Below, one piece after another: positions 1 to 64,000 of a stretch of 64,000 nucleotides of DNA. Every line of letters starts with the position of its first letter. Position 1 is the stretch's first letter. The DNA is from Conexibacter woesei Iso977N (lineage in GTDB: Bacteria; Actinomycetota; Thermoleophilia; Solirubrobacterales; Solirubrobacteraceae): NCBI RefSeq assembly GCF_000424625.1, contig NZ_AUKG01000001.1:1054001-1118000 (forward strand), given 5' to 3'. The notes under the pieces were generated by a model. The model was not told where the DNA came from. It saw only the letters and a program-made list of their open reading frames with translations, and did no database searches. The position numbers were made by a program, and so were the translations under genes.

Positions 1-1
1 C

Positions 2-259
2 TACCACGACCCGGTCAACGTCGGCAACCCCAACGAGTTCACGCTCCTGGAGCTGGCCGAGGCCGTCATCGAAGTGACAGGGTCCTCGTCGGAGATCGTC
101 TTCGAGGCGCTGCCCACCGACGACCCCCAGATCCGCCAGCCGGACATCACCCTGGCCAAGGAGATCCTGGGCTGGGAGCCGCTCACGCAGCTGCGTGACG
201 GGCTCAAGAAGACGCTCGACGAGTCCGGCGTGGACGTGCTCGTCGGCGCGGCGCGGTAG
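2..259 (+). CDS. NAD-dependent sugar-nucleotide epimerase/dehydratase, C-terminal end (partial)
   Basis: The gene enters from the left edge, and only about 85 C-terminal residues are visible. They contain [15 protein letters not shown], the usual beta-strand and helix after the active site of extended SDR sugar-nucleotide enzymes, then a polar stretch [19 protein letters not shown], the substrate-pocket signature of UDP-glucuronate decarboxylase and dTDP-glucose dehydratase relatives. The pattern (RQPDI, then K..LGW.P) fits UDP-glucuronate decarboxylase best, but the Rossmann and YxxxK parts lie outside the window, so the substrate is uncertain. It ends with TAG 99 nt before the priming transferase gene and probably belongs to the same polysaccharide cluster. 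Confidence 0.85.
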
Positions 260-270
260 CGTCTAGGGGC

Positions 271-292
271 TGGCGGGCCTCCTGGCCTGCCG
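271..292 (+). terminator. GC-rich hairpin, possible terminator
   Basis: GGCGGGCC (272-279) and GGCCTGCC (284-291) pair over 8 bp with one G-U and a TCCT loop, just after the first gene's stop codon. No T-run follows, so termination is only a possibility. It lies before the start of the priming transferase gene. Confidence 0.35.
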
Positions 293-358
293 CCCTGCAC
301 CGCTTCCTGTATGACGAACCCGAGACATCTGCCACCCTCGTACGTTGAGGAACGTCAG

Positions 359-1873
359 ATGCCCGATGCGAAAGAAGTGCATCAGGGAAGGGTCGAGCTG
401 AAGCCGATCGAGCTTCCGCTGCCCGATCGCGACATGCGGTCCAAGCGGCCGCCGTTGATGAGCTTCCTGCTGCGCTGGACGACCGTGCGGCGCGCGGCGC
501 GCGTCGTGTCGCTGCTGGCGCTGGACCTCGCGGCGATCGTCGGCGCCATCTTCACCGCGCTGTGCCTGAAGGCCGTGGCGCGGGACGCGTGGAACCCGCA
601 CGTGTCGTGGGAGCAGGCCAAGGACTACGTGCCGTTCGCGTTCCTGGTCGCGTCGCTGCTGTTCGCACGGTCCGGGCTGTACGCGGAGCGCGCGCAGCGC
701 CCGGGGCTGACGCGGATCGTCGCGTCGCTGTTCCAGACGACGCTGGTCGCGCTGATCTTCGCCGTGGTCAACGGCGAGGAGTTCTCGTCGTTCTACATCT
801 TCTACGGGACGCTGTTCTTCGGCGTCGCGTACGTGTCGACCGCGCGGTACGCCTACGAGCAGGCGACAGGCGCGCTGCTGCGCTCGGCCGGCTACCAGCG
901 GCGCGCGGTGCTGATCGGGACGGGCGAGCAGATCGAGGCGGTCGCGCACGCGCTGAGCGCGAGCGGCGGGCACTCGCAGGTCTCCGTGGTGGGCTTCATC
1001 TCGCTGACGCCGCGGCCGGACAACGGCCTGCGCTCGCTGGGCTCGCTGGACGACATCGGCGACGTCGTCGGTGAGCACCGGGTCGACGAGGTCATCATCG
1101 CCGACCCGGCGTTCCCGCAGCAGAAGGCCGTCGAGGTCGTCGACACGTGCCACCAGAGGGGCGTCGTGGTCCGGATCGCGCCGTCCACGATGGAGATCCT
1201 GATCCACCGCGCGGAGTTCGTCCCGGGGCAGTCGGTCCCGCTGTTCGAGCTCAAGCCGCCGGTGTTCGACGGGATCGACTTCGCGCTGAAGCGCACGTTC
1301 GACGTGACGGTCGCGACGATCCTGCTGGTGGTCCTGTCGCCGCTGCTGGTGCTGATCGCCGCGGCGGTGAGGCTCACGTCGCGCGGGCCGGTGTTCTACA
1401 AGTCGTGGCGCCCGGGGATCGGCGGCGTGCCGTTCGCGTGCCTGAAGTTCCGGACGATGTTCGCGGATGCGGATCGCCGGCAGGCCGAGCTGGAGGAGCA
1501 GAACGAGGCCGACGGCGCGCTGTTCAAGATGCGCCACGACCCGCGGGTGACGAAGGTCGGGCGCCTGATCCGGCCGTTCTCGCTGGACGAGCTGCCGCAG
1601 CTGATCAACGTGCTGCGCGGCGACATGTCGCTGGTCGGGCCGCGGCCGCTGCCGCAGCGCGACTTCGACCGGCTCGAGGAGTGGCACAAGAAGCGCTACC
1701 TCGTGCTGCCGGGGATCACGGGGCTGTGGCAGGTCTCGGGGCGCTCGGACCTGGACTTCGACGACCTGGTGCGGCTCGACTTCCTGTACCTGGAGCGCTG
1801 GTCGGTCTTCCTGGACCTGTCGATCCTGGTGAAGACGGTCCCGGCGGTGCTGTGGCGCCGCGGGGCGTTCTGA
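359..1873 (+). CDS. Polyprenyl-phosphate sugar-1-phosphate transferase (WcaJ/RfbP-type priming enzyme)
   Basis: This 504-aa membrane protein probably starts polysaccharide synthesis by moving a sugar-1-phosphate from a nucleotide sugar to undecaprenyl phosphate on the cytoplasmic face. About four hydrophobic helices fill residues 30-165. A Rossmann-like CoA-binding-type domain follows (RRAVLIGTGEQ), then one more hydrophobic helix (VTVATILLVVLSPLLVLI) and the bacterial sugar transferase domain. That domain has KFRTMF, DELPQLINVLRGDMSLVGPRP-type catalytic residues and LPGITGLWQVSGRS near the end. The ATG at 359 is preferred because GAGGAA sits 6 nt upstream (347-352); an in-frame ATG at 311 has no ribosome site. 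The sugar cannot be read from sequence; glucose or galactose phosphate is usual for the family. Confidence 0.93.
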   Translation: MPDAKEVHQGRVELKPIELPLPDRDMRSKRPPLMSFLLRWTTVRRAARVVSLLALDLAAIVGAIFTALCLKAVARDAWNPHVSWEQAKDYVPFAFLVASLLFARSGLYAERAQRPGLTRIVASLFQTTLVALIFAVVNGEEFSSFYIFYGTLFFGVAYVSTARYAYEQATGALLRSAGYQRRAVLIGTGEQIEAVAHALSASGGHSQVSVVGFISLTPRPDNGLRSLGSLDDIGDVVGEHRVDEVIIADPAFPQQKAVEVVDTCHQRGVVVRIAPSTMEILIHRAEFVPGQSVPLFELKPPVFDGIDFALKRTFDVTVATILLVVLSPLLVLIAAAVRLTSRGPVFYKSWRPGIGGVPFACLKFRTMFADADRRQAELEEQNEADGALFKMRHDPRVTKVGRLIRPFSLDELPQLINVLRGDMSLVGPRPLPQRDFDRLEEWHKKRYLVLPGITGLWQVSGRSDLDFDDLVRLDFLYLERWSVFLDLSILVKTVPAVLWRRGAF

Positions 1874-1876
1874 CGC

Positions 1877-2212
1877 TCAGATCCTGAGCGTGTTCTTGAG
1901 CTGCAGCGCGGGGTGCGCGCGCAGCGGCTCGGATGCGCCCCAGTAGATCAGGACGTCCACGTGCAGGCCCTTGCGCAGGGGCTTGAGGCCCTTCGGGCCG
2001 ATCCTGACCGAGACCTCGCCGCCGCCGCGGTCGATCTGCGCACCCGCGCGGCCGAGGCGGACGCCGTGGCGGGCGATGATCACCGTCGCCGAGACCCTGG
2101 CGGCGGCCTGGATGCCGACGTCGATCGTGTGCCCGGCGCGGTTCAGCGCGGCTGCGCGGAAGGCGAGCGGGGGCGGCTGCGGTGGGGGCTGGGGCGGCTC
2201 TTGGAAGAGCAT
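1877..2212 (-). CDS. Small hypothetical protein, possible beta-sandwich domain
   Basis: This 111-residue ORF starts at an ATG 18 nt after the DyP peroxidase stop codon and ends 3 nt from the convergent priming transferase. After a proline-rich N-terminus (QEPPQPPPQPPP), it alternates short hydrophobic strands with Arg/Gly turns (VSATVIIARHGVRLGRAGA, GEVSVRIGPKG, HVDVLIYWG). This resembles small Ig-like repeats common in secreted actinobacterial proteins. No signal peptide is visible. It may be co-transcribed with the peroxidase. Function is unknown, and reality as a gene is probable but unproven. Confidence 0.5.
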   Translation of the reverse strand: MLFQEPPQPPPQPPPLAFRAAALNRAGHTIDVGIQAAARVSATVIIARHGVRLGRAGAQIDRGGGEVSVRIGPKGLKPLRKGLHVDVLIYWGASEPLRAHPALQLKNTLRI

Positions 2213-2230
2213 CGCGTCTCGCGAGCGACG

Positions 2231-3463
2231 CTACACCCTGGAGAGCAGCGCGTCACCCACGTAGCCGCCGGGGCGGACGCCGGGCGGGATCGCCCAGAGG
2301 CCGGAGCCGACGTGCTTGATGTACTCGTTGAGCTTGTCGTTGGCGCCGAGGCGGTTCTGGAGCGTGATGAACGACTGCGGGTCGTGCATGTAGGCCAGGA
2401 AGAAGAGGCCGGCGTCGAGCTCGCCCAGGGATTCCAGGCCGTCGGTGAAGGAGTAGCCGCGGCGCAGGATCTTGACGCCGGCGTTGGTGTCGGGGTGCGC
2501 GAGGCGGACGTGGGAGCGGTCGGGGAGGGCCTTGGGCTTGAAGTCCGCGAACTCGTCGGCCTGGTTGGCGCCGCCGAGGGGCGCGCCGAGGACCTTGTTG
2601 CGGCCGATCGTGTCCTCTTGGTCCCGGAGCGAGGCGCGGTCCCAGACCTCGATCAGCATCCGGATGCGGCGCGCGACGAGGTAGCTGCCGCCGTCGAGCC
2701 ACCCGCTGGGGTCGTCGTGGACCCAGACGTGCTGGGCCATGTCGGAGGCGTCCTCGAGCTTGATGTTGGCCGTGCCGTCCTTGAAGCCCATGAGGTTGCG
2801 GGGCGTGGCCTGGGCCTTGGAGGTGGTGGAGGTGCGGCCGAAGCCCAGCTGCGACCAGCGGACGGTGACGAGGCCGCGGCCCATGCGGGCGAGGTTGCGG
2901 ACGGCGTGGAAGGCGACCTGGGGGTCGTTGGCGCACGCCTGGACGCAGAGGTCGCCGCCGCTGCGGTCGGCCGCGAGCGCGTCGCCCGGGAGGTCGGGCA
3001 GCTCGTTGAGCTTCGCCGGCCGGTACTTCGTGACGCCGAAGCGATCGCGCCTGTCGAAGAGCGACGCGCCGAAGCCGAAGGTGACCGTGAGGTTCGCGGG
3101 GGTGAGGTCCATCGCCTCACCGGTGTCGTCCGGCGGCGCGAGCGGGCTGCCCGCGGGGCCGCCACCGACCGACTGCCCGCCGGCCATCGTCCGGGCCGCG
3201 ACCGTCCACTCCTGCATGAGGTCCCGAAGCGCCCTGCCATCGACGCCCTCCTCGACGTCGAACGCCGCGAAGTGCAGCCGATCCTGCGCCGGGGTGGCGA
3301 TCCCCGCCTGATGCTCGCCATGGAAGTCCACAACATGCGGATCCCCCGGCCTGACCCCACTGCCATCACCCTCCTGCCCAGCGGCATACCCAACCCCCGC
3401 CGCGGCAGCAACCGCGGCAGCAGCACCACCACTAGCAATGAACGCACGTCTGGTGAGAGCCAT
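2231..3463 (-). CDS. efeB: Tat-exported DyP-type heme peroxidase (EfeB family)
   Basis: This 410-aa protein starts with a twin-arginine signal (LTRRAFIASGG) and an Ala-rich hydrophobic core, so it should be exported folded with heme. The mature part carries the DyP signature GFKDGTAN (the Asp takes part in peroxide activation), a histidine in the RSHVRLAHP region suited to be the proximal heme ligand, and ILRRGYSF, typical of EfeB. Length matches the family (about 400-430). In known EfeUOB systems the protein works with an iron permease and EfeO; neither is adjacent here, so it may act alone as a peroxidase or in iron acquisition from heme. The ATG at 3463 is chosen because it places the RR motif at residues 5-6. 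Confidence 0.92.
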   Translation of the reverse strand: MALTRRAFIASGGAAAAVAAAAGVGYAAGQEGDGSGVRPGDPHVVDFHGEHQAGIATPAQDRLHFAAFDVEEGVDGRALRDLMQEWTVAARTMAGGQSVGGGPAGSPLAPPDDTGEAMDLTPANLTVTFGFGASLFDRRDRFGVTKYRPAKLNELPDLPGDALAADRSGGDLCVQACANDPQVAFHAVRNLARMGRGLVTVRWSQLGFGRTSTTSKAQATPRNLMGFKDGTANIKLEDASDMAQHVWVHDDPSGWLDGGSYLVARRIRMLIEVWDRASLRDQEDTIGRNKVLGAPLGGANQADEFADFKPKALPDRSHVRLAHPDTNAGVKILRRGYSFTDGLESLGELDAGLFFLAYMHDPQSFITLQNRLGANDKLNEYIKHVGSGLWAIPPGVRPGGYVGDALLSRV

Positions 3464-3481
3464 AATTAGGGCGACCAAACA

Positions 3482-3521
3482 CGATACCGCCCCGGCCGCT
3501 CCCTCGGCACACGCGGTATCG
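3482..3521. repeat. Short inverted repeat CGATACCGC/GCGGTATCG
   Basis: CGATACCGC (3482-3490) and GCGGTATCG (3513-3521) form a perfect 9-bp inverted repeat with a 22-nt spacer, 19 nt before the efeB start codon. GCGGTATCG occurs again at 3650-3658 in the second copy of the 137-bp repeat. It could be an operator or simply a by-product of the repeat. Confidence 0.4.
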
Positions 3522-3774
3522 AGGCGCCGCGGTTCCTCCGGCCGTCGCGTCCGCAGCCACACTCCCGCCGCCGCAGACGCTTGGAGTACCGGCGCGTGAT
3601 CGGTCGCAACACCGCCACCGGTCGCCAGTCTCCGCCGCCCTCGGCACACGCGGTATCGAGGCGCCGTGGTCGCTCTGGCCGTCGTGTCCGCGGCCGCAGT
3701 CCCGCCGCCGCCGGCGCTTGGAGTACCGATGCGTGAATCGAGTCAGAGCTTCAGGCTGTTGCCAGTCTCCGCCG
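3501..3774. repeat. Two-copy diverged tandem repeat, unit 137 bp, in a 382-bp gene-free stretch
   Basis: This is the only stretch over 300 nt without a gene (3464-3845). Copy 1 is 3501-3637 and copy 2 is 3638-3774. Both begin CCCTCGGCACACGCGG and both end in GCCAGTCTCCGCC (3624-3636 and 3761-3773, offset exactly 137). The shared CGCTTGGAGTACCG is offset 136, so there is a small indel. The copies have diverged by substitutions. No convincing coding frame crosses them; the short ORFs here lack starts, composition and homology-like motifs. It lies between efeB and the end of the membrane protein gene. Confidence 0.85.
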
Positions 3775-3845
3775 GCGTTCGCTCTCAGAGGCCGCGGTGA
3801 TGGAGACGCAGCTGGAGGAGCGGCGCCGTCCTCCACCCTGACCGT

Positions 3846-4319
3846 TCAGGAGAAGGGCTTGGCGGTCATGAAGAAGATGGCGATAAGGACCAGGAGGCCC
3901 AGCATCGTCTCGGTGAGCATGTAGCGGCGGTAGGTGGTGGAGTAGGCGGAGGAGAAGGTGATGGTGTCGGTTGCTGATGACACGTCGGTGGTGGAGAGGG
4001 TGGCGAGCTCGCCGGTCCACCTGACGATGAGGCCGCCCGCCACCACGATCACGGCGAGGATGGCGATGGGGATGTCGACCCAGGTCTCGCCCCAGAGGTG
4101 GTTCTTGGTGGCCATGTAGGTGCCGAAGAGGAACAACAACACGGTGCCGGGGCCGGTCAGCACCTTGTTCAGGCGGTGCTGGATGTCGTGCACGCCGGGC
4201 AGGGCCTCGGGATGGTGGCGGTGGAGATACGGCAACAAGAAGGGGTAGGCGAAGGGGAGGCCGTAGGCGGCGAAGGCCGCCATGATGTGGAAGGCCTTGA
4301 TCGCGCTGTAGAACGTCAT
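3846..4319 (-). CDS. Integral membrane protein, DUF2269-like
   Basis: This is a 157-aa protein with four hydrophobic segments, at roughly residues 8-30, 55-75, 85-102 and 133-153. The first helix contains KAFHIMAAFAAYG, a His-containing pattern seen in DUF2269-type small membrane proteins. Function is unknown. Its ATG overlaps the TGA of the SnoaL-like gene (ATGA, 4316-4319), so the two are translationally coupled and probably share a role and the TetR-controlled promoter. Confidence 0.75.
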   Translation of the reverse strand: MTFYSAIKAFHIMAAFAAYGLPFAYPFLLPYLHRHHPEALPGVHDIQHRLNKVLTGPGTVLLFLFGTYMATKNHLWGETWVDIPIAILAVIVVAGGLIVRWTGELATLSTTDVSSATDTITFSSAYSTTYRRYMLTETMLGLLVLIAIFFMTAKPFS

Positions 4320-4783
4320 GCGGGGATGGCGTCGCGCTGCTCGAGCCACGTGTCGAAGGCCGCGACCTTCTGGGTGTCCTCGTAGACGCGTTCACGTACA
4401 ACTTTCCCGAGGCGGGTCTGCAACACGATGACCGAGCGGTTGTCGTACACCTTGGTGCCGCTCGCGTCGAGCGCCCAGTCGTCGAACTCCGCGGCGATGC
4501 GGGTCGCCCAGGGTGGGCCGGACACGAAGACCTGGCCGATCGAGCCGGTCAGGCCGGCGGCGAGGAAACGGCGCAGGAAGCCTTCGATCTCGGCCTTCCC
4601 GCGGTACTCGGGACCCCACGACGACTCGCCGGGGAACTCCAGGACGGCGTCGTCGGCGTACATCTTCAGCAACGGGCCGGGGTCGCCGGCCAGGAAGGCG
4701 GAGGCGTTGCGCTGCAACATCGTGCGCACGGCCCACGCGTACAGCGGGCGGTAGAGGGCGGCCAGGAGGAGGAGGCGTTTCAT
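4316..4783 (-). CDS. SnoaL-like (NTF2-fold) protein
   Basis: This 155-aa protein has an N-terminal hydrophobic stretch (KRLLLLAALYRPLYAWAV) and then a SnoaL/NTF2-type region: FLAGDPGPLLKMYADDAVLEFPG, GPEYRGKAEIEGFLRRF and a C-terminal strand with VRERVYEDT. NTF2 folds serve as small-molecule isomerases, hydrolases or binding proteins, so the ligand is not predictable. The ATG at 4783 is preferred because GGAG lies 7 nt upstream. It is the first gene of a two-gene unit, divergent from a TetR regulator, with the putative operator between them, so repression by that regulator is likely. Confidence 0.8.
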   Translation of the reverse strand: MKRLLLLAALYRPLYAWAVRTMLQRNASAFLAGDPGPLLKMYADDAVLEFPGESSWGPEYRGKAEIEGFLRRFLAAGLTGSIGQVFVSGPPWATRIAAEFDDWALDASGTKVYDNRSVIVLQTRLGKVVRERVYEDTQKVAAFDTWLEQRDAIPA

Positions 4784-4808
4784 GGCAAGGCTCCAAGGAC
4801 GAATTAGG

Positions 4809-4820
4809 TAGATCGCTCTA
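4809..4820. promoter_or_regulatory. Probable TetR operator TAGATCGCTCTA
   Basis: TAGA and TCTA form perfect half-sites with a 4-nt centre in the 65-bp gap between the divergent SnoaL-like and TetR genes. The spacing matches the TAGA-N4-TCTA core known for Bacillus LmrA/QdoR, and the adjacent TetR protein is of that subfamily. The site covers the expected -35 region of the tetR promoter, so it should repress both directions. Binding itself is inference. Confidence 0.6.
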
Positions 4821-4834
4821 GCGGGCACCCTAGC

Positions 4835-4840
4835 TATGCT
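4835..4840 (+). promoter_or_regulatory. -10 box TATGCT of the tetR gene, predicted leaderless
   Basis: TATGCT ends 8 nt before the ATG at 4849, so transcription would begin at or beside the start codon. No ribosome site is visible. The upstream TAGATCGCTCTA operator occupies the -35 position. Confidence 0.5.
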
Positions 4841-4848
4841 GGGCGCAG

Positions 4849-5424
4849 ATGCCAACCCCCACGCGTCAGCGCATCGTCGAGGCCGGAGCCGAGCTGCTCA
4901 GGCACAAGGGCTACGCCGCCACCGGCGTGAAGGAGATCGTCGCCGCCGCCCAGGCGCCGTTCGGCTCGCTCTACCACCACTTCCCGGGCGGCAAGGAGCA
5001 GCTCGGCGTCGAGGTGATCGCCTTCGGCGGCGCCGAGTACGGCAAGTTGGGGCCCTTGATCTTCGACGCCGCACCCGACGTCGTGACCGGCGTCCGGATG
5101 TTCTTCGACGGCGCCGCCGCCAACCTCGAGGAGACCGACTGGCTCGCGGGCTGCCCGATCGCGACGGTCGCGCTCGAGGTCGCCAACACCTCCGAGCCGC
5201 TGCGCGAGGCGACCGCGACCGTCTTCACCTCATGGGTCGACGGGCTCGTCCATTACTTCACCTCGGCGGGCCTCAAAAAGCCCGAGGCGCGCGAGATCGC
5301 CGTCAAGTTCGTCGCCGCCCTCGAAGGCGCGTTCATCCTCGCCCAGACATGGCGCGACGCCGCGCCGCTGCGCCAGGCCGGCGCGATGGTCGCCCGCGAG
5401 CTCGACGAAGCCCTACAGCGCTAG
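4849..5424 (+). CDS. TetR-family regulator, LmrA/YxaF-like
   Basis: This 191-aa repressor has an N-terminal helix-turn-helix (about residues 4-55): RQRIVEAGAELLRHKGYAATGVKEI and then APFGSLYHHFPGGKEQLG. The last motif is typical of the LmrA/YxaF subgroup. The C-terminal ligand domain contains GCPIATVALEVAN, also typical of that subgroup. It likely controls itself and the divergent SnoaL-like/DUF2269 pair through 4809-4820. Its TAG stop shares the CTAG at 5421-5424 with the convergent glycosyltransferase stop. Lengths fit the family. The inducer is unknown. Confidence 0.92.
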   Translation: MPTPTRQRIVEAGAELLRHKGYAATGVKEIVAAAQAPFGSLYHHFPGGKEQLGVEVIAFGGAEYGKLGPLIFDAAPDVVTGVRMFFDGAAANLEETDWLAGCPIATVALEVANTSEPLREATATVFTSWVDGLVHYFTSAGLKKPEAREIAVKFVAALEGAFILAQTWRDAAPLRQAGAMVARELDEALQR

Positions 5425-6500
5425 GTCGCCGCGCCGTCGTGCAGCCCGCGCCGCCGGATCGCGGCGCGCACGCTGCCGGGCGCGACCTGCAGCAGCAGGT
5501 CCTCCAGCCGCTCGGCGTACGCCTCGGCGCCGAAGCGCTCCGCCGCCGCGCGGGCCGCGGCGCCCATCTCGTCGCGCCGCTCCAGCACCTCGAGCACGGC
5601 CACGGCCAGCGCCGCGGTGTCGCCCGGCTCGACGAGCTTGCCGGACACCCCGTCCTCCACCAGCTCGGGAAGACCGTCGACCCGGGTCGCGACGACCGGC
5701 GTCCCCGCCGCCATCGCCTCGGCGACGACCGTCCCGAACGGCTCCTGCGTCGAGGGCAACACAAGGACATCAAGTTGCCCCATGATCCCCGCGGCCGAAG
5801 CGACACGCCCGACGTGGTCGACCTTCGACGACGCCCGGACCGCGGTCGCGTACGCCGTGTCCTCGTCCTCGTAGGGATCGTCGCCGACGATCACGACCCG
5901 GACCTCCGGCCGCGCGGCCCGGATCGCCGGCGCCGCCTTCACCAGCTCCATCGCGCCCTTGCGCGGCACCAGCCGCCCCACGAACCCCACGACCGGCGCG
6001 CCGGAGGCGACCGCCGGCCACGGCGCCACCGCCACCTGCTCCGGGTCCAGCTCCACCGGGCACCCGACAACGTGCACGTCCAGCGGGTCCAGCCGCGCGC
6101 CGACCGCCTTGGAGTCCGCCAGGACCAGGTCCGCGCCATGCCAGTGCCGCGGCACGCGCTCGACGATGTCGTGCACGTGCAACACGGTGGTCTTGCCCCG
6201 CAGCGCCGGCAGCAGCCGCCCCGCGACGGTCCCGTTGAGGTACGTCACGTCGGCATCGCGCGCCAGCCGCCGCGCCCTCGGCCACGACGCCACCGCCCGC
6301 GCGCCCGCGCCCTGCTCCAGGCCCCCGACCTCCAGCGGCTCCCACGGCCACCCGGTCTCCGCCAGCTCGCGCGCGGGCTCGGAGCCCGGCGACGTCAACG
6401 CCACCGACCACCCGCGCGCCTCCAGCCGGCGCAGGAAGCGCAGCAGCCCGATCTCCGGACCCCCGGGACGGTCCACCTGGCAGACGGCGAGCAGCCTCAT
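5421..6500 (-). CDS. Glycosyltransferase family 4 (GT-B)
   Basis: This is a 359-aa GT-B glycosyltransferase. The N-terminal half starts MRLLAVCQVDRPGGPEIGLLRFL, an acceptor-side Rossmann fold. The nucleotide-sugar half has GFVGRLVPRKG, VVIVGDDPYEDE and PSTQEPFGTVVAEAMAAGTPVVA, the EX7E motif of GT4 retaining enzymes, followed by ELVEDGVSGKLVEPGD. It is the last gene of a minus-strand operon and starts 13 nt after the O-antigen-ligase-like gene. The role is probably addition of one sugar to the repeat unit; donor and linkage are unknown. Confidence 0.9.
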   Translation of the reverse strand: MRLLAVCQVDRPGGPEIGLLRFLRRLEARGWSVALTSPGSEPARELAETGWPWEPLEVGGLEQGAGARAVASWPRARRLARDADVTYLNGTVAGRLLPALRGKTTVLHVHDIVERVPRHWHGADLVLADSKAVGARLDPLDVHVVGCPVELDPEQVAVAPWPAVASGAPVVGFVGRLVPRKGAMELVKAAPAIRAARPEVRVVIVGDDPYEDEDTAYATAVRASSKVDHVGRVASAAGIMGQLDVLVLPSTQEPFGTVVAEAMAAGTPVVATRVDGLPELVEDGVSGKLVEPGDTAALAVAVLEVLERRDEMGAAARAAAERFGAEAYAERLEDLLLQVAPGSVRAAIRRRGLHDGAAT

Positions 6501-6513
6501 GTGCCCGTACGTT

Positions 6514-8715
6514 CTAGCGCGCCCTGTGGCGCGCCTCGCGCTTGGCCTTCGCCTCGGCCTTGCGCTTCTCCTTGGCGGCGGTCTGGATCTCCAGCAGCTG
6601 GAAGGCCTTCAGGTACTGCGCCTTGCCGGTCGGCGACTGCGGGTCCAGGTACAGCGCCGGGCCGAGCAGGCGCAGCGCCAGCTGCGGGTCGTTCTGCTGC
6701 TCGAGCGCGAAGTCCGACAGGTACTCCCACGTGCCCGGGTTGTTGGGCTGCAGCCGGACCGCGTCGGTCAGCGCGCGCTGCGCCGCGTCGCGGTGGTGCG
6801 CGGTCGTCTCGACCAGCGCGCGCATCAGCAGCGGGTCGGTCGACAGCGGGTCACGCGACTGCGCCTTGTCGACCTCGGCGATCGCCTGCTTGTAGTTCGT
6901 GGCCGCGAGGGTCAGCGCGCGGTTCTGGGCGTGCAGCGAGCCGAGCGGCAGCCACGCGGTCCAGGCGGTCAGCAGCCCGAGGGCGAGCGCGAGCGCGGCG
7001 ATCCCGACCCGGACCGGCGAGCGCAGCCCCCGCCGCAGCGAGGCGGCGAGCATCGGCCCGTCCGAGGCGCGTTCGCCCAGCGGCCCGCGGCCCGCGACCC
7101 AGCCCGCCGGGACCAGCGCGAGCACCGCGCAGCCCGGGACGAACCACGTCCAGTCGATGAACGAGTGCACGGCGAAGACGATCACGACGGTCGCCATCGT
7201 CGCCATCGCGACGCGCTCGGGGCCGAAGCCGGCGGCGCGCGCCGCGGCGTCCGGGGTGGGTGGGGGCCGCTTCGGCGCGAGCGCGAGCGCGCGCGGTAGC
7301 GGGATCCGCCAGCCGAGCGTCCGCCCGGTCGCGACCATCCAGGACAGCGTCAGCAGCGCGCTCACCAACAACCCCAACAACCCGAGGTCGGCCGCGGTCT
7401 GGACCGCGTAGCCGTGCGAGTGGCGCACGTCGAGGTTGTCGGTCCGCAGCCGCAGCCGCGCGGTCCGGTAGCCGCCTGCGCCGACGCCCTTCATCGGGTG
7501 CGACCTGAAGACCCTGATCGACTCGTCCCAGTAGCGCGCGCGCACGCTGCCGACCGACGTCAGCCGCGACGGGTCGTTCAACACGGTGGTCTTGTCGTTG
7601 GGGTCGGTCAGCGACTTCCAGCCCGACGAGATCGACCCGCCCAGGCCCTTGGACGACATCGCCAGCGCGATCACCAGCGCCATCGGGACCAGCCCGACGC
7701 ACACGAGGATCGCCGCGCCCGCGTAGCGCCGCGTGCCCTCCGACGCCGACCGCTGCGCGGCGCTGAAGCCGATCAGCAGCCCGACCGCGAGCAACACCAA
7801 CAACATCGCCACGACGGCGATCCCGAGCTCGTGCCCGGACGTCGCGCGCTGCGCGACCGACACCTGGTCCTTGGTCAGCGTGTCCTGCGAGAACACCCAC
7901 AACGCGACCAGCACCGCGCCGACCGCGCCGCAGGCGAGGACCGCGACGCCGCGCAGGCGCAGCGGCACGACCAGGAACCAGAAGCCGAGGCCGACCGCCA
8001 TCGCCAGCAGCGAGCCGCGCGAGTACGCGAGCAGCACGGTCAGGAGCAACAACCCCATGATGGGGTAGGCGAGCGCGTTCAGCGCGGCGTGGCCCGAGCG
8101 GCGCGCGCCCAGCCACAGCGTCGGCGGCACGCCGATCGCGGCGGTCAGCCCGACCGCGTTCCAGTACTGGTAGGGCTCGCGCAGCCGCGCGTACGGGTCG
8201 GCCGCGGCCAGCGCGCCCGGGAAGACCTTGGTCAGGATCGCGTAGGCGCAGATCGCGGTGCTCGCCGCGCACACGGCGCCCAGGACCGCGCTCCACCACG
8301 CCCCGACCGCCCGCGCGCCGACGACGGCCGCGGCGAAGATCATCAGGTACGCGATCGTCCGGTTGGCCTCCAGCCACGAGTCCGACGGGACGATCGACCA
8401 CGTGATCGACAGCGCGGTCAGCAGCGCCAGGGCCGCGAACCACGCGATCGTGACGCCGCCCCACCAACGCTGGTCGCGCACGGCCAGGACCGCGATCGCC
8501 GCGCACAGGCCGCCGACGACGTCGAGCCAGATCTCGACCTTCGCGGTCGGCGTCAGCAGCAGGCCGCCGCCGGCGCGCAGGCCGACGGCCGCCAGGCCGA
8601 TCGCGAGCAGGATGCCGAAGACCGTCTCGCCCGGAGGACGACGGAACGCGCGGCGCTCACGCGTCGCGCGGCCGCTCAGGATCGATGCGTCAGGCGGAGC
8701 GGCGACCGTGGACAA
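6514..8715 (-). CDS. O-antigen ligase/polymerase-like membrane protein with C-terminal TPR region
   Basis: This 733-aa protein has about 12 hydrophobic segments (residues 30-560). Between them is a large loop (about 370-430) with RARYWDESIRVFRSHPMKGVGAGGYRTA and VRHSHGYAVQTAADLG. That arrangement is the Wzy_C signature (RxxxW, GxGxG, HSH) of WaaL/Wzy enzymes acting on undecaprenyl-PP glycans outside the membrane. The last about 170 residues are helical repeats resembling TPRs (ALVETTAHHRDAAQRALTDAVRLQPNNPGTWEYLS). It likely polymerises or ligates the glycan. The start is TTG at 8715, overlapping the previous gene's end by 26 nt; no closer ATG or GTG fits the reading frame well. Confidence 0.88.
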   Translation of the reverse strand: MSTVAAPPDASILSGRATRERRAFRRPPGETVFGILLAIGLAAVGLRAGGGLLLTPTAKVEIWLDVVGGLCAAIAVLAVRDQRWWGGVTIAWFAALALLTALSITWSIVPSDSWLEANRTIAYLMIFAAAVVGARAVGAWWSAVLGAVCAASTAICAYAILTKVFPGALAAADPYARLREPYQYWNAVGLTAAIGVPPTLWLGARRSGHAALNALAYPIMGLLLLTVLLAYSRGSLLAMAVGLGFWFLVVPLRLRGVAVLACGAVGAVLVALWVFSQDTLTKDQVSVAQRATSGHELGIAVVAMLLVLLAVGLLIGFSAAQRSASEGTRRYAGAAILVCVGLVPMALVIALAMSSKGLGGSISSGWKSLTDPNDKTTVLNDPSRLTSVGSVRARYWDESIRVFRSHPMKGVGAGGYRTARLRLRTDNLDVRHSHGYAVQTAADLGLLGLLVSALLTLSWMVATGRTLGWRIPLPRALALAPKRPPPTPDAAARAAGFGPERVAMATMATVVIVFAVHSFIDWTWFVPGCAVLALVPAGWVAGRGPLGERASDGPMLAASLRRGLRSPVRVGIAALALALGLLTAWTAWLPLGSLHAQNRALTLAATNYKQAIAEVDKAQSRDPLSTDPLLMRALVETTAHHRDAAQRALTDAVRLQPNNPGTWEYLSDFALEQQNDPQLALRLLGPALYLDPQSPTGKAQYLKAFQLLEIQTAAKEKRKAEAKAKREARHRAR

Positions 8716-9310
8716 AGCGGTGGGTGCCGAAGCCGGCGGCCCCGAGGCCGGCGAGGATCAGAAGGGCCAGGATCGCCAGCAGCGGTGTCGGCAGGTCGCC
8801 GACGCCGCTGGTCTTCGTGCCGCCGAGCTCGCCCGGGTGGATCGGGCGGCCGTCGAGGGCGACGGGCGCGTTGCCCGCCTGGACGGCCTTCGCGAACGCG
8901 GCCCTCTGGGCCTCGGTCGCGGCGGCGAGCGGGTCCGGAGCGGGCGCGGTCGCGTCGGCGTCGCCGCCGGCGACCCCGCCGCCCGTCGTGCCGCCGCCGG
9001 TCGTCCCGCCGCCGGTCGCCGCGCCGCCGCCGCCCGAGGACGAGCCGCCGCCGGACGACGACCCGCCGCCGCCGAGCTCGGCGCGGCGGATCACGTCGCT
9101 GCAGTCGGTGTACTCGTCGGCGTCGGTCGGCAGGTGCGCGAGCGCGTCGGCGAGCTGGGCAGTCGTGTAGTGGCCGTTGATCTGGCCGTCGGTGCAGTCC
9201 GTCTGGATCCGCTCGCGCGTGGTCTTGGCGGACGCGACGCCCGGCACCGCGCAGCAGAGCGCGGTGAGGAGGAGGGCGAGGGCTGTTGCGATCCGTGGAC
9301 GGAGGCGCAT
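8690..9310 (-). CDS. Secreted membrane-anchored protein with Gly/Ser-rich linker
   Basis: This 206-aa protein starts with a Sec signal (RLRPRIATALALLLTALCC, then AVPGVASA). A small domain follows with two cysteines (TDCTDGQINGHY and YTDCSDVIRRAEL). Next is a low-complexity linker of Gly, Ser, Ala and Thr (about residues 85-130), then PLAAATEAQRAAFAKAV and a C-terminal membrane helix ending in RRSA. The layout suggests a cell-surface protein held by its C-terminus, near the polymerase gene it overlaps. Function is unknown. The ATG at 9310 is chosen because it puts the signal peptide at the N-terminus; GTG at 9370 would add 20 residues. Confidence 0.75.
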   Translation of the reverse strand: MRLRPRIATALALLLTALCCAVPGVASAKTTRERIQTDCTDGQINGHYTTAQLADALAHLPTDADEYTDCSDVIRRAELGGGGSSSGGGSSSGGGGAATGGGTTGGGTTGGGVAGGDADATAPAPDPLAAATEAQRAAFAKAVQAGNAPVALDGRPIHPGELGGTKTSGVGDLPTPLLAILALLILAGLGAAGFGTHRFVHGRRSA

Positions 9311-9371
9311 GGCGCGACGCGGGCCTCCGTTGCGGACATGGCGAAGCGGGAGTCCCTGCTGGGTGGACACG

Positions 9372-10430
9372 TTAGCGATCCCCTTCCTTGCTCGCGCCGA
9401 CGCTCGCCAGGGCGGAGCCGACCCCGGCCGCCCACGCGTCCTGCGTGTAGGCGGCGGCGTCGGCCTGCGCTTGGGCTCCGAGGCGGGCGCGCAGCGGCGC
9501 GTCGTCGCGGAGACGACGCAGCGCGGCGGCGAGCGCGGCCGTGTCCCCGGCGGGGACGACGAGGCCGTTGCGCTCGTCGCGGACGAGCCCGCCGGCGGCG
9601 GCGCCGACGGCGGTGGTGGCGATGACGGGCAGTCGTTGGTGCATGGCTTCGTTGGCCACCAGGCCCCACGGCTCGAGGAAGTCGCGGGTCTGGATGGCCG
9701 GCATGACCAGGACGTCGCTGCCCGCGTAGAAGTTGCGCACAGCGGTCGGGGGCTGCGGGCCGACCGGGGTGCCGGCGCCGATCAGGACGAGGACCTCGCC
9801 GGGGTTCTTGAAGCCGGCCTGGGCCCAGGCGCGTTGCAGCTCCGGGGTGCCCTTGTAGCGCGCGGGGCGGCCGACGGCGAGGGCGACGAACGCCGCGCCG
9901 GGCGGGCGCTCGGGGTGCGTCGCGGGGGCGGTCCAGAAGGCGGTGTCGACGGCCTGGGGGGCGACGTGGACGTTGCGCGCGCCGCGCTGCGCCACGAACG
10001 TCGTGACGTGCGGGCCGTAGGTGATGACCGCGTCGGCGTTCTTGTACATGAAGCTCAGGAGCGGGGTCCCGGCGAGCGTGAAGGCGGGCGTGCGCGGGTG
10101 GGCCCAGAGGGCGGTCCAGAGCAGGAACGGCGTGCGCGAGCGCCGTGCGCCGAGGTAGGCGGCGGGCAGCGCGGTGCGGCCCGCGGTCCCGGCGATCACC
10201 GCGCGGTAGTCGCCGGAGGCGGCCAAGGTGTAGGCCTCGCGCTGGGTGATGTCCTTGGTCGGGACGTCGATGGTGTCGACCGCGCCCGTGGCGTGGTGCG
10301 AGCGGCCGCCGAACAGCGCGAGCTGCAGCCCTTCGCGTTCATGAAGGGCTTGGAACGCGCCCGCGCGGTCCGGCGCGACGAGGTTGGTGATCAGCAGGAC
10401 CGGCCGCGCGTCCGCGGCGCCGGTGCTCAC
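9372..10430 (-). CDS. Glycosyltransferase family 4
   Basis: This 352-aa GT-B enzyme begins VLLITNLVAPDRAGAFQALHE and has FVALAVGRPARYKGTPEL, VLVLIGAGTPVG, then EPWGLVANEAMHQRLPVIA as the EX7E motif and RNGLVVPAGDTAALA. The GTG start at 10430 overlaps the TGA of the preceding gene (GTGA, 10427-10430), indicating coupled translation. The N-terminal half lacks an obvious membrane anchor. Acceptor and donor are unknown; the operon context suggests assembly of the same glycan as its neighbours. Confidence 0.88.
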   Translation of the reverse strand: MSTGAADARPVLLITNLVAPDRAGAFQALHEREGLQLALFGGRSHHATGAVDTIDVPTKDITQREAYTLAASGDYRAVIAGTAGRTALPAAYLGARRSRTPFLLWTALWAHPRTPAFTLAGTPLLSFMYKNADAVITYGPHVTTFVAQRGARNVHVAPQAVDTAFWTAPATHPERPPGAAFVALAVGRPARYKGTPELQRAWAQAGFKNPGEVLVLIGAGTPVGPQPPTAVRNFYAGSDVLVMPAIQTRDFLEPWGLVANEAMHQRLPVIATTAVGAAAGGLVRDERNGLVVPAGDTAALAAALRRLRDDAPLRARLGAQAQADAAAYTQDAWAAGVGSALASVGASKEGDR

Positions 10431-11587
10431 GCCGTCAGCGCCTCCTCGTAGGCGCGCACGGTCGCGGCGCCGCACGCGGCCCAGGTGAAGTGCGCGGCGA
10501 CCATCGCCTGCGCGGCGGAGCCGATCCGGCCGCCCCAGTCGGGGTCCAGCAGCGAGTCGATCTCGTCGGCGAGCGCCTCCGGGTCGGCGGGCGGGACCAG
10601 GCGCATGCCGTGGCCGAGGCGCGCGATGTCCTCCGGCCCGGGCTCGCCGCGCGCGCCGATCGCGGGCAGGCCGGCGGCCATCGCCTCGACGTAGGCGACG
10701 CCGAACGCCTCGTCGGTCGAGGGCATCACGAACACCGACGCGTCACGGCCGCGCCTGAGCGCCTCCTCGTGGGCGAGTTGGCCGGTGAACTCGACGCGCT
10801 CGGCCAGGTCGAGCTGGCGGGCGAGCGCCGCGAGGCTGTCGCGCTCCGGGCCGTCGCCGATCACGCGGTAGCGCAGGTCCGGGCGGCGGTCGCGGAGGAT
10901 CCACATCGCGCGCATGACGTCGGCCTGGCGCTTGCGGGCGATCAGCTGGCCGACGGTGACGAGCGTCGGGCGCTGCGGCGGGCGGCGCTCGATCGGGACG
11001 AGGTCGCTGCCCAGGTGCACCACCTTGGTCCGGCGCGCGCCGAGGTCGCGGACGGCGCGCTCGATGCCGATCGAGTTGGCCAGGACGATCCGGGCGTTCC
11101 TGAAGGCGTTGGTCACGCGCGCGCGGCCGGCGGGGAGGCGCACGGTGTGGAAGACGTCGCCGCCGTGCTCGGAGACCACGAGCGGTGCGCGATCCCGAGC
11201 GCGCAGGACCGCGTCGGCGGCGGGGATCGCGTAGTGGGCGTGGACCAGGTCGTAGGGGAACTCGCGGCGGATCCTGCGCAGCTCCAGCGCCAGGCCGGGC
11301 GCGGCCCAGGCGCCCCATTGGGCGTAGGAGCGGCCGCGGGGCGGCGAGAGGAACTTCAGGTAGCGGACGTCGAGGCCGTCGCGCGTCTCGTGCTTGGGCT
11401 GCTGGAGCAGCGGCTTCCAGGCGCCGGCGTCGCGGAAGCGCGACGCGGGCGCGATCGGGCGGTGCAGGACGAGGACGCGGACGTCGGCGCCCTGGTCGCG
11501 GGCGGCGAGCGCCTGGCGGTGGGCCCAGATCCCGAGGGTCGGGTCGGCGACGCGGGGGTAGAACTCGGCTACGACGAGGACCCTCAA
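10427..11587 (-). CDS. Glycosyltransferase family 4
   Basis: This 386-aa GT-B glycosyltransferase begins RVLVVAEFYPRVADPTLGIW, with acceptor-side motifs LVHAHYAIPAADAVL and VSEHGGDVF. The donor half has LVTVGQLIARKRQADVMRAM, YRVIGDGPERDSLAAL and PSTDEAFGVAYVEAMAAGLP (EX7E). The start is TTG at 11587, overlapping the previous gene's TGA (TTGA, 11584-11587). Only this TTG places the first beta-strand properly. Very similar GT4 enzymes act as mannosyl- or glucosyltransferases, but specificity is not readable here. Confidence 0.9.
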   Translation of the reverse strand: MRVLVVAEFYPRVADPTLGIWAHRQALAARDQGADVRVLVLHRPIAPASRFRDAGAWKPLLQQPKHETRDGLDVRYLKFLSPPRGRSYAQWGAWAAPGLALELRRIRREFPYDLVHAHYAIPAADAVLRARDRAPLVVSEHGGDVFHTVRLPAGRARVTNAFRNARIVLANSIGIERAVRDLGARRTKVVHLGSDLVPIERRPPQRPTLVTVGQLIARKRQADVMRAMWILRDRRPDLRYRVIGDGPERDSLAALARQLDLAERVEFTGQLAHEEALRRGRDASVFVMPSTDEAFGVAYVEAMAAGLPAIGARGEPGPEDIARLGHGMRLVPPADPEALADEIDSLLDPDWGGRIGSAAQAMVAAHFTWAACGAATVRAYEEALTA

Positions 11588-13332
11588 CGGTCACCGATCC
11601 TGTGCGCTTCCAGCGTCCGGACGGCGTCGCGCGTGACGTAGGGGCGGCCGTCGAGGAAGCGGCGCGCCTCGGCGGCGGCGGTCTCGCGCGGGTAGTCGGA
11701 CGCGGCGGGGCGGATCGTGTGGCCGATCGGCGTGGCGTCGACGACGCCGAGGCGCCAGCCGTGCTCCTGGGCCAGCGCGGACCAGTGCGCGTCGAGGCCC
11801 CAGCCCATCCTGAGGTCCGACGGGAAGGGGAGGAGGACGCGCGCCGCTTCGGCGTTGAACGCCGTCACCGGGCCGATCTCCACGAAGTTCGTGACGCGCC
11901 AGTCCGAGCCGGCGCGGCGGCGGGTGACGTCCCAGGCGGCGTGCGAGTGGCGGCGGTGGGCGGGCTGGGCGAGCGCGAGGCGGCCGGCGTCGGCGCAGGC
12001 GAGGAAGGTGTCGAGGAAGCGGCGGGGGAGCGAGACGTCGTCGTCGGTGACGACGATCCAGTCGAAGCTGCTCAGGTCGTGGCGCGCGAGGATGATGTTG
12101 AGGTTCTCGAACTTGCCGCGGCCGGGGGTGGCGGGGGCGACGTCGATCGTGACGTCGTGGCGGGAGGCTGCGAGCTCTGCGCGCGCTTCCGTCATCAGGT
12201 TCGGGACGTCGGTGCGTTCGATGCCGACGACCAGGACGCGGTGGCGCGGCGCGGCGTCCGTGGCTTGCGCGATCGCGCGGCGGCGCCGGCCCGGGATCCG
12301 GGCGGCGAGGTCGTGCAGGAGGTCGTGGGCGCGCAGCGCGTGGCCACGCTTGCCGGCGACGTAGCCGGAGCGGCCGGAGAGGAAGTCGTCGACACCGGGC
12401 GTCGCGGCGGGCGGCGGCGGGGGCTGGAGGCGCTCGTCGAGCAGCGAGCGGATCCGGCCGAGGGAATGGGCGGAGAGGATCGGGCCGTTGGCGCAGCGGA
12501 AGCGCGGCCCGTGCAGCAGGCAGCCGGCGAGGACGCGCAGCTCGTCGCCGGCGGCGGGTGCCGCGTTCTTGTAGATGTCGAACCGGCGCGAGGCGCGGCC
12601 GCGGCGGTAGGCGGCGCGCATCAAGTTGATGATCTTGGCGTCGTCGCCGATCCGGCGGTGGTCCAGCGCGGCTGCGGCGACGTAGCGGATCCGGCCGCCG
12701 GTCTGCGCGTGCATGCGGTCCTGCCACTCCTCCTCGTCGCCGCCCCCGGCTCCGCGCGGCGCGCCGGCCTGCAGGCGCTGCTGCCACTCCTGCTCGTCGC
12801 CGTAGAGCTCGCGGGCCTCGTCGAAGAGCCCGACCCGCTCGATCGCCGCGCGCCGGATCGCCATGTTCGCGCCCCAGGCGTGGGGCGCGTCGCGGTCCTT
12901 GGGGCCGAGATCGAGGTGCGTGATCGGCGGGTCCTCGCGGCCGCAGAAGCGGTGGGTGTGGTCCTCGAAGCGGGCGAGGATCGGGCCGGTGAGGACGCCG
13001 ACGTCCTGGGGCAGCGCGGCGTCGGCGACGACCAGCGCGTGGAGCCAGCCGGGGCGGACGACGACGTCGTCGTCGACGAACGCGAGCAGGCTCGCGTCCG
13101 TGTTGGCGATCCCGGTGTTGCGGGCGGCGTTGAGGCCGCGGGAGCGGTCGTGGGCGACGTAGCGGGCGCCGTGGCGTGCCGCGGCGCTCCTCGTGGCGTC
13201 GCTCGGCCCGTCGTCGACGACGAGCACGTCGCCACCGACCGCGCGCGCCTGCGGGACGATCGACGCGAGTGCGGCATCGAGGTACTCCGGGCGCCCGGCG
13301 GTGGGCAGGATGACGGCGACGGGCGCGGACAA
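11584..13332 (-). CDS. Bidomain GT2 glycosyltransferase
   Basis: This 582-aa protein has two GT-A-like halves. Residues 3-230 form a classic GT2: VAVILPTAGRPEYLDAALASI, VLVVDDGPSD, AFVDDDVVVRPGW and WGANMAIRRAAIERVG. Residues 350-580 form a second, divergent GT-A-like half: VDIDVAPATPGRGKFENLN-type start, WIVVTDDDVSLPRRF and GPVTAFNAEAARVLLPF, with a DDD putative metal site. The TTG at 13332 is the likely start: it directly precedes the first strand, and a TAGCGT box lies 10 nt upstream. An internal 20-residue duplication is present (see findings). It is the first gene of the operon running down to 5421 and is divergent from the GT4 gene at 13393. Confidence 0.85.
   Translation of the reverse strand: MSAPVAVILPTAGRPEYLDAALASIVPQARAVGGDVLVVDDGPSDATRSAAARHGARYVAHDRSRGLNAARNTGIANTDASLLAFVDDDVVVRPGWLHALVVADAALPQDVGVLTGPILARFEDHTHRFCGREDPPITHLDLGPKDRDAPHAWGANMAIRRAAIERVGLFDEARELYGDEQEWQQRLQAGAPRGAGGGDEEEWQDRMHAQTGGRIRYVAAAALDHRRIGDDAKIINLMRAAYRRGRASRRFDIYKNAAPAAGDELRVLAGCLLHGPRFRCANGPILSAHSLGRIRSLLDERLQPPPPPAATPGVDDFLSGRSGYVAGKRGHALRAHDLLHDLAARIPGRRRRAIAQATDAAPRHRVLVVGIERTDVPNLMTEARAELAASRHDVTIDVAPATPGRGKFENLNIILARHDLSSFDWIVVTDDDVSLPRRFLDTFLACADAGRLALAQPAHRRHSHAAWDVTRRRAGSDWRVTNFVEIGPVTAFNAEAARVLLPFPSDLRMGWGLDAHWSALAQEHGWRLGVVDATPIGHTIRPAASDYPRETAAAEARRFLDGRPYVTRDAVRTLEAHRIGDR
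12721..12801 (-). repeat. In-frame 60-nt near-duplication inside the bidomain GT2 gene
   Basis: CTGCCACTCCTCCTCGTCGC at 12721 is repeated with one change at 12781, exactly 60 nt apart. In protein terms DEQEWQQRLQA is followed after a Gly/Ala spacer by DEEEWQDRMHA. The frame is kept, so the enzyme gains a 20-residue loop after its GT2 acceptor region. Confidence 0.8.
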
Positions 13333-13342
13333 GTCGGATGAG

Positions 13343-13382
13343 ACGCTATCGGGCGGCCTTGCGTTCAACGCACAGGTACGGT
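13343..13382. promoter_or_regulatory. Divergent -10 boxes for the two glycosyltransferase genes
   Basis: On the minus strand TAGCGT (13348-13343) lies 10 nt before the TTG start at 13332. On the plus strand TACGGT (13377-13382) lies 10 nt before the GTG at 13393. Both predict leaderless or nearly leaderless transcripts and help choose these non-ATG starts. Confidence 0.45.
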
Positions 13383-13392
13383 CTTGCGGGCC

Positions 13393-14544
13393 GTGATCCT
13401 CTTCCTGCACAACCGGTATCGCGTGAGCGGCGGCGAGGAGCGCGTGGTGGAGGATCAGACGTGGCTCGTCCGGGAGCACCTGGGCGAGGAGGCGCAGGTC
13501 CTGGAGCGCGACTCCGCCGCGGTCGGCAGGCGCGCCGCCGCGCTGGGCCTGCTGCGCGGCGGGCTCGACCCGCAGGACGTCGCCAAGGCGGTCCGGCTGA
13601 CCGGCGCCCGCGTCGTCCACGCCCACAACCTCCACCCGACGCTCGGCTGGCGCGCGCTGGCCGCGGCGCAGGCGGCGGGTGCGCGGACCGTCCTGCAGCT
13701 TCACAACTACCGCTTGATCTGCGCGGTCGGCACCTGCGTGAATCCCGCGGGCGAGGACTGCACCCGCTGCCACGGCCGCCGGACCCTGCCCGGCGTCCGC
13801 CTCAACTGCCGCGGCTCCCGCGCGGAGGCGCTGACCTACGCGGCCGGCCTCTCGCTCCAGCAACACCGCCTGATCGACCACGCCGACACGATCGTCGTCC
13901 CCAGCCACGCCGCCCGCACCCGCCTCACGACGCTCGGCGCACCCCGCCGCGTCACCGAGGCGACGGTGCTGGGGCACGTCATCCGCGACTTCGCCGAGCC
14001 GCCGGAGCCGCACGCGCCCGCGGAGCTGCGCGCGGGCGAGGCTGCGCCGGCCGCCGTCCCTCCGCGGGCGATCGTCGCTTCGCGGTTGGCGCGGGAGAAG
14101 GGGGTCGATCTGGCGATCGAGGCTTGCGCCAGGGCCGGGGTTCCGTTGACGGTCTGCGGCGATGGGCCGCTCGGCGACGAGCTGCGCGCCCAGGCGGCGG
14201 CCCTCGGCGCCGACGTCACGTTCACAGGGCGCGTCGGCGCCGACGAGCTCGCGCGGCTGCGCGCCGGGGCGACAGTCGCGGTCGTCCCTTCGCGCGCGCA
14301 GGAGACGTTCGGCCTCGCCGCCCTGGAGGCGCTCGCCGCCGGGCTGCCGGTGATCGCGACGCGCGTCGGCGCGCTCGCCGATCTCGACGGCGACGTCACG
14401 CTCGTCCCGCGCGATGACGCCGAGGTGCTCGCGCAGGCGCTCCGGAACGCGCCGCCGCCGGATCCGGCCCGCGCGATCGCCGCCGCGCGCCGGCGCGCCG
14501 CGCCCGAGGTCATCGCGCCGCGCCTGGCCGAGCTGTACGCCTAG
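13393..14544 (+). CDS. Glycosyltransferase family 4 with cysteine cluster
   Basis: This is a 383-aa GT-B enzyme. The N-terminal half has ILFLHNRYRVSGGEERVV, VVHAHNLHPTLGWRAL and LQLHNYRLICAVGTC. A Cys-rich insert follows, CAVGTCVNPAGEDCTRCHG, with another Cys in RLNCRGSRAEA; this is a recurring feature of one GT4 subgroup (often C...G..C..C...CYR.S) and could bind a metal. The donor half has AIVASRLAREKGVDLAIEA, VCGDGPLGDELR and SRAQETFGLAALEALAAGLP (EX7E). GTG at 13393 is chosen over TTG at 13384 because of the upstream TACGGT box. It ends in a CTAG shared with the convergent tetR stop. Confidence 0.9.
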   Translation: MILFLHNRYRVSGGEERVVEDQTWLVREHLGEEAQVLERDSAAVGRRAAALGLLRGGLDPQDVAKAVRLTGARVVHAHNLHPTLGWRALAAAQAAGARTVLQLHNYRLICAVGTCVNPAGEDCTRCHGRRTLPGVRLNCRGSRAEALTYAAGLSLQQHRLIDHADTIVVPSHAARTRLTTLGAPRRVTEATVLGHVIRDFAEPPEPHAPAELRAGEAAPAAVPPRAIVASRLAREKGVDLAIEACARAGVPLTVCGDGPLGDELRAQAAALGADVTFTGRVGADELARLRAGATVAVVPSRAQETFGLAALEALAAGLPVIATRVGALADLDGDVTLVPRDDAEVLAQALRNAPPPDPARAIAAARRRAAPEVIAPRLAELYA

Positions 14545-15128
14545 AACTCCGGCCAGCCCGCCCGCAGGCGGTCGAACGCCGCGGTCAGCGCCGCGCGCGG
14601 ATCGGCCTCGAGGCTCGCGAGCGACGGCACCTCCAGCGCGTAGCGCGCCACCGCCCGGACGGTCACGTCGCCCGCGTCGACACCATCGACCTCCGCCGCG
14701 AGCACCTCCGCCAGCGCGCCCTCGCACTCGACCCAGCGCCGCATCGCGTACGCGCTCAGCACGGGCGTCGCGGCGATCAGCCTCAGCCGCCGCTTCATGT
14801 TGCGGTCCGGGTCGGTCTCGAACGCGCCGCGGACCGCGATGAACTCCTGGAGCGCGTCGAGCGGGCGCGTGCCCTCCGGTCGCTCCCGGATCGCCGCCGC
14901 GATCGCCGCCGCGCGGTCCTCGGCCCCGCCGAACACCAGCGTCTCCTTGCCGCCCGGGAAGTGCTTGAACAACGTCGTGACCGCCGTGTCGGCGGCCTCG
15001 GCCACCTCGGCGACCGTGACGTTGTCATAGCCCTTCTTCAGGAACAGGTCGAGCGCGGCGTCCGACAGCGCGGCGCGCGTCGCGCGCTTCTTGCGTTCCC
15101 GGCGTCCCAGGGTCTCGGCGGCTTCCAT
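14541..15128 (-). CDS. TetR-family regulator of the adjacent MFS pump
   Basis: This 195-aa repressor has the HTH at residues 10-60: RERKKRATRAALSDAALDLF, then KKGYDNVTVAEVAEAADTAVTTLFKHFPGGKE. The C-terminal part (RNMKRRLRLIAATPVLSAYAMRRW, then ALAEVLAAE) is typical of a TetR C-terminal ligand-binding domain of the Streptomyces type. It is divergent from the MFS transporter, and the 65-nt gap holds a perfect 8-bp inverted repeat overlapping the pump promoter. The standard inference is that it represses the pump until a toxic ligand binds. The ATG at 15128 is favoured because an extra eight upstream codons would run into the operator region. Confidence 0.92.
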   Translation of the reverse strand: MEAAETLGRRERKKRATRAALSDAALDLFLKKGYDNVTVAEVAEAADTAVTTLFKHFPGGKETLVFGGAEDRAAAIAAAIRERPEGTRPLDALQEFIAVRGAFETDPDRNMKRRLRLIAATPVLSAYAMRRWVECEGALAEVLAAEVDGVDAGDVTVRAVARYALEVPSLASLEADPRAALTAAFDRLRAGWPEF

Positions 15129-15159
15129 GGACGATCGGACGATAGCAGCCAAAGTCGTA

Positions 15160-15187
15160 TTGACACCTAAAGTGTAGTGGATACACT
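15160..15187 (+). promoter_or_regulatory. Promoter of the MFS gene, TTGACA-16-TACACT, leaderless
   Basis: TTGACA (15160-15165) and TACACT (15182-15187) are separated by 16 nt. The ATG at 15194 lies 6 nt past the -10 box, so the mRNA should begin at or within a base or two of the start codon. This is the clearest promoter in the window, and its -10 box lies inside the TetR operator. Confidence 0.75.
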
Positions 15188-15189
15188 TT
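15169..15189. promoter_or_regulatory. TetR operator, perfect inverted repeat AAAGTGTA-N5-TACACTTT
   Basis: AAAGTGTA (15169-15176) and TACACTTT (15182-15189) are exact reverse complements with a GTGGA centre. The right arm contains the -10 box, so bound repressor would block polymerase directly. Position between tetR and the pump makes autoregulation likely. Confidence 0.8.
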
Positions 15190-15193
15190 TGGC

Positions 15194-16618
15194 ATGACTT
15201 CGGAAAAGCCCTCTCTCTCCAGCAAGGTCCTCTGGGCCATCCTCGGGCTCGTCCTGCTCGCGGACGCGCTCGACATGATCGACTCGACCGTCACGAACAT
15301 CGCGGCGCCGACGATCGTCCGCGACATCGGCGGCGGCGACGCGCTCGTCAAGTGGCTCGGCTCCGCCTACGCGCTGGCGCTCGGCGTCCTGCTGGTCGTC
15401 GGCGGCCGGCTCGGCGACCGCTACGGCCAGCGGCGCCTGTTCCTGGTCGGCATGGCCGGCTTCACGGCGGCCTCCGCCCTCGCGGGCGCGGCGTGGTCGC
15501 CCGCGGTGCTGATCGGCGCGCGGGCGGTCCAGGGCGCGTTCGGCGCGCTGCTGATCCCGCAGGGCATGGCGATCATGACCAAGCACTTCCCGCGCGAGAT
15601 GCAGCAGAGGGCGTTCGGCCTGTTCGGCCCGCTGCTCGGGATCGCGACGGTCGGCGGGCCGATCCTCGCCGGCTTCCTGATCGACGCGGATCTCCTCGGC
15701 CTGGCGTGGCGGCCGATCTTCCTCATCAACGTGGTGCTCGGCACCGCCGGGATCGCGCTCGCGGCGCGGATCCTGCCGCACGACGACCTCGACGCCGCGG
15801 CGCCGGTCCGGATCGACGGGCTCGGCTCCGGCCTGCTCGCCGCCGCGATGTTCGGCCTGATCTTCGGGCTGATCGAGGGCTCGACCGAGGGCTGGAACGC
15901 GGTCCCGATCGCCTGCCTGGCCGGCGGCGTCGCCTTCCTCGGCGCCTTCGCGTGGCGCCAGCGCACCGCCGCCGAGCCGCTGATCAAGCCGTCGCTGCTG
16001 GCGAACCGCGGCTTCTCGTCGGGCCTCGTGACCGGGTTGGTGTTCTTCGCGTCGTCGAGCGGATTGGCCTACATCATCTCGCTGTTCATGCAGCAGGCGC
16101 TGGGCGCGAAGCCGTCGGCCGCGGCGCTCGGGCTGCTGCCGATGACGCTCGGGATCATCGTCGCCGCCGGGTTCACGATGGCCGGCCCGGGCGGCAGGAT
16201 GGGGCGCAAGCTGATCGCGATCGGCATGTGCATCACCTTGGTCGGCGCGGGCGGGCTGCTGGCGGTCGTCGAGACCAGCGGCCTGGACGCGACGCTCTGG
16301 GGCCTGGCGCCGTTCGTCTTCGTGATCGGACTCGGGCTGGGCGCGTGCTACGGGACGCTGTTCGACATCGCCCTCGGCGACGTCGCGCCGGACGAGGCCG
16401 GCGGCGCGTCCGGATCGCTCAGCGCCGTTCAGCAGTTGGCGGCCGGGATCGGCAGCGCGGTCGTGACGTCGGTCTACCTGCACGGCGCCGATCAGGCGAG
16501 CGCGATGGCGACGGCGCTGATCGTGGTGATCGCCGCGACGGTGGCGTGCCTCCCGGCGGTCCGGCTGCTCCCGAAGCACGGGCAGCCGGAGCCTCACGGC
16601 GAGCTGGCGGCGGTCTGA
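15194..16618 (+). CDS. MFS multidrug efflux transporter, DHA2 (14-TM) type
   Basis: This 474-aa transporter has about 14 hydrophobic helices. Signatures are LLADALDMIDSTVTNIAAPTI in TM1 (motif D1 of DHA2), GGRLGDRYGQRRLFLVG after TM2 (MFS motif A) and GARAVQGAFGALLIPQ (motif B). GPLLGIATVGGPILAGFLI in TM5 is motif C, the antiporter motif. It should expel a hydrophobic drug in exchange for protons and is controlled by the divergent TetR. The ATG at 15194 is fixed by the promoter. No link with glycan synthesis is evident, so this pair looks like an independent resistance module set inside the cluster. Confidence 0.93.
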   Translation: MTSEKPSLSSKVLWAILGLVLLADALDMIDSTVTNIAAPTIVRDIGGGDALVKWLGSAYALALGVLLVVGGRLGDRYGQRRLFLVGMAGFTAASALAGAAWSPAVLIGARAVQGAFGALLIPQGMAIMTKHFPREMQQRAFGLFGPLLGIATVGGPILAGFLIDADLLGLAWRPIFLINVVLGTAGIALAARILPHDDLDAAAPVRIDGLGSGLLAAAMFGLIFGLIEGSTEGWNAVPIACLAGGVAFLGAFAWRQRTAAEPLIKPSLLANRGFSSGLVTGLVFFASSSGLAYIISLFMQQALGAKPSAAALGLLPMTLGIIVAAGFTMAGPGGRMGRKLIAIGMCITLVGAGGLLAVVETSGLDATLWGLAPFVFVIGLGLGACYGTLFDIALGDVAPDEAGGASGSLSAVQQLAAGIGSAVVTSVYLHGADQASAMATALIVVIAATVACLPAVRLLPKHGQPEPHGELAAV

Positions 16619-16664
16619 GAGGTCCGCGAGACGGACGGGGCGATCGATAGCCTGCGGCGCACCT

Positions 16665-17609
16665 ATGCATGCGATCGTCACCGGCGGCGCCGGCTTCATC
16701 GGATCCAACCTCGTCGACGCGCTCCTGGACCAGGGCGCGGAGGTCGACGTGATCGACACGCTCGTCACGGGCAAGCGCGAGAACCTCGAGGCGGGGGCGT
16801 TCGACCGCGGCGCGCGGCTGCACGAGGTCGACATCACCGACGCGGCGGCGCTGACGTCGCTGGTCGGCGACATCGCGCCGGACGTGATCTTCCACCTGGC
16901 GGCGCAGATCGACGTGCGCAAGTCGATCGACGACCCGGCGTTCGACGCGTCCGTGAACGTCGTCGGGACGATCAACGTGCTGGCGGCCGCGCACGCGGCG
17001 AGGGTCGGGCGCGTGGTGAACACGTCGACCGGCGGCGCGATCTACGGCGACGCGGACGTGATCCCGTCGCCGGAGTCGACCGAGCCGCTGCCGATGGCGG
17101 CCTACGGGCAGTCGAAGTTCTGCGCCGAGCGGTACCTGGGGTGGTACGGGCGGCTGTACGAGCAGTCGAACGTGACGCTGCGGCTGGGCAACGTCTACGG
17201 GCCGCGCCAGGACCCGCACGGCGAGGCGGGCGTGGTCGCGATCTTCTGCGGGCTGCTGCGCGAGGGCGGGACGCCGGTGATCTTCGGCGACGGCAGGCAG
17301 ACGCGCGACTACGTGTACGTCGGCGACGTCGTGCGCGCGCAGCTGGCGGCCGTCGAGGCGCGCGTGACCGGTGAGATCAACGTGGGCACGGGCCGCGAGT
17401 CGACGGTGCTGGACATCGTGGACGCGCTGCGCGAGATCGACCCGGACGCCGCGGCGAGGGGCTTCGAGCCGGAGTTCAAGCCGGCGCGGCTGGGCGAGGT
17501 CGAGCGCTCGTGCCTGGACGTGTCGCGTGCGCGCGAGGAGCTCGGGTTCGAGGCGCAGGTCGGGCTGGTCGAGGGCCTGCGCACGACGCTGGAATCGACG
17601 CCGGCGTAA
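16665..17609 (+). CDS. NAD-dependent sugar-nucleotide epimerase, GalE-like
   Basis: This 314-aa extended SDR has the Rossmann motif GGAGFIGSNLV (residues 7-17), HLAAQIDVRKSIDDP, the catalytic STGGAIYGD and YGQSK (Tyr and Lys of the active site), then LRLGNVYGPRQDP and RDYVYVGDVVRA. The motifs and length match UDP-glucose 4-epimerase and its close bacterial and archaeal relatives. It would supply UDP-galactose or a related sugar. TAGCCT (16648-16653) lies 11 nt before the ATG, suggesting its own promoter with a very short leader. Confidence 0.88.
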   Translation: MHAIVTGGAGFIGSNLVDALLDQGAEVDVIDTLVTGKRENLEAGAFDRGARLHEVDITDAAALTSLVGDIAPDVIFHLAAQIDVRKSIDDPAFDASVNVVGTINVLAAAHAARVGRVVNTSTGGAIYGDADVIPSPESTEPLPMAAYGQSKFCAERYLGWYGRLYEQSNVTLRLGNVYGPRQDPHGEAGVVAIFCGLLREGGTPVIFGDGRQTRDYVYVGDVVRAQLAAVEARVTGEINVGTGRESTVLDIVDALREIDPDAAARGFEPEFKPARLGEVERSCLDVSRAREELGFEAQVGLVEGLRTTLESTPA

Positions 17610-17643
17610 CTTCGGGGCAGGCGGCGGCGTTGGGGTGAGTGCC

Positions 17644-18480
17644 ATGTCTTCTTCGCGCCTCCTGCCGCTTGCCGCCGTCGTCCTCTCCGCCGCCGCCGCG
17701 CTCCCGAGCGCGGCGCTCGCGGCGACGCCGTACTCGTCGCCGTCGGGCCGCGCGCACTCGCGCGTCGTGACCTACGAGCGCGACGGGCTCCGGGTCGTGG
17801 CGCTCCAGGCCGCGGTGACGCGGTCCGGTGGGCATCTCAATGTGGTTGCCACGGTCAAGATGAAGAACTTCACGCTGCACGACGTGACGCGGTTCGTCCG
17901 GGCGGGGCGCTGCGTGCGCGGCTCGCTGGCGGCGCCGGCGTGCAAGGCCGACGCGCTGTACTCGTTCGTCGTGCCGGGCGGTGGCGAGAAGACGGTCGTC
18001 CGGAAGCTCACGCTCCCGCAGCCGCCGTCGAAGGTCGACGCGATCGAGCTGAGCGTGCAGCCCAGCGCGCGCAGGCAGGCGTACTTCTCGCGCGGCAACG
18101 GCGAGCTGCTGCTGCGCGGCAACGCGTGGCGCGGCGTGGGGGCGGGTGCGACCTACGGGGTCGCGTTCCCGGCCGACGACGACCGCGCGAAGCGGCTGTC
18201 GTTCGACCTTCCGGTGACGAAGCCCGGCCAGGCCTACGCGAGCGTGGTCTGGAGCGGCACCGCCGCGCCGGGCGCGCCGACCACGCTGGGCAAGTGCGAC
18301 GCCTTGACCGCGTGCACGACGTCCCCGCTCTCCGCCGTGAGCAGCCGCTCCGGCAACCAGATGTTCGGCAACCGCTTCGACCTGCACAACGAGGGCCACG
18401 CGGCGATCACGCTGGGCGTCGCGGACGCCGACGGCACGCCACTGCTGGCCGCGGCGCTGCCGTGGCCGTCGAAGCCCTGA
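17644..18480 (+). CDS. Secreted protein of unknown function
   Basis: This 278-aa protein has a clear Sec signal peptide (SSRLLPLAAVVLSAAAALP, cleavage near SAALA). The mature part is rich in beta-strand-like segments (HLNVVATVKMKNFTLHDVT, VDAIELSVQPSARR, AITLGVADADG). Two cysteine pairs may form disulfides (CVRGSLAAPAC and KCDALTAC). No catalytic motif is recognised. It starts 34 nt after the epimerase gene and may be co-transcribed. A structural or carbohydrate-binding surface role would fit, but nothing in the sequence proves it. Confidence 0.8.
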   Translation: MSSSRLLPLAAVVLSAAAALPSAALAATPYSSPSGRAHSRVVTYERDGLRVVALQAAVTRSGGHLNVVATVKMKNFTLHDVTRFVRAGRCVRGSLAAPACKADALYSFVVPGGGEKTVVRKLTLPQPPSKVDAIELSVQPSARRQAYFSRGNGELLLRGNAWRGVGAGATYGVAFPADDDRAKRLSFDLPVTKPGQAYASVVWSGTAAPGAPTTLGKCDALTACTTSPLSAVSSRSGNQMFGNRFDLHNEGHAAITLGVADADGTPLLAAALPWPSKP

Positions 18481-18523
18481 CGCGTTCCTCGGCGCGGAAC
18501 TGGCGTACGAGCCCAAGAACGGG

Positions 18524-18549
18524 CCTGGCCCGCCGGGTGGCGGGCCAGG
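18524..18549. terminator. Strong 11-bp hairpin between convergent genes
   Basis: CCTGGCCCGCC (18524-18534) and GGCGGGCCAGG (18539-18549) are perfect complements with a GGGT loop. The hairpin lies in the 103-nt gap between the secreted protein stop (18480) and the convergent small protein stop (18584), a good place for a bidirectional terminator. There is no long T-run on either side. Confidence 0.65.
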
Positions 18550-18583
18550 GTGAAGGTGCTTAGGGCGACGCTGGCCGGAGGTG

Positions 18584-18850
18584 CTAGGAGACGCCGGCGG
18601 GGACCTTGGGGGTCCCGTTGTTCGACGTCGGAGGCGCCGGCGGCGTGTCGGAGTGCGAGGAGTGCCTCCTCGCGACGATCGCGGCGGTGCCGACCGCGGC
18701 GGCGGGCACGGCGACCTTCGTCGCCCTCTTGCCGGCGGCCCAGGCGATCCGGGCCTTCAGGAACGTCCATGCAGCCGACGAGGCCCTGGAGGCCGCGGTG
18801 GCCGCGCGCTGCTTCTTGGTCTTGTGACGGTGAAGAGAAAGGGTGGCCAT
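18584..18850 (-). CDS. Small basic protein with one hydrophobic segment
   Basis: This 88-aa ORF starts 9 nt after the upstream epimerase stop. The N-terminus is very basic (LHRHKTKKQRAATAASRASS), then AWTFLKARIAWAAGKRATKVAVPAAAVGTAAIVA gives an amphipathic to hydrophobic helix, followed by a Ser/Pro/Thr tail. It has no recognised family. The composition suggests a membrane-associated small protein. It is kept as a gene because of the tight operon spacing and consistent codon use. Confidence 0.55.
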   Translation of the reverse strand: MATLSLHRHKTKKQRAATAASRASSAAWTFLKARIAWAAGKRATKVAVPAAAVGTAAIVARRHSSHSDTPPAPPTSNNGTPKVPAGVS

Positions 18851-18859
18851 GGAGAAGCG

Positions 18860-19834
18860 CTACCCGGCGGCGGCCGGAAGCACCCCGCGCAGCCAGTCAG
18901 CTGTCTGACGCACGCCTTCGCGCACGCCGATCCTGGCCTTCCAGTCCAGCAGCCGCTCCGCCTTCTCGACCGACGGCCAGCGCCGGACGACATCGACGGG
19001 GTACGTCGGCAGGTGCTCGAGCGCGAACTCGCCGGCCGGGCGGTCGCACTCCTCCCAGATCACGCGGGCGATCTCGGCGACGGTCATCTCCTCGCCGGCG
19101 GAGATGTTGAAGTCCTCGTGCAACCCGGCCTCGCTCGCCATCGACACCACGATCCCGTCCGCGATGTCGTCGATGTGCGTCAGCGTCCGCGTCTGCGTCC
19201 CGTCGCCGAAGATCGGCAGCGGCGCGCCCTCCGGCAAGGCCAAGCACTTCTTGATGACGTCCGGGACCATGTGCGCGATCCCCGGCTCGTCCTCCGGCAT
19301 CTCGCCCGGCCCGTACGCGTTGAACGGGCGGCAGATCGTGTACGGGAACCCGTGCTCGTCGTGCGCGGCCTTCACGTACACCTCGCCCGTCAGCTTCGAG
19401 AAGCCATACGCGCTCTGCGGGATCGGCGTGTCGAGGATGTGCTCCTCGGTCGTCGGGAACTCCGTCGCCCGCTCGAAGACCATCGACGACGACACGTACA
19501 CGAACCGCTCGACGTCGTGATCGAGCGCCGCCCGGATCACGCCGTTGTACAGGGCGTTGTTGACCTCGGTCAGCGTGTGCGGCAGCTTGTGGAAGTTCCC
19601 GATCCCGCCGACGATCGCGGCGAGGTGGATGACGTGGGTGCAGCCCTGCGTCGCCCTCCGCGCCTCGTCGAGCTCGCGCAGGTCGCCCTGGTGGATCTCG
19701 CAGCCCTCGCGCATCCACTGCGGCGCGGTCCGCTGGTCCGACACCCGCACCTCGAAGCGCGGGTCGCTGAGCAGACGGCGGACCACAGCCGCCCCGATGG
19801 TGCCGGCGCCGCCGGTGACGAGTACGCGATTCAT
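18860..19834 (-). CDS. NAD-dependent epimerase/dehydratase (extended SDR)
   Basis: This 324-aa SDR has GGAGTIGAAVVRRLL (NAD-binding), HLAAIVGGIGNFHKLPHT, SSSMVFERA and YGFSKLTGE (Tyr/Lys catalytic pair), NAYGPGEMPEDEPGIAHMV and RTLTHIDDIADGI. The VGGIG..HKLP region recalls GDP-mannose 3,5-epimerase-like and UDP-sugar epimerase subfamilies. It follows the nucleotide-sugar dehydrogenase gene by 15 nt, with GGAG about 8 nt before its ATG. A dehydrogenase plus epimerase pair is typical of uronic acid precursor synthesis, so it may epimerise the UDP-uronate made by its neighbour. Confidence 0.88.
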   Translation of the reverse strand: MNRVLVTGGAGTIGAAVVRRLLSDPRFEVRVSDQRTAPQWMREGCEIHQGDLRELDEARRATQGCTHVIHLAAIVGGIGNFHKLPHTLTEVNNALYNGVIRAALDHDVERFVYVSSSMVFERATEFPTTEEHILDTPIPQSAYGFSKLTGEVYVKAAHDEHGFPYTICRPFNAYGPGEMPEDEPGIAHMVPDVIKKCLALPEGAPLPIFGDGTQTRTLTHIDDIADGIVVSMASEAGLHEDFNISAGEEMTVAEIARVIWEECDRPAGEFALEHLPTYPVDVVRRWPSVEKAERLLDWKARIGVREGVRQTADWLRGVLPAAAG

Positions 19835-19849
19835 AAGCGACTCCGGACG

Positions 19850-21187
19850 CTACCGCGAGGCGAGCCCGGCCAGCAGCGCGACCTCGTCGGCGTGCGCGAA
19901 GACCTGTGACGCGCCCCAGCAGTTCCAGGGGTCGACGACGATCGCATCGCGCCGCGCGCCCTCCACGATCGCCCGCAGCGTCTCCGGCGTGCAGAACTCG
20001 TGGTGGTTGGTCGCGACGATCACCGCGTCGGCGTCCAACACGGCGTCGGCCAGGGAGGACGTCGGCGTCGGGACGTGGGGATCGTGGATCGCGACGTCGG
20101 CCAGCTCGCGCTCGAGCAACCGCACCAACTTGTGCGACAGCGAGTCGCGCTCGTCGTCGGTGTCGCCCTTGAAGGCCAGCCCCAGCACCGCGATCTTCTT
20201 GCCCGCCAGCGACCCGCCCTCGAGCCGCCGCTTGACGCCCTGGACCAGGAACAGCGGCACGCTCTCGTTGACGCGCGAGACCGCCAGCAGCATCCCGGGC
20301 GCGTTCGAGCGCTCCTCGGAGAACGCGAAGTCCTTGCGCAGGCACGTGCCCGCCGTGAACCCCGGGAGCTTCATCCCACCGCGCGGGTAGTCGCGGTTGA
20401 TCAGCTCCACCACCTCGAAGACGTTCGCGCCGTACTGCTCGCAGTCCATCATCATCAGGTTGGGCAGCGCGAAGTTCGCGTAGCGCAGGATGTTGGTCCA
20501 GATCTTCGCCAGCTCGGCCTGGACCGGGGTGGTCTGGACGATCGGCGCGCCCAGGACCTCGAACAGCGACGCGGCGACCTCGCCCGAGCGCGCGCCGACG
20601 CCGCCGACGATGCACGGCAGCGTCGAGATCTCCTCGAAGAACTTGGCCGACGCGATCCGCTCCGGGACGTGGGCCACGAAGACCTCCTCACCGATCACGA
20701 AGCCGCGGTGCTTGGCCAGGTAGCCGGCGACGAACTCGGTGGTGTCCGGCGCGATCGTCGAGCGCAGGTGGATCGCGTGCCCCTCGCGCAGGTGCGGGAG
20801 CAGGTCGTCCAGCACCGCGCGGATCTGGCGCAGGTCGATCTCGATGTGCGACATCGCGGGCGTGCCCAGCGTGAGCACGATGTGCCGCGCGGGCGCCGCG
20901 TCCTCGGCGCGCTCGCCGAGCGTCAGCCGCGAGGCGACGCGTTCCAGGATCTCCTGCGCGCCCGGCTCGTCGAACGGCATCCGCCCCTCGCGCAGCGCGT
21001 CGATCCGCGCCGGGTCGTTGTCGACCCCGATGACGTCCAGCCCCGCGTCCGCGAAGGCGAGGGCGAGCGGCAGGCCAACGCGGCCCAATCCAATGACAGC
21101 GACGTCCGAGCCTCGCCCAGAGGGCTCGTTCGGATTGCGGAAAGCTCGCCCGGAGGGCTCGTTTCCGCTGCTAGCGGCAGCGCTCAT
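19850..21187 (-). CDS. Nucleotide-sugar dehydrogenase (UDP-glucose/GDP-mannose dehydrogenase family)
   Basis: This 445-aa NAD-dependent enzyme oxidises C-6 of a nucleotide sugar to a carboxylate. Motifs are VAVIGLGRVGLPLALAFADAG (NAD fold, from residue 29), STIAPDTTE, ELAKIWTNILRYANFALPNL (central helix) and GFTAGTCLRKDF with the catalytic Cys. The C-terminal domain has IAVLGLAFKGDTDDERDS. The subfamily with TAGTCLRKD is not plain UGD (GGSCFPKD) or WecC, so the substrate is open (UDP-glucose, UDP-GlcNAc or UDP-ManNAc). The first about 27 residues are an unusual NEPSGR repeat extension. TAGCCT made from the upstream stop lies 10 nt before the ATG. Confidence 0.9.
   Translation of the reverse strand: MSAAASSGNEPSGRAFRNPNEPSGRGSDVAVIGLGRVGLPLALAFADAGLDVIGVDNDPARIDALREGRMPFDEPGAQEILERVASRLTLGERAEDAAPARHIVLTLGTPAMSHIEIDLRQIRAVLDDLLPHLREGHAIHLRSTIAPDTTEFVAGYLAKHRGFVIGEEVFVAHVPERIASAKFFEEISTLPCIVGGVGARSGEVAASLFEVLGAPIVQTTPVQAELAKIWTNILRYANFALPNLMMMDCEQYGANVFEVVELINRDYPRGGMKLPGFTAGTCLRKDFAFSEERSNAPGMLLAVSRVNESVPLFLVQGVKRRLEGGSLAGKKIAVLGLAFKGDTDDERDSLSHKLVRLLERELADVAIHDPHVPTPTSSLADAVLDADAVIVATNHHEFCTPETLRAIVEGARRDAIVVDPWNCWGASQVFAHADEVALLAGLASR
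21112..21164. repeat. 33-bp direct repeat inside the dehydrogenase N-terminus
   Basis: CTCGCCCAGAGGGCTCGTTC (21112-21131) recurs as CTCGCCCGGAGGGCTCGTTT (21145-21164), exactly 33 nt apart. It encodes NEPSGRAFRNP followed by NEPSGRGSD ahead of the first NAD-binding strand. The extension is absent from the family core and looks like an inserted repeat element kept in frame. Confidence 0.75.
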
Positions 21188-21200
21188 GTTGGCCCGGAGG

Positions 21201-22040
21201 CTAGCGGGCGGACGTGCGCGCGAGACGGCGGCGGTGGCGCGCGTACTGGCGCGCGAACCCGAGCACGAAGCGCGGGTTGTAGGTCAGGTAGCGCCTCCAG
21301 AGCCGCCGCGGCTCCTTCGACAGGCGGAACAGCCACTCCAGGCCGGAGGACTGCATCCAAGACGGCGCCTGCGGGATCAGGCCTGCGTGGAAGTCGAACG
21401 CGGCGCCGACGCCGACCAACACCGGAGCGTCCAACCGCGCGCGCAGCGCGTGCATGAACTTCTCCTGCTTCGGCACGCCGATCCCGACCCACACCACGTC
21501 CGGCTTGGCGTGGTTGATCTCCTCGACGACCGCGTCGACCTCTTCGTCGGACAGCGGCCGGAACGGCGGCGCGTAGCCGCCGACGATCTGCAGCCCCGGG
21601 AAGCGTGTGCGCAGGTTCAGCGCCAGCTGCACCAGCGCGCCCTGGTTGCGGCCGCCGTACAGGAACATCCGGGTGCCGGTGGCCGCCGCGCGCTCGCACG
21701 ACTTGGCCATCAGGTCCGGCCCGTAGACGCGGTGCGTCAGGTCGTGGCCCAAGGCGTTCATCGCCCACACGACCGGCTGGCCGTCCGGGACGACCAGCGA
21801 GGCGCCGCGCACGGCGGCGCGCAGCTCCGGGTCGTCCTGCGTGGCGACGACCGTGTGCGTCGCGGCGACGCAGATGTAGCCCTTGCCGCGCTGGGCGATC
21901 GTCGCGTCCATCCAGTCCATCGTCCGCTCGTAGTCCGTGAGGGCGAGCGGGACGCCGAGCACGTCGACCGTCGGCGGCGGCACCGCGAGGTCCTCCGCGG
22001 CGGCGGTGGCGTCGAGGGGTGTGGGGGTTGGGGAGGGCAT
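21201..22040 (-). CDS. WecG/TagA/CpsF family glycosyltransferase
   Basis: This 279-aa GT26 enzyme adds the second sugar to an undecaprenyl-PP-linked sugar. Family motifs are VDVLGVPLALTDYERTMDW, AATHTVVATQDDPELRAAV, VVPDGQPVVWAMNALG (catalytic Asp region), RMFLYGGRNQGALVQLA, VWVGIGVPKQEKFMHAL and VGVGAAFDFHAGLIPQAPSWM. The basic C-terminal tail (RRLWRRYLTYNP, RQYARHRRRLARTSAR) suits membrane docking, as shown for TagA. Known members transfer ManNAc or ManNAcA to a GlcNAc-lipid. With the neighbouring dehydrogenase this would make a uronic acid disaccharide plausible. It is the first gene of the operon to 18584. Confidence 0.93.
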   Translation of the reverse strand: MPSPTPTPLDATAAAEDLAVPPPTVDVLGVPLALTDYERTMDWMDATIAQRGKGYICVAATHTVVATQDDPELRAAVRGASLVVPDGQPVVWAMNALGHDLTHRVYGPDLMAKSCERAAATGTRMFLYGGRNQGALVQLALNLRTRFPGLQIVGGYAPPFRPLSDEEVDAVVEEINHAKPDVVWVGIGVPKQEKFMHALRARLDAPVLVGVGAAFDFHAGLIPQAPSWMQSSGLEWLFRLSKEPRRLWRRYLTYNPRFVLGFARQYARHRRRLARTSAR

Positions 22041-22134
22041 GCGATGACTACAACGTCTCGACGCTCACAAGGTTTCTTGCTTGCGTCGAACAACCGTCCA
22101 GATCGGCCGGGATTCGGGCGCGACGTCCTTGACG

Positions 22135-22183
22135 TAGGCTGCCCGCGGTGCGGCGATCTGACTCAGTGTGGCACACGCGATGA
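22135..22183 (+). other. Possible leaderless 11-codon leader ORF before the Gmd-like gene
   Basis: TAGGCT (22135-22140) lies 7 nt before GTG at 22148. This GTG opens a short frame of 11 codons (MRRSDSVWHTR) whose TGA stop (22181-22183) overlaps the ATG at 22180 as ATGA. If transcription starts at the GTG, the short frame would be read first and could couple translation into the Gmd-like gene. Evidence is positional only. Confidence 0.35.
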
Positions 22184-23142
22184 GCCCTCGGCGGGCGCTG
22201 ATCACCGGCGTGTCCGGCCAGGACGGGACGTATTTGGCCGAGCAACTCGTCGCCGAAGGCTACGACGTCACCGGCCTGGTCCGGAACCCTGGCGATCGTG
22301 TGCTCACCCATCTGGAGGGGGTCTCGCTGCTGCACGGCGACCTCGACGACGCGTCCACGCTGGTCGACGCGCTCGGCGCCGTCCGCCCGCACGAGCTCTA
22401 CCACCTCGCCGCGCCGACGTTCGTGCCCGCGTCGTGGGACGACCCGGCGGTCCCGATGGCGCAGATCGCCGGCGCGACCGGGACGCTGCTGACCGCCGCG
22501 CACCGCCTGGACCCGGAGCTGCGCGTGTTCGTCGCGACGTCGTCGGAGATCTTCGGCGACGCGGGCGAGTCGCCGCAGCGCGAGGGCTCGCCCAAGCGGC
22601 CGCGCTCGCCGTACGGGATCGCCAAGCTCGCCGCGCACCAGCTCGTCGGTGTCCTGCGCGAGCGCCACGGGCTGTTCGCGGTGTCGGGGATCCTCTACAA
22701 CCACGAGTCGCCGCGGCGGCCGGTGCGGTTCCTGCCGCGCAAGGTGACGCGGGGCGCGGCGGCGATCGCCTTGGGACTCCAGGACGAGCTGGTCCTGGGC
22801 GACCAGAGCGCGGTCCGGGACTGGTCGCACGCGGCCGACGTGATGCGCGGCGCGCGCCTGGCGCTGGCCGCCGACGCGCCCGGCGACTACGTGTTCGCCA
22901 GCGGCGTCGGCCGGACGGTCGGCGATTTGGTTCAGGCGGCGTTCGCCGCGGCGGGCGTGAGCGCCGAGGGCCGGATCCGCGTGGACCCGGCGTTCGTCCG
23001 GCCGCCCGAGGTGACGCCGCAGGTCGGCGACCCGTCGCGCGCCCGGGACGTGCTCGGGTGGCGTCCCGAGCACAGCTTCGAGGCGACCATCGCCGAGATG
23101 GTCGCCGCGGACCTCGAGCAGCTTCGCTCAGAGAGACCCTGA
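22180..23142 (+). CDS. GDP-mannose 4,6-dehydratase-like SDR (Gmd paralogue, possibly a GDP-sugar reductase)
   Basis: This 320-aa extended SDR has ALITGVSGQDGTYLAEQLVAEGY (NADP site with the GQDG motif of Gmd and Rmd), HLAAPTFVPASWDDP, TSSEIFGDAGESPQ and SPYGIAKLAAHQ (Tyr/Lys), YNHESPRRPVRFLPRKVTRGAA and RDWSHAADVMRGA. These are Gmd motifs, but the protein diverges from its convergent neighbour, which is the more canonical Gmd. It may be a second dehydratase or the reductase giving GDP-D-rhamnose. The ATG at 22180 is preferred; GTG at 22168 is in frame and possible. Confidence 0.85.
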   Translation: MSPRRALITGVSGQDGTYLAEQLVAEGYDVTGLVRNPGDRVLTHLEGVSLLHGDLDDASTLVDALGAVRPHELYHLAAPTFVPASWDDPAVPMAQIAGATGTLLTAAHRLDPELRVFVATSSEIFGDAGESPQREGSPKRPRSPYGIAKLAAHQLVGVLRERHGLFAVSGILYNHESPRRPVRFLPRKVTRGAAAIALGLQDELVLGDQSAVRDWSHAADVMRGARLALAADAPGDYVFASGVGRTVGDLVQAAFAAAGVSAEGRIRVDPAFVRPPEVTPQVGDPSRARDVLGWRPEHSFEATIAEMVAADLEQLRSERP

Positions 23143-23204
23143 GCGCCGGGTCGAGGTCCGCCGAGACCTTCGCCGAGTTGCGGGCCGGCGGGACCCCGTA
23201 GGGC

Positions 23205-24223
<1,019 letters not shown>

Positions 24224-24231
24224 CTGGCGCG

Positions 24232-25674
24232 ATGACGGCGGACCGCTCCAGCGTGGACGTGCTCGACACGCCCGAGGCGGGCGCGCTGGTCGTGCGCGGG
24301 GGCGCGGTCCGGGTGCTCGGGTTCGCGCTCGGGACCGTGCTGTCGCTGGGCGGCGTCGTGGCGGTGACGCGCCACCTCGGCGTCGTCGACTACGGGCGCT
24401 ACCAGTCGGTCACGGCGCTGGTGGCGATCGTCACGGCGCTCGGGGACCTCGGGCTCGGGACGCTCGCGCTGCGGGAGTTCGCGCAGGCCGATGCGTCGTC
24501 GCGCGAGCACGCGCTGGACGCGCTGCTCGGGCTGCGCGTGGCGCTGGCGGTGGTGGGCGTGTGCGTGTCGGCGGGCGCCGCTGCGGTGCTCGGCTATGAC
24601 GGCGCGATGGTCGCGGGCGCGGCGCTGGCGTCGGGCGCGGGCGTGCTGCTCGCGGGCCAGCAGACCGCGACCGTCCCGCTGCAGACCGCGCTGCGGATCG
24701 GGACCGTCACCGCGCTGGACGTCGCGCGCCAGGCGGCGACGACCGCGCTGATGCTGTGCGGCGTCGCGGCGGGCGCGGGCGTCCTGACGTTCCTGGCGAT
24801 CCCGGTGCCGGTCGCCGTGTTGTTGGTGGTGTTGACCGCGGCGGCGCTGCGCGGCACGCGCCGGCCGCGGCCGCGCGCCGACCGCACGCTGTGGCCGCGG
24901 CTGCTGCGCGAGGCGGTGCTCGTCGGGCTCGCCACGGCGTCGGGCGTCCTGTACCTCTACGCCTCGCTGATCGTCTGCGGGCTGGCGACGAGCGAGCACC
25001 AGACCGGCGCGTTCTCCGCGTCGTTCCGGGTGATCATCATCGTGGCGGCGGTGCCCGCCCTGCTCGGGACCTCGGCGTTCCCGCTGCTGGCCCGGACCGC
25101 TTCGTCGGCACCCGAGCGCTTCGGCCGCGCGGTGTCCGGGCTGATCGAGGGCAGCGTGCTGCTCGGCGGCGTCGCGGCGATCGGGGCGATCCTCGGCGCG
25201 CCGGCGATCATCGCGGTGATCGCCGGGAGCGGCTTCGACGACTCGATCGCGCCGCTGCGGATCCAGGGCGCCGCGCTCGGCCTGACGTTCGCGATCTCCG
25301 GCCTCGGCTTCGCGCTGCTGGCGCGCCACCGCCAGCGCGTGCTGCTGGTCTGCAACCTGCTGGTCTTCGTCGTCTCCGCGGTCGCCGTCGCGCTGCTGGC
25401 CCACGCCCACGGGGCGCGCGGCGCCGCGCTGGGCGCCGCGATCGGCGAGGCGACGCTCTGCGCCGCCTACGCGCTCGCCCTGACCCGCGGCGCGCCCGGG
25501 ATCCACCCGTCGCGCGTGCCCCGGATCGTCCTGGCGCTGGCCGGCGGTCTGGCGGCGGGAGCGTTGATCCCGGTGCCGGCCGTGCCCGCGACGATCCTCG
25601 GCCTGCTCGTCTACGGCGCCCTCGCGTACCTCCTGCGCGCCATCCCACCTGGCCTCCGCGCGCTGGTCCGCTGA
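24232..25674 (+). CDS. Wzx-like polysaccharide flippase (MOP superfamily)
   Basis: This 480-aa protein has about 12-14 hydrophobic helices. It begins with a polar N-terminus (ADRSSVDVLDTPEAGALVVRG) and then GGVVAVTRHLGVVDYGRYQ. The latter is the usual MOP start in which a first helix ends in a charged hairpin before YG.Y. Later segments include ATASGVLYLYASLIVCGL and FRVIIIVAAVPALLGTSAFPLLAR. It should flip lipid-linked oligosaccharides to the outer leaflet. The N-terminal phrase D.LDTPEAGALVVRGG resembles that of the second flippase (VDILDSGEAGGKAIRGG), so the two are paralogues. It is the first gene of a five-gene plus-strand operon. Confidence 0.9.
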   Translation: MTADRSSVDVLDTPEAGALVVRGGAVRVLGFALGTVLSLGGVVAVTRHLGVVDYGRYQSVTALVAIVTALGDLGLGTLALREFAQADASSREHALDALLGLRVALAVVGVCVSAGAAAVLGYDGAMVAGAALASGAGVLLAGQQTATVPLQTALRIGTVTALDVARQAATTALMLCGVAAGAGVLTFLAIPVPVAVLLVVLTAAALRGTRRPRPRADRTLWPRLLREAVLVGLATASGVLYLYASLIVCGLATSEHQTGAFSASFRVIIIVAAVPALLGTSAFPLLARTASSAPERFGRAVSGLIEGSVLLGGVAAIGAILGAPAIIAVIAGSGFDDSIAPLRIQGAALGLTFAISGLGFALLARHRQRVLLVCNLLVFVVSAVAVALLAHAHGARGAALGAAIGEATLCAAYALALTRGAPGIHPSRVPRIVLALAGGLAAGALIPVPAVPATILGLLVYGALAYLLRAIPPGLRALVR

Positions 25675-25704
25675 AGCGCTGGGTATCGTGACAGGGCGGC
25701 ACAA

Positions 25705-25722
25705 ACGCGGAACGTTCCGCGT
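25705..25722. promoter_or_regulatory. Perfect 18-bp palindrome ACGCGGAACGTTCCGCGT
   Basis: This exact dyad, with no spacer, sits in the gap between the flippase stop (25674) and the GT2 start (25732 or 25744). As RNA it would make only a small hairpin; as DNA it is a good operator candidate for a dimeric regulator. No T-run follows, so it is a poor terminator. Confidence 0.55.
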
Positions 25723-25743
25723 GCGCGCCCGTTGACCGTCTTG

Positions 25744-26505
25744 ATGAGCAAGCTCCTGGCCATCGTCCCCGCCTACAACGAGGCCGACGCGATCGCGTCG
25801 ACCGTCGCTGATCTGCGCAAGAACGCGCCGGGCTGGGACGTCGTCGTGGTCGACGACGGCTCGACCGACGCGACGACGAAGGTTGCCACGGACGCGGGTG
25901 CCGAGGTGCTGCGGATGCCGTTCAACCTCGGGATCGGCGGCGCGGTGCAGTCCGGCTACCTCTACGCCCGCGAGAACGACTACGACTACGCGGTCCAGGT
26001 CGACGGCGACGGCCAGCACGACGCCGCGCAGATCGACGACCTGCTGCACCACCTCATCGCGCACCGCGGCGACGTCAACATGGTCACCGGCTCGCGCTTC
26101 CTGACCGGCGACGAGGAGCACGGCTACAGGTCGTCGGGCGCGCGGCGGCTGGGCATCAAGATCTTCGGCTTCATCCTCTCGCGCGTGACCGGCCGCCCGG
26201 TGACCGACCCGACGTCGGGCTTCCGGATGTGCGACCGCCGCGCGATCGAGCTGTTCGCCAACGACTACCCGCACGACTACCCCGAGGTCGAGGCGGTGCT
26301 GATGGTCCACGCGCACCGGTTGGCGTCGGCCGAGATCCCGGTGACGATGCGCGAGCGCCAGGGCGGCGTCTCGTCGATCAACGCGTCGCGGTCGGTCTTC
26401 TACATGATCAAGGTGCTGCTGGCGATCTTCGTCGGCCTGCTGCGCGCGCGGCCCGTGGTCGAGCCGGGCGAGCCCGCCGCGGTCAGCGCCCAGCGCGGCG
26501 TCTAG
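25744..26505 (+). CDS. GT2 glycosyltransferase, dolichyl-phosphate-sugar synthase-like
   Basis: This 253-aa GT-A enzyme has LLAIVPAYNEADAIASTVADL, VVVVDDGSTDATTKVA, MPFNLGIGGAVQSGY, VQVDGDGQHDAAQIDDLL (DxD-type metal site) and GSRFLTGDEE, then DPTSGFRMCDRRAIELF. It lacks membrane helices apart from a short C-terminal hydrophobic run (YMIKVLLAIFVGLL). The family makes polyprenyl-phosphate sugars used by GT-C enzymes; the GT-C proteins at 36802 and 56031 are possible customers. It precedes a DUF2304 gene, a common pairing. The ATG at 25744 is chosen; TTG at 25732 would add four residues. Confidence 0.92.
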   Translation: MSKLLAIVPAYNEADAIASTVADLRKNAPGWDVVVVDDGSTDATTKVATDAGAEVLRMPFNLGIGGAVQSGYLYARENDYDYAVQVDGDGQHDAAQIDDLLHHLIAHRGDVNMVTGSRFLTGDEEHGYRSSGARRLGIKIFGFILSRVTGRPVTDPTSGFRMCDRRAIELFANDYPHDYPEVEAVLMVHAHRLASAEIPVTMRERQGGVSSINASRSVFYMIKVLLAIFVGLLRARPVVEPGEPAAVSAQRGV

Positions 26506-26512
26506 GAGCGGG

Positions 26513-26920
26513 ATGCAGACGCGCCTGCAGATCATCTCGGTCATCGTCTCGGGCGGACTGTTCCTGTTCGTCTTCGAGCTGGTCCGCCGCAAGCGGCTGC
26601 TCGAGCGCTACGCGCTGCTGTGGATGTTCGCCGCGGCCGTGCTGCTGGGGCTGTCGGTCTGGAGCAACCTGCTCAACCAGGTCTCGACGGCGGTCGGCGT
26701 GCGCTACGGCCCGGCGGCGCTGTTCGCGGTCGCGCTCGGCTTCGTCGTGATGCTGATGCTGCACTTCTCGCTGGTGATCTCGCGGCTGACCGACCAGAAC
26801 AAGATCCTGGCGCAGCGCGTCGCGCTGCTGGAGCGGCGGCTGAGCCGGGCGATCGGCGACGAGCCCGAGGGCGACGCCGAGTCCTCCGAAGACCTGACGG
26901 CGTCATCGTCGCCCCGGTGA
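26513..26920 (+). CDS. DUF2304 membrane protein
   Basis: This 135-aa protein has three hydrophobic helices (residues about 6-24, 34-50 and 66-90), with a basic loop VRRKRLLERYALLW after the first and a helical, probably coiled-coil tail (DQNKILAQRVALLERRLSRAI). DUF2304 proteins are regularly encoded next to GT2 polyprenyl-phosphate glycosyltransferases, as here, and may anchor or complete them. It has AGGAG 4 nt before the ATG. Its TGA overlaps the next GTG (26917-26920). Confidence 0.88.
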   Translation: MQTRLQIISVIVSGGLFLFVFELVRRKRLLERYALLWMFAAAVLLGLSVWSNLLNQVSTAVGVRYGPAALFAVALGFVVMLMLHFSLVISRLTDQNKILAQRVALLERRLSRAIGDEPEGDAESSEDLTASSSPR

Positions 26921-27945
26921 GCGGGCCGGCGCTCGGCGTCGTCATCGTCGCCTACAACAGCGCGGGGGACCTGCCCGCGACGCTCGGCGCGCTGGCTCCG
27001 CAGCTGCGCGACGGCGACCAGGTCGTCGTGGTCGACAACGCGTCGCCCGACGACTCCGCCGCGGTCGCGCGCCGCGCGCTGCCGGACGCGGTGGTCCTGG
27101 AGACCGGCGTCAACGGCGGCTTCGCCGGCGGCACGGTGGCGGGCGCCCGGGTCGTGGACGGCTGCGAGCTGCTGCTGTTCCTCAACCCGGACGCGGTCCC
27201 GGTGCCCGGCTGCCTGGACGCGCTGCGCGCCGCCGCGGCCGAGCACCCGGAATGGGGCTCCTGGCAGGCGCTCGTGACGCTGCCCGGCGGCGACGAGGTC
27301 AACACCGCGGGCAACCTGGTGCACTTCCTCGGCTTCGGTTGGGCGGGCGGGCACGGGACCGCGACCGCGGCGCTGGACCACGCCCCGCGCGAGGTCGGGT
27401 TCGCGAGCGGCGCCGCGCTGGTCGTCCGGCGCGACGCGTGGGTCGCGACCGGCGGCTTCTTCGAGCAGTACTTCATGTACGGCGAGGACCTCGACCTCGG
27501 CCTGCGCCTGCGGCTGGCGGGGTGGGAGAACGGCGTCGTCCCGGCGGCGCGGGTCGACCACGACTACGAGTTCGCCAAGGGCGACTACAAGTGGTTCCAC
27601 CTCGAGCGCAACCGCTGGTGGACGCTGATCGGTGACTACCCGACACGACTTCTGCTGTTGCTCGCCCCGGCGCTGCTGGCCTTCGAGCTGGCGCTGCTGC
27701 CGGTCGCCGCGCGCGACGGCTGGCTCGGCGCGAAGCTGCGCGCCCAGCGCGCCGCGCTGCGCGAGCTGCCCGCGATGTGGCGCCGGCGCCGCGCCGTCCA
27801 GGCGACGCGCACCGTGGACGCGCGCACGTTCGCCGACGGCCTGACCGCCTCGCTGGACTCGCCGTTCCTGGCGACCGCGCACAGGATCCCCGGTGCCGCC
27901 TGGCTCGTCGGCGCCTACTGGCGGCTCGTGCGGGCGCTGCTGTGA
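26917..27945 (+). CDS. GT2 glycosyltransferase, rhamnosyltransferase-like
   Basis: This 342-aa GT-A enzyme has LGVVIVAYNSAGDLPATLGAL, VVVVDNASPDDSAAVA, NGGFAGGTVAGARV, LLFLNPDAVPVPGCLDAL and ASGAALVVRRDAWVATGGF, then MYGEDLDLGLRLRLAGW. These are the standard GT2 motifs of the WbbL type, in which ED replaces a third metal region. The C-terminal part (residues 235-342) has a hydrophobic patch (LLLLLAPALLAFELALLPV) and likely touches the membrane. The GTG start overlaps the DUF2304 stop (GTGA). Donor is unknown; dTDP- or GDP-rhamnose would fit the family. Confidence 0.9.
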   Translation: MSGPALGVVIVAYNSAGDLPATLGALAPQLRDGDQVVVVDNASPDDSAAVARRALPDAVVLETGVNGGFAGGTVAGARVVDGCELLLFLNPDAVPVPGCLDALRAAAAEHPEWGSWQALVTLPGGDEVNTAGNLVHFLGFGWAGGHGTATAALDHAPREVGFASGAALVVRRDAWVATGGFFEQYFMYGEDLDLGLRLRLAGWENGVVPAARVDHDYEFAKGDYKWFHLERNRWWTLIGDYPTRLLLLLAPALLAFELALLPVAARDGWLGAKLRAQRAALRELPAMWRRRRAVQATRTVDARTFADGLTASLDSPFLATAHRIPGAAWLVGAYWRLVRALL

Positions 27946-29081
27946 AGGTCGGCTGGGACCTCCTGTTCCTGCGGCCGGGGCAGACCGGCGGCCGGGAGTC
28001 CTACTCCCGCGAGCTGGCCCGCGCGCTGCGCGAGCGACATGATGGCCTCGAGTTGATCGGCTTCGCCGGGCGCGAGGCGGCAGGCGACGGCTGGTGGCGC
28101 GAGCTGCTGGACCACGTCGTCGTCCTCGACTGGGTGCACGCCGGATCGAGCGTGCGCTGGGCCGCGGGCGAGGCGGTCGGGATCGCCGGGGCCGCGGCGC
28201 GCGCGAGGGTCGACGTGCTGCACGGCGTCGGGAACTTCGGCGCGCTCGGCGGGCCGTTCGCGCGCGTGCTGACCGTCCACGACGTGCTGTTCAAGCGCCG
28301 CCCGGACCTCGTGCCGCCGCTGATGCGCGTCGGGACCGGCGCGCTGATGGGCCCGGCGGCGCGCCGCGCGCACGTCGTGCTGGCCGACTCGCACGCCTCG
28401 GGCGACGACGCGGTGGAGCTGCTCGGGGTCAGGCGCGAGCGCGTCGAGGTCGTCCCGCTGGCGCTGGGCGCGCTGCCCCGCCCCGGCGCCGACGCCGCCC
28501 GGGCGCGCACGACGCTCGACGCCGGCGATCGCCCGATCGTCCTCTGCGTCGCCGGCGACTTCGCCCACAAGAACCTCGCCGCCCTGCTCGACGCCTGGGC
28601 CGTGACGGATGAGACGCAGCGACCGTTGCTCGTCTACGTGGGGCCGGGGACCGATGCGGGGCGGCTCGCGGCGGCGGCGAGCGCGCTCGGGGTCGAGGGG
28701 GATGTGCGGGTGCTTGGCACGGTCTCCGCCGAGTTGTTGGAGGACTTGTACGCGGCGGCCGGCGCGCTCGCGCTGCCGACGCGGTTCGAGGGCTTCGGGC
28801 TCCCGTTGCTGGAGGCGATGGCGCGGGGCGTCCCGGTCGTGTGCTCGGATCTGCCCGTCCTGCGCGAGATCGGCGGCGACCAAGTGCTGTATGTCGATCC
28901 GGACCGGCCGGAGCAGGTCGCGGCCGCGATCGGGCGGGCGCTCGGTGGCGCGATCGACGTCGATGCGGCGCGGCGGCAGGCCGCGACGTTCACCTGGACC
29001 CAGACCGCGGCGCGGACCGCCGCGGCCTACGAGCGTGCGCTCAGCGTGCGGTCGCGAGCACGTTCCACTGCAGGGCGATGA
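27942..29081 (+). CDS. Glycosyltransferase family 4
   Basis: This 379-aa GT-B enzyme begins VGWDLLFLRPGQTGGRESYSRELARAL. Its donor half carries VLCVAGDFAHKNLAALLDAW, LVYVGPGTDAGRLAAA and ALPTRFEGFGLPLLEAMARGVPVVCS (EX7E), then GDQVLYVDPDRPEQVA. The HDVLFKRRPDLVP acceptor-side motif is typical of mannosyl/rhamnosyl GT4 members. GTG at 27942 overlaps the preceding TGA (GTGA). It ends the plus-strand operon, and its last 41 nt overlap the convergent methyltransferase gene. Confidence 0.9.
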   Translation: MKVGWDLLFLRPGQTGGRESYSRELARALRERHDGLELIGFAGREAAGDGWWRELLDHVVVLDWVHAGSSVRWAAGEAVGIAGAAARARVDVLHGVGNFGALGGPFARVLTVHDVLFKRRPDLVPPLMRVGTGALMGPAARRAHVVLADSHASGDDAVELLGVRRERVEVVPLALGALPRPGADAARARTTLDAGDRPIVLCVAGDFAHKNLAALLDAWAVTDETQRPLLVYVGPGTDAGRLAAAASALGVEGDVRVLGTVSAELLEDLYAAAGALALPTRFEGFGLPLLEAMARGVPVVCSDLPVLREIGGDQVLYVDPDRPEQVAAAIGRALGGAIDVDAARRQAATFTWTQTAARTAAAYERALSVRSRARSTAGR

Positions 29082-29688
29082 ACTCCTGCAGCTTGCCGCG
29101 CGTCGCGCGGTTGAAGGGCTCGTCGCGACCGCGGAACGGGTTGGGACGCGAGGCGGTGACCTGCCAGCCGGCGCCGCTGACGCCGGCCTCGAGGTCGCGG
29201 CGCGTGAACCAGTGCAGGTGCGTCGAGTCGCGGTGGCCGAACTCGGTGTAGCCGAACGTCCCGCGCAGCAGCAGGTCGCGGACGAGGCCGAGGTGGCGCG
29301 CGTTGGGGACCGACACGTGCAGCGTGGCGCCCGGCTTCGCGCGGTCCAGCAGCAGGCGCAGGATCAGCAGCGGGTCGGCGAGGTGCTCGAGGACGTCGTA
29401 GCAGACGATCGTGTCGAAGCCGCCGTCCGGGAGCTCGTCGCCGACCAGCGCCTGCTCGACCGGCGCGACGACGACGCCGTCGTAGGCCTCGGCGGCGCGC
29501 GCGGCGGCGTCCGGGAAGATCTCGACGCCCCAGACCTCGCTCGCGCCCTCGGCGCGGAGCACGCGGCCGACGGCGCCCTCGCCGCAGCCGATGTCCAGCA
29601 CGCGGCCGATCGGGCGCGGCAGCATCGCCACGAGGTCCTCACGGCCGGCGCCGTAGTAGCCGAGGGGCTTGGTCTCTGCGCTGCTCAC
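29041..29688 (-). CDS. Class I SAM-dependent methyltransferase
   Basis: This 215-aa protein has the SAM-binding motif GRVLDIGCGEGAVGRVLRAEG, the acidic residue in VWGVEIFPDAA, and motif DTIVCYDVLEHLADPLLIL typical of methyltransferase domain 11/23 proteins. The C-terminus has HVSVPNARHLGLVRDL and HLHWFTRRDLEAGVSGAGW. It could methylate the glycan or a sugar in it; the substrate is not deducible. GTG at 29688 is chosen, with TAGACT, formed from the upstream TAG stop, 7 nt before it. It is the last gene of the seven-gene minus-strand operon. Confidence 0.88.
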   Translation of the reverse strand: MSSAETKPLGYYGAGREDLVAMLPRPIGRVLDIGCGEGAVGRVLRAEGASEVWGVEIFPDAAARAAEAYDGVVVAPVEQALVGDELPDGGFDTIVCYDVLEHLADPLLILRLLLDRAKPGATLHVSVPNARHLGLVRDLLLRGTFGYTEFGHRDSTHLHWFTRRDLEAGVSGAGWQVTASRPNPFRGRDEPFNRATRGKLQEFIALQWNVLATAR

Positions 29689-29698
29689 CGCAGGCAGT

Positions 29699-30601
29699 CT
29701 ACGAACGCGGTCCGAGGCGCCGCGCGACGCCGTCGCGGACGCCGGAGGCCACCGCGGCGAACGCCGCACGGGAGCGCTGGACGGTCGCCGCGCGCAGCGC
29801 GAAGGTCAGCGCGATCGTCGCGCGGCGCCGCCAGGTGCCCACGACACCGAGCGGCAGGTGGCGCTCGCAGACGACGATCGTGTTGCGCGCGCCGTAGTAG
29901 AGCGTCGCGGTCGAGCCCGTGTCGCCGCCGGTCGACGCGCTGAGCGCGTGGACGGCGCGGGCGCCGGAGACGAAGTAGCAGCCGAAGCCCGCCGCGCGGA
30001 TGCGCAGGCACCAGTCGACGTCCTCGACGTAGGCGAACAGGTCGTGGTCGAAGACGCCCGCCGCGGCGATCGCCTCGCTCGAGACGGCCATCAGCGCCCC
30101 GACGCCGCGTGCGACGCGCTCCGGGTCGCCGCGCCCCTCGACGTGCGCCTCCGCGAGCGGCTTGCCGTACGCGCGCGGCCGCCCCGAGTAGCCGCTGCGC
30201 AGCCCGAGCCGCTGGCCCGCCCACTGCACGCGCCCGTCCTCGAACAGCAGCATCCCGGCCAGGACGCCCGCGTCCGGGCGCTTCTTCGCGGCACCCGCGA
30301 ACGCGCGCAGGACGTCCGGGTCCGGCTGCGCGTCGTTGTTGAGCAGGACGACCCACTCCGCGCCGTCGGCGACCGCGCGCTCGATCGCCGGGTTGTTGCC
30401 GCCCGCGTAGCCGAGGTTGGCGCCGTTCTCGATCAGCACCGCCTCGGGATGCGCGGCCCGGATCGCCTCGACGCTGCCGTCGCGCGACCCGTTGTCGGCG
30501 ACGTAGACGCGGTGCTCGCCGTGCACCGCGCGCAGCGCCGCCAGGCAGCGCAGCGTGTCCTCGCGCCCGTTCCAGTTCAGGACGACGAACGCCCAGCTCA
30601 T
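29699..30601 (-). CDS. GT2 glycosyltransferase, WbbL-like
   Basis: This 300-aa GT-A enzyme has SWAFVVLNWNGREDTLRCLAAL, VYVADNGSRDGSVEAI, NLGYAGGNNPAIERA, WVVLLNNDAQPDPDVL (metal site) and GVGALMAVSSEAIAAAGVFD, then AYVEDVDWCLRIRAAGF. It matches the rhamnosyltransferase-like GT2 group. The C-terminal region is hydrophobic and basic and may be membrane-associated. ATG at 30601 overlaps the TGA of the upstream GT4 (ATGA). Donor is unknown. Confidence 0.9.
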   Translation of the reverse strand: MSWAFVVLNWNGREDTLRCLAALRAVHGEHRVYVADNGSRDGSVEAIRAAHPEAVLIENGANLGYAGGNNPAIERAVADGAEWVVLLNNDAQPDPDVLRAFAGAAKKRPDAGVLAGMLLFEDGRVQWAGQRLGLRSGYSGRPRAYGKPLAEAHVEGRGDPERVARGVGALMAVSSEAIAAAGVFDHDLFAYVEDVDWCLRIRAAGFGCYFVSGARAVHALSASTGGDTGSTATLYYGARNTIVVCERHLPLGVVGTWRRRATIALTFALRAATVQRSRAAFAAVASGVRDGVARRLGPRS

Positions 30602-31725
30602 GGCGCGAGCAGCAGCGCGGTGAAGCGGTCGAGCACGGTCTCCCACGTGAGGTGCGCGACGCTCGCCGCGATCGCCGCGCCGTCCTCGGGCCCGCCGGCG
30701 TCCAGCGCCCACGCGATCCCGTCGGCGAAGCCGGCGACGTCGTCGGGGTCGTCGACCAGCGCGCCGGTCCGGCCCTCCAGGATCTCCTGCGCCGCGCCGG
30801 CCAGCCGCGTCGTCACGACCGGGATCCCGGTCGCCAGCGCCTCGACGATCACCAGCCCCCACGGCTCGTAGCGCGTGGGGAGGACCATCGCGTCGGCGGC
30901 GGCCAGCGGGACGGCGACATCGCTGGACGACCCCGCGACGATCGTCCGCGCCTCGAGCCCCGCGGCGCGCGCCGCGGCGCGCGTGGCCTCCGGGTCCGTG
31001 CGGCCGATGGACAACAACTTGACGTTCTTGTCGTCCAACCGCGCCAGCGCGGCGGTCAGCGTCGCGAAGCCCTTGCGCTCCAGCTCGTTGGCGACGAAGG
31101 CAATGACCTTGTCCTGCTCGCCGAGCCCCAGCTCCGCGCGCGACGACGCGCGCAGCGCCGCCCGCCGCTGCGGCGAGAACGCGGCCGGGTCGAAGCCGAG
31201 CTCGACCACGTCGACGTCGTCGGGCGGCGTGCCGTAGAGCCGGACCGCGTCGGCCTTGACCGCCTCGGTCTGCGCGACCACGCGGCGGTAGCCGCCAGGC
31301 GACAGGTACTGCCTCTCCAGCGCCAGCCGGACGCGGTGGAACGGGTTGGCCTGGACCGCCACGCGACCCGGGCCGGTGCGCCAGTCGAGGATCGCCTCGT
31401 AGCTGGCCGCGTGGACCGAGGGCACCCAGAACGTCCCGCCCAGCGGCGACAGCGCGCTGAACGCGGCGTGCGCGTCGTACGGCCCGGTGCGCCGCAGCGC
31501 GGTCGTCGCGCGGTCGCGGTAGCCGAGCACGAACAGCGGGTCGAGCGCGCGCGGCGCCTTCACGCGGTGCACGGTCGCGCCCGCGACGAGCACGCCGTCG
31601 GCGACCGACGCCGCCAGCACGTGCACGTCGTGGCCGCGGCGCACGAGGTGGTTGACGGTCTCGACGACGACGCGCTCGACGCCGCCGGTGAGGTTGACGT
31701 CCGGGTAGGAGACGGCGATCCGCAC
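30598..31725 (-). CDS. Glycosyltransferase family 4
   Basis: This 375-aa GT-B enzyme begins RIAVSYPDVNLTGGVERVVVETVNHLVRRGH, the glycine-rich acceptor-side loop of GT4. It has VIAFVANELERKGFATL, KLLSIGRTDPEATR and LPTRYEPWGLVIVEALATGIPVVT (EX7E), then RTGALVDDPDDVAGFA. The GTG start at 31725 follows the upstream stop by 4 nt. It is internal to the seven-gene operon. Specificity is unknown. Confidence 0.9.
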   Translation of the reverse strand: MRIAVSYPDVNLTGGVERVVVETVNHLVRRGHDVHVLAASVADGVLVAGATVHRVKAPRALDPLFVLGYRDRATTALRRTGPYDAHAAFSALSPLGGTFWVPSVHAASYEAILDWRTGPGRVAVQANPFHRVRLALERQYLSPGGYRRVVAQTEAVKADAVRLYGTPPDDVDVVELGFDPAAFSPQRRAALRASSRAELGLGEQDKVIAFVANELERKGFATLTAALARLDDKNVKLLSIGRTDPEATRAAARAAGLEARTIVAGSSSDVAVPLAAADAMVLPTRYEPWGLVIVEALATGIPVVTTRLAGAAQEILEGRTGALVDDPDDVAGFADGIAWALDAGGPEDGAAIAASVAHLTWETVLDRFTALLLAP

Positions 31726-31729
31726 GGCG

Positions 31730-33040
31730 TCAGCCCTTCCGCAGCCGGCCGGTCATCTTCAACATGGTGGTCAACCCGGACCTCGCGACGACCGCGCGCT
31801 CGCGCAGCCGCTCGGCCCGCGCCTCGGCGCGCTCGCGCCCGGTCAGCGGCCGGAACTCCAGGTGCGCGCGCCGCGCGTAGTCGGCGGCGAACGACGCGAC
31901 GTCGCCGACCGTCGGCGACCAGTCCTCCGGCACGCCGCCACCCGCCGCGAGCGAGCGGTAGAGCCCGCCGACCCGCGCGCCGAGCACGTCCGGCGGTAGG
32001 TCGCGCTCCATCGCCGCGGTGCCCGCGGCGCCGAACGCGGCCCGGCGCGCGTCGTCGCCCAGCAGGTCGGCGGTCGCCTCCGCGAACGGGCGCGGGTGGC
32101 TGGCGTACCAGCCGCTGACGCCGTGCTCGACGAACTCGACCTGCGCGTTGTCGGCCCACGGCGTCGAGCAGGTGACGACCGGGACGCCCATCGCCAGCGC
32201 CTCGCCGTTGGCGATCCCCTGCGACTCGCCGATCTGCGCGGCGGCGACGAACACGTCGCACGCGCGGTAGAACGCCGAGAGCCGCGCCGGATCGCCCGAG
32301 GGCTCGACGTCGGCGACGCGGTCGCGCACGCCGAGGTGGTCCAGGCGCCGGCGCAGCGCGGGGGTGAGGCCGACGAACAGCACCTGCGCGTCGGGCACGA
32401 GGCGCAGCAGCTCCGGGACCATGTCCACCACCATGCGCCGCCACTTCATGTCGTCGGCGCGGCCGACGCGCCCGACGGTCGGGCGGTCCGGATCCAGGCC
32501 CAGCAGCGCGCGCGCTTCCGGCGGCGTGGCCGGCGCGGCGGCGCGCAGCTCCGGGTACTCGATCGGCGCGCTGAGCACCTTGTGGCGCGCGTCGAAGTCC
32601 GGGCCGATCCGGTCGGCGCCGAGCCGGTTGCGGTAGCGCAGCAGGCAGAACTTCGACAGGAACAGGTGGGCGTCGAACGCGGCGCGGTCGTCGCTCTCGT
32701 CCACGTGGCCGAAGATGTTGGTCTCGACCATGTGCGGGACGCCGGCGCGGCGCACGGCCGCGGGCACGCGCGGCTCGGCCGCGCCGTGGCGGACGACGTG
32801 CACGACGTCGGTGCCGGCCAGCAGCTCGGCCAGGCGCGCCTCGTCGCCGCCCGCGTCGGAGACCTCGACGCCCGCGGCGAGCAGCATGTCGCCGCGCGGG
32901 CCGAGGCGCTCGACGCCGATGACGTGGACGTCGCAGGTGTCGCGCGCGGCCAGCGCGCAGGACTGCAGCAGCTTCTCGGTCCCGCCGAGGCCGAGCGCGT
33001 TGGTGACCAGCGCGACGCGCGGGCGGCCGGCGGCGCTCAT
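31730..33040 (-). CDS. Glycosyltransferase family 4 with C-terminal helical tail
   Basis: This 436-aa GT-B enzyme begins RVALVTNALGLGGTEKLLQSCAL. Donor-half motifs are TVGRVGRADDMKWRRMVVDM, VLFVGLTPALRRRL and QIGESQGIANGEALAMGVPVVTCS, an EX7E variant. After the fold there is a basic helical tail, AEARAERLRERAVVARSGLTTMLKMTGRLRKG, that could bind membranes. ATG at 33040 overlaps the upstream TGA (ATGA). The acceptor half has VVHVVRHGAAEPRVPAAV, as in GT4 family enzymes that act on lipid-linked glycans. Confidence 0.88.
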   Translation of the reverse strand: MSAAGRPRVALVTNALGLGGTEKLLQSCALAARDTCDVHVIGVERLGPRGDMLLAAGVEVSDAGGDEARLAELLAGTDVVHVVRHGAAEPRVPAAVRRAGVPHMVETNIFGHVDESDDRAAFDAHLFLSKFCLLRYRNRLGADRIGPDFDARHKVLSAPIEYPELRAAAPATPPEARALLGLDPDRPTVGRVGRADDMKWRRMVVDMVPELLRLVPDAQVLFVGLTPALRRRLDHLGVRDRVADVEPSGDPARLSAFYRACDVFVAAAQIGESQGIANGEALAMGVPVVTCSTPWADNAQVEFVEHGVSGWYASHPRPFAEATADLLGDDARRAAFGAAGTAAMERDLPPDVLGARVGGLYRSLAAGGGVPEDWSPTVGDVASFAADYARRAHLEFRPLTGRERAEARAERLRERAVVARSGLTTMLKMTGRLRKG

Positions 33041-34188
33041 CGGCCCAGGACCATGTTGTAGGCCTCGCGCGTCCGGGCCGCGGCGGCGGGCGCGGACACG
33101 CGCTCCAGCAGCGCGGCGGGCGGTGTCGCGCGGGTCGCGGGCGCCTGCGCCAGCGGGCCCGCGAGCAGCGCCGCGGCGATCCCGCGCCAGTCGCCCGGCG
33201 GCACGAGCGTCGCGTGGCCGTCGGTGACCTCCGGGATCGCGCCGGTGTCGGTCGCGATCACCGGCAGGCCGGCGGCCAGCGCCTCGACGAGCACCATCCC
33301 GAACTGCTCCTCCCACGCCTTCGTGACCAGCGAGCCGAGGACCAGCGCCGAGGACGCCCAGTAGATCGCGGGGATCTCGTCGTAGGGGACGGTCGCCCGG
33401 AACTCGACGGCGCCCGCGTCGGTCAGGCCCAGCTCGGCGGCGTAGGCCTCCAACTTGCTCCGCTCCGGCCCGTCGCCGACGATCAGCGCGCGCACGTCGT
33501 CGCGGACGGGGCCGACGATCCCACGGCGCAGCGCGGCGACCGCGCGCAGGACGTCCTGGTGGCCCTTCTCCCACACGAGCCGCCCGGCCGACAGCACGGT
33601 GTGCGGCGTGCCGACCGCTCCGGCAGCATGATCGTTCGGCGCCGTGAACCGCTCCAGCGCGATGCCCGGCGGCGAGACCGCGACGCGCGCGGGGTCGACG
33701 CCCTCCAGCGCGAGCGTGTCGGCCGTGCGCTGCGTCGCGGCCAGGACGCGGTCGACCTGCGGGACGACCGCGCGGCGGTAGCGGCGCTCGCGCGGCCAGC
33801 GGTACGTGCCGAGGAAGGGCAGCGTCTCCCACGCGGTCAGGACGAGCTTGAACCCCAACTTGCTCTTCAGTCCCGCGGCCTGGGCCGAGAACCACGAGTG
33901 GATCTCCGCGCTGTGGACGACGTCGGCGCCCGCCAGCAGCTGCTCCAGGCCCGAGTAGCGCTCGCCGAGCGCGTAGGCGGCGGCGCCCGCGGCACGCTGC
34001 GGGACCGGCAGCCGGTCGCGCGGCGCGGGCGCGCTGACCTGCGGCAGGCCCAGGCCGGTCAGGTCGTGGAGGTTGGAGCCGGTGACCAGGACGCGGAGGT
34101 CGAACTCGTCCTGCAGCGCCTCCAGCGGGCGCAGGTCCCAGACGTTGGCGTTGTGCCCGCGCAGGAGCACCACGGAAGGTCGCGACAC
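33037..34188 (-). CDS. Glycosyltransferase family 4
   Basis: This is a 383-aa GT-B enzyme. Acceptor side: VVLLRGHNANVWDLRPLEAL, ADVVHSAEIHSWFSAQAAGL and LVLTAWETLPFLGTYRWPRERRY. Donor side: VLSAGRLVWEKGHQDVLRAV, ALIVGDGPERSKLEAYA and [23 protein letters not shown] (EX7E). The GTG at 34188 lies 10 nt after the flippase stop. That TAG stop starts a TAGGGT box 7 nt before the GTG. It belongs to the seven-gene operon. Substrates are unknown. Confidence 0.9.
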   Translation of the reverse strand: MSRPSVVLLRGHNANVWDLRPLEALQDEFDLRVLVTGSNLHDLTGLGLPQVSAPAPRDRLPVPQRAAGAAAYALGERYSGLEQLLAGADVVHSAEIHSWFSAQAAGLKSKLGFKLVLTAWETLPFLGTYRWPRERRYRRAVVPQVDRVLAATQRTADTLALEGVDPARVAVSPPGIALERFTAPNDHAAGAVGTPHTVLSAGRLVWEKGHQDVLRAVAALRRGIVGPVRDDVRALIVGDGPERSKLEAYAAELGLTDAGAVEFRATVPYDEIPAIYWASSALVLGSLVTKAWEEQFGMVLVEALAAGLPVIATDTGAIPEVTDGHATLVPPGDWRGIAAALLAGPLAQAPATRATPPAALLERVSAPAAAARTREAYNMVLGR

Positions 34189-34198
34189 CGCGTCAACC

Positions 34199-35710
34199 CT
34201 AGCCGTTGACGTCCGGCGCGGGCTCTGGCGCGCGCCTCAGCAGCGCGGCGACGAGCTCGGGCGGCACGGCGCCGCAGAGCCACGCGCCCGCGACGTAGAT
34301 CGCGCCGCACAGCAGCGACTCGACCAGCGACGGCGCGTGCAGCAGCAGGCCGACCACGGCCGCCAGCGCCGCGCCCGGCGCCAGCCGCAGCAGCGTGTGC
34401 AGGCCGGGCAGCAGCGCGCGGTCGGTGCGCCCGAGCGCGATCACGTAGCAGACCGCCAGCGCGGTCTCGGCCGAGACGGTCGCGATCGCCGCGCCCTCGG
34501 GGCCCATGCCCGGGATCAGCGTGACGCAGAGGATCGCCGTCGTGGCCAGCGCCACGAGGTTCGACCACAGGATCTTGCGGTAAGCGCTCAGCGACAGCAG
34601 CGCCGAGGACCACGTCGCGACCAGGAACGTCGCCAGCATCGAGCAGATCAGGATCTGCAGGACGCCGACCGACTCCTCGAACCCGACGCCCGCCACGACC
34701 TTGATCGCGAACTGCGCGCCCGCCACGCCCGCGACGACCACGCCGCCGCCGAGCAGCACCGACACGTCGAACAGCCTCTGCAGCGCGTACTTCAGCCGGT
34801 CGGCGTCGTCGCGCGCCGCGCGCGCCAGGATCGGGAAGCCGGCCGAGACGACCAGCCACGGGATCACGCCGACGGTCTCGACGATCCGCTGGGCGGCCGA
34901 GTAGATGCCCGTCTCCTGGTCGGTCGCCAGGTAGGACATCATGATGATCGCGAGGCGGAAGTAGATCAATCCGACCGCGGCGGCCAGCGCGAACGGCAGC
35001 ACCTCGCGCAGGATCGACTTCCACTGCTCGATGTCGACCGACGGCCGGATCTCCGTCTGGCTGCGCAGCACGGTCACGGTCACGATCAGCAGCGCGCCCG
35101 CCGAGACGACCGCGGCCCAGAAGAACGGGATCAGCGACGCGCCGACCGCGATCAGCAGCAACGTCGTCGCCGACAGCGTGAACTGCCCGATGAACTCCAG
35201 GCCCGCGACCCAGCCGAGCTTGAGCTGCGAGGACAGCGCGACCGCGTAGGCGTTCTGGGTCAACTGCAACAACAACCCGAGGCCCATGATCGCCGTGCCC
35301 GCCACCACCACGCCGGGCTGGCCGGTCGCCGCCGAGAACGCGGTCGCCAGCGCGACGCCGGTGATCGTCAGCGTCAGCCGCAGGCCGACGAGGACGCGCA
35401 GGAACGCGGGCCGCTCCGCCGCGTCCATCGCCGAGTAGCGCTTGATGCCGAGCTGGTTGAGCCCGGCCTCGGTCATCCCGCCGATGATGAAGATGATCGA
35501 CGAGACCGTCATGTAGTAGCCGTAGTCGACGTCGCCGAGGTGGCGGATCATGAACGGCACCGACACGAGCGACATCGCCATCGCGCCGACGTGGCCGAGC
35601 GTGCGGATCAGCCCGCCGCGGATCGCCTTCCCGCCGGCCTCGCCGGAGTCGAGGATGTCGACCTCGGCGGCCTCGATGTCGGCCAGCTGCGGGCCGGGGA
35701 CGTCGCTCAT
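34199..35710 (-). CDS. Second Wzx-like polysaccharide flippase
   Basis: This 503-aa MOP-superfamily protein has about 14 hydrophobic helices. After a polar N-terminus (ADIEAAEVDILDSGEAGGKAIRGG) comes VPFMIRHLGDVDYGYYMTVSSI, the standard first-hairpin motif, and later VGLIYFRLAIIMMSYLATDQETGIYSAAQR. The presence of two flippases in one cluster suggests two different lipid-linked units, or that one is inactive or specialised. ATG at 35710 overlaps the TGA of the preceding gene (ATGA), so it is coupled to that GT-like protein. Confidence 0.92.
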   Translation of the reverse strand: MSDVPGPQLADIEAAEVDILDSGEAGGKAIRGGLIRTLGHVGAMAMSLVSVPFMIRHLGDVDYGYYMTVSSIIFIIGGMTEAGLNQLGIKRYSAMDAAERPAFLRVLVGLRLTLTITGVALATAFSAATGQPGVVVAGTAIMGLGLLLQLTQNAYAVALSSQLKLGWVAGLEFIGQFTLSATTLLLIAVGASLIPFFWAAVVSAGALLIVTVTVLRSQTEIRPSVDIEQWKSILREVLPFALAAAVGLIYFRLAIIMMSYLATDQETGIYSAAQRIVETVGVIPWLVVSAGFPILARAARDDADRLKYALQRLFDVSVLLGGGVVVAGVAGAQFAIKVVAGVGFEESVGVLQILICSMLATFLVATWSSALLSLSAYRKILWSNLVALATTAILCVTLIPGMGPEGAAIATVSAETALAVCYVIALGRTDRALLPGLHTLLRLAPGAALAAVVGLLLHAPSLVESLLCGAIYVAGAWLCGAVPPELVAALLRRAPEPAPDVNG

Positions 35711-36738
35711 GCCGGGGCGTCCAGCCCCACGGCGGCGAGCACCTGGCGCGCGCGCATCGCGGTCGTGTTGGCCCGCGCCCAGGCCAGGGCGCCGGCGCGC
35801 AGCGCCGCGTACTCGTCGTCGTCCATGGCGTTGAGACGGTCCAGGAGCGCGCGCGCATCGGTGTAGCTCACGGAGTTCGTGGCGTCGAGGCCGAACGGCG
35901 CGCTCAGCGCGGGCTTGTCGCCGAGGTCGCGGAAGCACGGCACGCAGCCCTGCGCGGCGATCTCGTAGTGGCGCAGCGTCTCCCACCCGGCCTTGCGCAT
36001 CGTCACGCAGAACTTCGACGCGCGCATGTCGTCGTAGTAGTCCTGCTCGCGCGTGAAGTGGTACTTGCCGGCCTCGCCGGCGTCGAGCAGCGCGGCGACC
36101 TCGGGGTCGACCGTGTGGGTCGCGAACAGCTTCGTCTTGGGCTCGTCGCCGGTGGCCAGCGCGTCCTCGGGGATCGAGAAACCGATCGGGGTGACGTGGC
36201 GCAGCAGGCGCCGCACCGCGACGCGCTCGGGCAGCAGGCCGAAGTAGCGGACACGCGCCGTGATCGGCGCCAGCTCGCGCTTGAAGAACGCGTCGACACG
36301 GCCGTGCGCGCGGGGCAGCGGCCAGGGGCGCATCTGCTTCCACCACGACGGGCCGTAGGGGTACATCACGGGCCCGTCGCCGCCGTCGAGCGCGACGATC
36401 CTCGTGCCGTTGGCGCGCAGCGTGCGCAGGTGCGGGCGCAGCTGCACCCACCAGGCCCAGTGCTGCCAGATGTCGCCCAGGACGATCAGGTCGAACTCCC
36501 CGCGCAGCGCGCGGATCAGCGGCGCGTCGCGGTCGACCGGGAGGTCCGGCAGGCGGTCGAAGAGCGTGAAGCCGCGGCCGTACAGCGCGGCGCGGTACTC
36601 GGGGTCCAGCCCGGCGTAGAGGGGGTCGCGCTTGGGCACGTCGACCACGTCGGCGCCGAGCAGCGACTTGAGCCCGTGCAGCACGCCGTCGGCGAGGTAG
36701 TCCTCGCTGCCTGAGTTGAGGTAGAGCACCTGCGGCAT
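35707..36738 (-). CDS. Glycosyltransferase-like protein, possible GT-B
   Basis: This is a 343-aa soluble protein. The N-terminal half (QVLYLNSGSEDYLADGVLHGL, FDLIVLGDIWQHWAWW, IVALDGGDGPVMY) looks like a Rossmann fold. The C-terminal half has ASKFCVTMRKAGWETLRHYEIAAQGCVPCF, close in style to the donor site of exostosin-like and spore-coat GT-B proteins, in which E-x-x-A-x-G-x-x-P sits near the nucleotide. No EX7E is present, so the family is uncertain. It is the first gene of the seven-gene operon, with TAGCCT 9 nt before its ATG. Confidence 0.65.
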   Translation of the reverse strand: MPQVLYLNSGSEDYLADGVLHGLKSLLGADVVDVPKRDPLYAGLDPEYRAALYGRGFTLFDRLPDLPVDRDAPLIRALRGEFDLIVLGDIWQHWAWWVQLRPHLRTLRANGTRIVALDGGDGPVMYPYGPSWWKQMRPWPLPRAHGRVDAFFKRELAPITARVRYFGLLPERVAVRRLLRHVTPIGFSIPEDALATGDEPKTKLFATHTVDPEVAALLDAGEAGKYHFTREQDYYDDMRASKFCVTMRKAGWETLRHYEIAAQGCVPCFRDLGDKPALSAPFGLDATNSVSYTDARALLDRLNAMDDDEYAALRAGALAWARANTTAMRARQVLAAVGLDAPA

Positions 36739-36747
36739 CCGGCCGAC

Positions 36748-36792
36748 AGGCTACGGGCGACCGCGGTCCTTCCGTCCGGCGCCCTCTAGACT
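36748..36792. promoter_or_regulatory. Divergent leaderless -10 boxes in the 63-bp gap
   Basis: On the minus strand TAGCCT (36753-36748) lies 9 nt before the ATG at 36738. On the plus strand TAGACT (36787-36792) lies 9 nt before the GTG at 36802. No Shine-Dalgarno sequence is visible in either gap, and no TTGACA-like -35 is clear. Confidence 0.5.
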
Positions 36793-36801
36793 GTCGCGTT
36801 C

Positions 36802-38601
36802 GTGGTGTTGTCCAAGCTCTCTGCGGCGTGGCGGGAACCCGACGCCGCCGCGGCCGGAGTCCCGGCCCGTCCACGCCTCCTCCCGGTCACCCGGCTCGCC
36901 CGGATCGCGCTCGTGCTGATCCTGGCGTTCACGTTCGCGCGCGGCGCGCTGTGGGCGACCACGACCCCGAACTTCTGGGGGCCGGACGAGGACTACCACA
37001 TGATGTACGTGGACACCGTCGGCCACGACCACCGGCTGATCACGCCGTCCAAGCCGCTGTACTCCAACGAGTACAGCCGGACGCTGGACTACACCGGCTT
37101 CAACTTCTACGGCGGCCACCCGCGCACCGCCTTCGGCGGCGACCCGAAGTTCAACCTGCACCGGCTCGCGGCGCTGCCCGAGTCCCAGCGCGAGAAGGTC
37201 GCGACGGGCCGCGGCATCGGCGTGATCCACGCGCCGCTGTACTACCTGGCGGGCGGCGCGGTCGACTTCGCGCTCGGCCCCAAGGCGATGCCGACGCGCC
37301 TGTTCTGGGTGCGGATGGTCAGCGGCGTCTTCGGCGTCCTGGCCGTCTACGCCACGTGGCTGCTGGCCTCGCTGTTCTTCGCCGCCGAGGCCGCGGCGCT
37401 GGCCGCCGCGCTGATCGTCGCGCTGCAGCCGATGCTCAGCTACCTCTCGGGGCTGGTCAACAACGACACCGCGGTGGTGTCGACGAGCGTGCTCGTGCTC
37501 GCGTTCGCGGTCTTCATCACCAAGTCGAGACCCCGGGTCCAGCAGGGCATGTGGCTGGGCGGCGCGCTGGCGCTCGCGCTGGCGACGAAGTCGACCGCCT
37601 TGGCGATGATCCCGGTCGCCGGGCTCGCCTACCTGCTCCAGGGCGCGACGCACGGGCAGTGGCGCGTGGTCGCGCGCTCGCTGGCGTGGGCGGTCGTGAT
37701 CCCGCTCGTGCTGATCGGGTGGTGGTACATCCGCTCGAAGATCCTGTGGGGGACGTTCACCGGCGAGGTCCACGGCTTCCACGGCCTCGGCCAGCTGCCG
37801 CCCGCGCCGGGCGGCCCGCCGCCGCCCGCGACCCAGCCGGATCCGGCGACGCTGCACGCCTACCTCGGCTCGACCAAGAGGTGGCTGGCGACGGCCTACC
37901 GCACGTTCTGGTTCCACTACATGGAGTACGAGGCGCCGCGCGGGACCTACCGCTACTTCGCGCCGGCGGTCGCCTGTGGCATCGGGATGCTGGCGTACCT
38001 CTACTACTTCTTCGCCAAGCTGCGGACGTGGCGCCTGCCCGACAAGCCGCTGCTGCGGATGACGGTCGTCGCGGTCGCGCCGCTGATCACGTTCATCGGG
38101 CCGCTGTGCCTGCTGGACGTGAGGCGCCAGATCGCCGGCGGCGGCTTCCTGCAGGCGGCCGGCCGCTTCGGCCTGCCGGCCTACCCGGGCCTGGTCGTCG
38201 CCGCGATGGTCGGCCTGTTCTGGCTCGTGCGCCGGCAGCACCACCGCGTGCTCGTCGCGGCCCTGATCTTCGGGGCGGGCTGGGAGTGCTGGACGGGCTA
38301 CCGCTACCACTACCTCCTGCGCTACTTCGGGACGTTCAACCTCAACTTGGGCTTCCACCGGATGGCCTACGACCGGCCGGAGTTCCTCACGGCCACGTTC
38401 ATCTGGGGCATCTTCATCACGACGATCCTGCTCGTCCTGGCGAGCTGCGTGGCGCTGTGGAAGCTCGGCCGCCGCGAGGACCCGGACCGCCCGATCGCGG
38501 CCGCCGAGTCCGGCACCGCCGACGGCGAGCCGGACCCCACGCGCCGGCCCTGGTGGCGCGTGCGCCTGCCGCGCCGCGCGACGCCGGTCCCGGGCGCCTA
38601 G
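36802..38601 (+). CDS. GT-C type membrane glycosyltransferase, DUF2142-like
   Basis: This 599-aa protein has about ten hydrophobic helices. The first periplasmic loop holds NFWGPDEDYHMMYVD; an acidic pair after the first helix is the catalytic hallmark of GT-C enzymes that use polyprenyl-phosphate sugars, and P-D-E-x-x-H is the DUF2142 form. A long loop with a Pro/Gly run (LPPAPGGPPPPATQPDPATL) precedes later helices. It likely modifies the glycan outside the membrane with a sugar supplied by a GT2 polyprenyl synthase. The GTG at 36802 fits the TAGACT box. The stop shares CTAG (38598-38601) with the convergent gene. Confidence 0.8.
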   Translation: MVLSKLSAAWREPDAAAAGVPARPRLLPVTRLARIALVLILAFTFARGALWATTTPNFWGPDEDYHMMYVDTVGHDHRLITPSKPLYSNEYSRTLDYTGFNFYGGHPRTAFGGDPKFNLHRLAALPESQREKVATGRGIGVIHAPLYYLAGGAVDFALGPKAMPTRLFWVRMVSGVFGVLAVYATWLLASLFFAAEAAALAAALIVALQPMLSYLSGLVNNDTAVVSTSVLVLAFAVFITKSRPRVQQGMWLGGALALALATKSTALAMIPVAGLAYLLQGATHGQWRVVARSLAWAVVIPLVLIGWWYIRSKILWGTFTGEVHGFHGLGQLPPAPGGPPPPATQPDPATLHAYLGSTKRWLATAYRTFWFHYMEYEAPRGTYRYFAPAVACGIGMLAYLYYFFAKLRTWRLPDKPLLRMTVVAVAPLITFIGPLCLLDVRRQIAGGGFLQAAGRFGLPAYPGLVVAAMVGLFWLVRRQHHRVLVAALIFGAGWECWTGYRYHYLLRYFGTFNLNLGFHRMAYDRPEFLTATFIWGIFITTILLVLASCVALWKLGRREDPDRPIAAAESGTADGEPDPTRRPWWRVRLPRRATPVPGA

Positions 38602-39773
38602 CTCGTCTGCAGCGCGGCGCGCAGGCCGGACTCGACCTGGGCGGCGGCGTTGGGCCAGGTGCGCTGGGCGGTGAGGGCGAGGCCGGTGGCGGTGCGGTGG
38701 GCGCGGAGGCCGGGATCGTCGAGGAGGTGGTCGATCGCGGTGGCCAGGGCCAGCGGGTCGGGGGGTGCGAGCTCGAGGGCGTCGAGGACGGCGAAGGTCG
38801 TGCGCATCGAGGGGACGTCGAGGTCGACGACGGGCAGGCCGCAGGCGAGCATCTCGGTCGGGACGAGCGACGGGTTGGTGAGCGACAGGACGATGCCGAG
38901 CGTCGCGGTCGCGTACTGCTGCGCGAGCTGCGGCGGGGTCAGCACGCCGAGGTCGCGGTGGGGGAAGGGCGTGGCGATCGGGCGCGACTCGCCGAAGAGG
39001 GCGATGTCGACCGACGGGCGGCGGCGGTGGAGCTCCTCCAGCGCCAGCAGCGCGAGCGGGACCGCGCGGCGGGGCGTCGTCGGGCGCGCGTAGAGCAAGA
39101 TGGTGTTGCCGCTGCGCGCGGCGTTGGCGTTCCTGTAGGTGTCGTGGTCGACGCCGAGGTCGAACGAGGATGCCGTCGACCCGTACATGTCGGTCACCAG
39201 CTCCGCCAGCCACGGCGAGGCGCAGATCGCGTGCAGGCCCTGGCGGTAGGTCCACGCCGCCCACTCGCGCTCGATCGAGGTCGCGTAGAACTCCGGCTCG
39301 TGGTCCTGGACGAGGTAGGCGCGCGCGCCCGCGCCCGGCATCCGCAGGACCGCCGGGACCGTCTGCCAGCCGGTCGCCACCACGACGTCGGCGCCGCCGA
39401 ACGCGCCCGGGTCGCGCAGGCGCCGGACGTCCGCACCGACCGGGCCGAAGAAGTCGATGAACAACGCGCGCAGCGCCGCGTCGTCGGCCTGCCCGGCGTG
39501 GCGGCCCTCCTCGTCGATCAGGAGCAGCTCGAGGCGATGGCCGCGATCCTCCAGCCCGCGCACGAGGTCGGCGATCGTCTTGTGCCCGCCCGAGCCGCGC
39601 CGGAACTGCGGGATGACGAGCGCGACGCGCAGCGCGCCGCCCTCCGCCGCGGCCCGCGCGGCGAGGGGCGCCGCACCGTCGCGCAACGCCTCCAACATGA
39701 ACGGCACCCGCGGTGCCTCCAGCGGCGGCTCCGCGCCGCGCAGCCGCCGCGCGAGCCCCGCGCGCAGGCTCAT
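38598..39773 (-). CDS. WsaF-like rhamnosyltransferase
   Basis: This 391-aa GT-B protein is of the WsaF type. After a variable N-terminus it has VALVIPQFRRGSGGHKTIADLVRGLEDRGH, VVVATGWQTVPAVL, AYLVQDHEPEFYATSIEREWAA, GLHAICASPWLAELV and LLYARPTTPRRAVPLALLAL. The end is GIVLSLTNPSLVPTEMLACGLPVVDLD, the donor-site loop. WsaF of Geobacillus adds beta-1,2-rhamnose in an S-layer glycan. Its sequence closely parallels the C-terminal half of the preceding gene's product, so the two arose by duplication. ATG at 39773 overlaps that gene's TGA (ATGA). Confidence 0.85.
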   Translation of the reverse strand: MSLRAGLARRLRGAEPPLEAPRVPFMLEALRDGAAPLAARAAAEGGALRVALVIPQFRRGSGGHKTIADLVRGLEDRGHRLELLLIDEEGRHAGQADDAALRALFIDFFGPVGADVRRLRDPGAFGGADVVVATGWQTVPAVLRMPGAGARAYLVQDHEPEFYATSIEREWAAWTYRQGLHAICASPWLAELVTDMYGSTASSFDLGVDHDTYRNANAARSGNTILLYARPTTPRRAVPLALLALEELHRRRPSVDIALFGESRPIATPFPHRDLGVLTPPQLAQQYATATLGIVLSLTNPSLVPTEMLACGLPVVDLDVPSMRTTFAVLDALELAPPDPLALATAIDHLLDDPGLRAHRTATGLALTAQRTWPNAAAQVESGLRAALQTS

Positions 39774-41905
39774 GCCCTGCGCAGGCGCAGCGCCTCGCGC
39801 AGGCCCGCCTCGGTCTGGCGCGCCGCGTGGTCCCAGGTGCGCCCCTCGACGAACGCGAGCCCGGCGGCCGAGCGCCGCTTCCACTCGTCCTCGTCGTGCA
39901 GCAGGTGCTCGACCACGTCGGCCATCTTGATCGCGTCCAGCGGGGCGAGCGCGACCGGGCCGTCGGCGCCGAACACGCTCTCGGCGCTCACGCCCGCGAG
40001 GTCGACGCACGGCATCCCGCATGCCAGCATCTCCTGCGGGATCAGCGAGTAGTTGGTCAGCGACAGCACGACGCCGACCGTGCCCTCGTTGTAGAGCTGC
40101 GCGAGCTGGGCGGGCGAGAGCACGCCGAGGTGCTCGTACTCGAACGGCATGTCGATCTCGCGCGTGTCGCCGAACGACAGCACGCGCACGTCCGGCCGCC
40201 GCCGCTTGAGCTCGGCGATCGCCATGATCGCCAGCGGCACAGCGCGCCGCGCGGTCGACGCGCGCCCGTAGAGCACGATCGTGTCGGGCTGCCGGGCGAA
40301 GCCGGTCGGGTGGTAGACGTCGGTGTCGACGCTGAGGTCGAACAGCGACGCGGTCCCGCCGTAGGTGTCGCGCATGATGTCGGCCAGCCACGGCGAGGCG
40401 CAGATGTGGTGCATCCCCATCGTGTAGGTCTCCTGCGCCCACTTCTCCTCGACCGACGTCGCGTAGAACTCGGGCTCGTGGTCGTTGATGAGGTACGCCC
40501 GCGCCCGGACGTCCTGAAGCAGCGCGACCGGGTGCGCCGTCTGCCAGCCGGTGGCCAGCGCGACGTCGGCGCCGTACCACTCGCCGAAGCCCTTGAAGAC
40601 CGGGCCCTCGATCGGCGCGAACCAGTCCTGGATGTCGCGCCGGACGCGCGCGCCGCGCGAGGCGTCCATCAGCCCGACCGGATCGTCGATCCAGTAGGTG
40701 ACGGTGTGGCCCATGCGCTCCAGCCGCGACATGAGGTTGAAGATCGTCGTGTGCCCGCCGGACCCGCGCGAGAACGGCGGGATCACGCACGCGACGTGCA
40801 GCGGCACGTCGACGTCCTGACCGGTCAGCGGCTCCAACAGCGGCGCGGGCCCGCCGCGGCGCTGGTACTCCAGGACCGCCGAGAACACCATGTCGCGCCA
40901 GGCCTTCTTGATGACCTTGCCGGTGATCGGCGGCGGCGCCAGCGCGGCGGCGTCCTCGACCGGGTCGGGCGCGGTCGCGGCGACCGCCGTGCCCTCCAGC
41001 GAGATCCTCTTCTGCACCGGCGCCGGCAGCTTCTCGGCCCGCGACCCGAGCGCGCCGAAGACCTTGCGCGACGTCTGGTGCACGGCCGACCGCGCGGTCC
41101 AGCGCGCCAGCCCCGCGCCGCCGTAGCCGTGCTCGCGCATCCAGGCGCGGTCGGCGGCGACCAGCGCGCGCACGTCGCGCGCCGAGTTGATGTTCAACGG
41201 CTCGACGTGCCCGACCGACGCGCGCAGCCCGCGGTACTCGTCGAAGTAGCGGCGCGCGAACGCGACCGGCGGGTAGTCGTGCGCGTGCAGGACCGCGGCG
41301 TCCGGGTTGTAGGCCTTGGCCCAGCCCGCGGCGAGCATCGCCTGCGCGAAGTGCTGGTCCTCGGAGTACGGGACGTCCGGGAAGCGCAGCGCCGCCCAGC
41401 AGTCGCGGCGGTAGGCGGCGTTGACGTTCGAGAGGAACGCGTCGTCGCCCTCGCGCTGCAGTGACGGCCCGCCGTCCGGCGACGCCTTGGTCGCGAAGTA
41501 CTGGTCCAGCTCGCGCGCGATCATCGGCGACGTGTCGGGGCGCGCGCGGTGCGGGCCGTAGACCGCGCCGACGTCGTCGGCGAGCGCGAAGCCGGCCAGC
41601 AGCGCGTCGGCCCAGCCGGGCAGCGGCGTCGCGTCCTGCGTGATGAAGGCGATGACGTCGCCGCTCACCGACTCGGCGCCGAGGTTGCGCGTGCGGCCGT
41701 GGCCGAACGTCGCCGGGTCGATCTCCATGACCCGGACGCCGGCCGCGGCGCGCGCGATCTCCAGCGACCCGTCGGTCGAGCCCGAGTCGATGACCAGCAC
41801 CTCGTCGACCTGCGGGACGACGGCGGCCAGCAGCTCCTCCAGGAGCTCCGCGCCGTCCTTGACCGGGACGACGACGGAGATCGAACGCGCCGTAGGCGCG
41901 CTCAC
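39770..41905 (-). CDS. Fused GT2 + WsaF-like glycosyltransferase
   Basis: This 711-aa protein has two enzymes in one chain. Residues 8-290 are GT2: ISVVVPVKDGAELLEELL, VLVIDSGSTDGSLEIA, IDPATFGHGRTRNLGAE (typical of rhamnosyltransferases that read nucleotide-Rha), FITQDATPLPGWADALL and VPYSEDQHFAQAMLAAGW. Residues 390-711 are WsaF-like: VACVIPPFSRGSGGHTTIFNL, VALATGWQTAHPVALL, AYLINDHEPEFYATSVEEKWA, VLYGRASTARRAVPLA and VLSLTNYSLIPQEMLACGMPCVDL. WsaF-like proteins fused to GT2 can build a repeat with two rhamnoses. The GTG at 41905 overlaps the coiled-coil gene's TGA (GTGA). Confidence 0.9.
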   Translation of the reverse strand: MSAPTARSISVVVPVKDGAELLEELLAAVVPQVDEVLVIDSGSTDGSLEIARAAAGVRVMEIDPATFGHGRTRNLGAESVSGDVIAFITQDATPLPGWADALLAGFALADDVGAVYGPHRARPDTSPMIARELDQYFATKASPDGGPSLQREGDDAFLSNVNAAYRRDCWAALRFPDVPYSEDQHFAQAMLAAGWAKAYNPDAAVLHAHDYPPVAFARRYFDEYRGLRASVGHVEPLNINSARDVRALVAADRAWMREHGYGGAGLARWTARSAVHQTSRKVFGALGSRAEKLPAPVQKRISLEGTAVAATAPDPVEDAAALAPPPITGKVIKKAWRDMVFSAVLEYQRRGGPAPLLEPLTGQDVDVPLHVACVIPPFSRGSGGHTTIFNLMSRLERMGHTVTYWIDDPVGLMDASRGARVRRDIQDWFAPIEGPVFKGFGEWYGADVALATGWQTAHPVALLQDVRARAYLINDHEPEFYATSVEEKWAQETYTMGMHHICASPWLADIMRDTYGGTASLFDLSVDTDVYHPTGFARQPDTIVLYGRASTARRAVPLAIMAIAELKRRRPDVRVLSFGDTREIDMPFEYEHLGVLSPAQLAQLYNEGTVGVVLSLTNYSLIPQEMLACGMPCVDLAGVSAESVFGADGPVALAPLDAIKMADVVEHLLHDEDEWKRRSAAGLAFVEGRTWDHAARQTEAGLREALRLRRA

Positions 41906-42183
41906 TGCTGACCCGTCAGCTTCCGCTTGGCCTTGCGGACCTTCCACACCACCTGGCGCGAGGAGCGCAGCGCGTTGAGCAGCGGGACCGCCCCCGGCTT
42001 GCGCATCACGCGGTCGAGGTCGATGTGCCAGCGGTCCAGCCAGTACAGCTTCTCCTGGGCCACGGCCAGCTGCGTTGCCGTCGACTGCGCCTGGCGCGCG
42101 AGCTCGGCCTCGAGCTCCGCGACCCGTGCGCGCAGCGCGGCGATCTCCGCTTCGCGCGGGTCCGTCGTCGGCTCTGCGGTCAC
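41902..42183 (-). CDS. Small coiled-coil protein
   Basis: This 93-aa protein contains a heptad-rich helix REAEIAALRARVAELEAELARQAQ (residues 10-33), a second helix with KLYWLDRWHIDLDRVMRK, and a basic tail VWKVRKAKRKLTGQQ. No catalytic motif. It sits between the large GT4/methyltransferase gene and the GT2-WsaF gene, with GTG start and GTGA end overlaps. It may help assemble or measure the glycosyltransferase complex, as coiled coils do in chain-length control, but this is inference. Confidence 0.7.
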   Translation of the reverse strand: MTAEPTTDPREAEIAALRARVAELEAELARQAQSTATQLAVAQEKLYWLDRWHIDLDRVMRKPGAVPLLNALRSSRQVVWKVRKAKRKLTGQQ

Positions 42184-42207
42184 GCGATCAGTCTCGCAGA
42201 CCGCGCA

Positions 42208-45200
42208 TTACGTACGTGCGCTGGCCTCGCCGGCCACGTCGGCCACGACCGCGTAGGCGGGCTGCTTGAGGCGGTCGACCTCGACGTCGCCGGCGCCGTT
42301 GGGGAAGAACACGAAGCCGCGATCGAAGCCGGCCTCCTGGACCAGCTCCAGCGTCACCTCGGGGAACAGCGGGTGCTGGTGGGTCGGGTCCAGCCAGAAG
42401 CCCTTCATCGCGGCGACCGCGTGCGGGTTGACGGTCTCGACGATCAGCCGGCCCCCGGCGCGCAGCGCGTGGCGGGCGGCCAGCAGCAGCTCCTGCAGCG
42501 CCTCGTAGGGCAGGTGCTCGATGACCTGCATCGCGACGACCGCCCCGAGCGAGCCGGCCTCGGCGTTCTTGAGGACCTCGACCGCGTCGGCCTCCTCGAC
42601 GTTCGTGACCCCGTTGACGCGCGCGATCGCCAGCATGCCCGCGTCGGTGTCGACGCCGCGCGCGGCGATCCCGGCCTTGCCGAGCACCTCCAGCAGCTCG
42701 CCGCGGCCGCAGCCGACGTCGAGCACCGGGCCGTGGTCGGCCAGGAGCGGGACGAACGCCTGCTGCAGCGCGGTGATCCGCTCGCGCGAGCCGCGGAAGC
42801 GGTCCTCGAAGCGGCGGTAGGCCTCGGCGGTCCCGGCCGCCTCGACGCCGATGCCCTTCGTGAAGCCCTCGACGGCGCCGGCCTGCGGGTCGGTCCAGCG
42901 CTCGAACGGCTGCTCCATGTACGGCAGTGCGCGCAGCTGGCCGGCGGGCTCGGCGATGCTCAGCAGCTCCGCGAGCTGGTCGGCCTGGACGGCGAGCTGG
43001 TGCTCGACGCCGACCAGCCAGCGCTCGTGGTCGGCGAGGCTCGCCCGGACCCGGCGCAGCGCGGCCATCGTCTGCGTGCGCTCCTCGCGCAGCTCGACCG
43101 CGGCGTGCTCGGAGACCTCACCGGAGATCCGGTCGAGCTCCGTGTTGAGCGCGTCGATCGAGCGCAGCAGGCCCTCGTCGATCGACTTCTGGCGTGCCAG
43201 CCACGGCGACATGAAGCGCCCGCTGACGTTGCGGACCGGCTTCTTGACCGCGGCGGCGCGGCCGGCCGGGACCGGCAGCCCACGGCCGATCCGGTCGCCG
43301 GTGTGGTGCAGGTCGGGCAGCGCCAGCCCGGGCGCGGGCTCGGCCCCGGCCGACAGCCCGTCGTAGACCACCTGCAGGCGCCTGCGCATCGCGTCGCCCG
43401 CGACGTGCGGCGCGTGGTGGGCCAACATGTAGGCCTTGCCCTTGGCGCCGCGCTCGCGCGCCTCCTCGGGGTGCTCGAAGACGTGGCGCATCAGCGACGC
43501 GGCGTGGTCGAGGTCGGGCTCGGCCCAGCGCGCGTCGGCCGGGTAGGGGTGCGCGCCGCGCCCGACGGTCGTCCAGCCGTGGTCGACGAGGTAGGAGTTC
43601 TCGTCGTTCATGAACTCCAGCGTGCCGCCGTAGCGCGTGGCGATCACCGGCTTGCCGAGCAGCATCGCCTCGGCGGGCGTCAGCCCGAAGCCCTCGGACC
43701 GGTGCAGCGATAGGTAGCAGTCGCAGTTGTCGAGCATGCCGTTCTTGTGATCGGCCGACACGTACTCGTCGATGATCGTGATGTCGGGATGGTCGGCCGC
43801 GGCCAGCAGCGTGCGTTCGTGGTGCTCGGGCAGGTTCTCGGCGTTGATGCACTTCAACACCAACTTGGCGCCCTCGCCCGGCCTGAAGGCCTGCTTGAAC
43901 GCCTCGATGTGCCCGACCGGGTTCTTGCGCGCCGCGGTCGAGTGGTAGTCGTAGATGTAGAGGAAGACGTAGCCGTCGTCCGGGAAGCCGACGGCCTCGC
44001 GCGAGTACGGGCGCAGGCGCGGCATCGTCACCGGCATCGGGACCTTGTTGACCGGGACCGGGCTGTGCGGCGCGACCGCCTGGAAGATGTGGTCGGTCGC
44101 GACCCAGACCTCGTCGATGTACTCGAACGCCTCGTGCCAGTCGGGCGGGAACGCGTCGACGATCTCCCACCACCACAGCGCGATCGTGTGGCGGTCCTTG
44201 AAGAAGCGGTCGTCGGCCTCGCGCGCGAAGACGGGGATCGTGTCCCCGTTCATGCAGATGATGTTGATGGGGTAGGGCGCCTCGTCCGGGCCCGTGAACG
44301 TGAACTCCGCCTCCTGGCGGCAGGGCGGGATCAGCGCGCCCTGGACCGGCAGCGCCGGGACCGTCGCGGCGTCGAGGCCGCCGATCAGCAGCCGCGCCGC
44401 CTCGCCGAGGCCCAGCTCGGAGCGGAAGAAGCCCGCGACGTTGGCGCCCCACGGCAGCGGCTCGGCCTGGGCGGGCGCGTCGGTGGCGAACTCCTCCGCC
44501 GGCAGCGAGCGCGCCGGGATGTGATGGTCCCTGGTCCCGTAGACGTGCAGCCAGCCCGCGTAGCCGGGGCCGTCGGGGCCGTCGAGGTGCGGGTAGGCGG
44601 TCCGGAGGTCGTCGCGCGACTCCCAGATCGCGAGGTGGTAGCGCGTCAGCCCGACCGCGGCGCCCCTCTCGGCCGGCTGGTCGAGCCAGTCGTCGAGCTC
44701 GCGCGTGCCCTCCAGCGTCCACGGCGCGTGGGTCAGCGCGCCCTCGGCGTGCGCGCGCCGGATCAGGTCGCGCAGCGTCTCGTCGAGGGGGCGGCCGTGC
44801 CAGTCGGTGGTGTACGGCGGGCCCGGCGCCGCGGGCCAGGCCGCGAGCAGCTCCTCGGCGTGGCGGCGCAGCAGCGCGGCCAGCGCGGGCGTGCGCGACA
44901 GGCGGACGCGGTTCTGCTTCCACGGCGCCTCCGGCGACTGGGCGTCGAAGCCCGAGAGGTCGAGCAGCGCGAGGCGGTCGCCGCCCGCGGTCAGCGCGTC
45001 GGGGTCGTCGCCGGCGACCTCGCGCAGCGGCAGGTTCCAGTAGGCGACGCCGGTCCCGCGGTCGGCGAGCATCCGGACGTCGGCGCCCGGCGCGGTCGCG
45101 AAGCGGTCGAGATGGCGCTGGGCGGAGTCGGCGGTCAGCTCGGGCTCGCGCGCCTCGACGTCGGTGATCCCGGACTCCGGCCAGCCGTCGAGCAGCGCGT

Positions 45201-45696
45201 CGAGCGCCGCGCCCGGCCGCACGGCGAAGACGCGGCGGTTGACCGAGCCGGCGGCGTCGACCCACGCGGCCGGCGGCACCAGGTCCTCGTCCTCCTCCAG
45301 GCGCCCGTCGGCCATCGGGACCAGCACGACGCCCGCCTCGGCGGCCGCGTCGAGCAGCGCGGTCAGCGGCGCGGTCACGCGCGTCTCGGCTCCGAGCGCA
45401 ACAACCGGCGCGCCCGGCTCGTTGGAGGCGGCATGAGCGAGCAGCAGCGGCAGCAGGACGCCGTCGCGATGGGGCGCCTCGGTCGTCGCCACGCGCGGCC
45501 ACCAGGAGCCGTCGCCGACGAGCCCGTCGAGCGTCAGGACCTCGGCCCCGTCGACGTGCGGCGGGTCCTCGGGCCCGGCGAAGAGCGCGAGCAGCGCGGC
45601 GTCCGGGTGGTGCTCGCGCAACGTGCGCGCGAGCACGCGCACCGCGCCGGTGCGCGCGCGGTCGTAGATCGTCACTGCGGTGAAGGCGACGGTCAT
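42208..45696 (-). CDS. Multidomain GT4 glycosyltransferase with coiled coil and C-terminal methyltransferase (WbdD-like layout)
   Basis: This 1162-aa protein has four parts. Residues 1-about 420 start VAFTAVTIYDRARTGAVRVLARTL and look like the hexosyltransferase-like domain seen before such enzymes. About 430-780 is GT4: GANVAGFFRSELGLGEAARLL, FLYIYDYHSTAARKNPVGHIEAF and LSLHRSEGFGLTPAEAMLLGKPV (EX7E). About 860-960 is helical and probably coiled coil: SIDEGLLRSIDALNTELDRI and RVRASLADHERWLVGVEHQLAVQ. About 990-1162 is a methyltransferase: VLDVGCGRGELLEVLGKAG, VVAMQVIEHLPYEAL and WLDPTHQHPLFPEVTLEL. Known WbdD caps chains beside Wzm/Wzt; here the divergent neighbour is Wzt, so a terminating methylation role is plausible. 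Confidence 0.85.
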   Translation of the reverse strand: MTVAFTAVTIYDRARTGAVRVLARTLREHHPDAALLALFAGPEDPPHVDGAEVLTLDGLVGDGSWWPRVATTEAPHRDGVLLPLLLAHAASNEPGAPVVALGAETRVTAPLTALLDAAAEAGVVLVPMADGRLEEDEDLVPPAAWVDAAGSVNRRVFAVRPGAALDALLDGWPESGITDVEAREPELTADSAQRHLDRFATAPGADVRMLADRGTGVAYWNLPLREVAGDDPDALTAGGDRLALLDLSGFDAQSPEAPWKQNRVRLSRTPALAALLRRHAEELLAAWPAAPGPPYTTDWHGRPLDETLRDLIRRAHAEGALTHAPWTLEGTRELDDWLDQPAERGAAVGLTRYHLAIWESRDDLRTAYPHLDGPDGPGYAGWLHVYGTRDHHIPARSLPAEEFATDAPAQAEPLPWGANVAGFFRSELGLGEAARLLIGGLDAATVPALPVQGALIPPCRQEAEFTFTGPDEAPYPINIICMNGDTIPVFAREADDRFFKDRHTIALWWWEIVDAFPPDWHEAFEYIDEVWVATDHIFQAVAPHSPVPVNKVPMPVTMPRLRPYSREAVGFPDDGYVFLYIYDYHSTAARKNPVGHIEAFKQAFRPGEGAKLVLKCINAENLPEHHERTLLAAADHPDITIIDEYVSADHKNGMLDNCDCYLSLHRSEGFGLTPAEAMLLGKPVIATRYGGTLEFMNDENSYLVDHGWTTVGRGAHPYPADARWAEPDLDHAASLMRHVFEHPEEARERGAKGKAYMLAHHAPHVAGDAMRRRLQVVYDGLSAGAEPAPGLALPDLHHTGDRIGRGLPVPAGRAAAVKKPVRNVSGRFMSPWLARQKSIDEGLLRSIDALNTELDRISGEVSEHAAVELREERTQTMAALRRVRASLADHERWLVGVEHQLAVQADQLAELLSIAEPAGQLRALPYMEQPFERWTDPQAGAVEGFTKGIGVEAAGTAEAYRRFEDRFRGSRERITALQQAFVPLLADHGPVLDVGCGRGELLEVLGKAGIAARGVDTDAGMLAIARVNGVTNVEEADAVEVLKNAEAGSLGAVVAMQVIEHLPYEALQELLLAARHALRAGGRLIVETVNPHAVAAMKGFWLDPTHQHPLFPEVTLELVQEAGFDRGFVFFPNGAGDVEVDRLKQPAYAVVADVAGEASART

Positions 45697-45705
45697 CCCG
45701 CGAGG

Positions 45706-45711
45706 ACCGTA
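45706..45711 (-). promoter_or_regulatory. -10 box TACGGT of the 1162-aa gene
   Basis: On the minus strand TACGGT lies 9 nt before the ATG at 45696. The gap to the divergent wzt ATG at 45723 is only 26 nt, so both promoters overlap and the -35 regions must lie within coding sequence. The plus side has only an imperfect TACAAG (45710-45715) 7 nt before its ATG. Confidence 0.45.
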
Positions 45712-45722
45712 CAAGGTGCGCA

Positions 45723-47003
45723 ATGGCTACCATCGTGCGCCTGACCAGCACTGACGTCACCGTCGCCGAGGCGCCTCGGCCGGCGGCTGGGGCCGAGCCG
45801 GCCATCGTCGTGGACGGTGTTGGCAAGACCTTCCGGCTGCCGCAACAGCAGTACTCGACGCTCAAGGAGCGCGTGCTGCACCCCTTGCGATCGCAGGTCT
45901 ACGACGAGCTGCGGGCGCTGCAGGACGTCTCGGTCTCGATCAACAAGGGCGAGTTCTTCGGCATCGTCGGGCGCAACGGCTCCGGCAAGTCGACGCTGCT
46001 GAAGTGCCTGGCGGGGATCTACGACCTCGACAGGGGCGCGATCGAGATCACCGGCCGCCTGTCGCCGTTCATCGAGCTGGGCGTCGGGTTCAACCCGGAC
46101 CTGACCGCGCGCGACAACGTGATCATCAACGCGATCATGCTCGGCATGTCGCGCAGGCAGGCGCGCGAGCGGTTCGACGCCGTCGTCGAGTTCGCCGAGC
46201 TCGAGGACTTCCTCGACCTCAAGCTGAAGAACTACTCGTCGGGCATGAACGTGCGCCTGGCCTTCGCGACAGCGATCCAGGTCGACACCGAGCTGCTGCT
46301 GGTCGACGAGGTGCTCGCCGTCGGCGACGCCGCCTTCCAGCAGAAGTGCTTCGAGGAGTTCCAGCGGATGAAGGACGCGGGGCGGACGATCGTGTTCGTC
46401 ACCCACGACATGTCCGCCGTCGAGCGCTTCTGCGATCGCGCGATGCTGCTGGAGAAGGGCAGGGTCGTCGACATCGGCGACCCGCTGCAGATCTCGCGCG
46501 CCTACAACGAGCTGAACTTCGGCCGCGTCGCGGAGGTCATCGAGGCCGAGGAGGAGTCGGGCCGCTACGGCGACCGCCGCATCGCCGAGGTGACGCGCGC
46601 GTGGTTCGAGAACGTCAACGGCGAGCCGGTCGTCACGCTCGCCCAGGGCGAGCTGATGCGCGTGCGCTTCGAGATCGACGTGCACGAGCGCCTCGTCGAC
46701 CCGGTCTTCGCCGTCACGCTGCGCAACGAGGCCCACCACACGATCATGGTCGAGCGCACCGACTGGCGCCACGGCTCGACCGGCGTCTTCGAGGCCGGCG
46801 AGAAGGCGTTCATCACCTTCCAGTTCGACAACTGGCTCGCGCCCAGCCGCTACACCGCGTCGCCGTCGATCGCGCGCGGCGGGACCGGCGAGGCGTTCCT
46901 CGACGTCCGCGAGGACCTCGCGTCGATCGTCGTCTCCAACGTCGGCGAGCGCACCGGTGGCGTCGTCGACCTGCCCCACCAAGTCGAGATCAACCGCCTG
47001 TGA
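45723..47003 (+). CDS. wzt: ABC transporter ATPase for polysaccharide export, Wzt type
   Basis: This 426-aa protein powers export of an undecaprenyl-PP-linked glycan. The ATPase spans residues 26-250: Walker A GIVGRNGSGKSTLLKCLAG, Q/D-loop region LSPFIELGVGFNPDLTARDNV, signature NYSSGMNVRLAFATAI (Wzt form of LSGGQ), Walker B LLLVDEVLAVGD and switch His FVTHDMSAVERFCD. The tail (about 280-426) has the Wzt carbohydrate-binding type beta-sandwich: PVVTLAQGELMRVRFEIDVHER, PVFAVTLRNEAHHTIM, FQFDNWLAPSRYTASPS. Such tails recognise the chain end, often its terminal modification, linking with the divergent methyltransferase. The ATG at 45723 starts 26 nt from that gene. Confidence 0.93.
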   Translation: MATIVRLTSTDVTVAEAPRPAAGAEPAIVVDGVGKTFRLPQQQYSTLKERVLHPLRSQVYDELRALQDVSVSINKGEFFGIVGRNGSGKSTLLKCLAGIYDLDRGAIEITGRLSPFIELGVGFNPDLTARDNVIINAIMLGMSRRQARERFDAVVEFAELEDFLDLKLKNYSSGMNVRLAFATAIQVDTELLLVDEVLAVGDAAFQQKCFEEFQRMKDAGRTIVFVTHDMSAVERFCDRAMLLEKGRVVDIGDPLQISRAYNELNFGRVAEVIEAEEESGRYGDRRIAEVTRAWFENVNGEPVVTLAQGELMRVRFEIDVHERLVDPVFAVTLRNEAHHTIMVERTDWRHGSTGVFEAGEKAFITFQFDNWLAPSRYTASPSIARGGTGEAFLDVREDLASIVVSNVGERTGGVVDLPHQVEINRL

Positions 47004-47851
47004 GCGTCACGACCCGCTACACCGCCGGCCGCCGCCGCGGCCTGTCCGCCTCCGCGTTCGGCGACGACTTCCGCCGCTTCTGGAACCTGACGTACACGCT
47101 GGCCGCGACCGAGTTCAAGTTGAAGTACTTCGGCTCGGCGCTCGGCTACGTCTGGTCGCTGATGCGCCCGGTGATGCTCTTCGGCGTCCTCTACGTCGTG
47201 TTCACCTACGTCGTCAGGGTCGGCACCAGAATCGACTTCTACGCGCCGTACCTGCTGACCTCGATCGTCATGTGGACGTTCTTCGCCGAGGCGACGGCGG
47301 GCTCGGTGCAGTCGCTGATCGGGCGCGAGTCGCTGCTGCGCAAGATGCGCTTCCCGCGGATCGTCGTGCCGCTGTCGGTGACGCTGACGTCGCTGTTCAA
47401 CCTCGGGACCAACCTCTTCGCGGTCTTCATCTTCGCGATCCTCTCCGGCGTGCGGCCGCACTGGCTGTGGCTGGAGATCCCGTTGTTGTTGGTGTTGCTC
47501 GCGGCGCTGGCGACCGGCTGGTCGATGCTGCTCAGCGCGCTCTACGTCCGCTACCGCGACGTCCAGCCGATCTGGGAGGTCTTCGCGCAGGCGCTGTTCT
47601 ACGCCTCGGCGGTCCTCTACGCGGTGGAGACCGTCGCGCATCCCTACCAGCGCTGGTTGCTGTGCAACCCGCTGGCGGCGATCTTCACGCAGATGCGTCA
47701 CTGCTTCCTGGACCCGACCGCGCCGACGACCGCGCAGCTGATGGGCTCCCAGGTCTACCTGCTGATCCCGGTCGGGATCATCGTCTTCATGTTCCTGCTG
47801 GGCCTCTGGGTGTTCAACCGCGAGGCCCCGAAGATCGCCGAGCGCCTCTAG
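47000..47851 (+). CDS. wzm: ABC-2 transporter permease for polysaccharide export, Wzm type
   Basis: This 283-aa permease partners with Wzt. It has an N-terminal amphipathic segment ([31 protein letters not shown]) typical of Wzm, six hydrophobic helices, and the cytoplasmic loop [19 protein letters not shown] between TM2 and TM3, the docking region for the ATPase. Near the end are [22 protein letters not shown] and [20 protein letters not shown], also typical. GTG at 47000 overlaps the wzt TGA (GTGA). Its TAG stop shares CTAG (47848-47851) with the convergent rfbH-like gene. Confidence 0.93.
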
Positions 47852-49197
47852 GAGGCGCGCCGGGCGTGGAACGCGCCCTCGGCGATCTCGTGCAGGACGT
47901 CGACGACGTAGTCGACGTGGGCGTCGGACAGGCCCGGGTAGACGCCGATCCAGAACACGCACTCCATGACGAAGTCCGCGTTGTCGAGCGTGCCGACGAC
48001 GCGGTGCTCGATGTCCTTGTAGGCGGGCTGGCGCAGCAGGTTGCCGGCGAACAGCAGGCGCGTGGCGATCCCGCGCTCCTCGAGGTGACGCACGACCGCG
48101 TTGCGGTCGACGGGCGCCTCGCGGCGGACGGCGATCGGGAAGCCGAACCAGGACGGGTCGGAGTTCGGCGTCGCCTCGGGCAGGATGAACAGCTCGTCGA
48201 GGTCGGACAGCCCCTCGGTCAGCCGCGCGAAGTTGCGCTTGCGGGCGTCGATGAAGCCGGGCAGCTTGTCGAGCTGCGCGACGCCGACCGCGGCCTGCAT
48301 GTCGGTCAGCTTCAGGTTGTAGCCGATCTCCGAGTACACGTACTTGTGGTCGTAGCCGTGCGGCAGCTCGCCGAACTGCTGGTTGAAGCGCTTGCCGCAG
48401 GTGTCCTCCTTGCCCGGCTCGCACCAGCAGTCGCGGCCCCAGTCGCGGAACGACTCGGCCAGGACCTTCATCTTGCCCTTGTTCGTGATGACCGCGCCGC
48501 CCTCGCCCATCGTGATGTGGTGGGCGGGGTAGAAGGACGTCGTCGCGAAGTCGCCCCAGTGGCCGACGTGCCTGCCGTCGTAGGTCGCGCCGACCGCGTC
48601 GCAGCAGTCCTCGACCAGCCACAGGTCGTTGTCCTGACAGAACTTCGAGACCGTCGCGAGGTCGAACGGGTTGCCCAGCGTGTGGGCGATCATCACCGCG
48701 CGCGTCTTGGGCGACAGCGCGTCCTGCAGGTGGGTGACGTCGATGTTGTAGGTCGGGACGTCGACGTCGAGGAAGACGGGGATCGCGCCGTACTGGATCG
48801 CCGGGTTGACGGTCGTCGGGAAGCCGGTGGCGACCGTGATGACCTCGTCGCCGGGCTTGATCCGCTTGGAGCCGAGCTTCTTGGACGTCAGCGCGCTGAA
48901 CGCGACGAGGTTGGCCGAGGAGCCCGAGTTGACCAGGATCGCGTGACGGCGGCCGAAGACCTCCTTGGCGAAGCGGCGCTCGAACTGGTGGGCGAAGCGG
49001 CCCGTCGTCAGCCAGAAGTCGAGCGAGCTGTCGACGAGGTGCGTCAGGTCCTCGGCGTCGAACACGCGGCCGGACACCGGGACGTTGGTCGTCCCGGCCT
49101 CGAACGGCCGGTCCGGGAACGCTTCGGCGTGGTACTCGCGGGTCAGCTGGAGGATCTGGGCACGGAGCGCATCCGCGCGCGATTCGGGCTGGTCCAT
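47848..49197 (-). CDS. rfbH: CDP-4-keto-6-deoxyglucose 3-dehydratase, RfbH/E1 (PMP and [2Fe-2S] enzyme)
   Basis: This 449-aa enzyme removes the 3-OH from CDP-4-keto-6-deoxy-D-glucose. It is DegT-fold, but the PLP lysine is replaced by His226 in [16 protein letters not shown], as in E1/ColD-type dehydratases that use PMP. Four cysteines, C199 (EDCCDA), C257, C259 (DCWCEPG) and C267 (DTCGKRF), fit exactly the C-X57-C-X1-C-X7-C pattern of the E1 [2Fe-2S] cluster. [14 protein letters not shown] is the substrate and dimer loop. No E3-type reductase gene (RfbI/AscD) is visible in the window. TACCGT lies 10 nt before the ATG. It is separated from rfbF and rfbG by about 11 kb of glycan genes. Confidence 0.95.
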
Positions 49198-49207
49198 AGG
49201 CGCCGAA

Positions 49208-49213
49208 ACGGTA
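49208..49213 (-). promoter_or_regulatory. -10 box TACCGT of rfbH
   Basis: On the minus strand TACCGT lies 10 nt before the ATG at 49197. The divergent GT-C-like gene begins beyond it (49281 or 49305), with a TACAGT box at 49255-49260. Confidence 0.4.
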
Positions 49214-49304
49214 GCGCGAACGCCCCGCGTGACGCCTGTGCCGGATGGCCTCGGTACAGTTTCGCGACGGGCGCCGACCGGTGAGGACGGCGCGCGACCT
49301 CCGT

Positions 49305-51602
49305 ATGGCGACACACGCAAGCGAGCATCCGCACGCGGCCACCGCGCCCGCGCGCGCCCCCGGACGAGCAGCCACGCTGCTGCGCCACCCCTGGATCGTC
49401 GAGGGGGCGTGGACCGTCCTGGCGATGGCGATCGGCCTGCTGATCGCCACGCTCGTCTACCACCTGTGGGACGCGAAGCTCCACGTCCCGTTCAACGGCT
49501 CGGGCGACGGCGCGCTGAACCTGCTGCTGGCCAAGGACCTCATCGACCACGGCTGGTACTTCACCAACCACGCGCTCGGCGCGCCGTCGGGCCAGGAGCT
49601 CTACGACTACTCGGCCTTCGACGCCGACAACCTCCAGGTCATCGGGATGAAGATCCTGACGCTGGGGATCTCCGAGCCCGTCGCGCTGGTCAACGTCTAC
49701 TTCATCCTCGGCTTCGCCTTCACGTCGGCGGCCGGGTACCTGGGCTCACGCGCGCTGGGCTTCAGCCGCGGCGTCGCGCTGCTGGGCTCCGCGGTCTTCA
49801 CCGCGCTGCCCTACCACTTCGAGCGCGGCGCGTCGCACCTCTTCCTCGGCGAGTACTTCGTCATCCCGGGCGCGGTCTGGCTGATCGTCACCGCGCTGCA
49901 GGGCCAGCCGATCCTGGTCGCGCGCGAGGGCGTGACGGGCTGGAGGCGCTGGCTGACGCCGCGCACGTTCGCGGTCGCGTTCGTCTGCCTGCTGGCCGGC
50001 GGCTGCGGCCTGTACTACGCGGTCTTCACGATCCTGCTGGTCGGCCTGGCCGCCGTGCTGCGCGCGATCGCGACGCGCTCGTGGCGCTCCGGCGTGCCCG
50101 GGGTCCTCGCCGCGGCCGCGATCGGCGTCGTCCTGATCGTCAACATCTCGCCGGCGCTGGCCTACCAGCACAAGCACGGCAAGGACGAGCCGGTCGCCAA
50201 GCGCTTCGCGTTCGAGAGCGAGCTCTACGCCACGTCGCTGACCCAGATGCTGCTGCCGATCGGCAACCACCGGATCGGCGCGTTCGCCAAGCTCACCGAC
50301 CGGCACACGACCACGACGCCGGTCAGGGGCGAGATGGGCCAGCCGCTGGGGCTGCTCGGCGCGCTGGGCTTCATCGGCCTGCTGCTGGTCGGCTCCTCGC
50401 GGCTCCTGCGCGGCCCGCCCGAGCGGCCGGATCGCTTCACCGGGCTGCTCGGCGCCGCGACGGTCGGCGGCGTGCTGGCGTTCCTGTGGGCGACGTTCGG
50501 CGGCATCGCGTCGTTCTTCGCCTACGTGATCTCGCCGCAGATCCGCGCGTGGTCGCGGCTGACGCCGTTCATCGCGTTCTTCGCGCTGCTCGCGGTCCTG
50601 GTCGTCGCCGAGCGCCTGCGCGGGCGGATCATCGCTTCGGGCGGGCTCGGCCGCCGGGTCGCCGCCGGGGCCGTGCTCGCGGCCGTCGCCGTGCTCGGCG
50701 TGCTGGACCAGACGTCGCCCAAGGACGAGCCCGTCTACGCGTCGACGATCGGCTCGTGGGCCAACAACCAGCACTTCGTCTCCGCGCTCGAGCAGAGCGT
50801 GCCGAAGGGCTCGATGATCCTGCAGCTGCCGTTCCACGCGTTCCCGGAGGCCGGCGACGTCAACGGCATGCAGGACTACGACCTGCTCCAGGGCTACCTG
50901 CACTCCAGGGACCTGCGCTGGAGCTACGGCGCGATGAAGGGCCGCCCGGCCGACTGGACCGACGAGGCCGAGCAGCAGCCGCTGCCGTGGGTCCTGAGGG
51001 CCGCGGTCGCCGCGGGCTTCGCGGGCGTCTACATCGACCGCGCCGGCTACGCCGACCACGGCGTCGCGGCCGAGAAGACCGTGCGCAGGGTGCTCGGCGG
51101 CGCCCCGGCGGTCACGGGCGACGACTGGGGCCGCCTGGTCTTCTACAGCGGGCTGGCGCTGCGCGCCAGGCAGCAGCAGACGATGACCCCGGCCCAGCGC
51201 GCCGCGCTCGGCAACGCGCTGGTCCATCCCGTCGACCTCGAGTACGGCGACGGCGTCTACGACGAGGAGCCCGGCGCCGCCGGCGCGCCGCCGTTCCGCT
51301 GGATCGGGCCCGACGCGACGATCGACGTCGTCAACCCGGGGTCGCAGGCGACGGGCAGCTTCGAGGCGACCGCCGCCGCGGGCGAGGGGTCGATGACCGT
51401 CACCGCGCCCGGCCAGGCGCCGACCGTCGTGCGCTTCACCAACGGCAGGGAGAAGGTCAGGGTCCCGCTGACGCTGCCCGCGCACGGCACCGTGAGGCTG
51501 ACCTTCCACGCCGACGTGCCGAGGCAGGGCGTCCCGCCGGAGACGCGCGACCTGCGGGTCCAGCTGTTCGGCGCCCAGTTCGCCGCCGACGGGGCGAGCT
51601 AG
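49305..51602 (+). CDS. Large polytopic membrane protein, YfhO/GT-C-like
   Basis: This 765-aa protein has about 12 hydrophobic helices in residues 30-470, then a long extracytoplasmic C-terminal domain (about 480-765). The first loop has [20 protein letters not shown], with the Asp expected of GT-C fold glycosyltransferases. The C-terminal part ends in a beta-rich domain ([36 protein letters not shown]). It is unlike the DUF2142 protein but shares the general layout of bacterial GT-C enzymes. Start is uncertain: ATG 49305, GTG 49281 and ATG 49245 are in frame. A TACAGT box at 49255-49260 argues against 49245. Confidence 0.75.
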
Positions 51603-51605
51603 CCT
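51600..51605 (+). promoter_or_regulatory. TAGCCT box made from the upstream stop codon
   Basis: The TAG stop of the preceding membrane protein gene, with the next three bases, reads TAGCCT. It lies 9 nt before the ATG at 51615, which has no Shine-Dalgarno sequence. This could be an internal leaderless promoter for the TPP enzyme and the genes after it. Confidence 0.35.
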
Positions 51606-51614
51606 CCCGGGCCG

Positions 51615-53417
51615 ATGGCCGACACCGAGAAGTACGCGAACGTCCTCGTCTCCTGGCTGCGTGAGCTCGGCTACACGCACTGCTTCTTCGTGGCCGGGGG
51701 CAACATCATGCACTTGATCGACGGCATCCGCGATCAGATGACGTGCATCCCGACCGTGCACGAGGTCGCGGCCGGGCTGGCCACCGAGGCCTTCAACGCC
51801 GCCGAGGGCGAGGGGCGCGCGTTCGCGCTCGTCACCGCGGGGCCGGGCATGACCAACGCGGTCACCGCGCTGGCCTCCGCGTGGCTGGAGTCGCGCGAGC
51901 TGCTGATGCTCGGCGGCCAGGTCAAGACCGAGGACCTCAACCGCGGCGCGATCCGCCAGCGCGGGATCCAGGAGGTCGACGGCCGCGACATCGCCGCGCC
52001 GGTCAGCGTCGCCTCGGTCCGGATGGAGACGCCGATGGCGCGTCACGAGGTCGCCGCGCTGGTCGAGCAGGGCCGCACCGGCCGCAGGGGCCCGGTCTTC
52101 CTGGAGATCTGCCTCGACGTCACCGCCGCTCCCGTCGTGCGCGCCGACCTGGAGGCGCAGCCGCTGCCCGCGCCGCCCGCGATCCCGGCGCCGAGCGCCG
52201 ACGACATCGCGCAGGTCCGCGCATTGCTGGAGGACGCCGAGCGTCCGCTGCTGCTGCTCGGCGGTGGCCTGACGCGCACCACGGTGCGCGAGCTGCTGCC
52301 CGCGCTGCGCGCCGCCGGGATCCCGTTCATGACGACGTGGAACGGGATCGACCGCGTCGGCTCCGACGAGCCGCTCTACCTCGGCCGGCCGAACACGTGG
52401 GGCCAGCGCTCGGCCAACGTCATCATGCAGAGCGCCGACCTGCTCGTCGCGCTCGGCACGCGCCTGGGCCTGCAGCAGACCGGCTTCAACTGGCAGCAGT
52501 TCATCCCCGTCGGCCAGGTCGTGCAGGTCGACATCGACGCCGCCGAGCTGGCCAAGGGCCACCCGCGCGTGGACGTCCCGATCGAGGCCGACGCCAACGC
52601 GCTGCTGGCCGGGATCCTGGACGGCGAGCCGATCGAGCGCCCGGACTGGCTGGCCTTCGGCCGCCACGTGCGCGAGGTGCTGCCGATCGCCGAGGACGGC
52701 AACGAGCACCGCGAGGGCTACCTCGACCCGTTCCGCTTCACGCTCGCGCTCGCCGACCTGGCGACCGCCGACGACGTCTTCATCCCGTGCTCGTCGGGCG
52801 GCGCCAACTCGGTGTCGATGCAGTCCTGGCAGCAGAAGGCCGGCCAGGTGATCTTCGCCGACAAGGGCCTGGCCTCGATGGGCATCGGGCTGTCGTCGGC
52901 GATGGGCGCCGCGTTCGCGCACCCGTCGCGGCGCACGATCATGATCGAGGGCGACGGCGGCTTCGCGCAGAACCTACAGGAGCTCGGGACGGTCGCCGCC
53001 CACGACGTCAACCTCAAGATCTTCCTCTGCGTCAACGAGGGCTACGCCTCGATCCGCACGACGCAGCGCAACTACTTCGGCGGCGCCTACCTTGGGTGCG
53101 ACACGAAAACCGGCCTCGGCTTCCCGGCGTGGGAGCCGCTGTTCGCCGCCTTCGGGATCCCGGTGCAGACGCTGGCCGACGGCTGGGAGCGCGACAGCGC
53201 GTTCCTGGACGCGTTCGGCGCGCCCGGTCCGGCGGCGTTCATCGTCCCGGTCGACCCCGAGCAGACCTACCTGCCGAAGATCACCAGCCGGGTCACCGAG
53301 TCCGGCTCGATGGAGTCCAACCCGTTGCACATGATGTCGCCGGAGCTCCCGGACGACGTCGCGGCCGACGTCCTGCGGCACATCGTTGCCAGCGGGCAGG
53401 TCGCGCAACAACGGTGA
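51615..53417 (+). CDS. Thiamine-diphosphate-dependent enzyme (acetolactate synthase fold), possible YerE-type sugar carboligase
   Basis: This 600-aa ThDP enzyme has the three-domain ALS/POX layout: N-terminal pyrimidine domain with catalytic Glu50 in TVHEVAAGLATEAFNAAEG and TAGPGMTNAVTAL, central domain RPLLLLGGGLTR and VVALG-type LVALGTRLGLQQ, and C-terminal PP domain with IEGDGGFAQNLQELGTV and LCVNEGYASIRTTQRNYFGG. Metal-binding G-D-G and N-E residues are intact, so it should be active. Set between rfbH and rfbFG, it is a candidate for adding a two-carbon unit from pyruvate to C-4 of a CDP-3,6-dideoxy-4-keto sugar, as YerE does. An ordinary acetolactate synthase is less likely, as no small subunit or ilv gene is near. 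Confidence 0.85.
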   Translation: MADTEKYANVLVSWLRELGYTHCFFVAGGNIMHLIDGIRDQMTCIPTVHEVAAGLATEAFNAAEGEGRAFALVTAGPGMTNAVTALASAWLESRELLMLGGQVKTEDLNRGAIRQRGIQEVDGRDIAAPVSVASVRMETPMARHEVAALVEQGRTGRRGPVFLEICLDVTAAPVVRADLEAQPLPAPPAIPAPSADDIAQVRALLEDAERPLLLLGGGLTRTTVRELLPALRAAGIPFMTTWNGIDRVGSDEPLYLGRPNTWGQRSANVIMQSADLLVALGTRLGLQQTGFNWQQFIPVGQVVQVDIDAAELAKGHPRVDVPIEADANALLAGILDGEPIERPDWLAFGRHVREVLPIAEDGNEHREGYLDPFRFTLALADLATADDVFIPCSSGGANSVSMQSWQQKAGQVIFADKGLASMGIGLSSAMGAAFAHPSRRTIMIEGDGGFAQNLQELGTVAAHDVNLKIFLCVNEGYASIRTTQRNYFGGAYLGCDTKTGLGFPAWEPLFAAFGIPVQTLADGWERDSAFLDAFGAPGPAAFIVPVDPEQTYLPKITSRVTESGSMESNPLHMMSPELPDDVAADVLRHIVASGQVAQQR

Positions 53418-53429
53418 CGGACCCCTCGT

Positions 53430-53461
53430 TACACTCGACGACAGCGACCCCTCCGGAGGAC
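53430..53461 (+). promoter_or_regulatory. TACACT box and strong RBS for the NeuB-like gene
   Basis: TACACT (53430-53435) is followed by a leader containing GGAGGA (53456-53461), 10 nt before the ATG at 53472. Unlike most operon-first genes here, this one would have a real leader with a Shine-Dalgarno sequence, suggesting a separately controlled start within the operon. Confidence 0.4.
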
Positions 53462-53471
53462 GTGCTTTCGC

Positions 53472-54674
53472 ATGAGCAGCAGACCTGACAGCCAGATCTT
53501 CGAGAACCTCTTCGTCCTGGAGCTGGCCAACAACCACTGGGGCAACCTGGACCGTGGACTGAAGATCATCCGTGACTTCTCACGGATCGTGCGCTTCAAC
53601 AACGTGCACGCGGCGATCAAGCTCCAGTTCCGCGACGTGGACAACTTCATCCACAAGGACTGGCGCCACCGCGAGGACATCCGCTACATCAAGAAGACCC
53701 TCGACACGCAGCTGTCCAAGGACGAGCTGCGCCAGATGGTCGAGGCGGTCCGCAACTCCGGCTGCGTGACCTGCGCGACCCCGTTCGACGAGGCGTCGGT
53801 CGAGATGTGCGTCGAGTTCGGCGTGGACGTCATCAAGATCGCCAGCTCGGACATCAGCGACTGGTTCCTGATCGAGCGCATCGCCAAGACGCGCAAGCCC
53901 GTGATCTTCTCCACCGGCGGGTCGTCGCTGAAGGACATCGACGACATGGTCACGTTCTTCGAGCGGCGCCAGATCCCGATGGCGATCAACCACTGCGTGT
54001 CGATCTACCCGAGCGAGGACTCCGAGCTCGAGCTCAACCAGATCGACTTCCTCAAGCGCCGCTACCCGGACCACGTCATCGGCTACTCGACGCACGAGCA
54101 CACCGACTGGACCTCGTCGGTGATGATGGCCTACGCCAAGGGCGCCCGGACGTTCGAGCGTCACATCGACATCGAGGCCGACGGCATCCCGGTCTCGGCG
54201 TACTGCACGTTGCCCCATCAGGCCGACGAGTGGTTCAAGGCCTACCAGAAGGCCCGCGAGATGTGCGGCGGCGCGGCGACCGAGCGTCGCGCGCTGCCCA
54301 ACAAGGAGGTCGAGTACCTCGACGCGCTGGTCCGCGGCGTCTACGCCAAGCGCGACCTGCCCAAGGGCACCGAGCTGACCGACAACGACGTCTACCTGGC
54401 GATCCCGCTGCAGAAGGGCCAGATCTCGGCCCGCGAGTTCATGCGCGGCGAGGTCATTCAGGCGCCGATGAAGGCCGACGAGGCGATCCACATCGACGAC
54501 GTCGACTCGCCCTACGCCGACAACGAGCGGCTCAAGAGGCTGATCTACGACCGCGGCTTCGACCCGGAGAACACCCCGCCGTCCGCGGACGCCAAGAAGG
54601 CGGCCGAGGCCGACGCCTCCAAGAACGGCCACAAGGTCGAGCGGGATCCGCTCCTCGACCCGAGCGCGCCCTGA
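53472..54674 (+). CDS. NeuB-family sugar acid synthase with C-terminal SAF domain
   Basis: This 400-aa protein resembles sialic/pseudaminic acid synthases. Residues 10-275 form the TIM barrel: VLELANNHWGNLDRGLKIIRDF, AIKLQFRDVDNFIHKDWR, CATPFDEASVEMCVEFGVDVIKIASSDI, PVIFSTGGSSLKDIDDM and INHCVSIYPSEDSELELNQIDFL, then GYSTHEHTDW and FERHIDIEADG. Residues 300-360 form a SAF antifreeze-like domain: RGVYAKRDLPKGTELTDNDVYLA. The charged C-tail is unusual. Known members condense PEP with an aldose. No CMP-sugar synthetase or NeuC is visible, so a nonulosonic acid product is not established. Association with the CDP-sugar genes hints at another acceptor. Confidence 0.88.
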   Translation: MSSRPDSQIFENLFVLELANNHWGNLDRGLKIIRDFSRIVRFNNVHAAIKLQFRDVDNFIHKDWRHREDIRYIKKTLDTQLSKDELRQMVEAVRNSGCVTCATPFDEASVEMCVEFGVDVIKIASSDISDWFLIERIAKTRKPVIFSTGGSSLKDIDDMVTFFERRQIPMAINHCVSIYPSEDSELELNQIDFLKRRYPDHVIGYSTHEHTDWTSSVMMAYAKGARTFERHIDIEADGIPVSAYCTLPHQADEWFKAYQKAREMCGGAATERRALPNKEVEYLDALVRGVYAKRDLPKGTELTDNDVYLAIPLQKGQISAREFMRGEVIQAPMKADEAIHIDDVDSPYADNERLKRLIYDRGFDPENTPPSADAKKAAEADASKNGHKVERDPLLDPSAP

Positions 54675-55564
54675 CGCGGGTCGCGATCACCGGGGCCACC
54701 GGCTGGCTCGGCCGCGCTGCGGCCGAGCGCGCGGCGGGGCGCGGGGACGAGGTCCTCGCCTTCGCCAGCGCGCGCAAGCCGCTGCGCCTCGACGACGGGA
54801 CGACGTTGACCGCGGCGCCGCTGGCCGAGCTGGCGCAGACGCCGCACGACGTCCTGCTGCACTTCGCCTACGCGACGCGCGAGCACGCCGTGGGCGCCGA
54901 GTACGTCGAGACCAACGCGGCGATCACCGCGACGGTCGTCGAGGCGATCGCCCGGCAGCGGCCGGCCGCGGTCGTCTACGCCAGCTCCGGCGCGGTCTAC
55001 CGCGGCGAGGGCGACGCCGACGGCCTGGCCTTCGACGTGCGCGCCGACCCCTACGGCGCGCTCAAGCGCCTCGACGAGCTGACGCTGCGCGCCGCCGCGC
55101 AGGACGTCGGCGCGGCCGCGATCGTCGCGCGCGTCTTCAACCTCGCGGGGCCGTGGCTGCTCAAGCGCGGCTTCGCGATCGCCAACCTGATCGAGCAGGT
55201 CCAGGCCGGGGGCGCGGTGACGATCCGCGCCGGCCATCCGGTCGTGCGCTCCTACGTCGACGTCGAGGACCTCGCCGCGCTGCTGCTGGCGCTGGCCGGC
55301 GCGCGCCAGGACGCGCGCTTCGACACCGCGGGCGAGGTCGCCGTCGAGATGGGCGAGCTGGCCGCGCGCGTCGCGCAGGCGCTGGGCCGCGAGGACGAGC
55401 TGACCATCGAGCGCGACTGGGACCCGGCCGCGCCGGCCGACCGCTACGTCGGCGACGGCGCGGAGTGGCTGCGCCTGACCGCCGAGCACGGGATCGCGCC
55501 GCGCGACCTCGGCGCGCAGATCGCGCGCACCGCCGCGTCGCTGCGCGCGGGGGAGCCGGCGTGA
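54671..55564 (+). CDS. NAD(P)-dependent SDR, sugar reductase/epimerase-like, probable CTG start
   Basis: This 297-aa SDR begins RVAITGATGWLGRAAAERAA, with HFAYATREHAVGAEYVETN, YASSGAVYRG, PYGALKRLDELTL (Tyr/Lys), VARVFNLAGPWLLK and RSYVDVEDLAALLL. No ATG, GTG or TTG exists at the right place: the frame begins CTG (54671-54673), overlapping the upstream TGA as CTGA. Other junctions in this operon are ATGA or GTGA overlaps, so CTG is a likely start. A role as the reductase that completes the sugar (YerF-like) or makes the NeuB substrate is possible; residues alone cannot tell. Confidence 0.82.
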   Translation: MTRVAITGATGWLGRAAAERAAGRGDEVLAFASARKPLRLDDGTTLTAAPLAELAQTPHDVLLHFAYATREHAVGAEYVETNAAITATVVEAIARQRPAAVVYASSGAVYRGEGDADGLAFDVRADPYGALKRLDELTLRAAAQDVGAAAIVARVFNLAGPWLLKRGFAIANLIEQVQAGGAVTIRAGHPVVRSYVDVEDLAALLLALAGARQDARFDTAGEVAVEMGELAARVAQALGREDELTIERDWDPAAPADRYVGDGAEWLRLTAEHGIAPRDLGAQIARTAASLRAGEPA

Positions 55565-56034
55565 GCGACGAGATCGTGACCGAGTCCGCCGCCGTGGCCG
55601 TGCCGCCGGAGCAGGACCGGCCCCACGACATGAACGCGCGCCCGCAGGGGCTGCTGTTCCTGGTCGTCGGCGGCTGGAACACGCTGTTCGCCTACATCTT
55701 GTTCGCCGCCGTCCAGCTGACGATCGGCAAGCACACGGGCTACCTCGTGGTGCTGCTGATCTGCACGGTCGGCGCGATCCTCAACGCCTACCTCTGCTAC
55801 CGCCGCTTCGTGTTCAAGGTGGAGGGGCACTGGTTCCGTGACCTCGCGCGGTTCTCGACCGTTTACATGGGGTCGTTCGTGGCGAACCTGGCCCTGCTGC
55901 CGCTCGCGGTCGAAGTGCTCAACATCCCTGTGCTTGTGGCCCAGGGCGCGATCATGGTCGGGACGGTCCTCGTCTCGTTCTTCGCGCACCGCGACTTCTC
56001 GTTCCGCCGCACCCCCGACGACATCCAGCCGTGA
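55561..56034 (+). CDS. GtrA-like membrane protein
   Basis: This 157-aa GtrA-family protein has four hydrophobic helices (residues about 30-52, 58-76, 95-115 and 118-138). The first helix contains LLFLVVGGWNTLFAYILF, and the loop LCYRRFVFKVEGHW is the usual GtrA signature, ending HRDFSFRR. GtrA proteins work with GT2 polyprenyl-phosphate glycosyltransferases, probably flipping the polyprenyl-phosphate sugar. The next gene encodes a GT-C protein that would use it. GTG starts overlap both neighbours (GTGA). Confidence 0.9.
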   Translation: MSDEIVTESAAVAVPPEQDRPHDMNARPQGLLFLVVGGWNTLFAYILFAAVQLTIGKHTGYLVVLLICTVGAILNAYLCYRRFVFKVEGHWFRDLARFSTVYMGSFVANLALLPLAVEVLNIPVLVAQGAIMVGTVLVSFFAHRDFSFRRTPDDIQP

Positions 56035-58193
56035 CCGACACCACCATCGCCGACGACACGACCACCACCGCGACGCGCACCAAGTCGCGCCTGAGCCGCG
56101 AGCGCCTGCGGCAGTTCCCGTGGGAGCTGCCGGTCGTCCTGCTCGCGCAGCTGCTGTTCCTCGGCAACGCGGTCAAGACCTACTTCGTCGACGACGACCT
56201 GCTCAACCGCTCGGTCTCGGGCGCCCTGTCCAACACCGGCATCTCATACTGGGGCGGCGTCCATGCGCTGATCGAGAGCTGGTGGCACGACGCGGGGCGC
56301 TTCTATCCGATCTCGTTCTACCAGGGCCCGCCGCAGTTGATGTACATCCACGACTACCGGGTGTACAAGGTGCTGCTGCTGGCCTGGATGGTCGGCGCGG
56401 GGATCTGCGTGTGGCTGCTGCTGCGCGAGCTCGGCGTCAGCCGGCCGGCAGCGTCGCTGGCCCTGCTGCTGACCTCGGTCGCGGTCCAGTTCCGCCCGCA
56501 GGACGGCGTGCTGGCCTACACGGGCCTGGAGCAGATCATCCTCGGCGAGATGGCGCTGTCGCTGCTGTTCTTCAGCCGCTTCCTGCGTCTCGGGCGCAAG
56601 CGCTACATGGTGCTGAGCGTCCTGCTGTTCATCATCTCGTCGCTGACCTACGAGACCAGCTACGTGTTCGGCCCGCTCTACGCGATCATCGCGCTGCAGC
56701 GGCGTGGCTGGCGGATCTGGCCATGGCCGCGGCTGTGGGCGGTCGTCCGGCCGCTGATCCCGATCGTGCTCGCCTCGCTGGTGTTCATCGCGATCGGCAG
56801 CTACGGCCGTGCGCACGCCACCGTCGGCAGCACGGGGCCGTACGCGCCTTCGTGGAACAAGCACGAGATCGTCTACACCTTCGTCGACCAGTTCGTCGCG
56901 GCGGTGCCCCTGACCTACGCGTGGCTGGACCCGATGGGCATGTACGGGTCGTTCAGCCGCTCGATCGTCCACGGCGTGAGCTGGAAGGACATCGGCATCG
57001 GGCTCGTCTTCGCGCTCGTGGCGCTCGCGATGCTGCGCCGGATCCGGGTGCGCGACGACTGGAACCCGTGGGCCGTCGCCCTGCTCGGCCTCGGGCTGTG
57101 GGCGCTGAGCGCGTTCCCGATCGCGCTGGCGACCCGCTACCAGATCGAGATCGTCGCCGGGCTGGCGCACATCCCGGTCGTGCTCGAGTTCTTCGGCTTC
57201 GGCATGGTCGCGGTCGGCGTGGCCGTCGGGATCGGGCGGCGCGTGCCGCCGCCGGCGCGCACGGCCGCGGCGGCGGTGCTGGCCGTCGCGATCGGCGTGG
57301 TGGCCGCCTTCGGGCATCGCGCCAACGCGATCTTCGTCGCCTCCGACCTGCCCGCGCGCGTGGTGGGCACGACCTCCGAGCTGGCGGGCCGGACGATCGT
57401 CAGGGACCACGTGGCGACCGGCTCGGTCCTGTACGCGGATTCCGGCGTCGCCGGCAACAACGCCGAGTTCTACCGGATCTACAGTGGTCACAAGCTCGAC
57501 GTCGAGCCGACCGATCCAGCGAAGGCCGACGCGGTCGCCGACCACGCGAAGCCGTGCGTCCCGGGCCGCCCGGGGACGTGGTACCTGAGGGAGGGCCTGC
57601 TGACGCCGCGCACCGGCCTGGCGATCCTGACCTGCGCGGGCGGGCCCGGCGGCTACGTCGTGCTGAGGTCGATGCCGCGCGACCGGGCCACGGTCTCGGT
57701 GCTGAGCCGCGCGACCGATCCCAGGCACGCGCCGACCGGCGTCTTCGGGCTGGTCTCGACGACCGACCTCAACCGCGTCCCCGGCGCCATCGACCCGTAC
57801 AGCACGGCGATCCTCCCGGTCGGCGACCAGGCCGTCATGGCCGACTGGACGGCGGGCTGCTGGAAGACGACGCCGGCGTCGCCCACCGCGCCGGCCGCCC
57901 GCTTCTGCCAGGACGGCGCCGAGCTGACCGTGATCCCGACGGCCGGCGAGCCCGCGAGGGCCAACGTCCAGATCCCGCTGATGGGCACGGGGCCGAAGGG
58001 CAGGACGCTGGTGGTCACCGGCCCGGGCGTCAACGTGCGCCAGTCCGCCAAGGCCACCCAGCCGTTCGCGGTCGACGTGCCCGCGCAGGGGCTGAGGCTG
58101 AGGGTCCGCGTCGAGGGCGCCCGCAGGCTGCCCGGCGTGCCCGGCGGCCTGGACGCGCAGTTCGCCGTGCAGCCGGCGATCCCGGTGACCTAG
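56031..58193 (+). CDS. GT-C membrane protein with extracytoplasmic C-terminal domain
   Basis: This 720-aa protein has about 12 hydrophobic helices (residues 25-430). The first loop NAVKTYFVDDDLLNRSVSG has the acidic pair (DDD) expected of GT-C catalytic sites using polyprenyl-phosphate sugars. A soluble domain of about 290 residues follows, with VLYADSGVAGNNAEFYRIYSG and a beta-rich end (GRTLVVTGPGVNVRQSAKAT, GLRLRVRVEGARRLP). GTG at 56031 overlaps the GtrA stop (GTGA). With the GtrA flippase and the GT2 synthase at 59366 it could form a set that decorates the glycan outside. It ends in a CTAG shared with the convergent FkbM gene. Confidence 0.8.
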   Translation: MTDTTIADDTTTTATRTKSRLSRERLRQFPWELPVVLLAQLLFLGNAVKTYFVDDDLLNRSVSGALSNTGISYWGGVHALIESWWHDAGRFYPISFYQGPPQLMYIHDYRVYKVLLLAWMVGAGICVWLLLRELGVSRPAASLALLLTSVAVQFRPQDGVLAYTGLEQIILGEMALSLLFFSRFLRLGRKRYMVLSVLLFIISSLTYETSYVFGPLYAIIALQRRGWRIWPWPRLWAVVRPLIPIVLASLVFIAIGSYGRAHATVGSTGPYAPSWNKHEIVYTFVDQFVAAVPLTYAWLDPMGMYGSFSRSIVHGVSWKDIGIGLVFALVALAMLRRIRVRDDWNPWAVALLGLGLWALSAFPIALATRYQIEIVAGLAHIPVVLEFFGFGMVAVGVAVGIGRRVPPPARTAAAAVLAVAIGVVAAFGHRANAIFVASDLPARVVGTTSELAGRTIVRDHVATGSVLYADSGVAGNNAEFYRIYSGHKLDVEPTDPAKADAVADHAKPCVPGRPGTWYLREGLLTPRTGLAILTCAGGPGGYVVLRSMPRDRATVSVLSRATDPRHAPTGVFGLVSTTDLNRVPGAIDPYSTAILPVGDQAVMADWTAGCWKTTPASPTAPAARFCQDGAELTVIPTAGEPARANVQIPLMGTGPKGRTLVVTGPGVNVRQSAKATQPFAVDVPAQGLRLRVRVEGARRLPGVPGGLDAQFAVQPAIPVT

Positions 58194-59359
58194 AGCGGGC
58201 GCTCTGCGGGGATGGCGTACAACACGACCTCCCAGCAGTCCGAGAGGTAGCGGCGGATCTTGTAGGTGTAGTCGCCCTCGACCAGGCTCGCGACCAGCAG
58301 CGGCAGCGACCAGAGGTGGTCCTGGGCGTGGTAGATGCACACCGCCAGCGCCGGGCGGTGGCGCGCGATCGTCGCGCGCGCGCCGTTCAGCGCGTCGGGC
58401 TCGGCGCCCTCGATGTCCATCTTGATGTAGGTGGCGGCGACGCCGAGGTGCAGGAGCTCGTCCAGCGGCGCGACCTCGACCTCGATCTCGCCGTCCTCGG
58501 CCATCCCCGCCGAGCTGGTGCCGGGCAGCGCCCAGCGCGCGGTGCCGCGCTCGGCGCCCGCGGCCCACGGCAGCACCTCGACGGCCTCGACGACCGCGGG
58601 GCCGAGGTCGGCCAGGCGCTCGTTCAGCGCCTCCAGGTTGTCGGGGTCGGGCTCGAGCGCGTAGATCCTCTGCACGCCCGCGGGGTGGTGCTCGATCAGC
58701 GAGGCGACCGTGTCGCCGTCGTAGGCGCCGCAGTCGACGAAGACGTCGTCGTCGGCCAGCGCGATGACGTCGGCTGAGAAGTACTGCTCGGAGGTCGGCA
58801 GGTGGCCGCCGAGGACGTCGAAGTCCGCGGTCAGGCGCCAGGCGAGCTGGACCAGGAACTGCTCGCGCGACGCGTCGTCGGCCAGCAGCGCGTAGGCGGC
58901 GCGCACGTCGTCGGCCTGCTCCAGGACCCTGTGCGGGAGGTCGACGGCGTAGTGCGGCAGCAGCCCCTCGGGGTGCGCCCAGCCGACGAGGATCCACGGG
59001 ACGACCAGCTGCGCGCCGGCCTCGGCCAGCGCGTCTCGGACCGAGTTGTAGGGGAACCGCGGGTTCAGGATCGTCACCACGAAGACCGCGTCGGCGCCGT
59101 GGCGCGCGACGGCCTCGGCCATCGGCAGGACGTCGACGCCGTCGACGGGCTGCGCGCCCGGCTGGGCGCCGCCGTCGGAGAAGCACACCGGCTCGATGCC
59201 GCCGGCGCGCAGCGCGGCGAGGACCGAGCGGCCGACGCCGCCGGCGCCGTGCAGCACGATCGGGCGCTCGCCGGCCGCGGCGGCGAAGGCGCCGGCCGCG
59301 CGGGCGCGCGCGTCGTCAGGGCGCTCCGCGAGGAGCGTGTCGAGGTCGAGCGTCGTCAT
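58190..59359 (-). CDS. FkbM-family SAM methyltransferase
   Basis: This 389-aa protein has a C-terminal FkbM methyltransferase domain (about residues 190-389). VFVDCGAYDGDTVASLIEHHP is the SAM motif, RIYALEPDPDNLEALNERL the acidic residue, and ATYIKMDIEGAEPDALNGA the FkbM hallmark. The first about 130 residues resemble an NAD-binding-like fold (PIVLHGAGGVGRSVLAALRAGG) often fused to sugar-modifying FkbM enzymes. It likely O-methylates a sugar of the glycan. The start at 59359 lies 6 nt after the upstream TAG, with AGGA close by. Substrate is unknown. Confidence 0.9.
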   Translation of the reverse strand: MTTLDLDTLLAERPDDARARAAGAFAAAAGERPIVLHGAGGVGRSVLAALRAGGIEPVCFSDGGAQPGAQPVDGVDVLPMAEAVARHGADAVFVVTILNPRFPYNSVRDALAEAGAQLVVPWILVGWAHPEGLLPHYAVDLPHRVLEQADDVRAAYALLADDASREQFLVQLAWRLTADFDVLGGHLPTSEQYFSADVIALADDDVFVDCGAYDGDTVASLIEHHPAGVQRIYALEPDPDNLEALNERLADLGPAVVEAVEVLPWAAGAERGTARWALPGTSSAGMAEDGEIEVEVAPLDELLHLGVAATYIKMDIEGAEPDALNGARATIARHRPALAVCIYHAQDHLWSLPLLVASLVEGDYTYKIRRYLSDCWEVVLYAIPAERPL

Positions 59360-59365
59360 GGTGTC

Positions 59366-60376
59366 CTATCGACTGCTGGTGAGGACCGCGGCGACCGGCT
59401 TGGCCGGGCCGGTCCGGCGGTCCAGGATCGGGTCGTCGACGAAGCCCAGCTCGGTCCGCACGACGTAGTTGGGCCGCTGCTTGACCTCTTCGTAGATGAG
59501 GCCGATGTACTCGGCCAGCACGCCGAGGATCGAGAACAGCAGGCCGAACATCAGGATCATCACGCTGATCAGCGTGCCGAAGCCCGGGAACGGGACGCCG
59601 ACGAGGATGAACCGCAGCGCGAGGACGACGAGCGCGATCGCCGAGAGCCCGCTCAGCGCGATGCCGACGCCGGAGATGATCCGCAGCGGCATGTAGGAGT
59701 GCGCGAGGATTCCGCGCACCGCGAAGCCGAGCACGCCGAAGGTGTAGGCCTTGGACTCGCCGGCGTGGCGCGGCACGCGCTCGTGCTCGACCCCGGTGGT
59801 CTTGAAGCCGACCCAGGAGAACAGCCCGCGCATGAAGCGGTTGCGCTCCTCCATGCGGTTGATCGTGTCGACGATCGTGCGGTCGATCAGGCGGAAGTCC
59901 GACACGTTGCGCGGGATGCGCCCGTCGGTCATCTTGCCGGCGATCAGGTAGAAGAGGTTGGAGTTCATCCGCCGGATCGGGCCGGTGCCGGTTCGCGCGG
60001 TGACGATCCCGTGGACGTGGTCGTAGCCCTCCTCCCACCTCTCGATGAACTGGGGGATGACCTCCGGCGGGTCCTGCAGGTCGGCGGTCATGAGGATCGC
60101 CGCGTCGCCCGAGACGTAGGCCAGCCCGGCGGTCAGGCCGCCGTCCATGTGGAAGTTGCGGGCGAGCTGGATCGTCTTGAAGCGGTCGTCGCGCGCGTGC
60201 AGCGCCTGCAGCAGATCCCAGGTGCGGTCGTGGGAGCCGTTCTCGACGATGATCGCCTCGAAGTCGTACTGCGGCAGCGAGTCGAAGACGGCCGCCAGAC
60301 GGCTGCCGAGCTCGTCGACGCACTCCTCCTCGTTGTACGCAGGGACGACGATCGAAATGAGCTTCTTGCGATCCAT
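59366..60376 (-). CDS. GT2 polyprenyl-phosphate glycosyltransferase with C-terminal TM helices
   Basis: This 336-aa enzyme is of the GtrB/ArnC type. Motifs are ISIVVPAYNEEECVDELGSRL, FEAIIVENGSHDRTWDLL, QLARNFHMDGGLTAGLAYV, AILMTADLQDPPEVIPQFI (metal site DLQDP), VSDFRLIDRTIVDTINRM and RNRFMRGLFSWVGFKTTGVE. Two hydrophobic helices follow (RIISGVGIALSGLSAIALVVLALRF and TLISVMILMFGLLFSILGVLAEYIGLIYEE). Such enzymes move a nucleotide-linked sugar to polyprenyl phosphate; GtrA and GT-C genes close by complete the pathway. The ATG at 60376 has GGAG upstream and TAGTCT 10 nt away. Confidence 0.93.
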   Translation of the reverse strand: MDRKKLISIVVPAYNEEECVDELGSRLAAVFDSLPQYDFEAIIVENGSHDRTWDLLQALHARDDRFKTIQLARNFHMDGGLTAGLAYVSGDAAILMTADLQDPPEVIPQFIERWEEGYDHVHGIVTARTGTGPIRRMNSNLFYLIAGKMTDGRIPRNVSDFRLIDRTIVDTINRMEERNRFMRGLFSWVGFKTTGVEHERVPRHAGESKAYTFGVLGFAVRGILAHSYMPLRIISGVGIALSGLSAIALVVLALRFILVGVPFPGFGTLISVMILMFGLLFSILGVLAEYIGLIYEEVKQRPNYVVRTELGFVDDPILDRRTGPAKPVAAVLTSSR

Positions 60377-60386
60377 GAAGGGCTCC

Positions 60387-60456
60387 AGACTAGCGGCGGC
60401 CCCCTTGGAACGGCACCCCGGGCGGGAAGTTCCGCCACTGCCAGACGGACTAGACT
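60387..60456. promoter_or_regulatory. Divergent -10 boxes for the GT2 and rfbF operons
   Basis: On the minus strand TAGTCT (60392-60387) is 10 nt before the GT2 ATG at 60376, with GGAG between them. On the plus strand TAGACT (60451-60456) is 8 nt before the rfbF ATG at 60465, without a ribosome site. The latter predicts a leaderless transcript. Confidence 0.5.
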
Positions 60457-60464
60457 CGCCGCGG

Positions 60465-61241
60465 ATGAAGGCGGTCATTCTGGCGGGCGGCTTCGGCTCA
60501 CGCCTCAGCGAAGAGACGACGGTCCGGCCCAAGCCGATGGTCGAGATCGGCGGCATGCCGATGCTCTGGCACATCATGAAGGGGCTCGGCCACCACGGCA
60601 TCGAGGAGTTCGTGATCTGCCTCGGCTACAAGGGCGACTTCATCAAGCAGTGGTTCGCGAACTACTTCCTGATGACCAGCGATGTGACGCTGGACCTCGC
60701 CAACCGGTCGATGGAGGTCCACGACTCCCGCACCGAGCCGTGGAAGGTCACGCTGCTGGAGACCGGGCCGACGACGCTGACCGGCGGGCGCCTGAAGCGC
60801 GCGATGCGCCACATCGGCGGCGACGAGCCGATCCTGATGACCTACGGCGACGGCGTCGCCGACGTCGACGTCAGGGCGCTGCGCGCCTTCCACGACGAGC
60901 AGGGCACGCTGGCCACGGTCACCGCCGTGCAGCCGCCCGGCCGCTGGGGCGCGCTCGACGTCCACGGCCACCGCGTCGAGCACTTCCGCGAGAAGCCCAA
61001 GGGTGACGGCACGTGGACCAACGGCGGGTTCTTCATCCTCGACCCCAAGGTCGAGTCCTACATCGAGGGCGACGACACCACCTTCGAGGCCGAGCCGTTG
61101 CGGCAGCTGGCGCACGAGGGCCAGCTGGCGCCGTACCTGCACGAGGGCTACTGGCAGGTCATGGACACGCTGAAGGAGAAGCACGACCTCCAGGCCGCGT
61201 GGGACTCCGGCAGGCCGCCGTGGGTGACATGGGAGCAGTAG
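60465..61241 (+). CDS. rfbF: Glucose-1-phosphate cytidylyltransferase, RfbF
   Basis: This 258-aa enzyme makes CDP-glucose from CTP and glucose-1-phosphate, the first step to CDP-3,6-dideoxyhexoses. Motifs are KAVILAGGFGSRLSEETTVRPKPMVEIGGMPMLWHIM (nucleotide-binding, with SEET of the RfbF group), FVICLGYKGDFIKQWFANYF, LMTYGDGVADVDVRAL (metal Asp) and VTAVQPPGRWGALDV, then EKPKGDGTWTNGGFFIL. Length matches RfbF (about 257). It is the first gene of the operon, and its end overlaps rfbG by 13 nt. This assignment is firm. Confidence 0.96.
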   Translation: MKAVILAGGFGSRLSEETTVRPKPMVEIGGMPMLWHIMKGLGHHGIEEFVICLGYKGDFIKQWFANYFLMTSDVTLDLANRSMEVHDSRTEPWKVTLLETGPTTLTGGRLKRAMRHIGGDEPILMTYGDGVADVDVRALRAFHDEQGTLATVTAVQPPGRWGALDVHGHRVEHFREKPKGDGTWTNGGFFILDPKVESYIEGDDTTFEAEPLRQLAHEGQLAPYLHEGYWQVMDTLKEKHDLQAAWDSGRPPWVTWEQ

Positions 61242-62293
61242 ACCCGTCCTTCTGGCGCGGCCGCCGCGTCCTGGTCACGGGCAACACGGGGTTCAAGGGC
61301 GCCTGGCTGACGCTGTGGCTGCTCGACATGGGCGCCGAGGTCAGCGGGCTGGCGTCGGGCGTGCCGACCGACCCGTCTTTGTACGAGCTGGCCGGACTGA
61401 GCGCCGACGTCCCGCAGGACCACGTGGACGTCCGCGACGCCGAGGCCGTGCAGCGCGCGGTGGCGGCGCGCCGGCCGGAGGTCGTCCTCCACATGGCGGC
61501 CCAGGCGTTCGTCCGGCGCTCGTTCCGCGATCCGCTGGAGACCTACGCGACCAACGTCATGGGCACCGCGCACGTGCTCGAGGCGGTGCGGCTGGCGCCG
61601 GAGGCGCCGCGCGTCGTCGTCAACGTCACGTCCGACAAGTGCTATGAGAACCGCGAGTGGGAGTGGGGCTACCGCGAGGACGAGCCGATGGGCGGCTTCG
61701 ACCCCTACTCCAACTCCAAGGGCGCGTCCGAGCTGGTGACGAGCGCGTACCGCTCGTCGTTCTTCAGCGATCCGGACGGCGTCCGCCTCGCCTCCGCCCG
61801 CGCCGGCAACGTCATCGGCGGCGGCGACTGGGGCGAGGACCGGCTGATGGCCGACATCATGCGCGGCGCGCTGGTGGGCGAGGCGATCGCGATCCGCCGG
61901 CCCGACGCGATCCGCCCCTGGCAGCACGTGCTCAACCCGCTGAGCGGCTACCTGCGCCTCGTCGAGGCGCTGTGGGCCGACGCCGCCCACGCGACCGCCT
62001 TCAACTTCGGCCCCGCCGAGACCGACGCGCGGCCCGTGCAGTGGATCGTCGACCGCATCGGCGAGCGCTGGCCGGACGCGCTGGACTTCCAGGTCGACCC
62101 CGGCCCGCACCCGCACGAGGCGACGTGGCTGAAGCTCGACTCCGCGCGCGCCGCGGCGCGCCTGGGCTGGCGCCCGACGTGGGCGCTGGATCAGACGCTC
62201 GACGCGATCGTCGACTGGTACGCGTCCTACCGCGCGGGCGAGGACGTCCGCGCGACGACGCTCGGGCAGATCCGCGGCTTCGCGGGCGCATGA
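61229..62293 (+). CDS. rfbG: CDP-glucose 4,6-dehydratase, RfbG
   Basis: This 354-aa SDR forms CDP-4-keto-6-deoxy-D-glucose. Motifs are RVLVTGNTGFKGAWLTLWLLDMG (the GNTGFKG of RfbG), HMAAQAFVRRSFRDPLETY, NVTSDKCYENREWEWGYREDEPMGG and PYSNSKGASELVTSAYR (catalytic Tyr/Lys), then ARAGNVIGGGDWGEDRLMADI and RPWQHVLNPLSGYLRL. Length matches the family. The ATG at 61229 lies inside the end of rfbF (overlap 13 nt), suggesting coupled expression. With rfbF and rfbH it supplies a CDP-6-deoxy sugar. Confidence 0.96.
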   Translation: MGAVDPSFWRGRRVLVTGNTGFKGAWLTLWLLDMGAEVSGLASGVPTDPSLYELAGLSADVPQDHVDVRDAEAVQRAVAARRPEVVLHMAAQAFVRRSFRDPLETYATNVMGTAHVLEAVRLAPEAPRVVVNVTSDKCYENREWEWGYREDEPMGGFDPYSNSKGASELVTSAYRSSFFSDPDGVRLASARAGNVIGGGDWGEDRLMADIMRGALVGEAIAIRRPDAIRPWQHVLNPLSGYLRLVEALWADAAHATAFNFGPAETDARPVQWIVDRIGERWPDALDFQVDPGPHPHEATWLKLDSARAAARLGWRPTWALDQTLDAIVDWYASYRAGEDVRATTLGQIRGFAGA

Positions 62294-62958
62294 GCGCCGC
62301 GGTCCTCTTCGACCTCGACGGCTGCCTCGTCGACTCGCGCCGCGGGATCACGACGTCGCTGCGCCACGCGCTGGCGGCGGCGGGCCTGCCCGACCGCGAC
62401 CCCGCCGACCTGGAGCGCTTCATCGGGCCGCCGATGTCGCACACGATGCAGGAGCTGACCGGCGCCGTCGCCGGGACGGCGGAGAACGACGCGCTGGTCG
62501 CCGGCTACCGCGCCCACTACGCGCAGACGCTGGTCGCCGGCACCGAGGTCTTCGCCGGGATCCCGGAGGCGCTCGCCGACCTGCGCGCGGCCGGCCACCC
62601 GCTGGCCGTCGCGACGTCCAAGCCGCTGCCGTTCGCGCGGCAGCTGCTCGACGAGCTCGGGCTCGGCCCGGCGTTCGGGCACGTCGCCGCCGCGCCGCTG
62701 TCCTCGCACGAGCCGTCCAAGGCCGAGCTGGTCGCCGAGGCGCTGGCGGCGCTGGGCACCGAGCGCGGCGTGATGGTCGGCGACCGGCGCTTCGACGTCG
62801 AGGGCGGCCTCGCCAACGGGGCTGCGACGATCGGCGTGCTCTGGGGCTTCGGCTCGCGCGAGGAGCTGGAGGCGGCGGGCGCGAGCGCGCTGGCGGCCGC
62901 GCCGGCCGAGCTTCCGGGGCTCGTCGCCGCGCTGCTGGACGACGCGCAAGCGGGATAG
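62290..62958 (+). CDS. HAD-superfamily phosphatase, phosphoglycolate-phosphatase-like
   Basis: This 222-aa protein has all HAD motifs: AVLFDLDGCLVDSRRG (motif I with two Asp), VATSKPLPFARQLL (motif II), PSKAELVAEAL (motif III Lys) and GVMVGDRRFDVEGGLANG (motif IV). An alpha-helical cap fills residues 16-85. It is probably a sugar or sugar-phosphate phosphatase; in this operon it could clear a phosphate from a carbohydrate intermediate, such as that of the NeuB-like synthase, but general housekeeping is possible. ATG at 62290 overlaps the rfbG TGA (ATGA). Confidence 0.9.
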   Translation: MSAAVLFDLDGCLVDSRRGITTSLRHALAAAGLPDRDPADLERFIGPPMSHTMQELTGAVAGTAENDALVAGYRAHYAQTLVAGTEVFAGIPEALADLRAAGHPLAVATSKPLPFARQLLDELGLGPAFGHVAAAPLSSHEPSKAELVAEALAALGTERGVMVGDRRFDVEGGLANGAATIGVLWGFGSREELEAAGASALAAAPAELPGLVAALLDDAQAG

Positions 62959-62961
62959 CCT
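62956..62961 (+). promoter_or_regulatory. TAGCCT box formed from the HAD stop codon
   Basis: The TAG stop of the HAD gene plus CCT reads TAGCCT, 6 nt before the ATG at 62968. No ribosome site is visible. It may be an internal leaderless promoter for the methyltransferase gene. Confidence 0.35.
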
Positions 62962-62967
62962 GTCGGG

Positions 62968-63732
62968 ATGGCCAAGCCGACCAACGACCCGTTCCCCGAC
63001 ACCGCCCCGCCCGCGAGCACGCTGGCGCTGCAGGCCGTCGCGGCGCGCGCGTTCCGCGCGTCGGCGCTGCTGACCACCAAGGCGGTCAACGTGGGCCGCG
63101 TCGCCGACTACGTCGTCTGGCAGCAGCGGACCTGGAACCGCGTGCCGAAGCTCTTCAGCCGCCGCGAGAAGCTCTGGGCCGCGATGGCCGAGCGGCTCGA
63201 TCCGAAGCGCCCGCTGCTCGTCCTGGAGTTCGGCGTCGCCCACGGCTACGCCACCGCGCAGTGGCTGCAGCTGCTCGGCGCGCGCAGGGACGTCGTCTGG
63301 CACGGCTACGACCGCTTCACCGGCCTGCCGCGCGCGTGGGACGGCCACGAGGCCGGCGCGTTCGACAACGGCGGCGTCGCGCCGGCGATCGACGACCCGC
63401 GCGTGCAGTGGCACGTCGGCGACGTCGAGGACACGCTGCGGCCCGCCGACGTCACCGGCCACGCCGACCACCAGCGGCTGATCCTGTTCGACCTCGACAT
63501 CTACGAGCCGACGGCGTTCGCCTGGAACGTGCTCGGCCCGGCGCTGCAGCCGGGCGACCTCATGTACTTCGACGAGGCGATGGACGCCGACGAGCGCCGC
63601 GTCCTCGACGAGCTCGTGCTGCCGCAGATGACCGTCGAGGCGGTCGGCTCGACGTCGCTGGCGCTCGGGCTGCAGGTCGTCACGCCGGCGCGCGTCCCGG
63701 CCGCCGAGCCCGCGGTCACCGCGGGCGCCTAG
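62968..63732 (+). CDS. Class I SAM-dependent methyltransferase, TylF/cephalosporin hydroxylase-like
   Basis: This 254-aa protein has LLVLEFGVAHGYATAQWLQLLG (SAM motif with a Gly-rich turn), VVWHGYDRFTGLPRAWDGHEAG and RVQWHVGDVEDTL, then LILFDLDIYEPTAFAWNVLGPAL and GDLMYFDEAMDADERRVLDE. The DLDIYEP and FDEA acidic residues resemble the metal site of TylF/MycF-like sugar O-methyltransferases. A basic N-terminal region precedes it. It probably methylates a sugar or glycan of this pathway. It ends in the CTAG shared with the next convergent gene. Confidence 0.82.
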   Translation: MAKPTNDPFPDTAPPASTLALQAVAARAFRASALLTTKAVNVGRVADYVVWQQRTWNRVPKLFSRREKLWAAMAERLDPKRPLLVLEFGVAHGYATAQWLQLLGARRDVVWHGYDRFTGLPRAWDGHEAGAFDNGGVAPAIDDPRVQWHVGDVEDTLRPADVTGHADHQRLILFDLDIYEPTAFAWNVLGPALQPGDLMYFDEAMDADERRVLDELVLPQMTVEAVGSTSLALGLQVVTPARVPAAEPAVTAGA

Positions 63733-64000
63733 CCGGCGGCGTCGTCCAGCGCGGCGAGCGCGCTGTCCTCGACCACCGGGTCCAGCAGCGTGACGGGCCT
63801 GACGCCCCTGGTCGTCAGGCCCAGCATGTGCTCGCCCGGCTGGACGGTGAACGCGATGTCGCCCGGGTCGCCGGCGGTCAGCGTCCCGAGCGCCTGGCCG
63901 TCGAGCGTCAGCGCGACGTCGGCGTCCGGCGTGACCGTGAGGCGCACGGTCCGCGCCTGCTGCTGCGGGTTGGTCAGCGTGATCGTCCCGGACCCCTGCA
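63729..64000 (-). CDS. C-terminal end of a larger protein, beta-sandwich region (partial)
   Basis: The reading frame runs off the right edge without interruption and ends at 63729. The visible about 90 residues (GSGTITLTNPQQQARTVRLTV, then DADVALTLDGQALGTLTAGD and IAFTVQPGEHMLGLTTRG) alternate strands and turns like an Ig or carbohydrate-binding domain. Similar ends occur on the two GT-C-like proteins at 49305 and 56031, so this is probably the C-terminus of another large membrane glycosyltransferase. An internal GTG at 63947 is not needed as the start. Confidence 0.65.
   Translation of the reverse strand, partial: QGSGTITLTNPQQQARTVRLTVTPDADVALTLDGQALGTLTAGDPGDIAFTVQPGEHMLGLTTRGVRPVTLLDPVVEDSALAALDDAAG

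What the first reader, a model, noticed from the sequence alone, without database searches (positions are those of the whole stretch)
42208..47851. A 1162-aa GT4/coiled-coil/methyltransferase divergent from Wzt-Wzm: possible chain-terminating machine of an ABC-exported glycan
The protein joins an N-terminal transferase-like part, a GT4, a coiled coil and a C-terminal methyltransferase, and its neighbour Wzt has a long carbohydrate-binding tail. In E. coli O8/O9a, WbdD caps the chain by methylation and a coiled coil sets chain length; Wzt then recognises the cap. The same logic, with a GT4 fused in, may operate here in a Gram-positive-type actinobacterium. A further small coiled-coil protein (41902-42183) lies in the same operon.
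Basis: partly seen in the sequence, partly recalled or inferred. Interest (0 to 1): 0.7.

Follow-up and report, generated by a model that had tools for sequence, protein, structure and literature searches.

The report
Fused glycan-extending and chain-capping enzyme
In a soil-type actinobacterium one protein joins a sugar-adding enzyme, a long helical spacer and a methyl-adding enzyme like the one that ends E. coli O8 surface sugar chains, which suggests that it builds a surface sugar chain and then stops it at a preferred length.

Summary
On the minus strand, 42208-45696 encodes a 1162-aa protein divergent from wzt-wzm. It holds an N-terminal GT-A domain (glycogenin/GT8 type) that has lost its DxD motif, an intact GT4, a helix of about 96 residues and a C-terminal methyltransferase. 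The analogy can be sharpened: the methyltransferase is of E. coli O8 WbdD type (40% identity; 23 of 23 invariant residues kept), not O9a type (no kinase; 14 bits). Among the E. coli proteins tested, the GT4 is nearest to O8 WbdA, and the Wzt tail belongs to the family of known cap-binding domains. Best reading: a one-chain polymerase-spacer-terminator, domain order reversed relative to Klebsiella O7 and O12. Related loci carry at least four different C-terminal modules on one chassis. Against the full story: Wzt tails do not co-vary with terminator type, 0 of 7 Aquifex cap-pocket residues are kept, and the window's own heptad signal is weak. A Gram-positive precedent exists (WsaE). Verdict: new variant of a known kind; capping likely, Wzt reading this cap unproven. 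The small coiled-coil gene seems to belong to another conserved block.

The parts
42208..45696 (-). 1162-aa fusion protein (GT-A-like / GT4 / helix / methyltransferase)
44485..45696 (-). N-terminal domain, residues 1-404: GT-A fold of glycogenin/GT8 type, DxD motif lost
   Evidence: AlphaFold2 mean pLDDT 88; VIA-align Z 16.5 to 8cvz_J, rmsd 4.1 over 230 residues; Foldseek E 1.6e-6 to 4ueg_A; 37 of 52 homologues carry DxD at this site, the window has VVALGAETRV
43351..44454 (-). GT4 (GT-B) domain, residues 415-782, EGFGLTPAE (EX7E) intact
   Evidence: PF00534; VIA-align Z 34.2 to 3oy2_A; conserved residues in alignment A1
42952..43239 (-). continuous helix, residues 820-915, candidate coiled-coil spacer (up to about 14 nm if fully helical)
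   Evidence: pLDDT 53-71; heptad tests
42238..42831 (-). class I methyltransferase, residues 956-1153, E. coli O8 WbdD type
   Evidence: 40% over 215 aa, about 1e-37; 23 of 23 invariant residues; 3dli, 1.5e-59
45723..47003 (+). Wzt, ATP-binding subunit with C-terminal carbohydrate-binding tail
46563..46973 (+). Wzt_C domain (residues 281-417)
   Evidence: PF14524 4.7e-19; the family profile finds 6o14, 8dky, 7k2t, 8dku, 2r5o, 5hno
47006..47851 (+). Wzm, membrane subunit (start inferred)
41902..42183 (-). 93-aa small protein; probably goes with the next gene rather than with the fusion protein
   Evidence: in the 20-kb stretches L109, L114, L124 and L127 it stands beside GT2-WsaF with no relative of the fusion protein's GT4
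39770..41947 (-). 725-aa GT2 plus WsaF-like GT, downstream on the same strand
38598..39800 (-). WsaF-like GT (start not fixed)

Best explanation
The protein is a one-chain polymerase-spacer-terminator for a glycan exported by the adjacent Wzm-Wzt. The GT4 (with partner GTs encoded downstream, and an N-terminal GT-A domain that is now probably non-catalytic) extends a lipid-linked chain at its non-reducing end. The C-terminal methyltransferase, held up to about 14 nm away by the helix, O-methylates the terminal sugar directly, as WbdD of E. coli O8 does, and so stops growth at a preferred length. The Wzt tail then probably binds the finished end. Shown here: gene, domains, intact GT4 and MTase motifs, O8-type homology, predicted helix, linkage to wzm-wzt. 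Inferred: that methylation is terminal, that the helix sets length, that Wzt reads the methyl group.
For: MTase 40% identical over 215 aa to O8 WbdD (E about 1e-37; profile 203 bits), O9 WbdD only 14 bits; all 23 invariant residues of a 16-sequence MTase set are kept in O8 WbdD. Among the E. coli proteins tested the GT4's best match is O8 WbdA (33% over 153 aa, 2.4e-19; O9 WbdA 1.6e-5), and the tail profile scores O8 Wzt 51 bits, O9 Wzt 24 bits. The tail profile also finds the solved tails of Aquifex (1.8e-6), 2r5o (3.7e-5) and 5hno (1.6e-4). Helix 820-915, heptads across the family. The A-type MTase lies in the same fetched stretch as wzt or wzm in 23 of 30 loci, and within about 20 kb on the same contig in 3 more (L035, L038, L056). 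18 of 19 Wzt genes beside it that can be read to their end carry tails of 160-204 aa. [quoted passage not shown]
Against: Wzt tails do not co-vary with terminator type. The cap pocket of Aquifex is not conserved, 0 of 7. One class relative (L068, the same contig as L172) and one Chloroflexi MAG locus (L156) have the MTase beside a tail-less Wzt. All 14 loci that have a Wzt but not this MTase also hold a tailed Wzt (L045 a tail-less one as well), so the tail is not specific to it. The window's heptad signal alone is weak. The MTase family is broad and includes archaeal 3dli. No glycan structure is known.
Confidence: 0.55

Rival explanations
1. Decorating enzyme: the methyltransferase methylates an internal sugar of each repeat as the chain grows; the helix merely tethers it to the GT4 and has no ruler role; chain end and export are set by something else.
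For: The GT and MTase families occur in many phyla and settings. Some loci hold a second, unrelated MTase near the polymerase (G031, G029, G331). Tail and terminator type do not co-vary.
Against: The closest characterised relative compared, O8 WbdD, methylates sugar hydroxyls directly (passage of PMC3482155) as a chain terminator (that it is terminal in O8 is recalled; stated for the methyl-capping WbdD of Klebsiella O5 in a passage of PMC11231755); strong link to wzm-wzt; a heptad linker in both fused and separate-gene forms.
Confidence: 0.25
2. It caps, but Wzt does not read this cap: the tail recognises the glycan itself or another modification (for instance the product of the B-type methyltransferase), and the methyl group serves only to stop growth. 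This overlaps with the best explanation except for its last step.
For: Same-genus genomes G031 (A-type fused) and G010 (B-type fused) have Wzt tails 78% identical; G031 and G029 also carry a stand-alone B-type MTase near the polymerase. A weak, non-significant trend of tail similarity with B presence, p=0.11. 0 of 7 Aquifex pocket residues kept.
Against: The solved homologues of the tail bind chain ends (Aquifex: passages of PMC9445017; 2r5o and 5hno: recalled). B does not track significantly either. The window genome has no B-type MTase at E<=1e-25.
Confidence: 0.3
3. Scaffold: the helix oligomerises the GTs into a membrane-proximal complex; the methyltransferase is a remnant or acts on another substrate.
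For: The N-terminal GT-A domain is already degenerate, so modules of this protein do decay; in L062 the MTase lacks its SAM motif in the sequence held.
Against: The window's MTase keeps every residue invariant in the 16-sequence set (it is one of them) and matches O8 WbdD at all 23; it is predicted with pLDDT above 90 over most of its length.
Confidence: 0.1

Closest known systems
WbdD / WbdA / Wzm-Wzt of E. coli O8
   Same: Same methyltransferase family (40%), helical segment next to it with significant heptads, related GT4, Wzt with a carbohydrate-binding tail
   Different: In E. coli polymerase and terminator are two proteins and the MTase is N-terminal to the coiled coil; here they are one chain, GT first and MTase last, with an extra GT-A domain
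WbdD of E. coli O9a
   Same: Methyltransferase joined to a coiled coil, beside a Wzt with a tail
   Different: O9a has a kinase and a different MTase (14 bits); neither is found here
ORF6 of Klebsiella O7 and WbbB of O12 (PMC11231755, abstract and passages)
   Same: Terminator and GT modules in one protein with a coiled coil
   Different: There the terminator is N-terminal and the GTs C-terminal; other terminator enzymes; other GT families (partly recalled)
WsaE of Geobacillus stearothermophilus (PMC2943079, passages)
   Same: Gram-positive, methyltransferase fused to GTs, cluster with wzm-wzt, glycan with a terminal O-methyl sugar; the window also has WsaF-like GTs
   Different: MTase is N-terminal; methylation in vitro was independent of chain length, and the passages seen mention no coiled coil; sequence not compared here
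Wzm-Wzt of Aquifex aeolicus (PMC9445017, passages)
   Same: Homologous tail and NBD
   Different: The residues named as holding the 3-O-methyl sugar are not conserved (0 of 7)

Membership tests
E. coli O8-type WbdD terminator | methyltransferase of the O8 family with its invariant residues | tested here: met
E. coli O8-type WbdD terminator | coiled coil between terminator and polymerase | tested here: inconclusive
   helix 820-915; window heptads 28 of 300 shuffles as high; 15 of 24 fused homologues significant; oligomer not tested
E. coli O8-type WbdD terminator | C-terminal membrane-binding and polymerase-recruiting region after the coiled coil | tested here: not met
   the chain ends 9 residues after the last strand of the MTase; the GT4 is fused at the other end of the helix instead
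E. coli O8-type WbdD terminator | methylates the non-reducing terminal sugar and stops growth | not testable with these tools
   no glycan or enzyme data
E. coli O9a-type WbdD | kinase domain beside the methyltransferase | tested here: not met
   no kinase family in Pfam and no domain between helix and MTase in the model; MTase 14 bits
WsaE | N-terminal MTase followed by two GT modules | tested here: not met
   order here is GT-A, GT4, helix, MTase
WsaE | sequence homology of the MTase | not tested
   WsaE sequence was not in hand
Wzm-Wzt with carbohydrate-binding tail | Wzt_C domain | tested here: met
   PF14524 4.7e-19, 69.2 bits over a cut-off of 30.4
Wzm-Wzt with carbohydrate-binding tail | residues that bind a 3-O-methyl cap in Aquifex (I299, L300, N313, T346, A348, H350, W362) | tested here: not met
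   V, T, R, S, S, A, V in the window, by profile alignment
Wzm-Wzt with carbohydrate-binding tail | tail co-varies with the terminator | tested here: inconclusive
   no co-variation found (p=0.82; p=0.84 and 0.11), but some A-type loci also carry a B-type MTase and A and B may make the same product

The most novel reading that the evidence does not exclude
In Thermoleophilia a common chassis (GT-A, GT4, coiled coil) carries interchangeable chain-terminating modules - at least two unrelated methyltransferases, a third unassigned module and a second GT-A transferase - so that related species swap the enzyme that ends the chain while keeping polymerase and spacer, giving a natural series of one-protein polymerase-ruler-terminators outside the Gram-negative O antigens.
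Probability: 0.35. Interest if true: 0.7.

Novelty: new variant of a known kind. Interest (0 to 1): 0.5.

Why it matters
How bacteria set polysaccharide length in ABC-exported systems is known mainly from a few Gram-negative O antigens. A single protein with polymerase, spacer and terminator outside those bacteria, with several alternative last modules on one chassis, would let the ruler idea be tested by changing only the helix or only the last module, and would offer new cap-writing enzymes for glycan engineering.

Tried and rejected
Rejected: an O9a-like methyl-phosphate cap (no kinase found, MTase 14 bits). Rejected: treating the 93-aa protein as part of the terminator; it stands beside GT2-WsaF in four stretches without a relative of the fusion protein's GT4 (L109, L114, L124, L127). 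Rejected: using the presence of a Wzt tail as evidence for capping by this MTase, because Wzt_C occurs in 66 of 78 genomes of the family while the GT4 relative was found in 43 of 146, and tailed Wzt stand in loci without this MTase.

Led nowhere: tree and pairwise tests of tail against terminator type. The seeming clean swap between G031 and G010 is confounded, since G031 also has a stand-alone B-type MTase. A PDB search with the window tail alone gave only a chance hit; the family profile was needed. PDB searches with the B and C modules named no close relative. WbdD chains were not among the 60 of 260 rows shown for the MTase profile. No WsaE sequence was in hand. The promoter scan around the divergent starts found nothing, but expected nothing either. 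Literature searches touching this architecture in actinobacteria listed nothing whose title or abstract start describes it; that covers only the held open-access library.

Rows dropped or unread: not every GT4 hit was fetched (55 stretches were). L070 was left out of the tail trees (Wzt start cut off), L077 of the pair test (very long branch), L060 and L079 of the tail count (Wzt cut off at the contig end). One fused linker had no Pro-free 28-mer. A5 was a trial alignment and was not folded. Two of the first heptad controls gave no score for lack of a usable 28-mer; one search used other controls. One search stopped with a script error after the DxD table had been printed.

Full report
What is there. 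The window belongs to a genome of 5.7 Mb whose family, as grouped by the tool, includes G072 and G031. I equate G072 with Solirubrobacter taibaiensis (L131; contig of 113,784 bases in both) and G031 with Svornostia abyssi (L129; contigs of 5,061,484 and 5,061,584 bases, and the same ORF lengths). Both are Solirubrobacterales, Thermoleophilia. On the minus strand, 42208-45696 encodes a 1162-aa protein (ATG at 45696; the open frame runs on to a TTG at 45723). Its start lies 26 bp from the first ATG of the wzt frame on the other strand; no sigma-70-like promoter was found there, and none was expected by chance. Downstream on the same strand follow a 93-aa protein (24 bp away), a 725-aa GT2-WsaF-like protein that overlaps it, and a further WsaF-like GT.

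Domains. (1) Residues 1-404: no Pfam family in the N-terminal 399 residues, but a GT-A fold (pLDDT 88), best Z 16.5 to glycogenin with rmsd 4.1 over 230 residues. Of 52 homologues 37 carry a DxD motif at the usual place; the window has VVALGAETRV, and the other 15 homologues lack it or have a gap there, so this domain is probably not catalytic in the window. (2) Residues 415-782 are a GT4, Z 34.2 to 3oy2_A, with the EGFGLTPAE motif intact. (3) Residues 820-915 form one helix (pLDDT 53-71). By a simple heptad test the window scores 28 of 300 shuffles as high, not significant, whereas the E. coli O8 and O9 coiled coils score 0 of 300. Across the family 15 of 24 scored fused linkers (one more unscored), 4 of 5 with the B-type MTase, 1 of 2 with the C module and 7 of 11 separate MTases reach p<0.05, against 1 of 10 control stretches (rows are related, so not independent). 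(4) Residues 956-1153 are a class I methyltransferase; best PDB match of its family profile is 3dli of Archaeoglobus, 1.5e-59.

The O8 connection. I read the clusters of E. coli IAI1 and HS, whose wzt genes RefSeq names O8 and O9 family. The window's MTase is 40% identical to O8 WbdD over 215 aa (E about 1e-37; 203 bits with the family profile), while O9 WbdD scores 14 bits. The GT4 finds O8 WbdA at 2.4e-19 and O9 WbdA at 1.6e-5. The Wzt-tail profile scores 51 bits with O8 Wzt and 24 bits with O9 Wzt; apart from the named genes and their own reading frames, the 324 background ORFs score below 2 bits with either profile. All 23 residues invariant in a 16-sequence MTase set are kept in O8 WbdD. 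According to a passage of PMC3482155, the O8 enzyme lacks the kinase and methylates sugar hydroxyls directly.

Linkage and modularity. A GT4 relative occurs in 43 of 146 genomes of the family at E<=1e-50, and in 48 of 232 of the order and 52 of 399 drawn from the class at E<=1e-60. I fetched 55 stretches around such hits (not all hits) and added the window. Of these 56 loci, 30 hold the A-type MTase (22 fused behind the GT4, 8 in another frame or gene), 5 a different methyltransferase fused in the same place (B; Methyltransf_11), 2 a third unassigned module (C) and 2 a second GT-A domain (D); in 17 none of these was recognised, several of them cut by contig ends. wzt or wzm lies in the same stretch in 23 of the 30 A-type loci; in 3 more a wzt lies on the same contig within about 20 kb (L035, L038, L056); of the other four, one genome has its wzt on another contig (L057), two loci belong to one genome without a wzt match at 1e-55 (L067, L087), and one is a 5-kb contig (L088). 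The combination reaches other phyla: A-type MTase genes stand directly beside a GT-A/GT4 gene in a Chloroflexi MAG (L156) and an Actinomycetes MAG (L185), and some 5 kb away in Pimelobacter (L159).

Test of the export half. If Wzt reads the cap, tail sequence should follow terminator type. It does not: 30 Wzt, 435 pairs, tail similarity after allowing for NBD similarity is no higher within type (difference -0.013, permutation p=0.82). On quick trees of 31 Wzt the labels change 8 times for the tail (as low in 55 of 200 shuffles) and 7 times for the NBD (11 of 200); only the two D loci, of one genus, group together in both. In 20 genomes scanned for the B-type MTase, neither presence of A (p=0.84) nor of B (p=0.11) predicts tail similarity. 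The test is weakened because G031, G029 and G331 carry both A and B and because A and B may make the same product. The Aquifex pocket that holds the 3-O-methyl sugar (residues from passages of PMC9445017; chain index is paper number plus one) maps to V, T, R, S, S, A, V in the window, 0 of 7 kept. So the tail is of the right family, but its ligand is unknown. Two loci with the MTase have a tail-less Wzt (L068 and L156), against 18 of 19 with tails in the counted set; but all 14 loci without this MTase also hold a tailed Wzt.

What is known. Terminators of ABC-exported O antigens hold a coiled coil that separates terminator and polymerase, and the modules may sit in one or several proteins (abstract and passages of PMC11231755). 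WbdD's coiled coil keeps its active sites about 200 A from the polymerase, and insertions or truncations shift chain length (passage of PMC5082667). [quoted passage not shown] PMC3898925). The window protein combines the O8-type MTase with the single-chain plan, in reverse domain order. My searches listed no paper that describes it; they cover only open-access text.

Sugars. Genes in the window encode a GDP-mannose 4,6-dehydratase (23205-24173, PDB 1rpn 9.8e-127) beside a second member of that family, a CDP-glucose 4,6-dehydratase above its cut-off and RfbH above its cut-off. GDP-linked 6-deoxy sugars would fit an O8- or Aquifex-like chain, but the window also holds Wzx- and Wzy-like genes, so which sugars enter this glycan is open.

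Conclusion. An informative new variant of a known kind: a polymerase-spacer-terminator fusion of E. coli O8 type in an actinobacterium. Terminal capping is the likeliest role (0.55 for the whole mechanism); its coupling to Wzt is not supported by the co-variation tests and remains to be tested at the bench. Interest 0.5.

Noticed in passing
window 47848-49320 (-), 51615-53417 (+), 61013-62293 (+): RfbH (727 bits, above its cut-off), CDP-glucose 4,6-dehydratase (450 bits, above its cut-off) and an acetolactate-synthase-like TPP enzyme (best PDB 8rph) lie in one region: possibly a pathway to a branched CDP-3,6-dideoxy sugar such as yersiniose (pathway recalled).
   Followed up: partly
window 22168-23142 (+) and 23205-24173 (-): Two adjacent GDP-mannose dehydratase family genes; the first is the weaker match and might be a reductase to GDP-D-rhamnose, though its best PDB match is still a dehydratase.
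   Followed up: partly
L109, L114, L124, L127: A block of wzt, wzm, the 93-aa protein and GT2-WsaF occurs without a relative of the GT4-helix-MTase protein in the stretch; the role of the 93-aa protein is unknown.
   Followed up: no
L050:8892-14171 and L081:3389-6412: The terminator slot holds a second GT-A transferase behind the helix instead of a methyltransferase.
   Followed up: no
L127:3441-6872: A 1143-aa open frame with a weak MTase match near its N-terminus and a weak GT2 match later, i.e. WsaE-like order, near a Wzt with tail.
   Followed up: no
L062:8471-11782: The methyltransferase of this relative lacks its SAM-binding motif in the sequence held (alignment A1).
   Followed up: no
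G000:C1:717161-717556 (L104): The window's genome has a second Wzt with a Wzt_C tail; no A-type MTase was found in the 20 kb around it.
   Followed up: partly
window 6514-8715 (-), 24199-25674 (+), 34199-36874 (-): Wzy_C-like and two Wzx-like genes: a Wzx/Wzy pathway seems to share this region with the ABC pathway.
   Followed up: no
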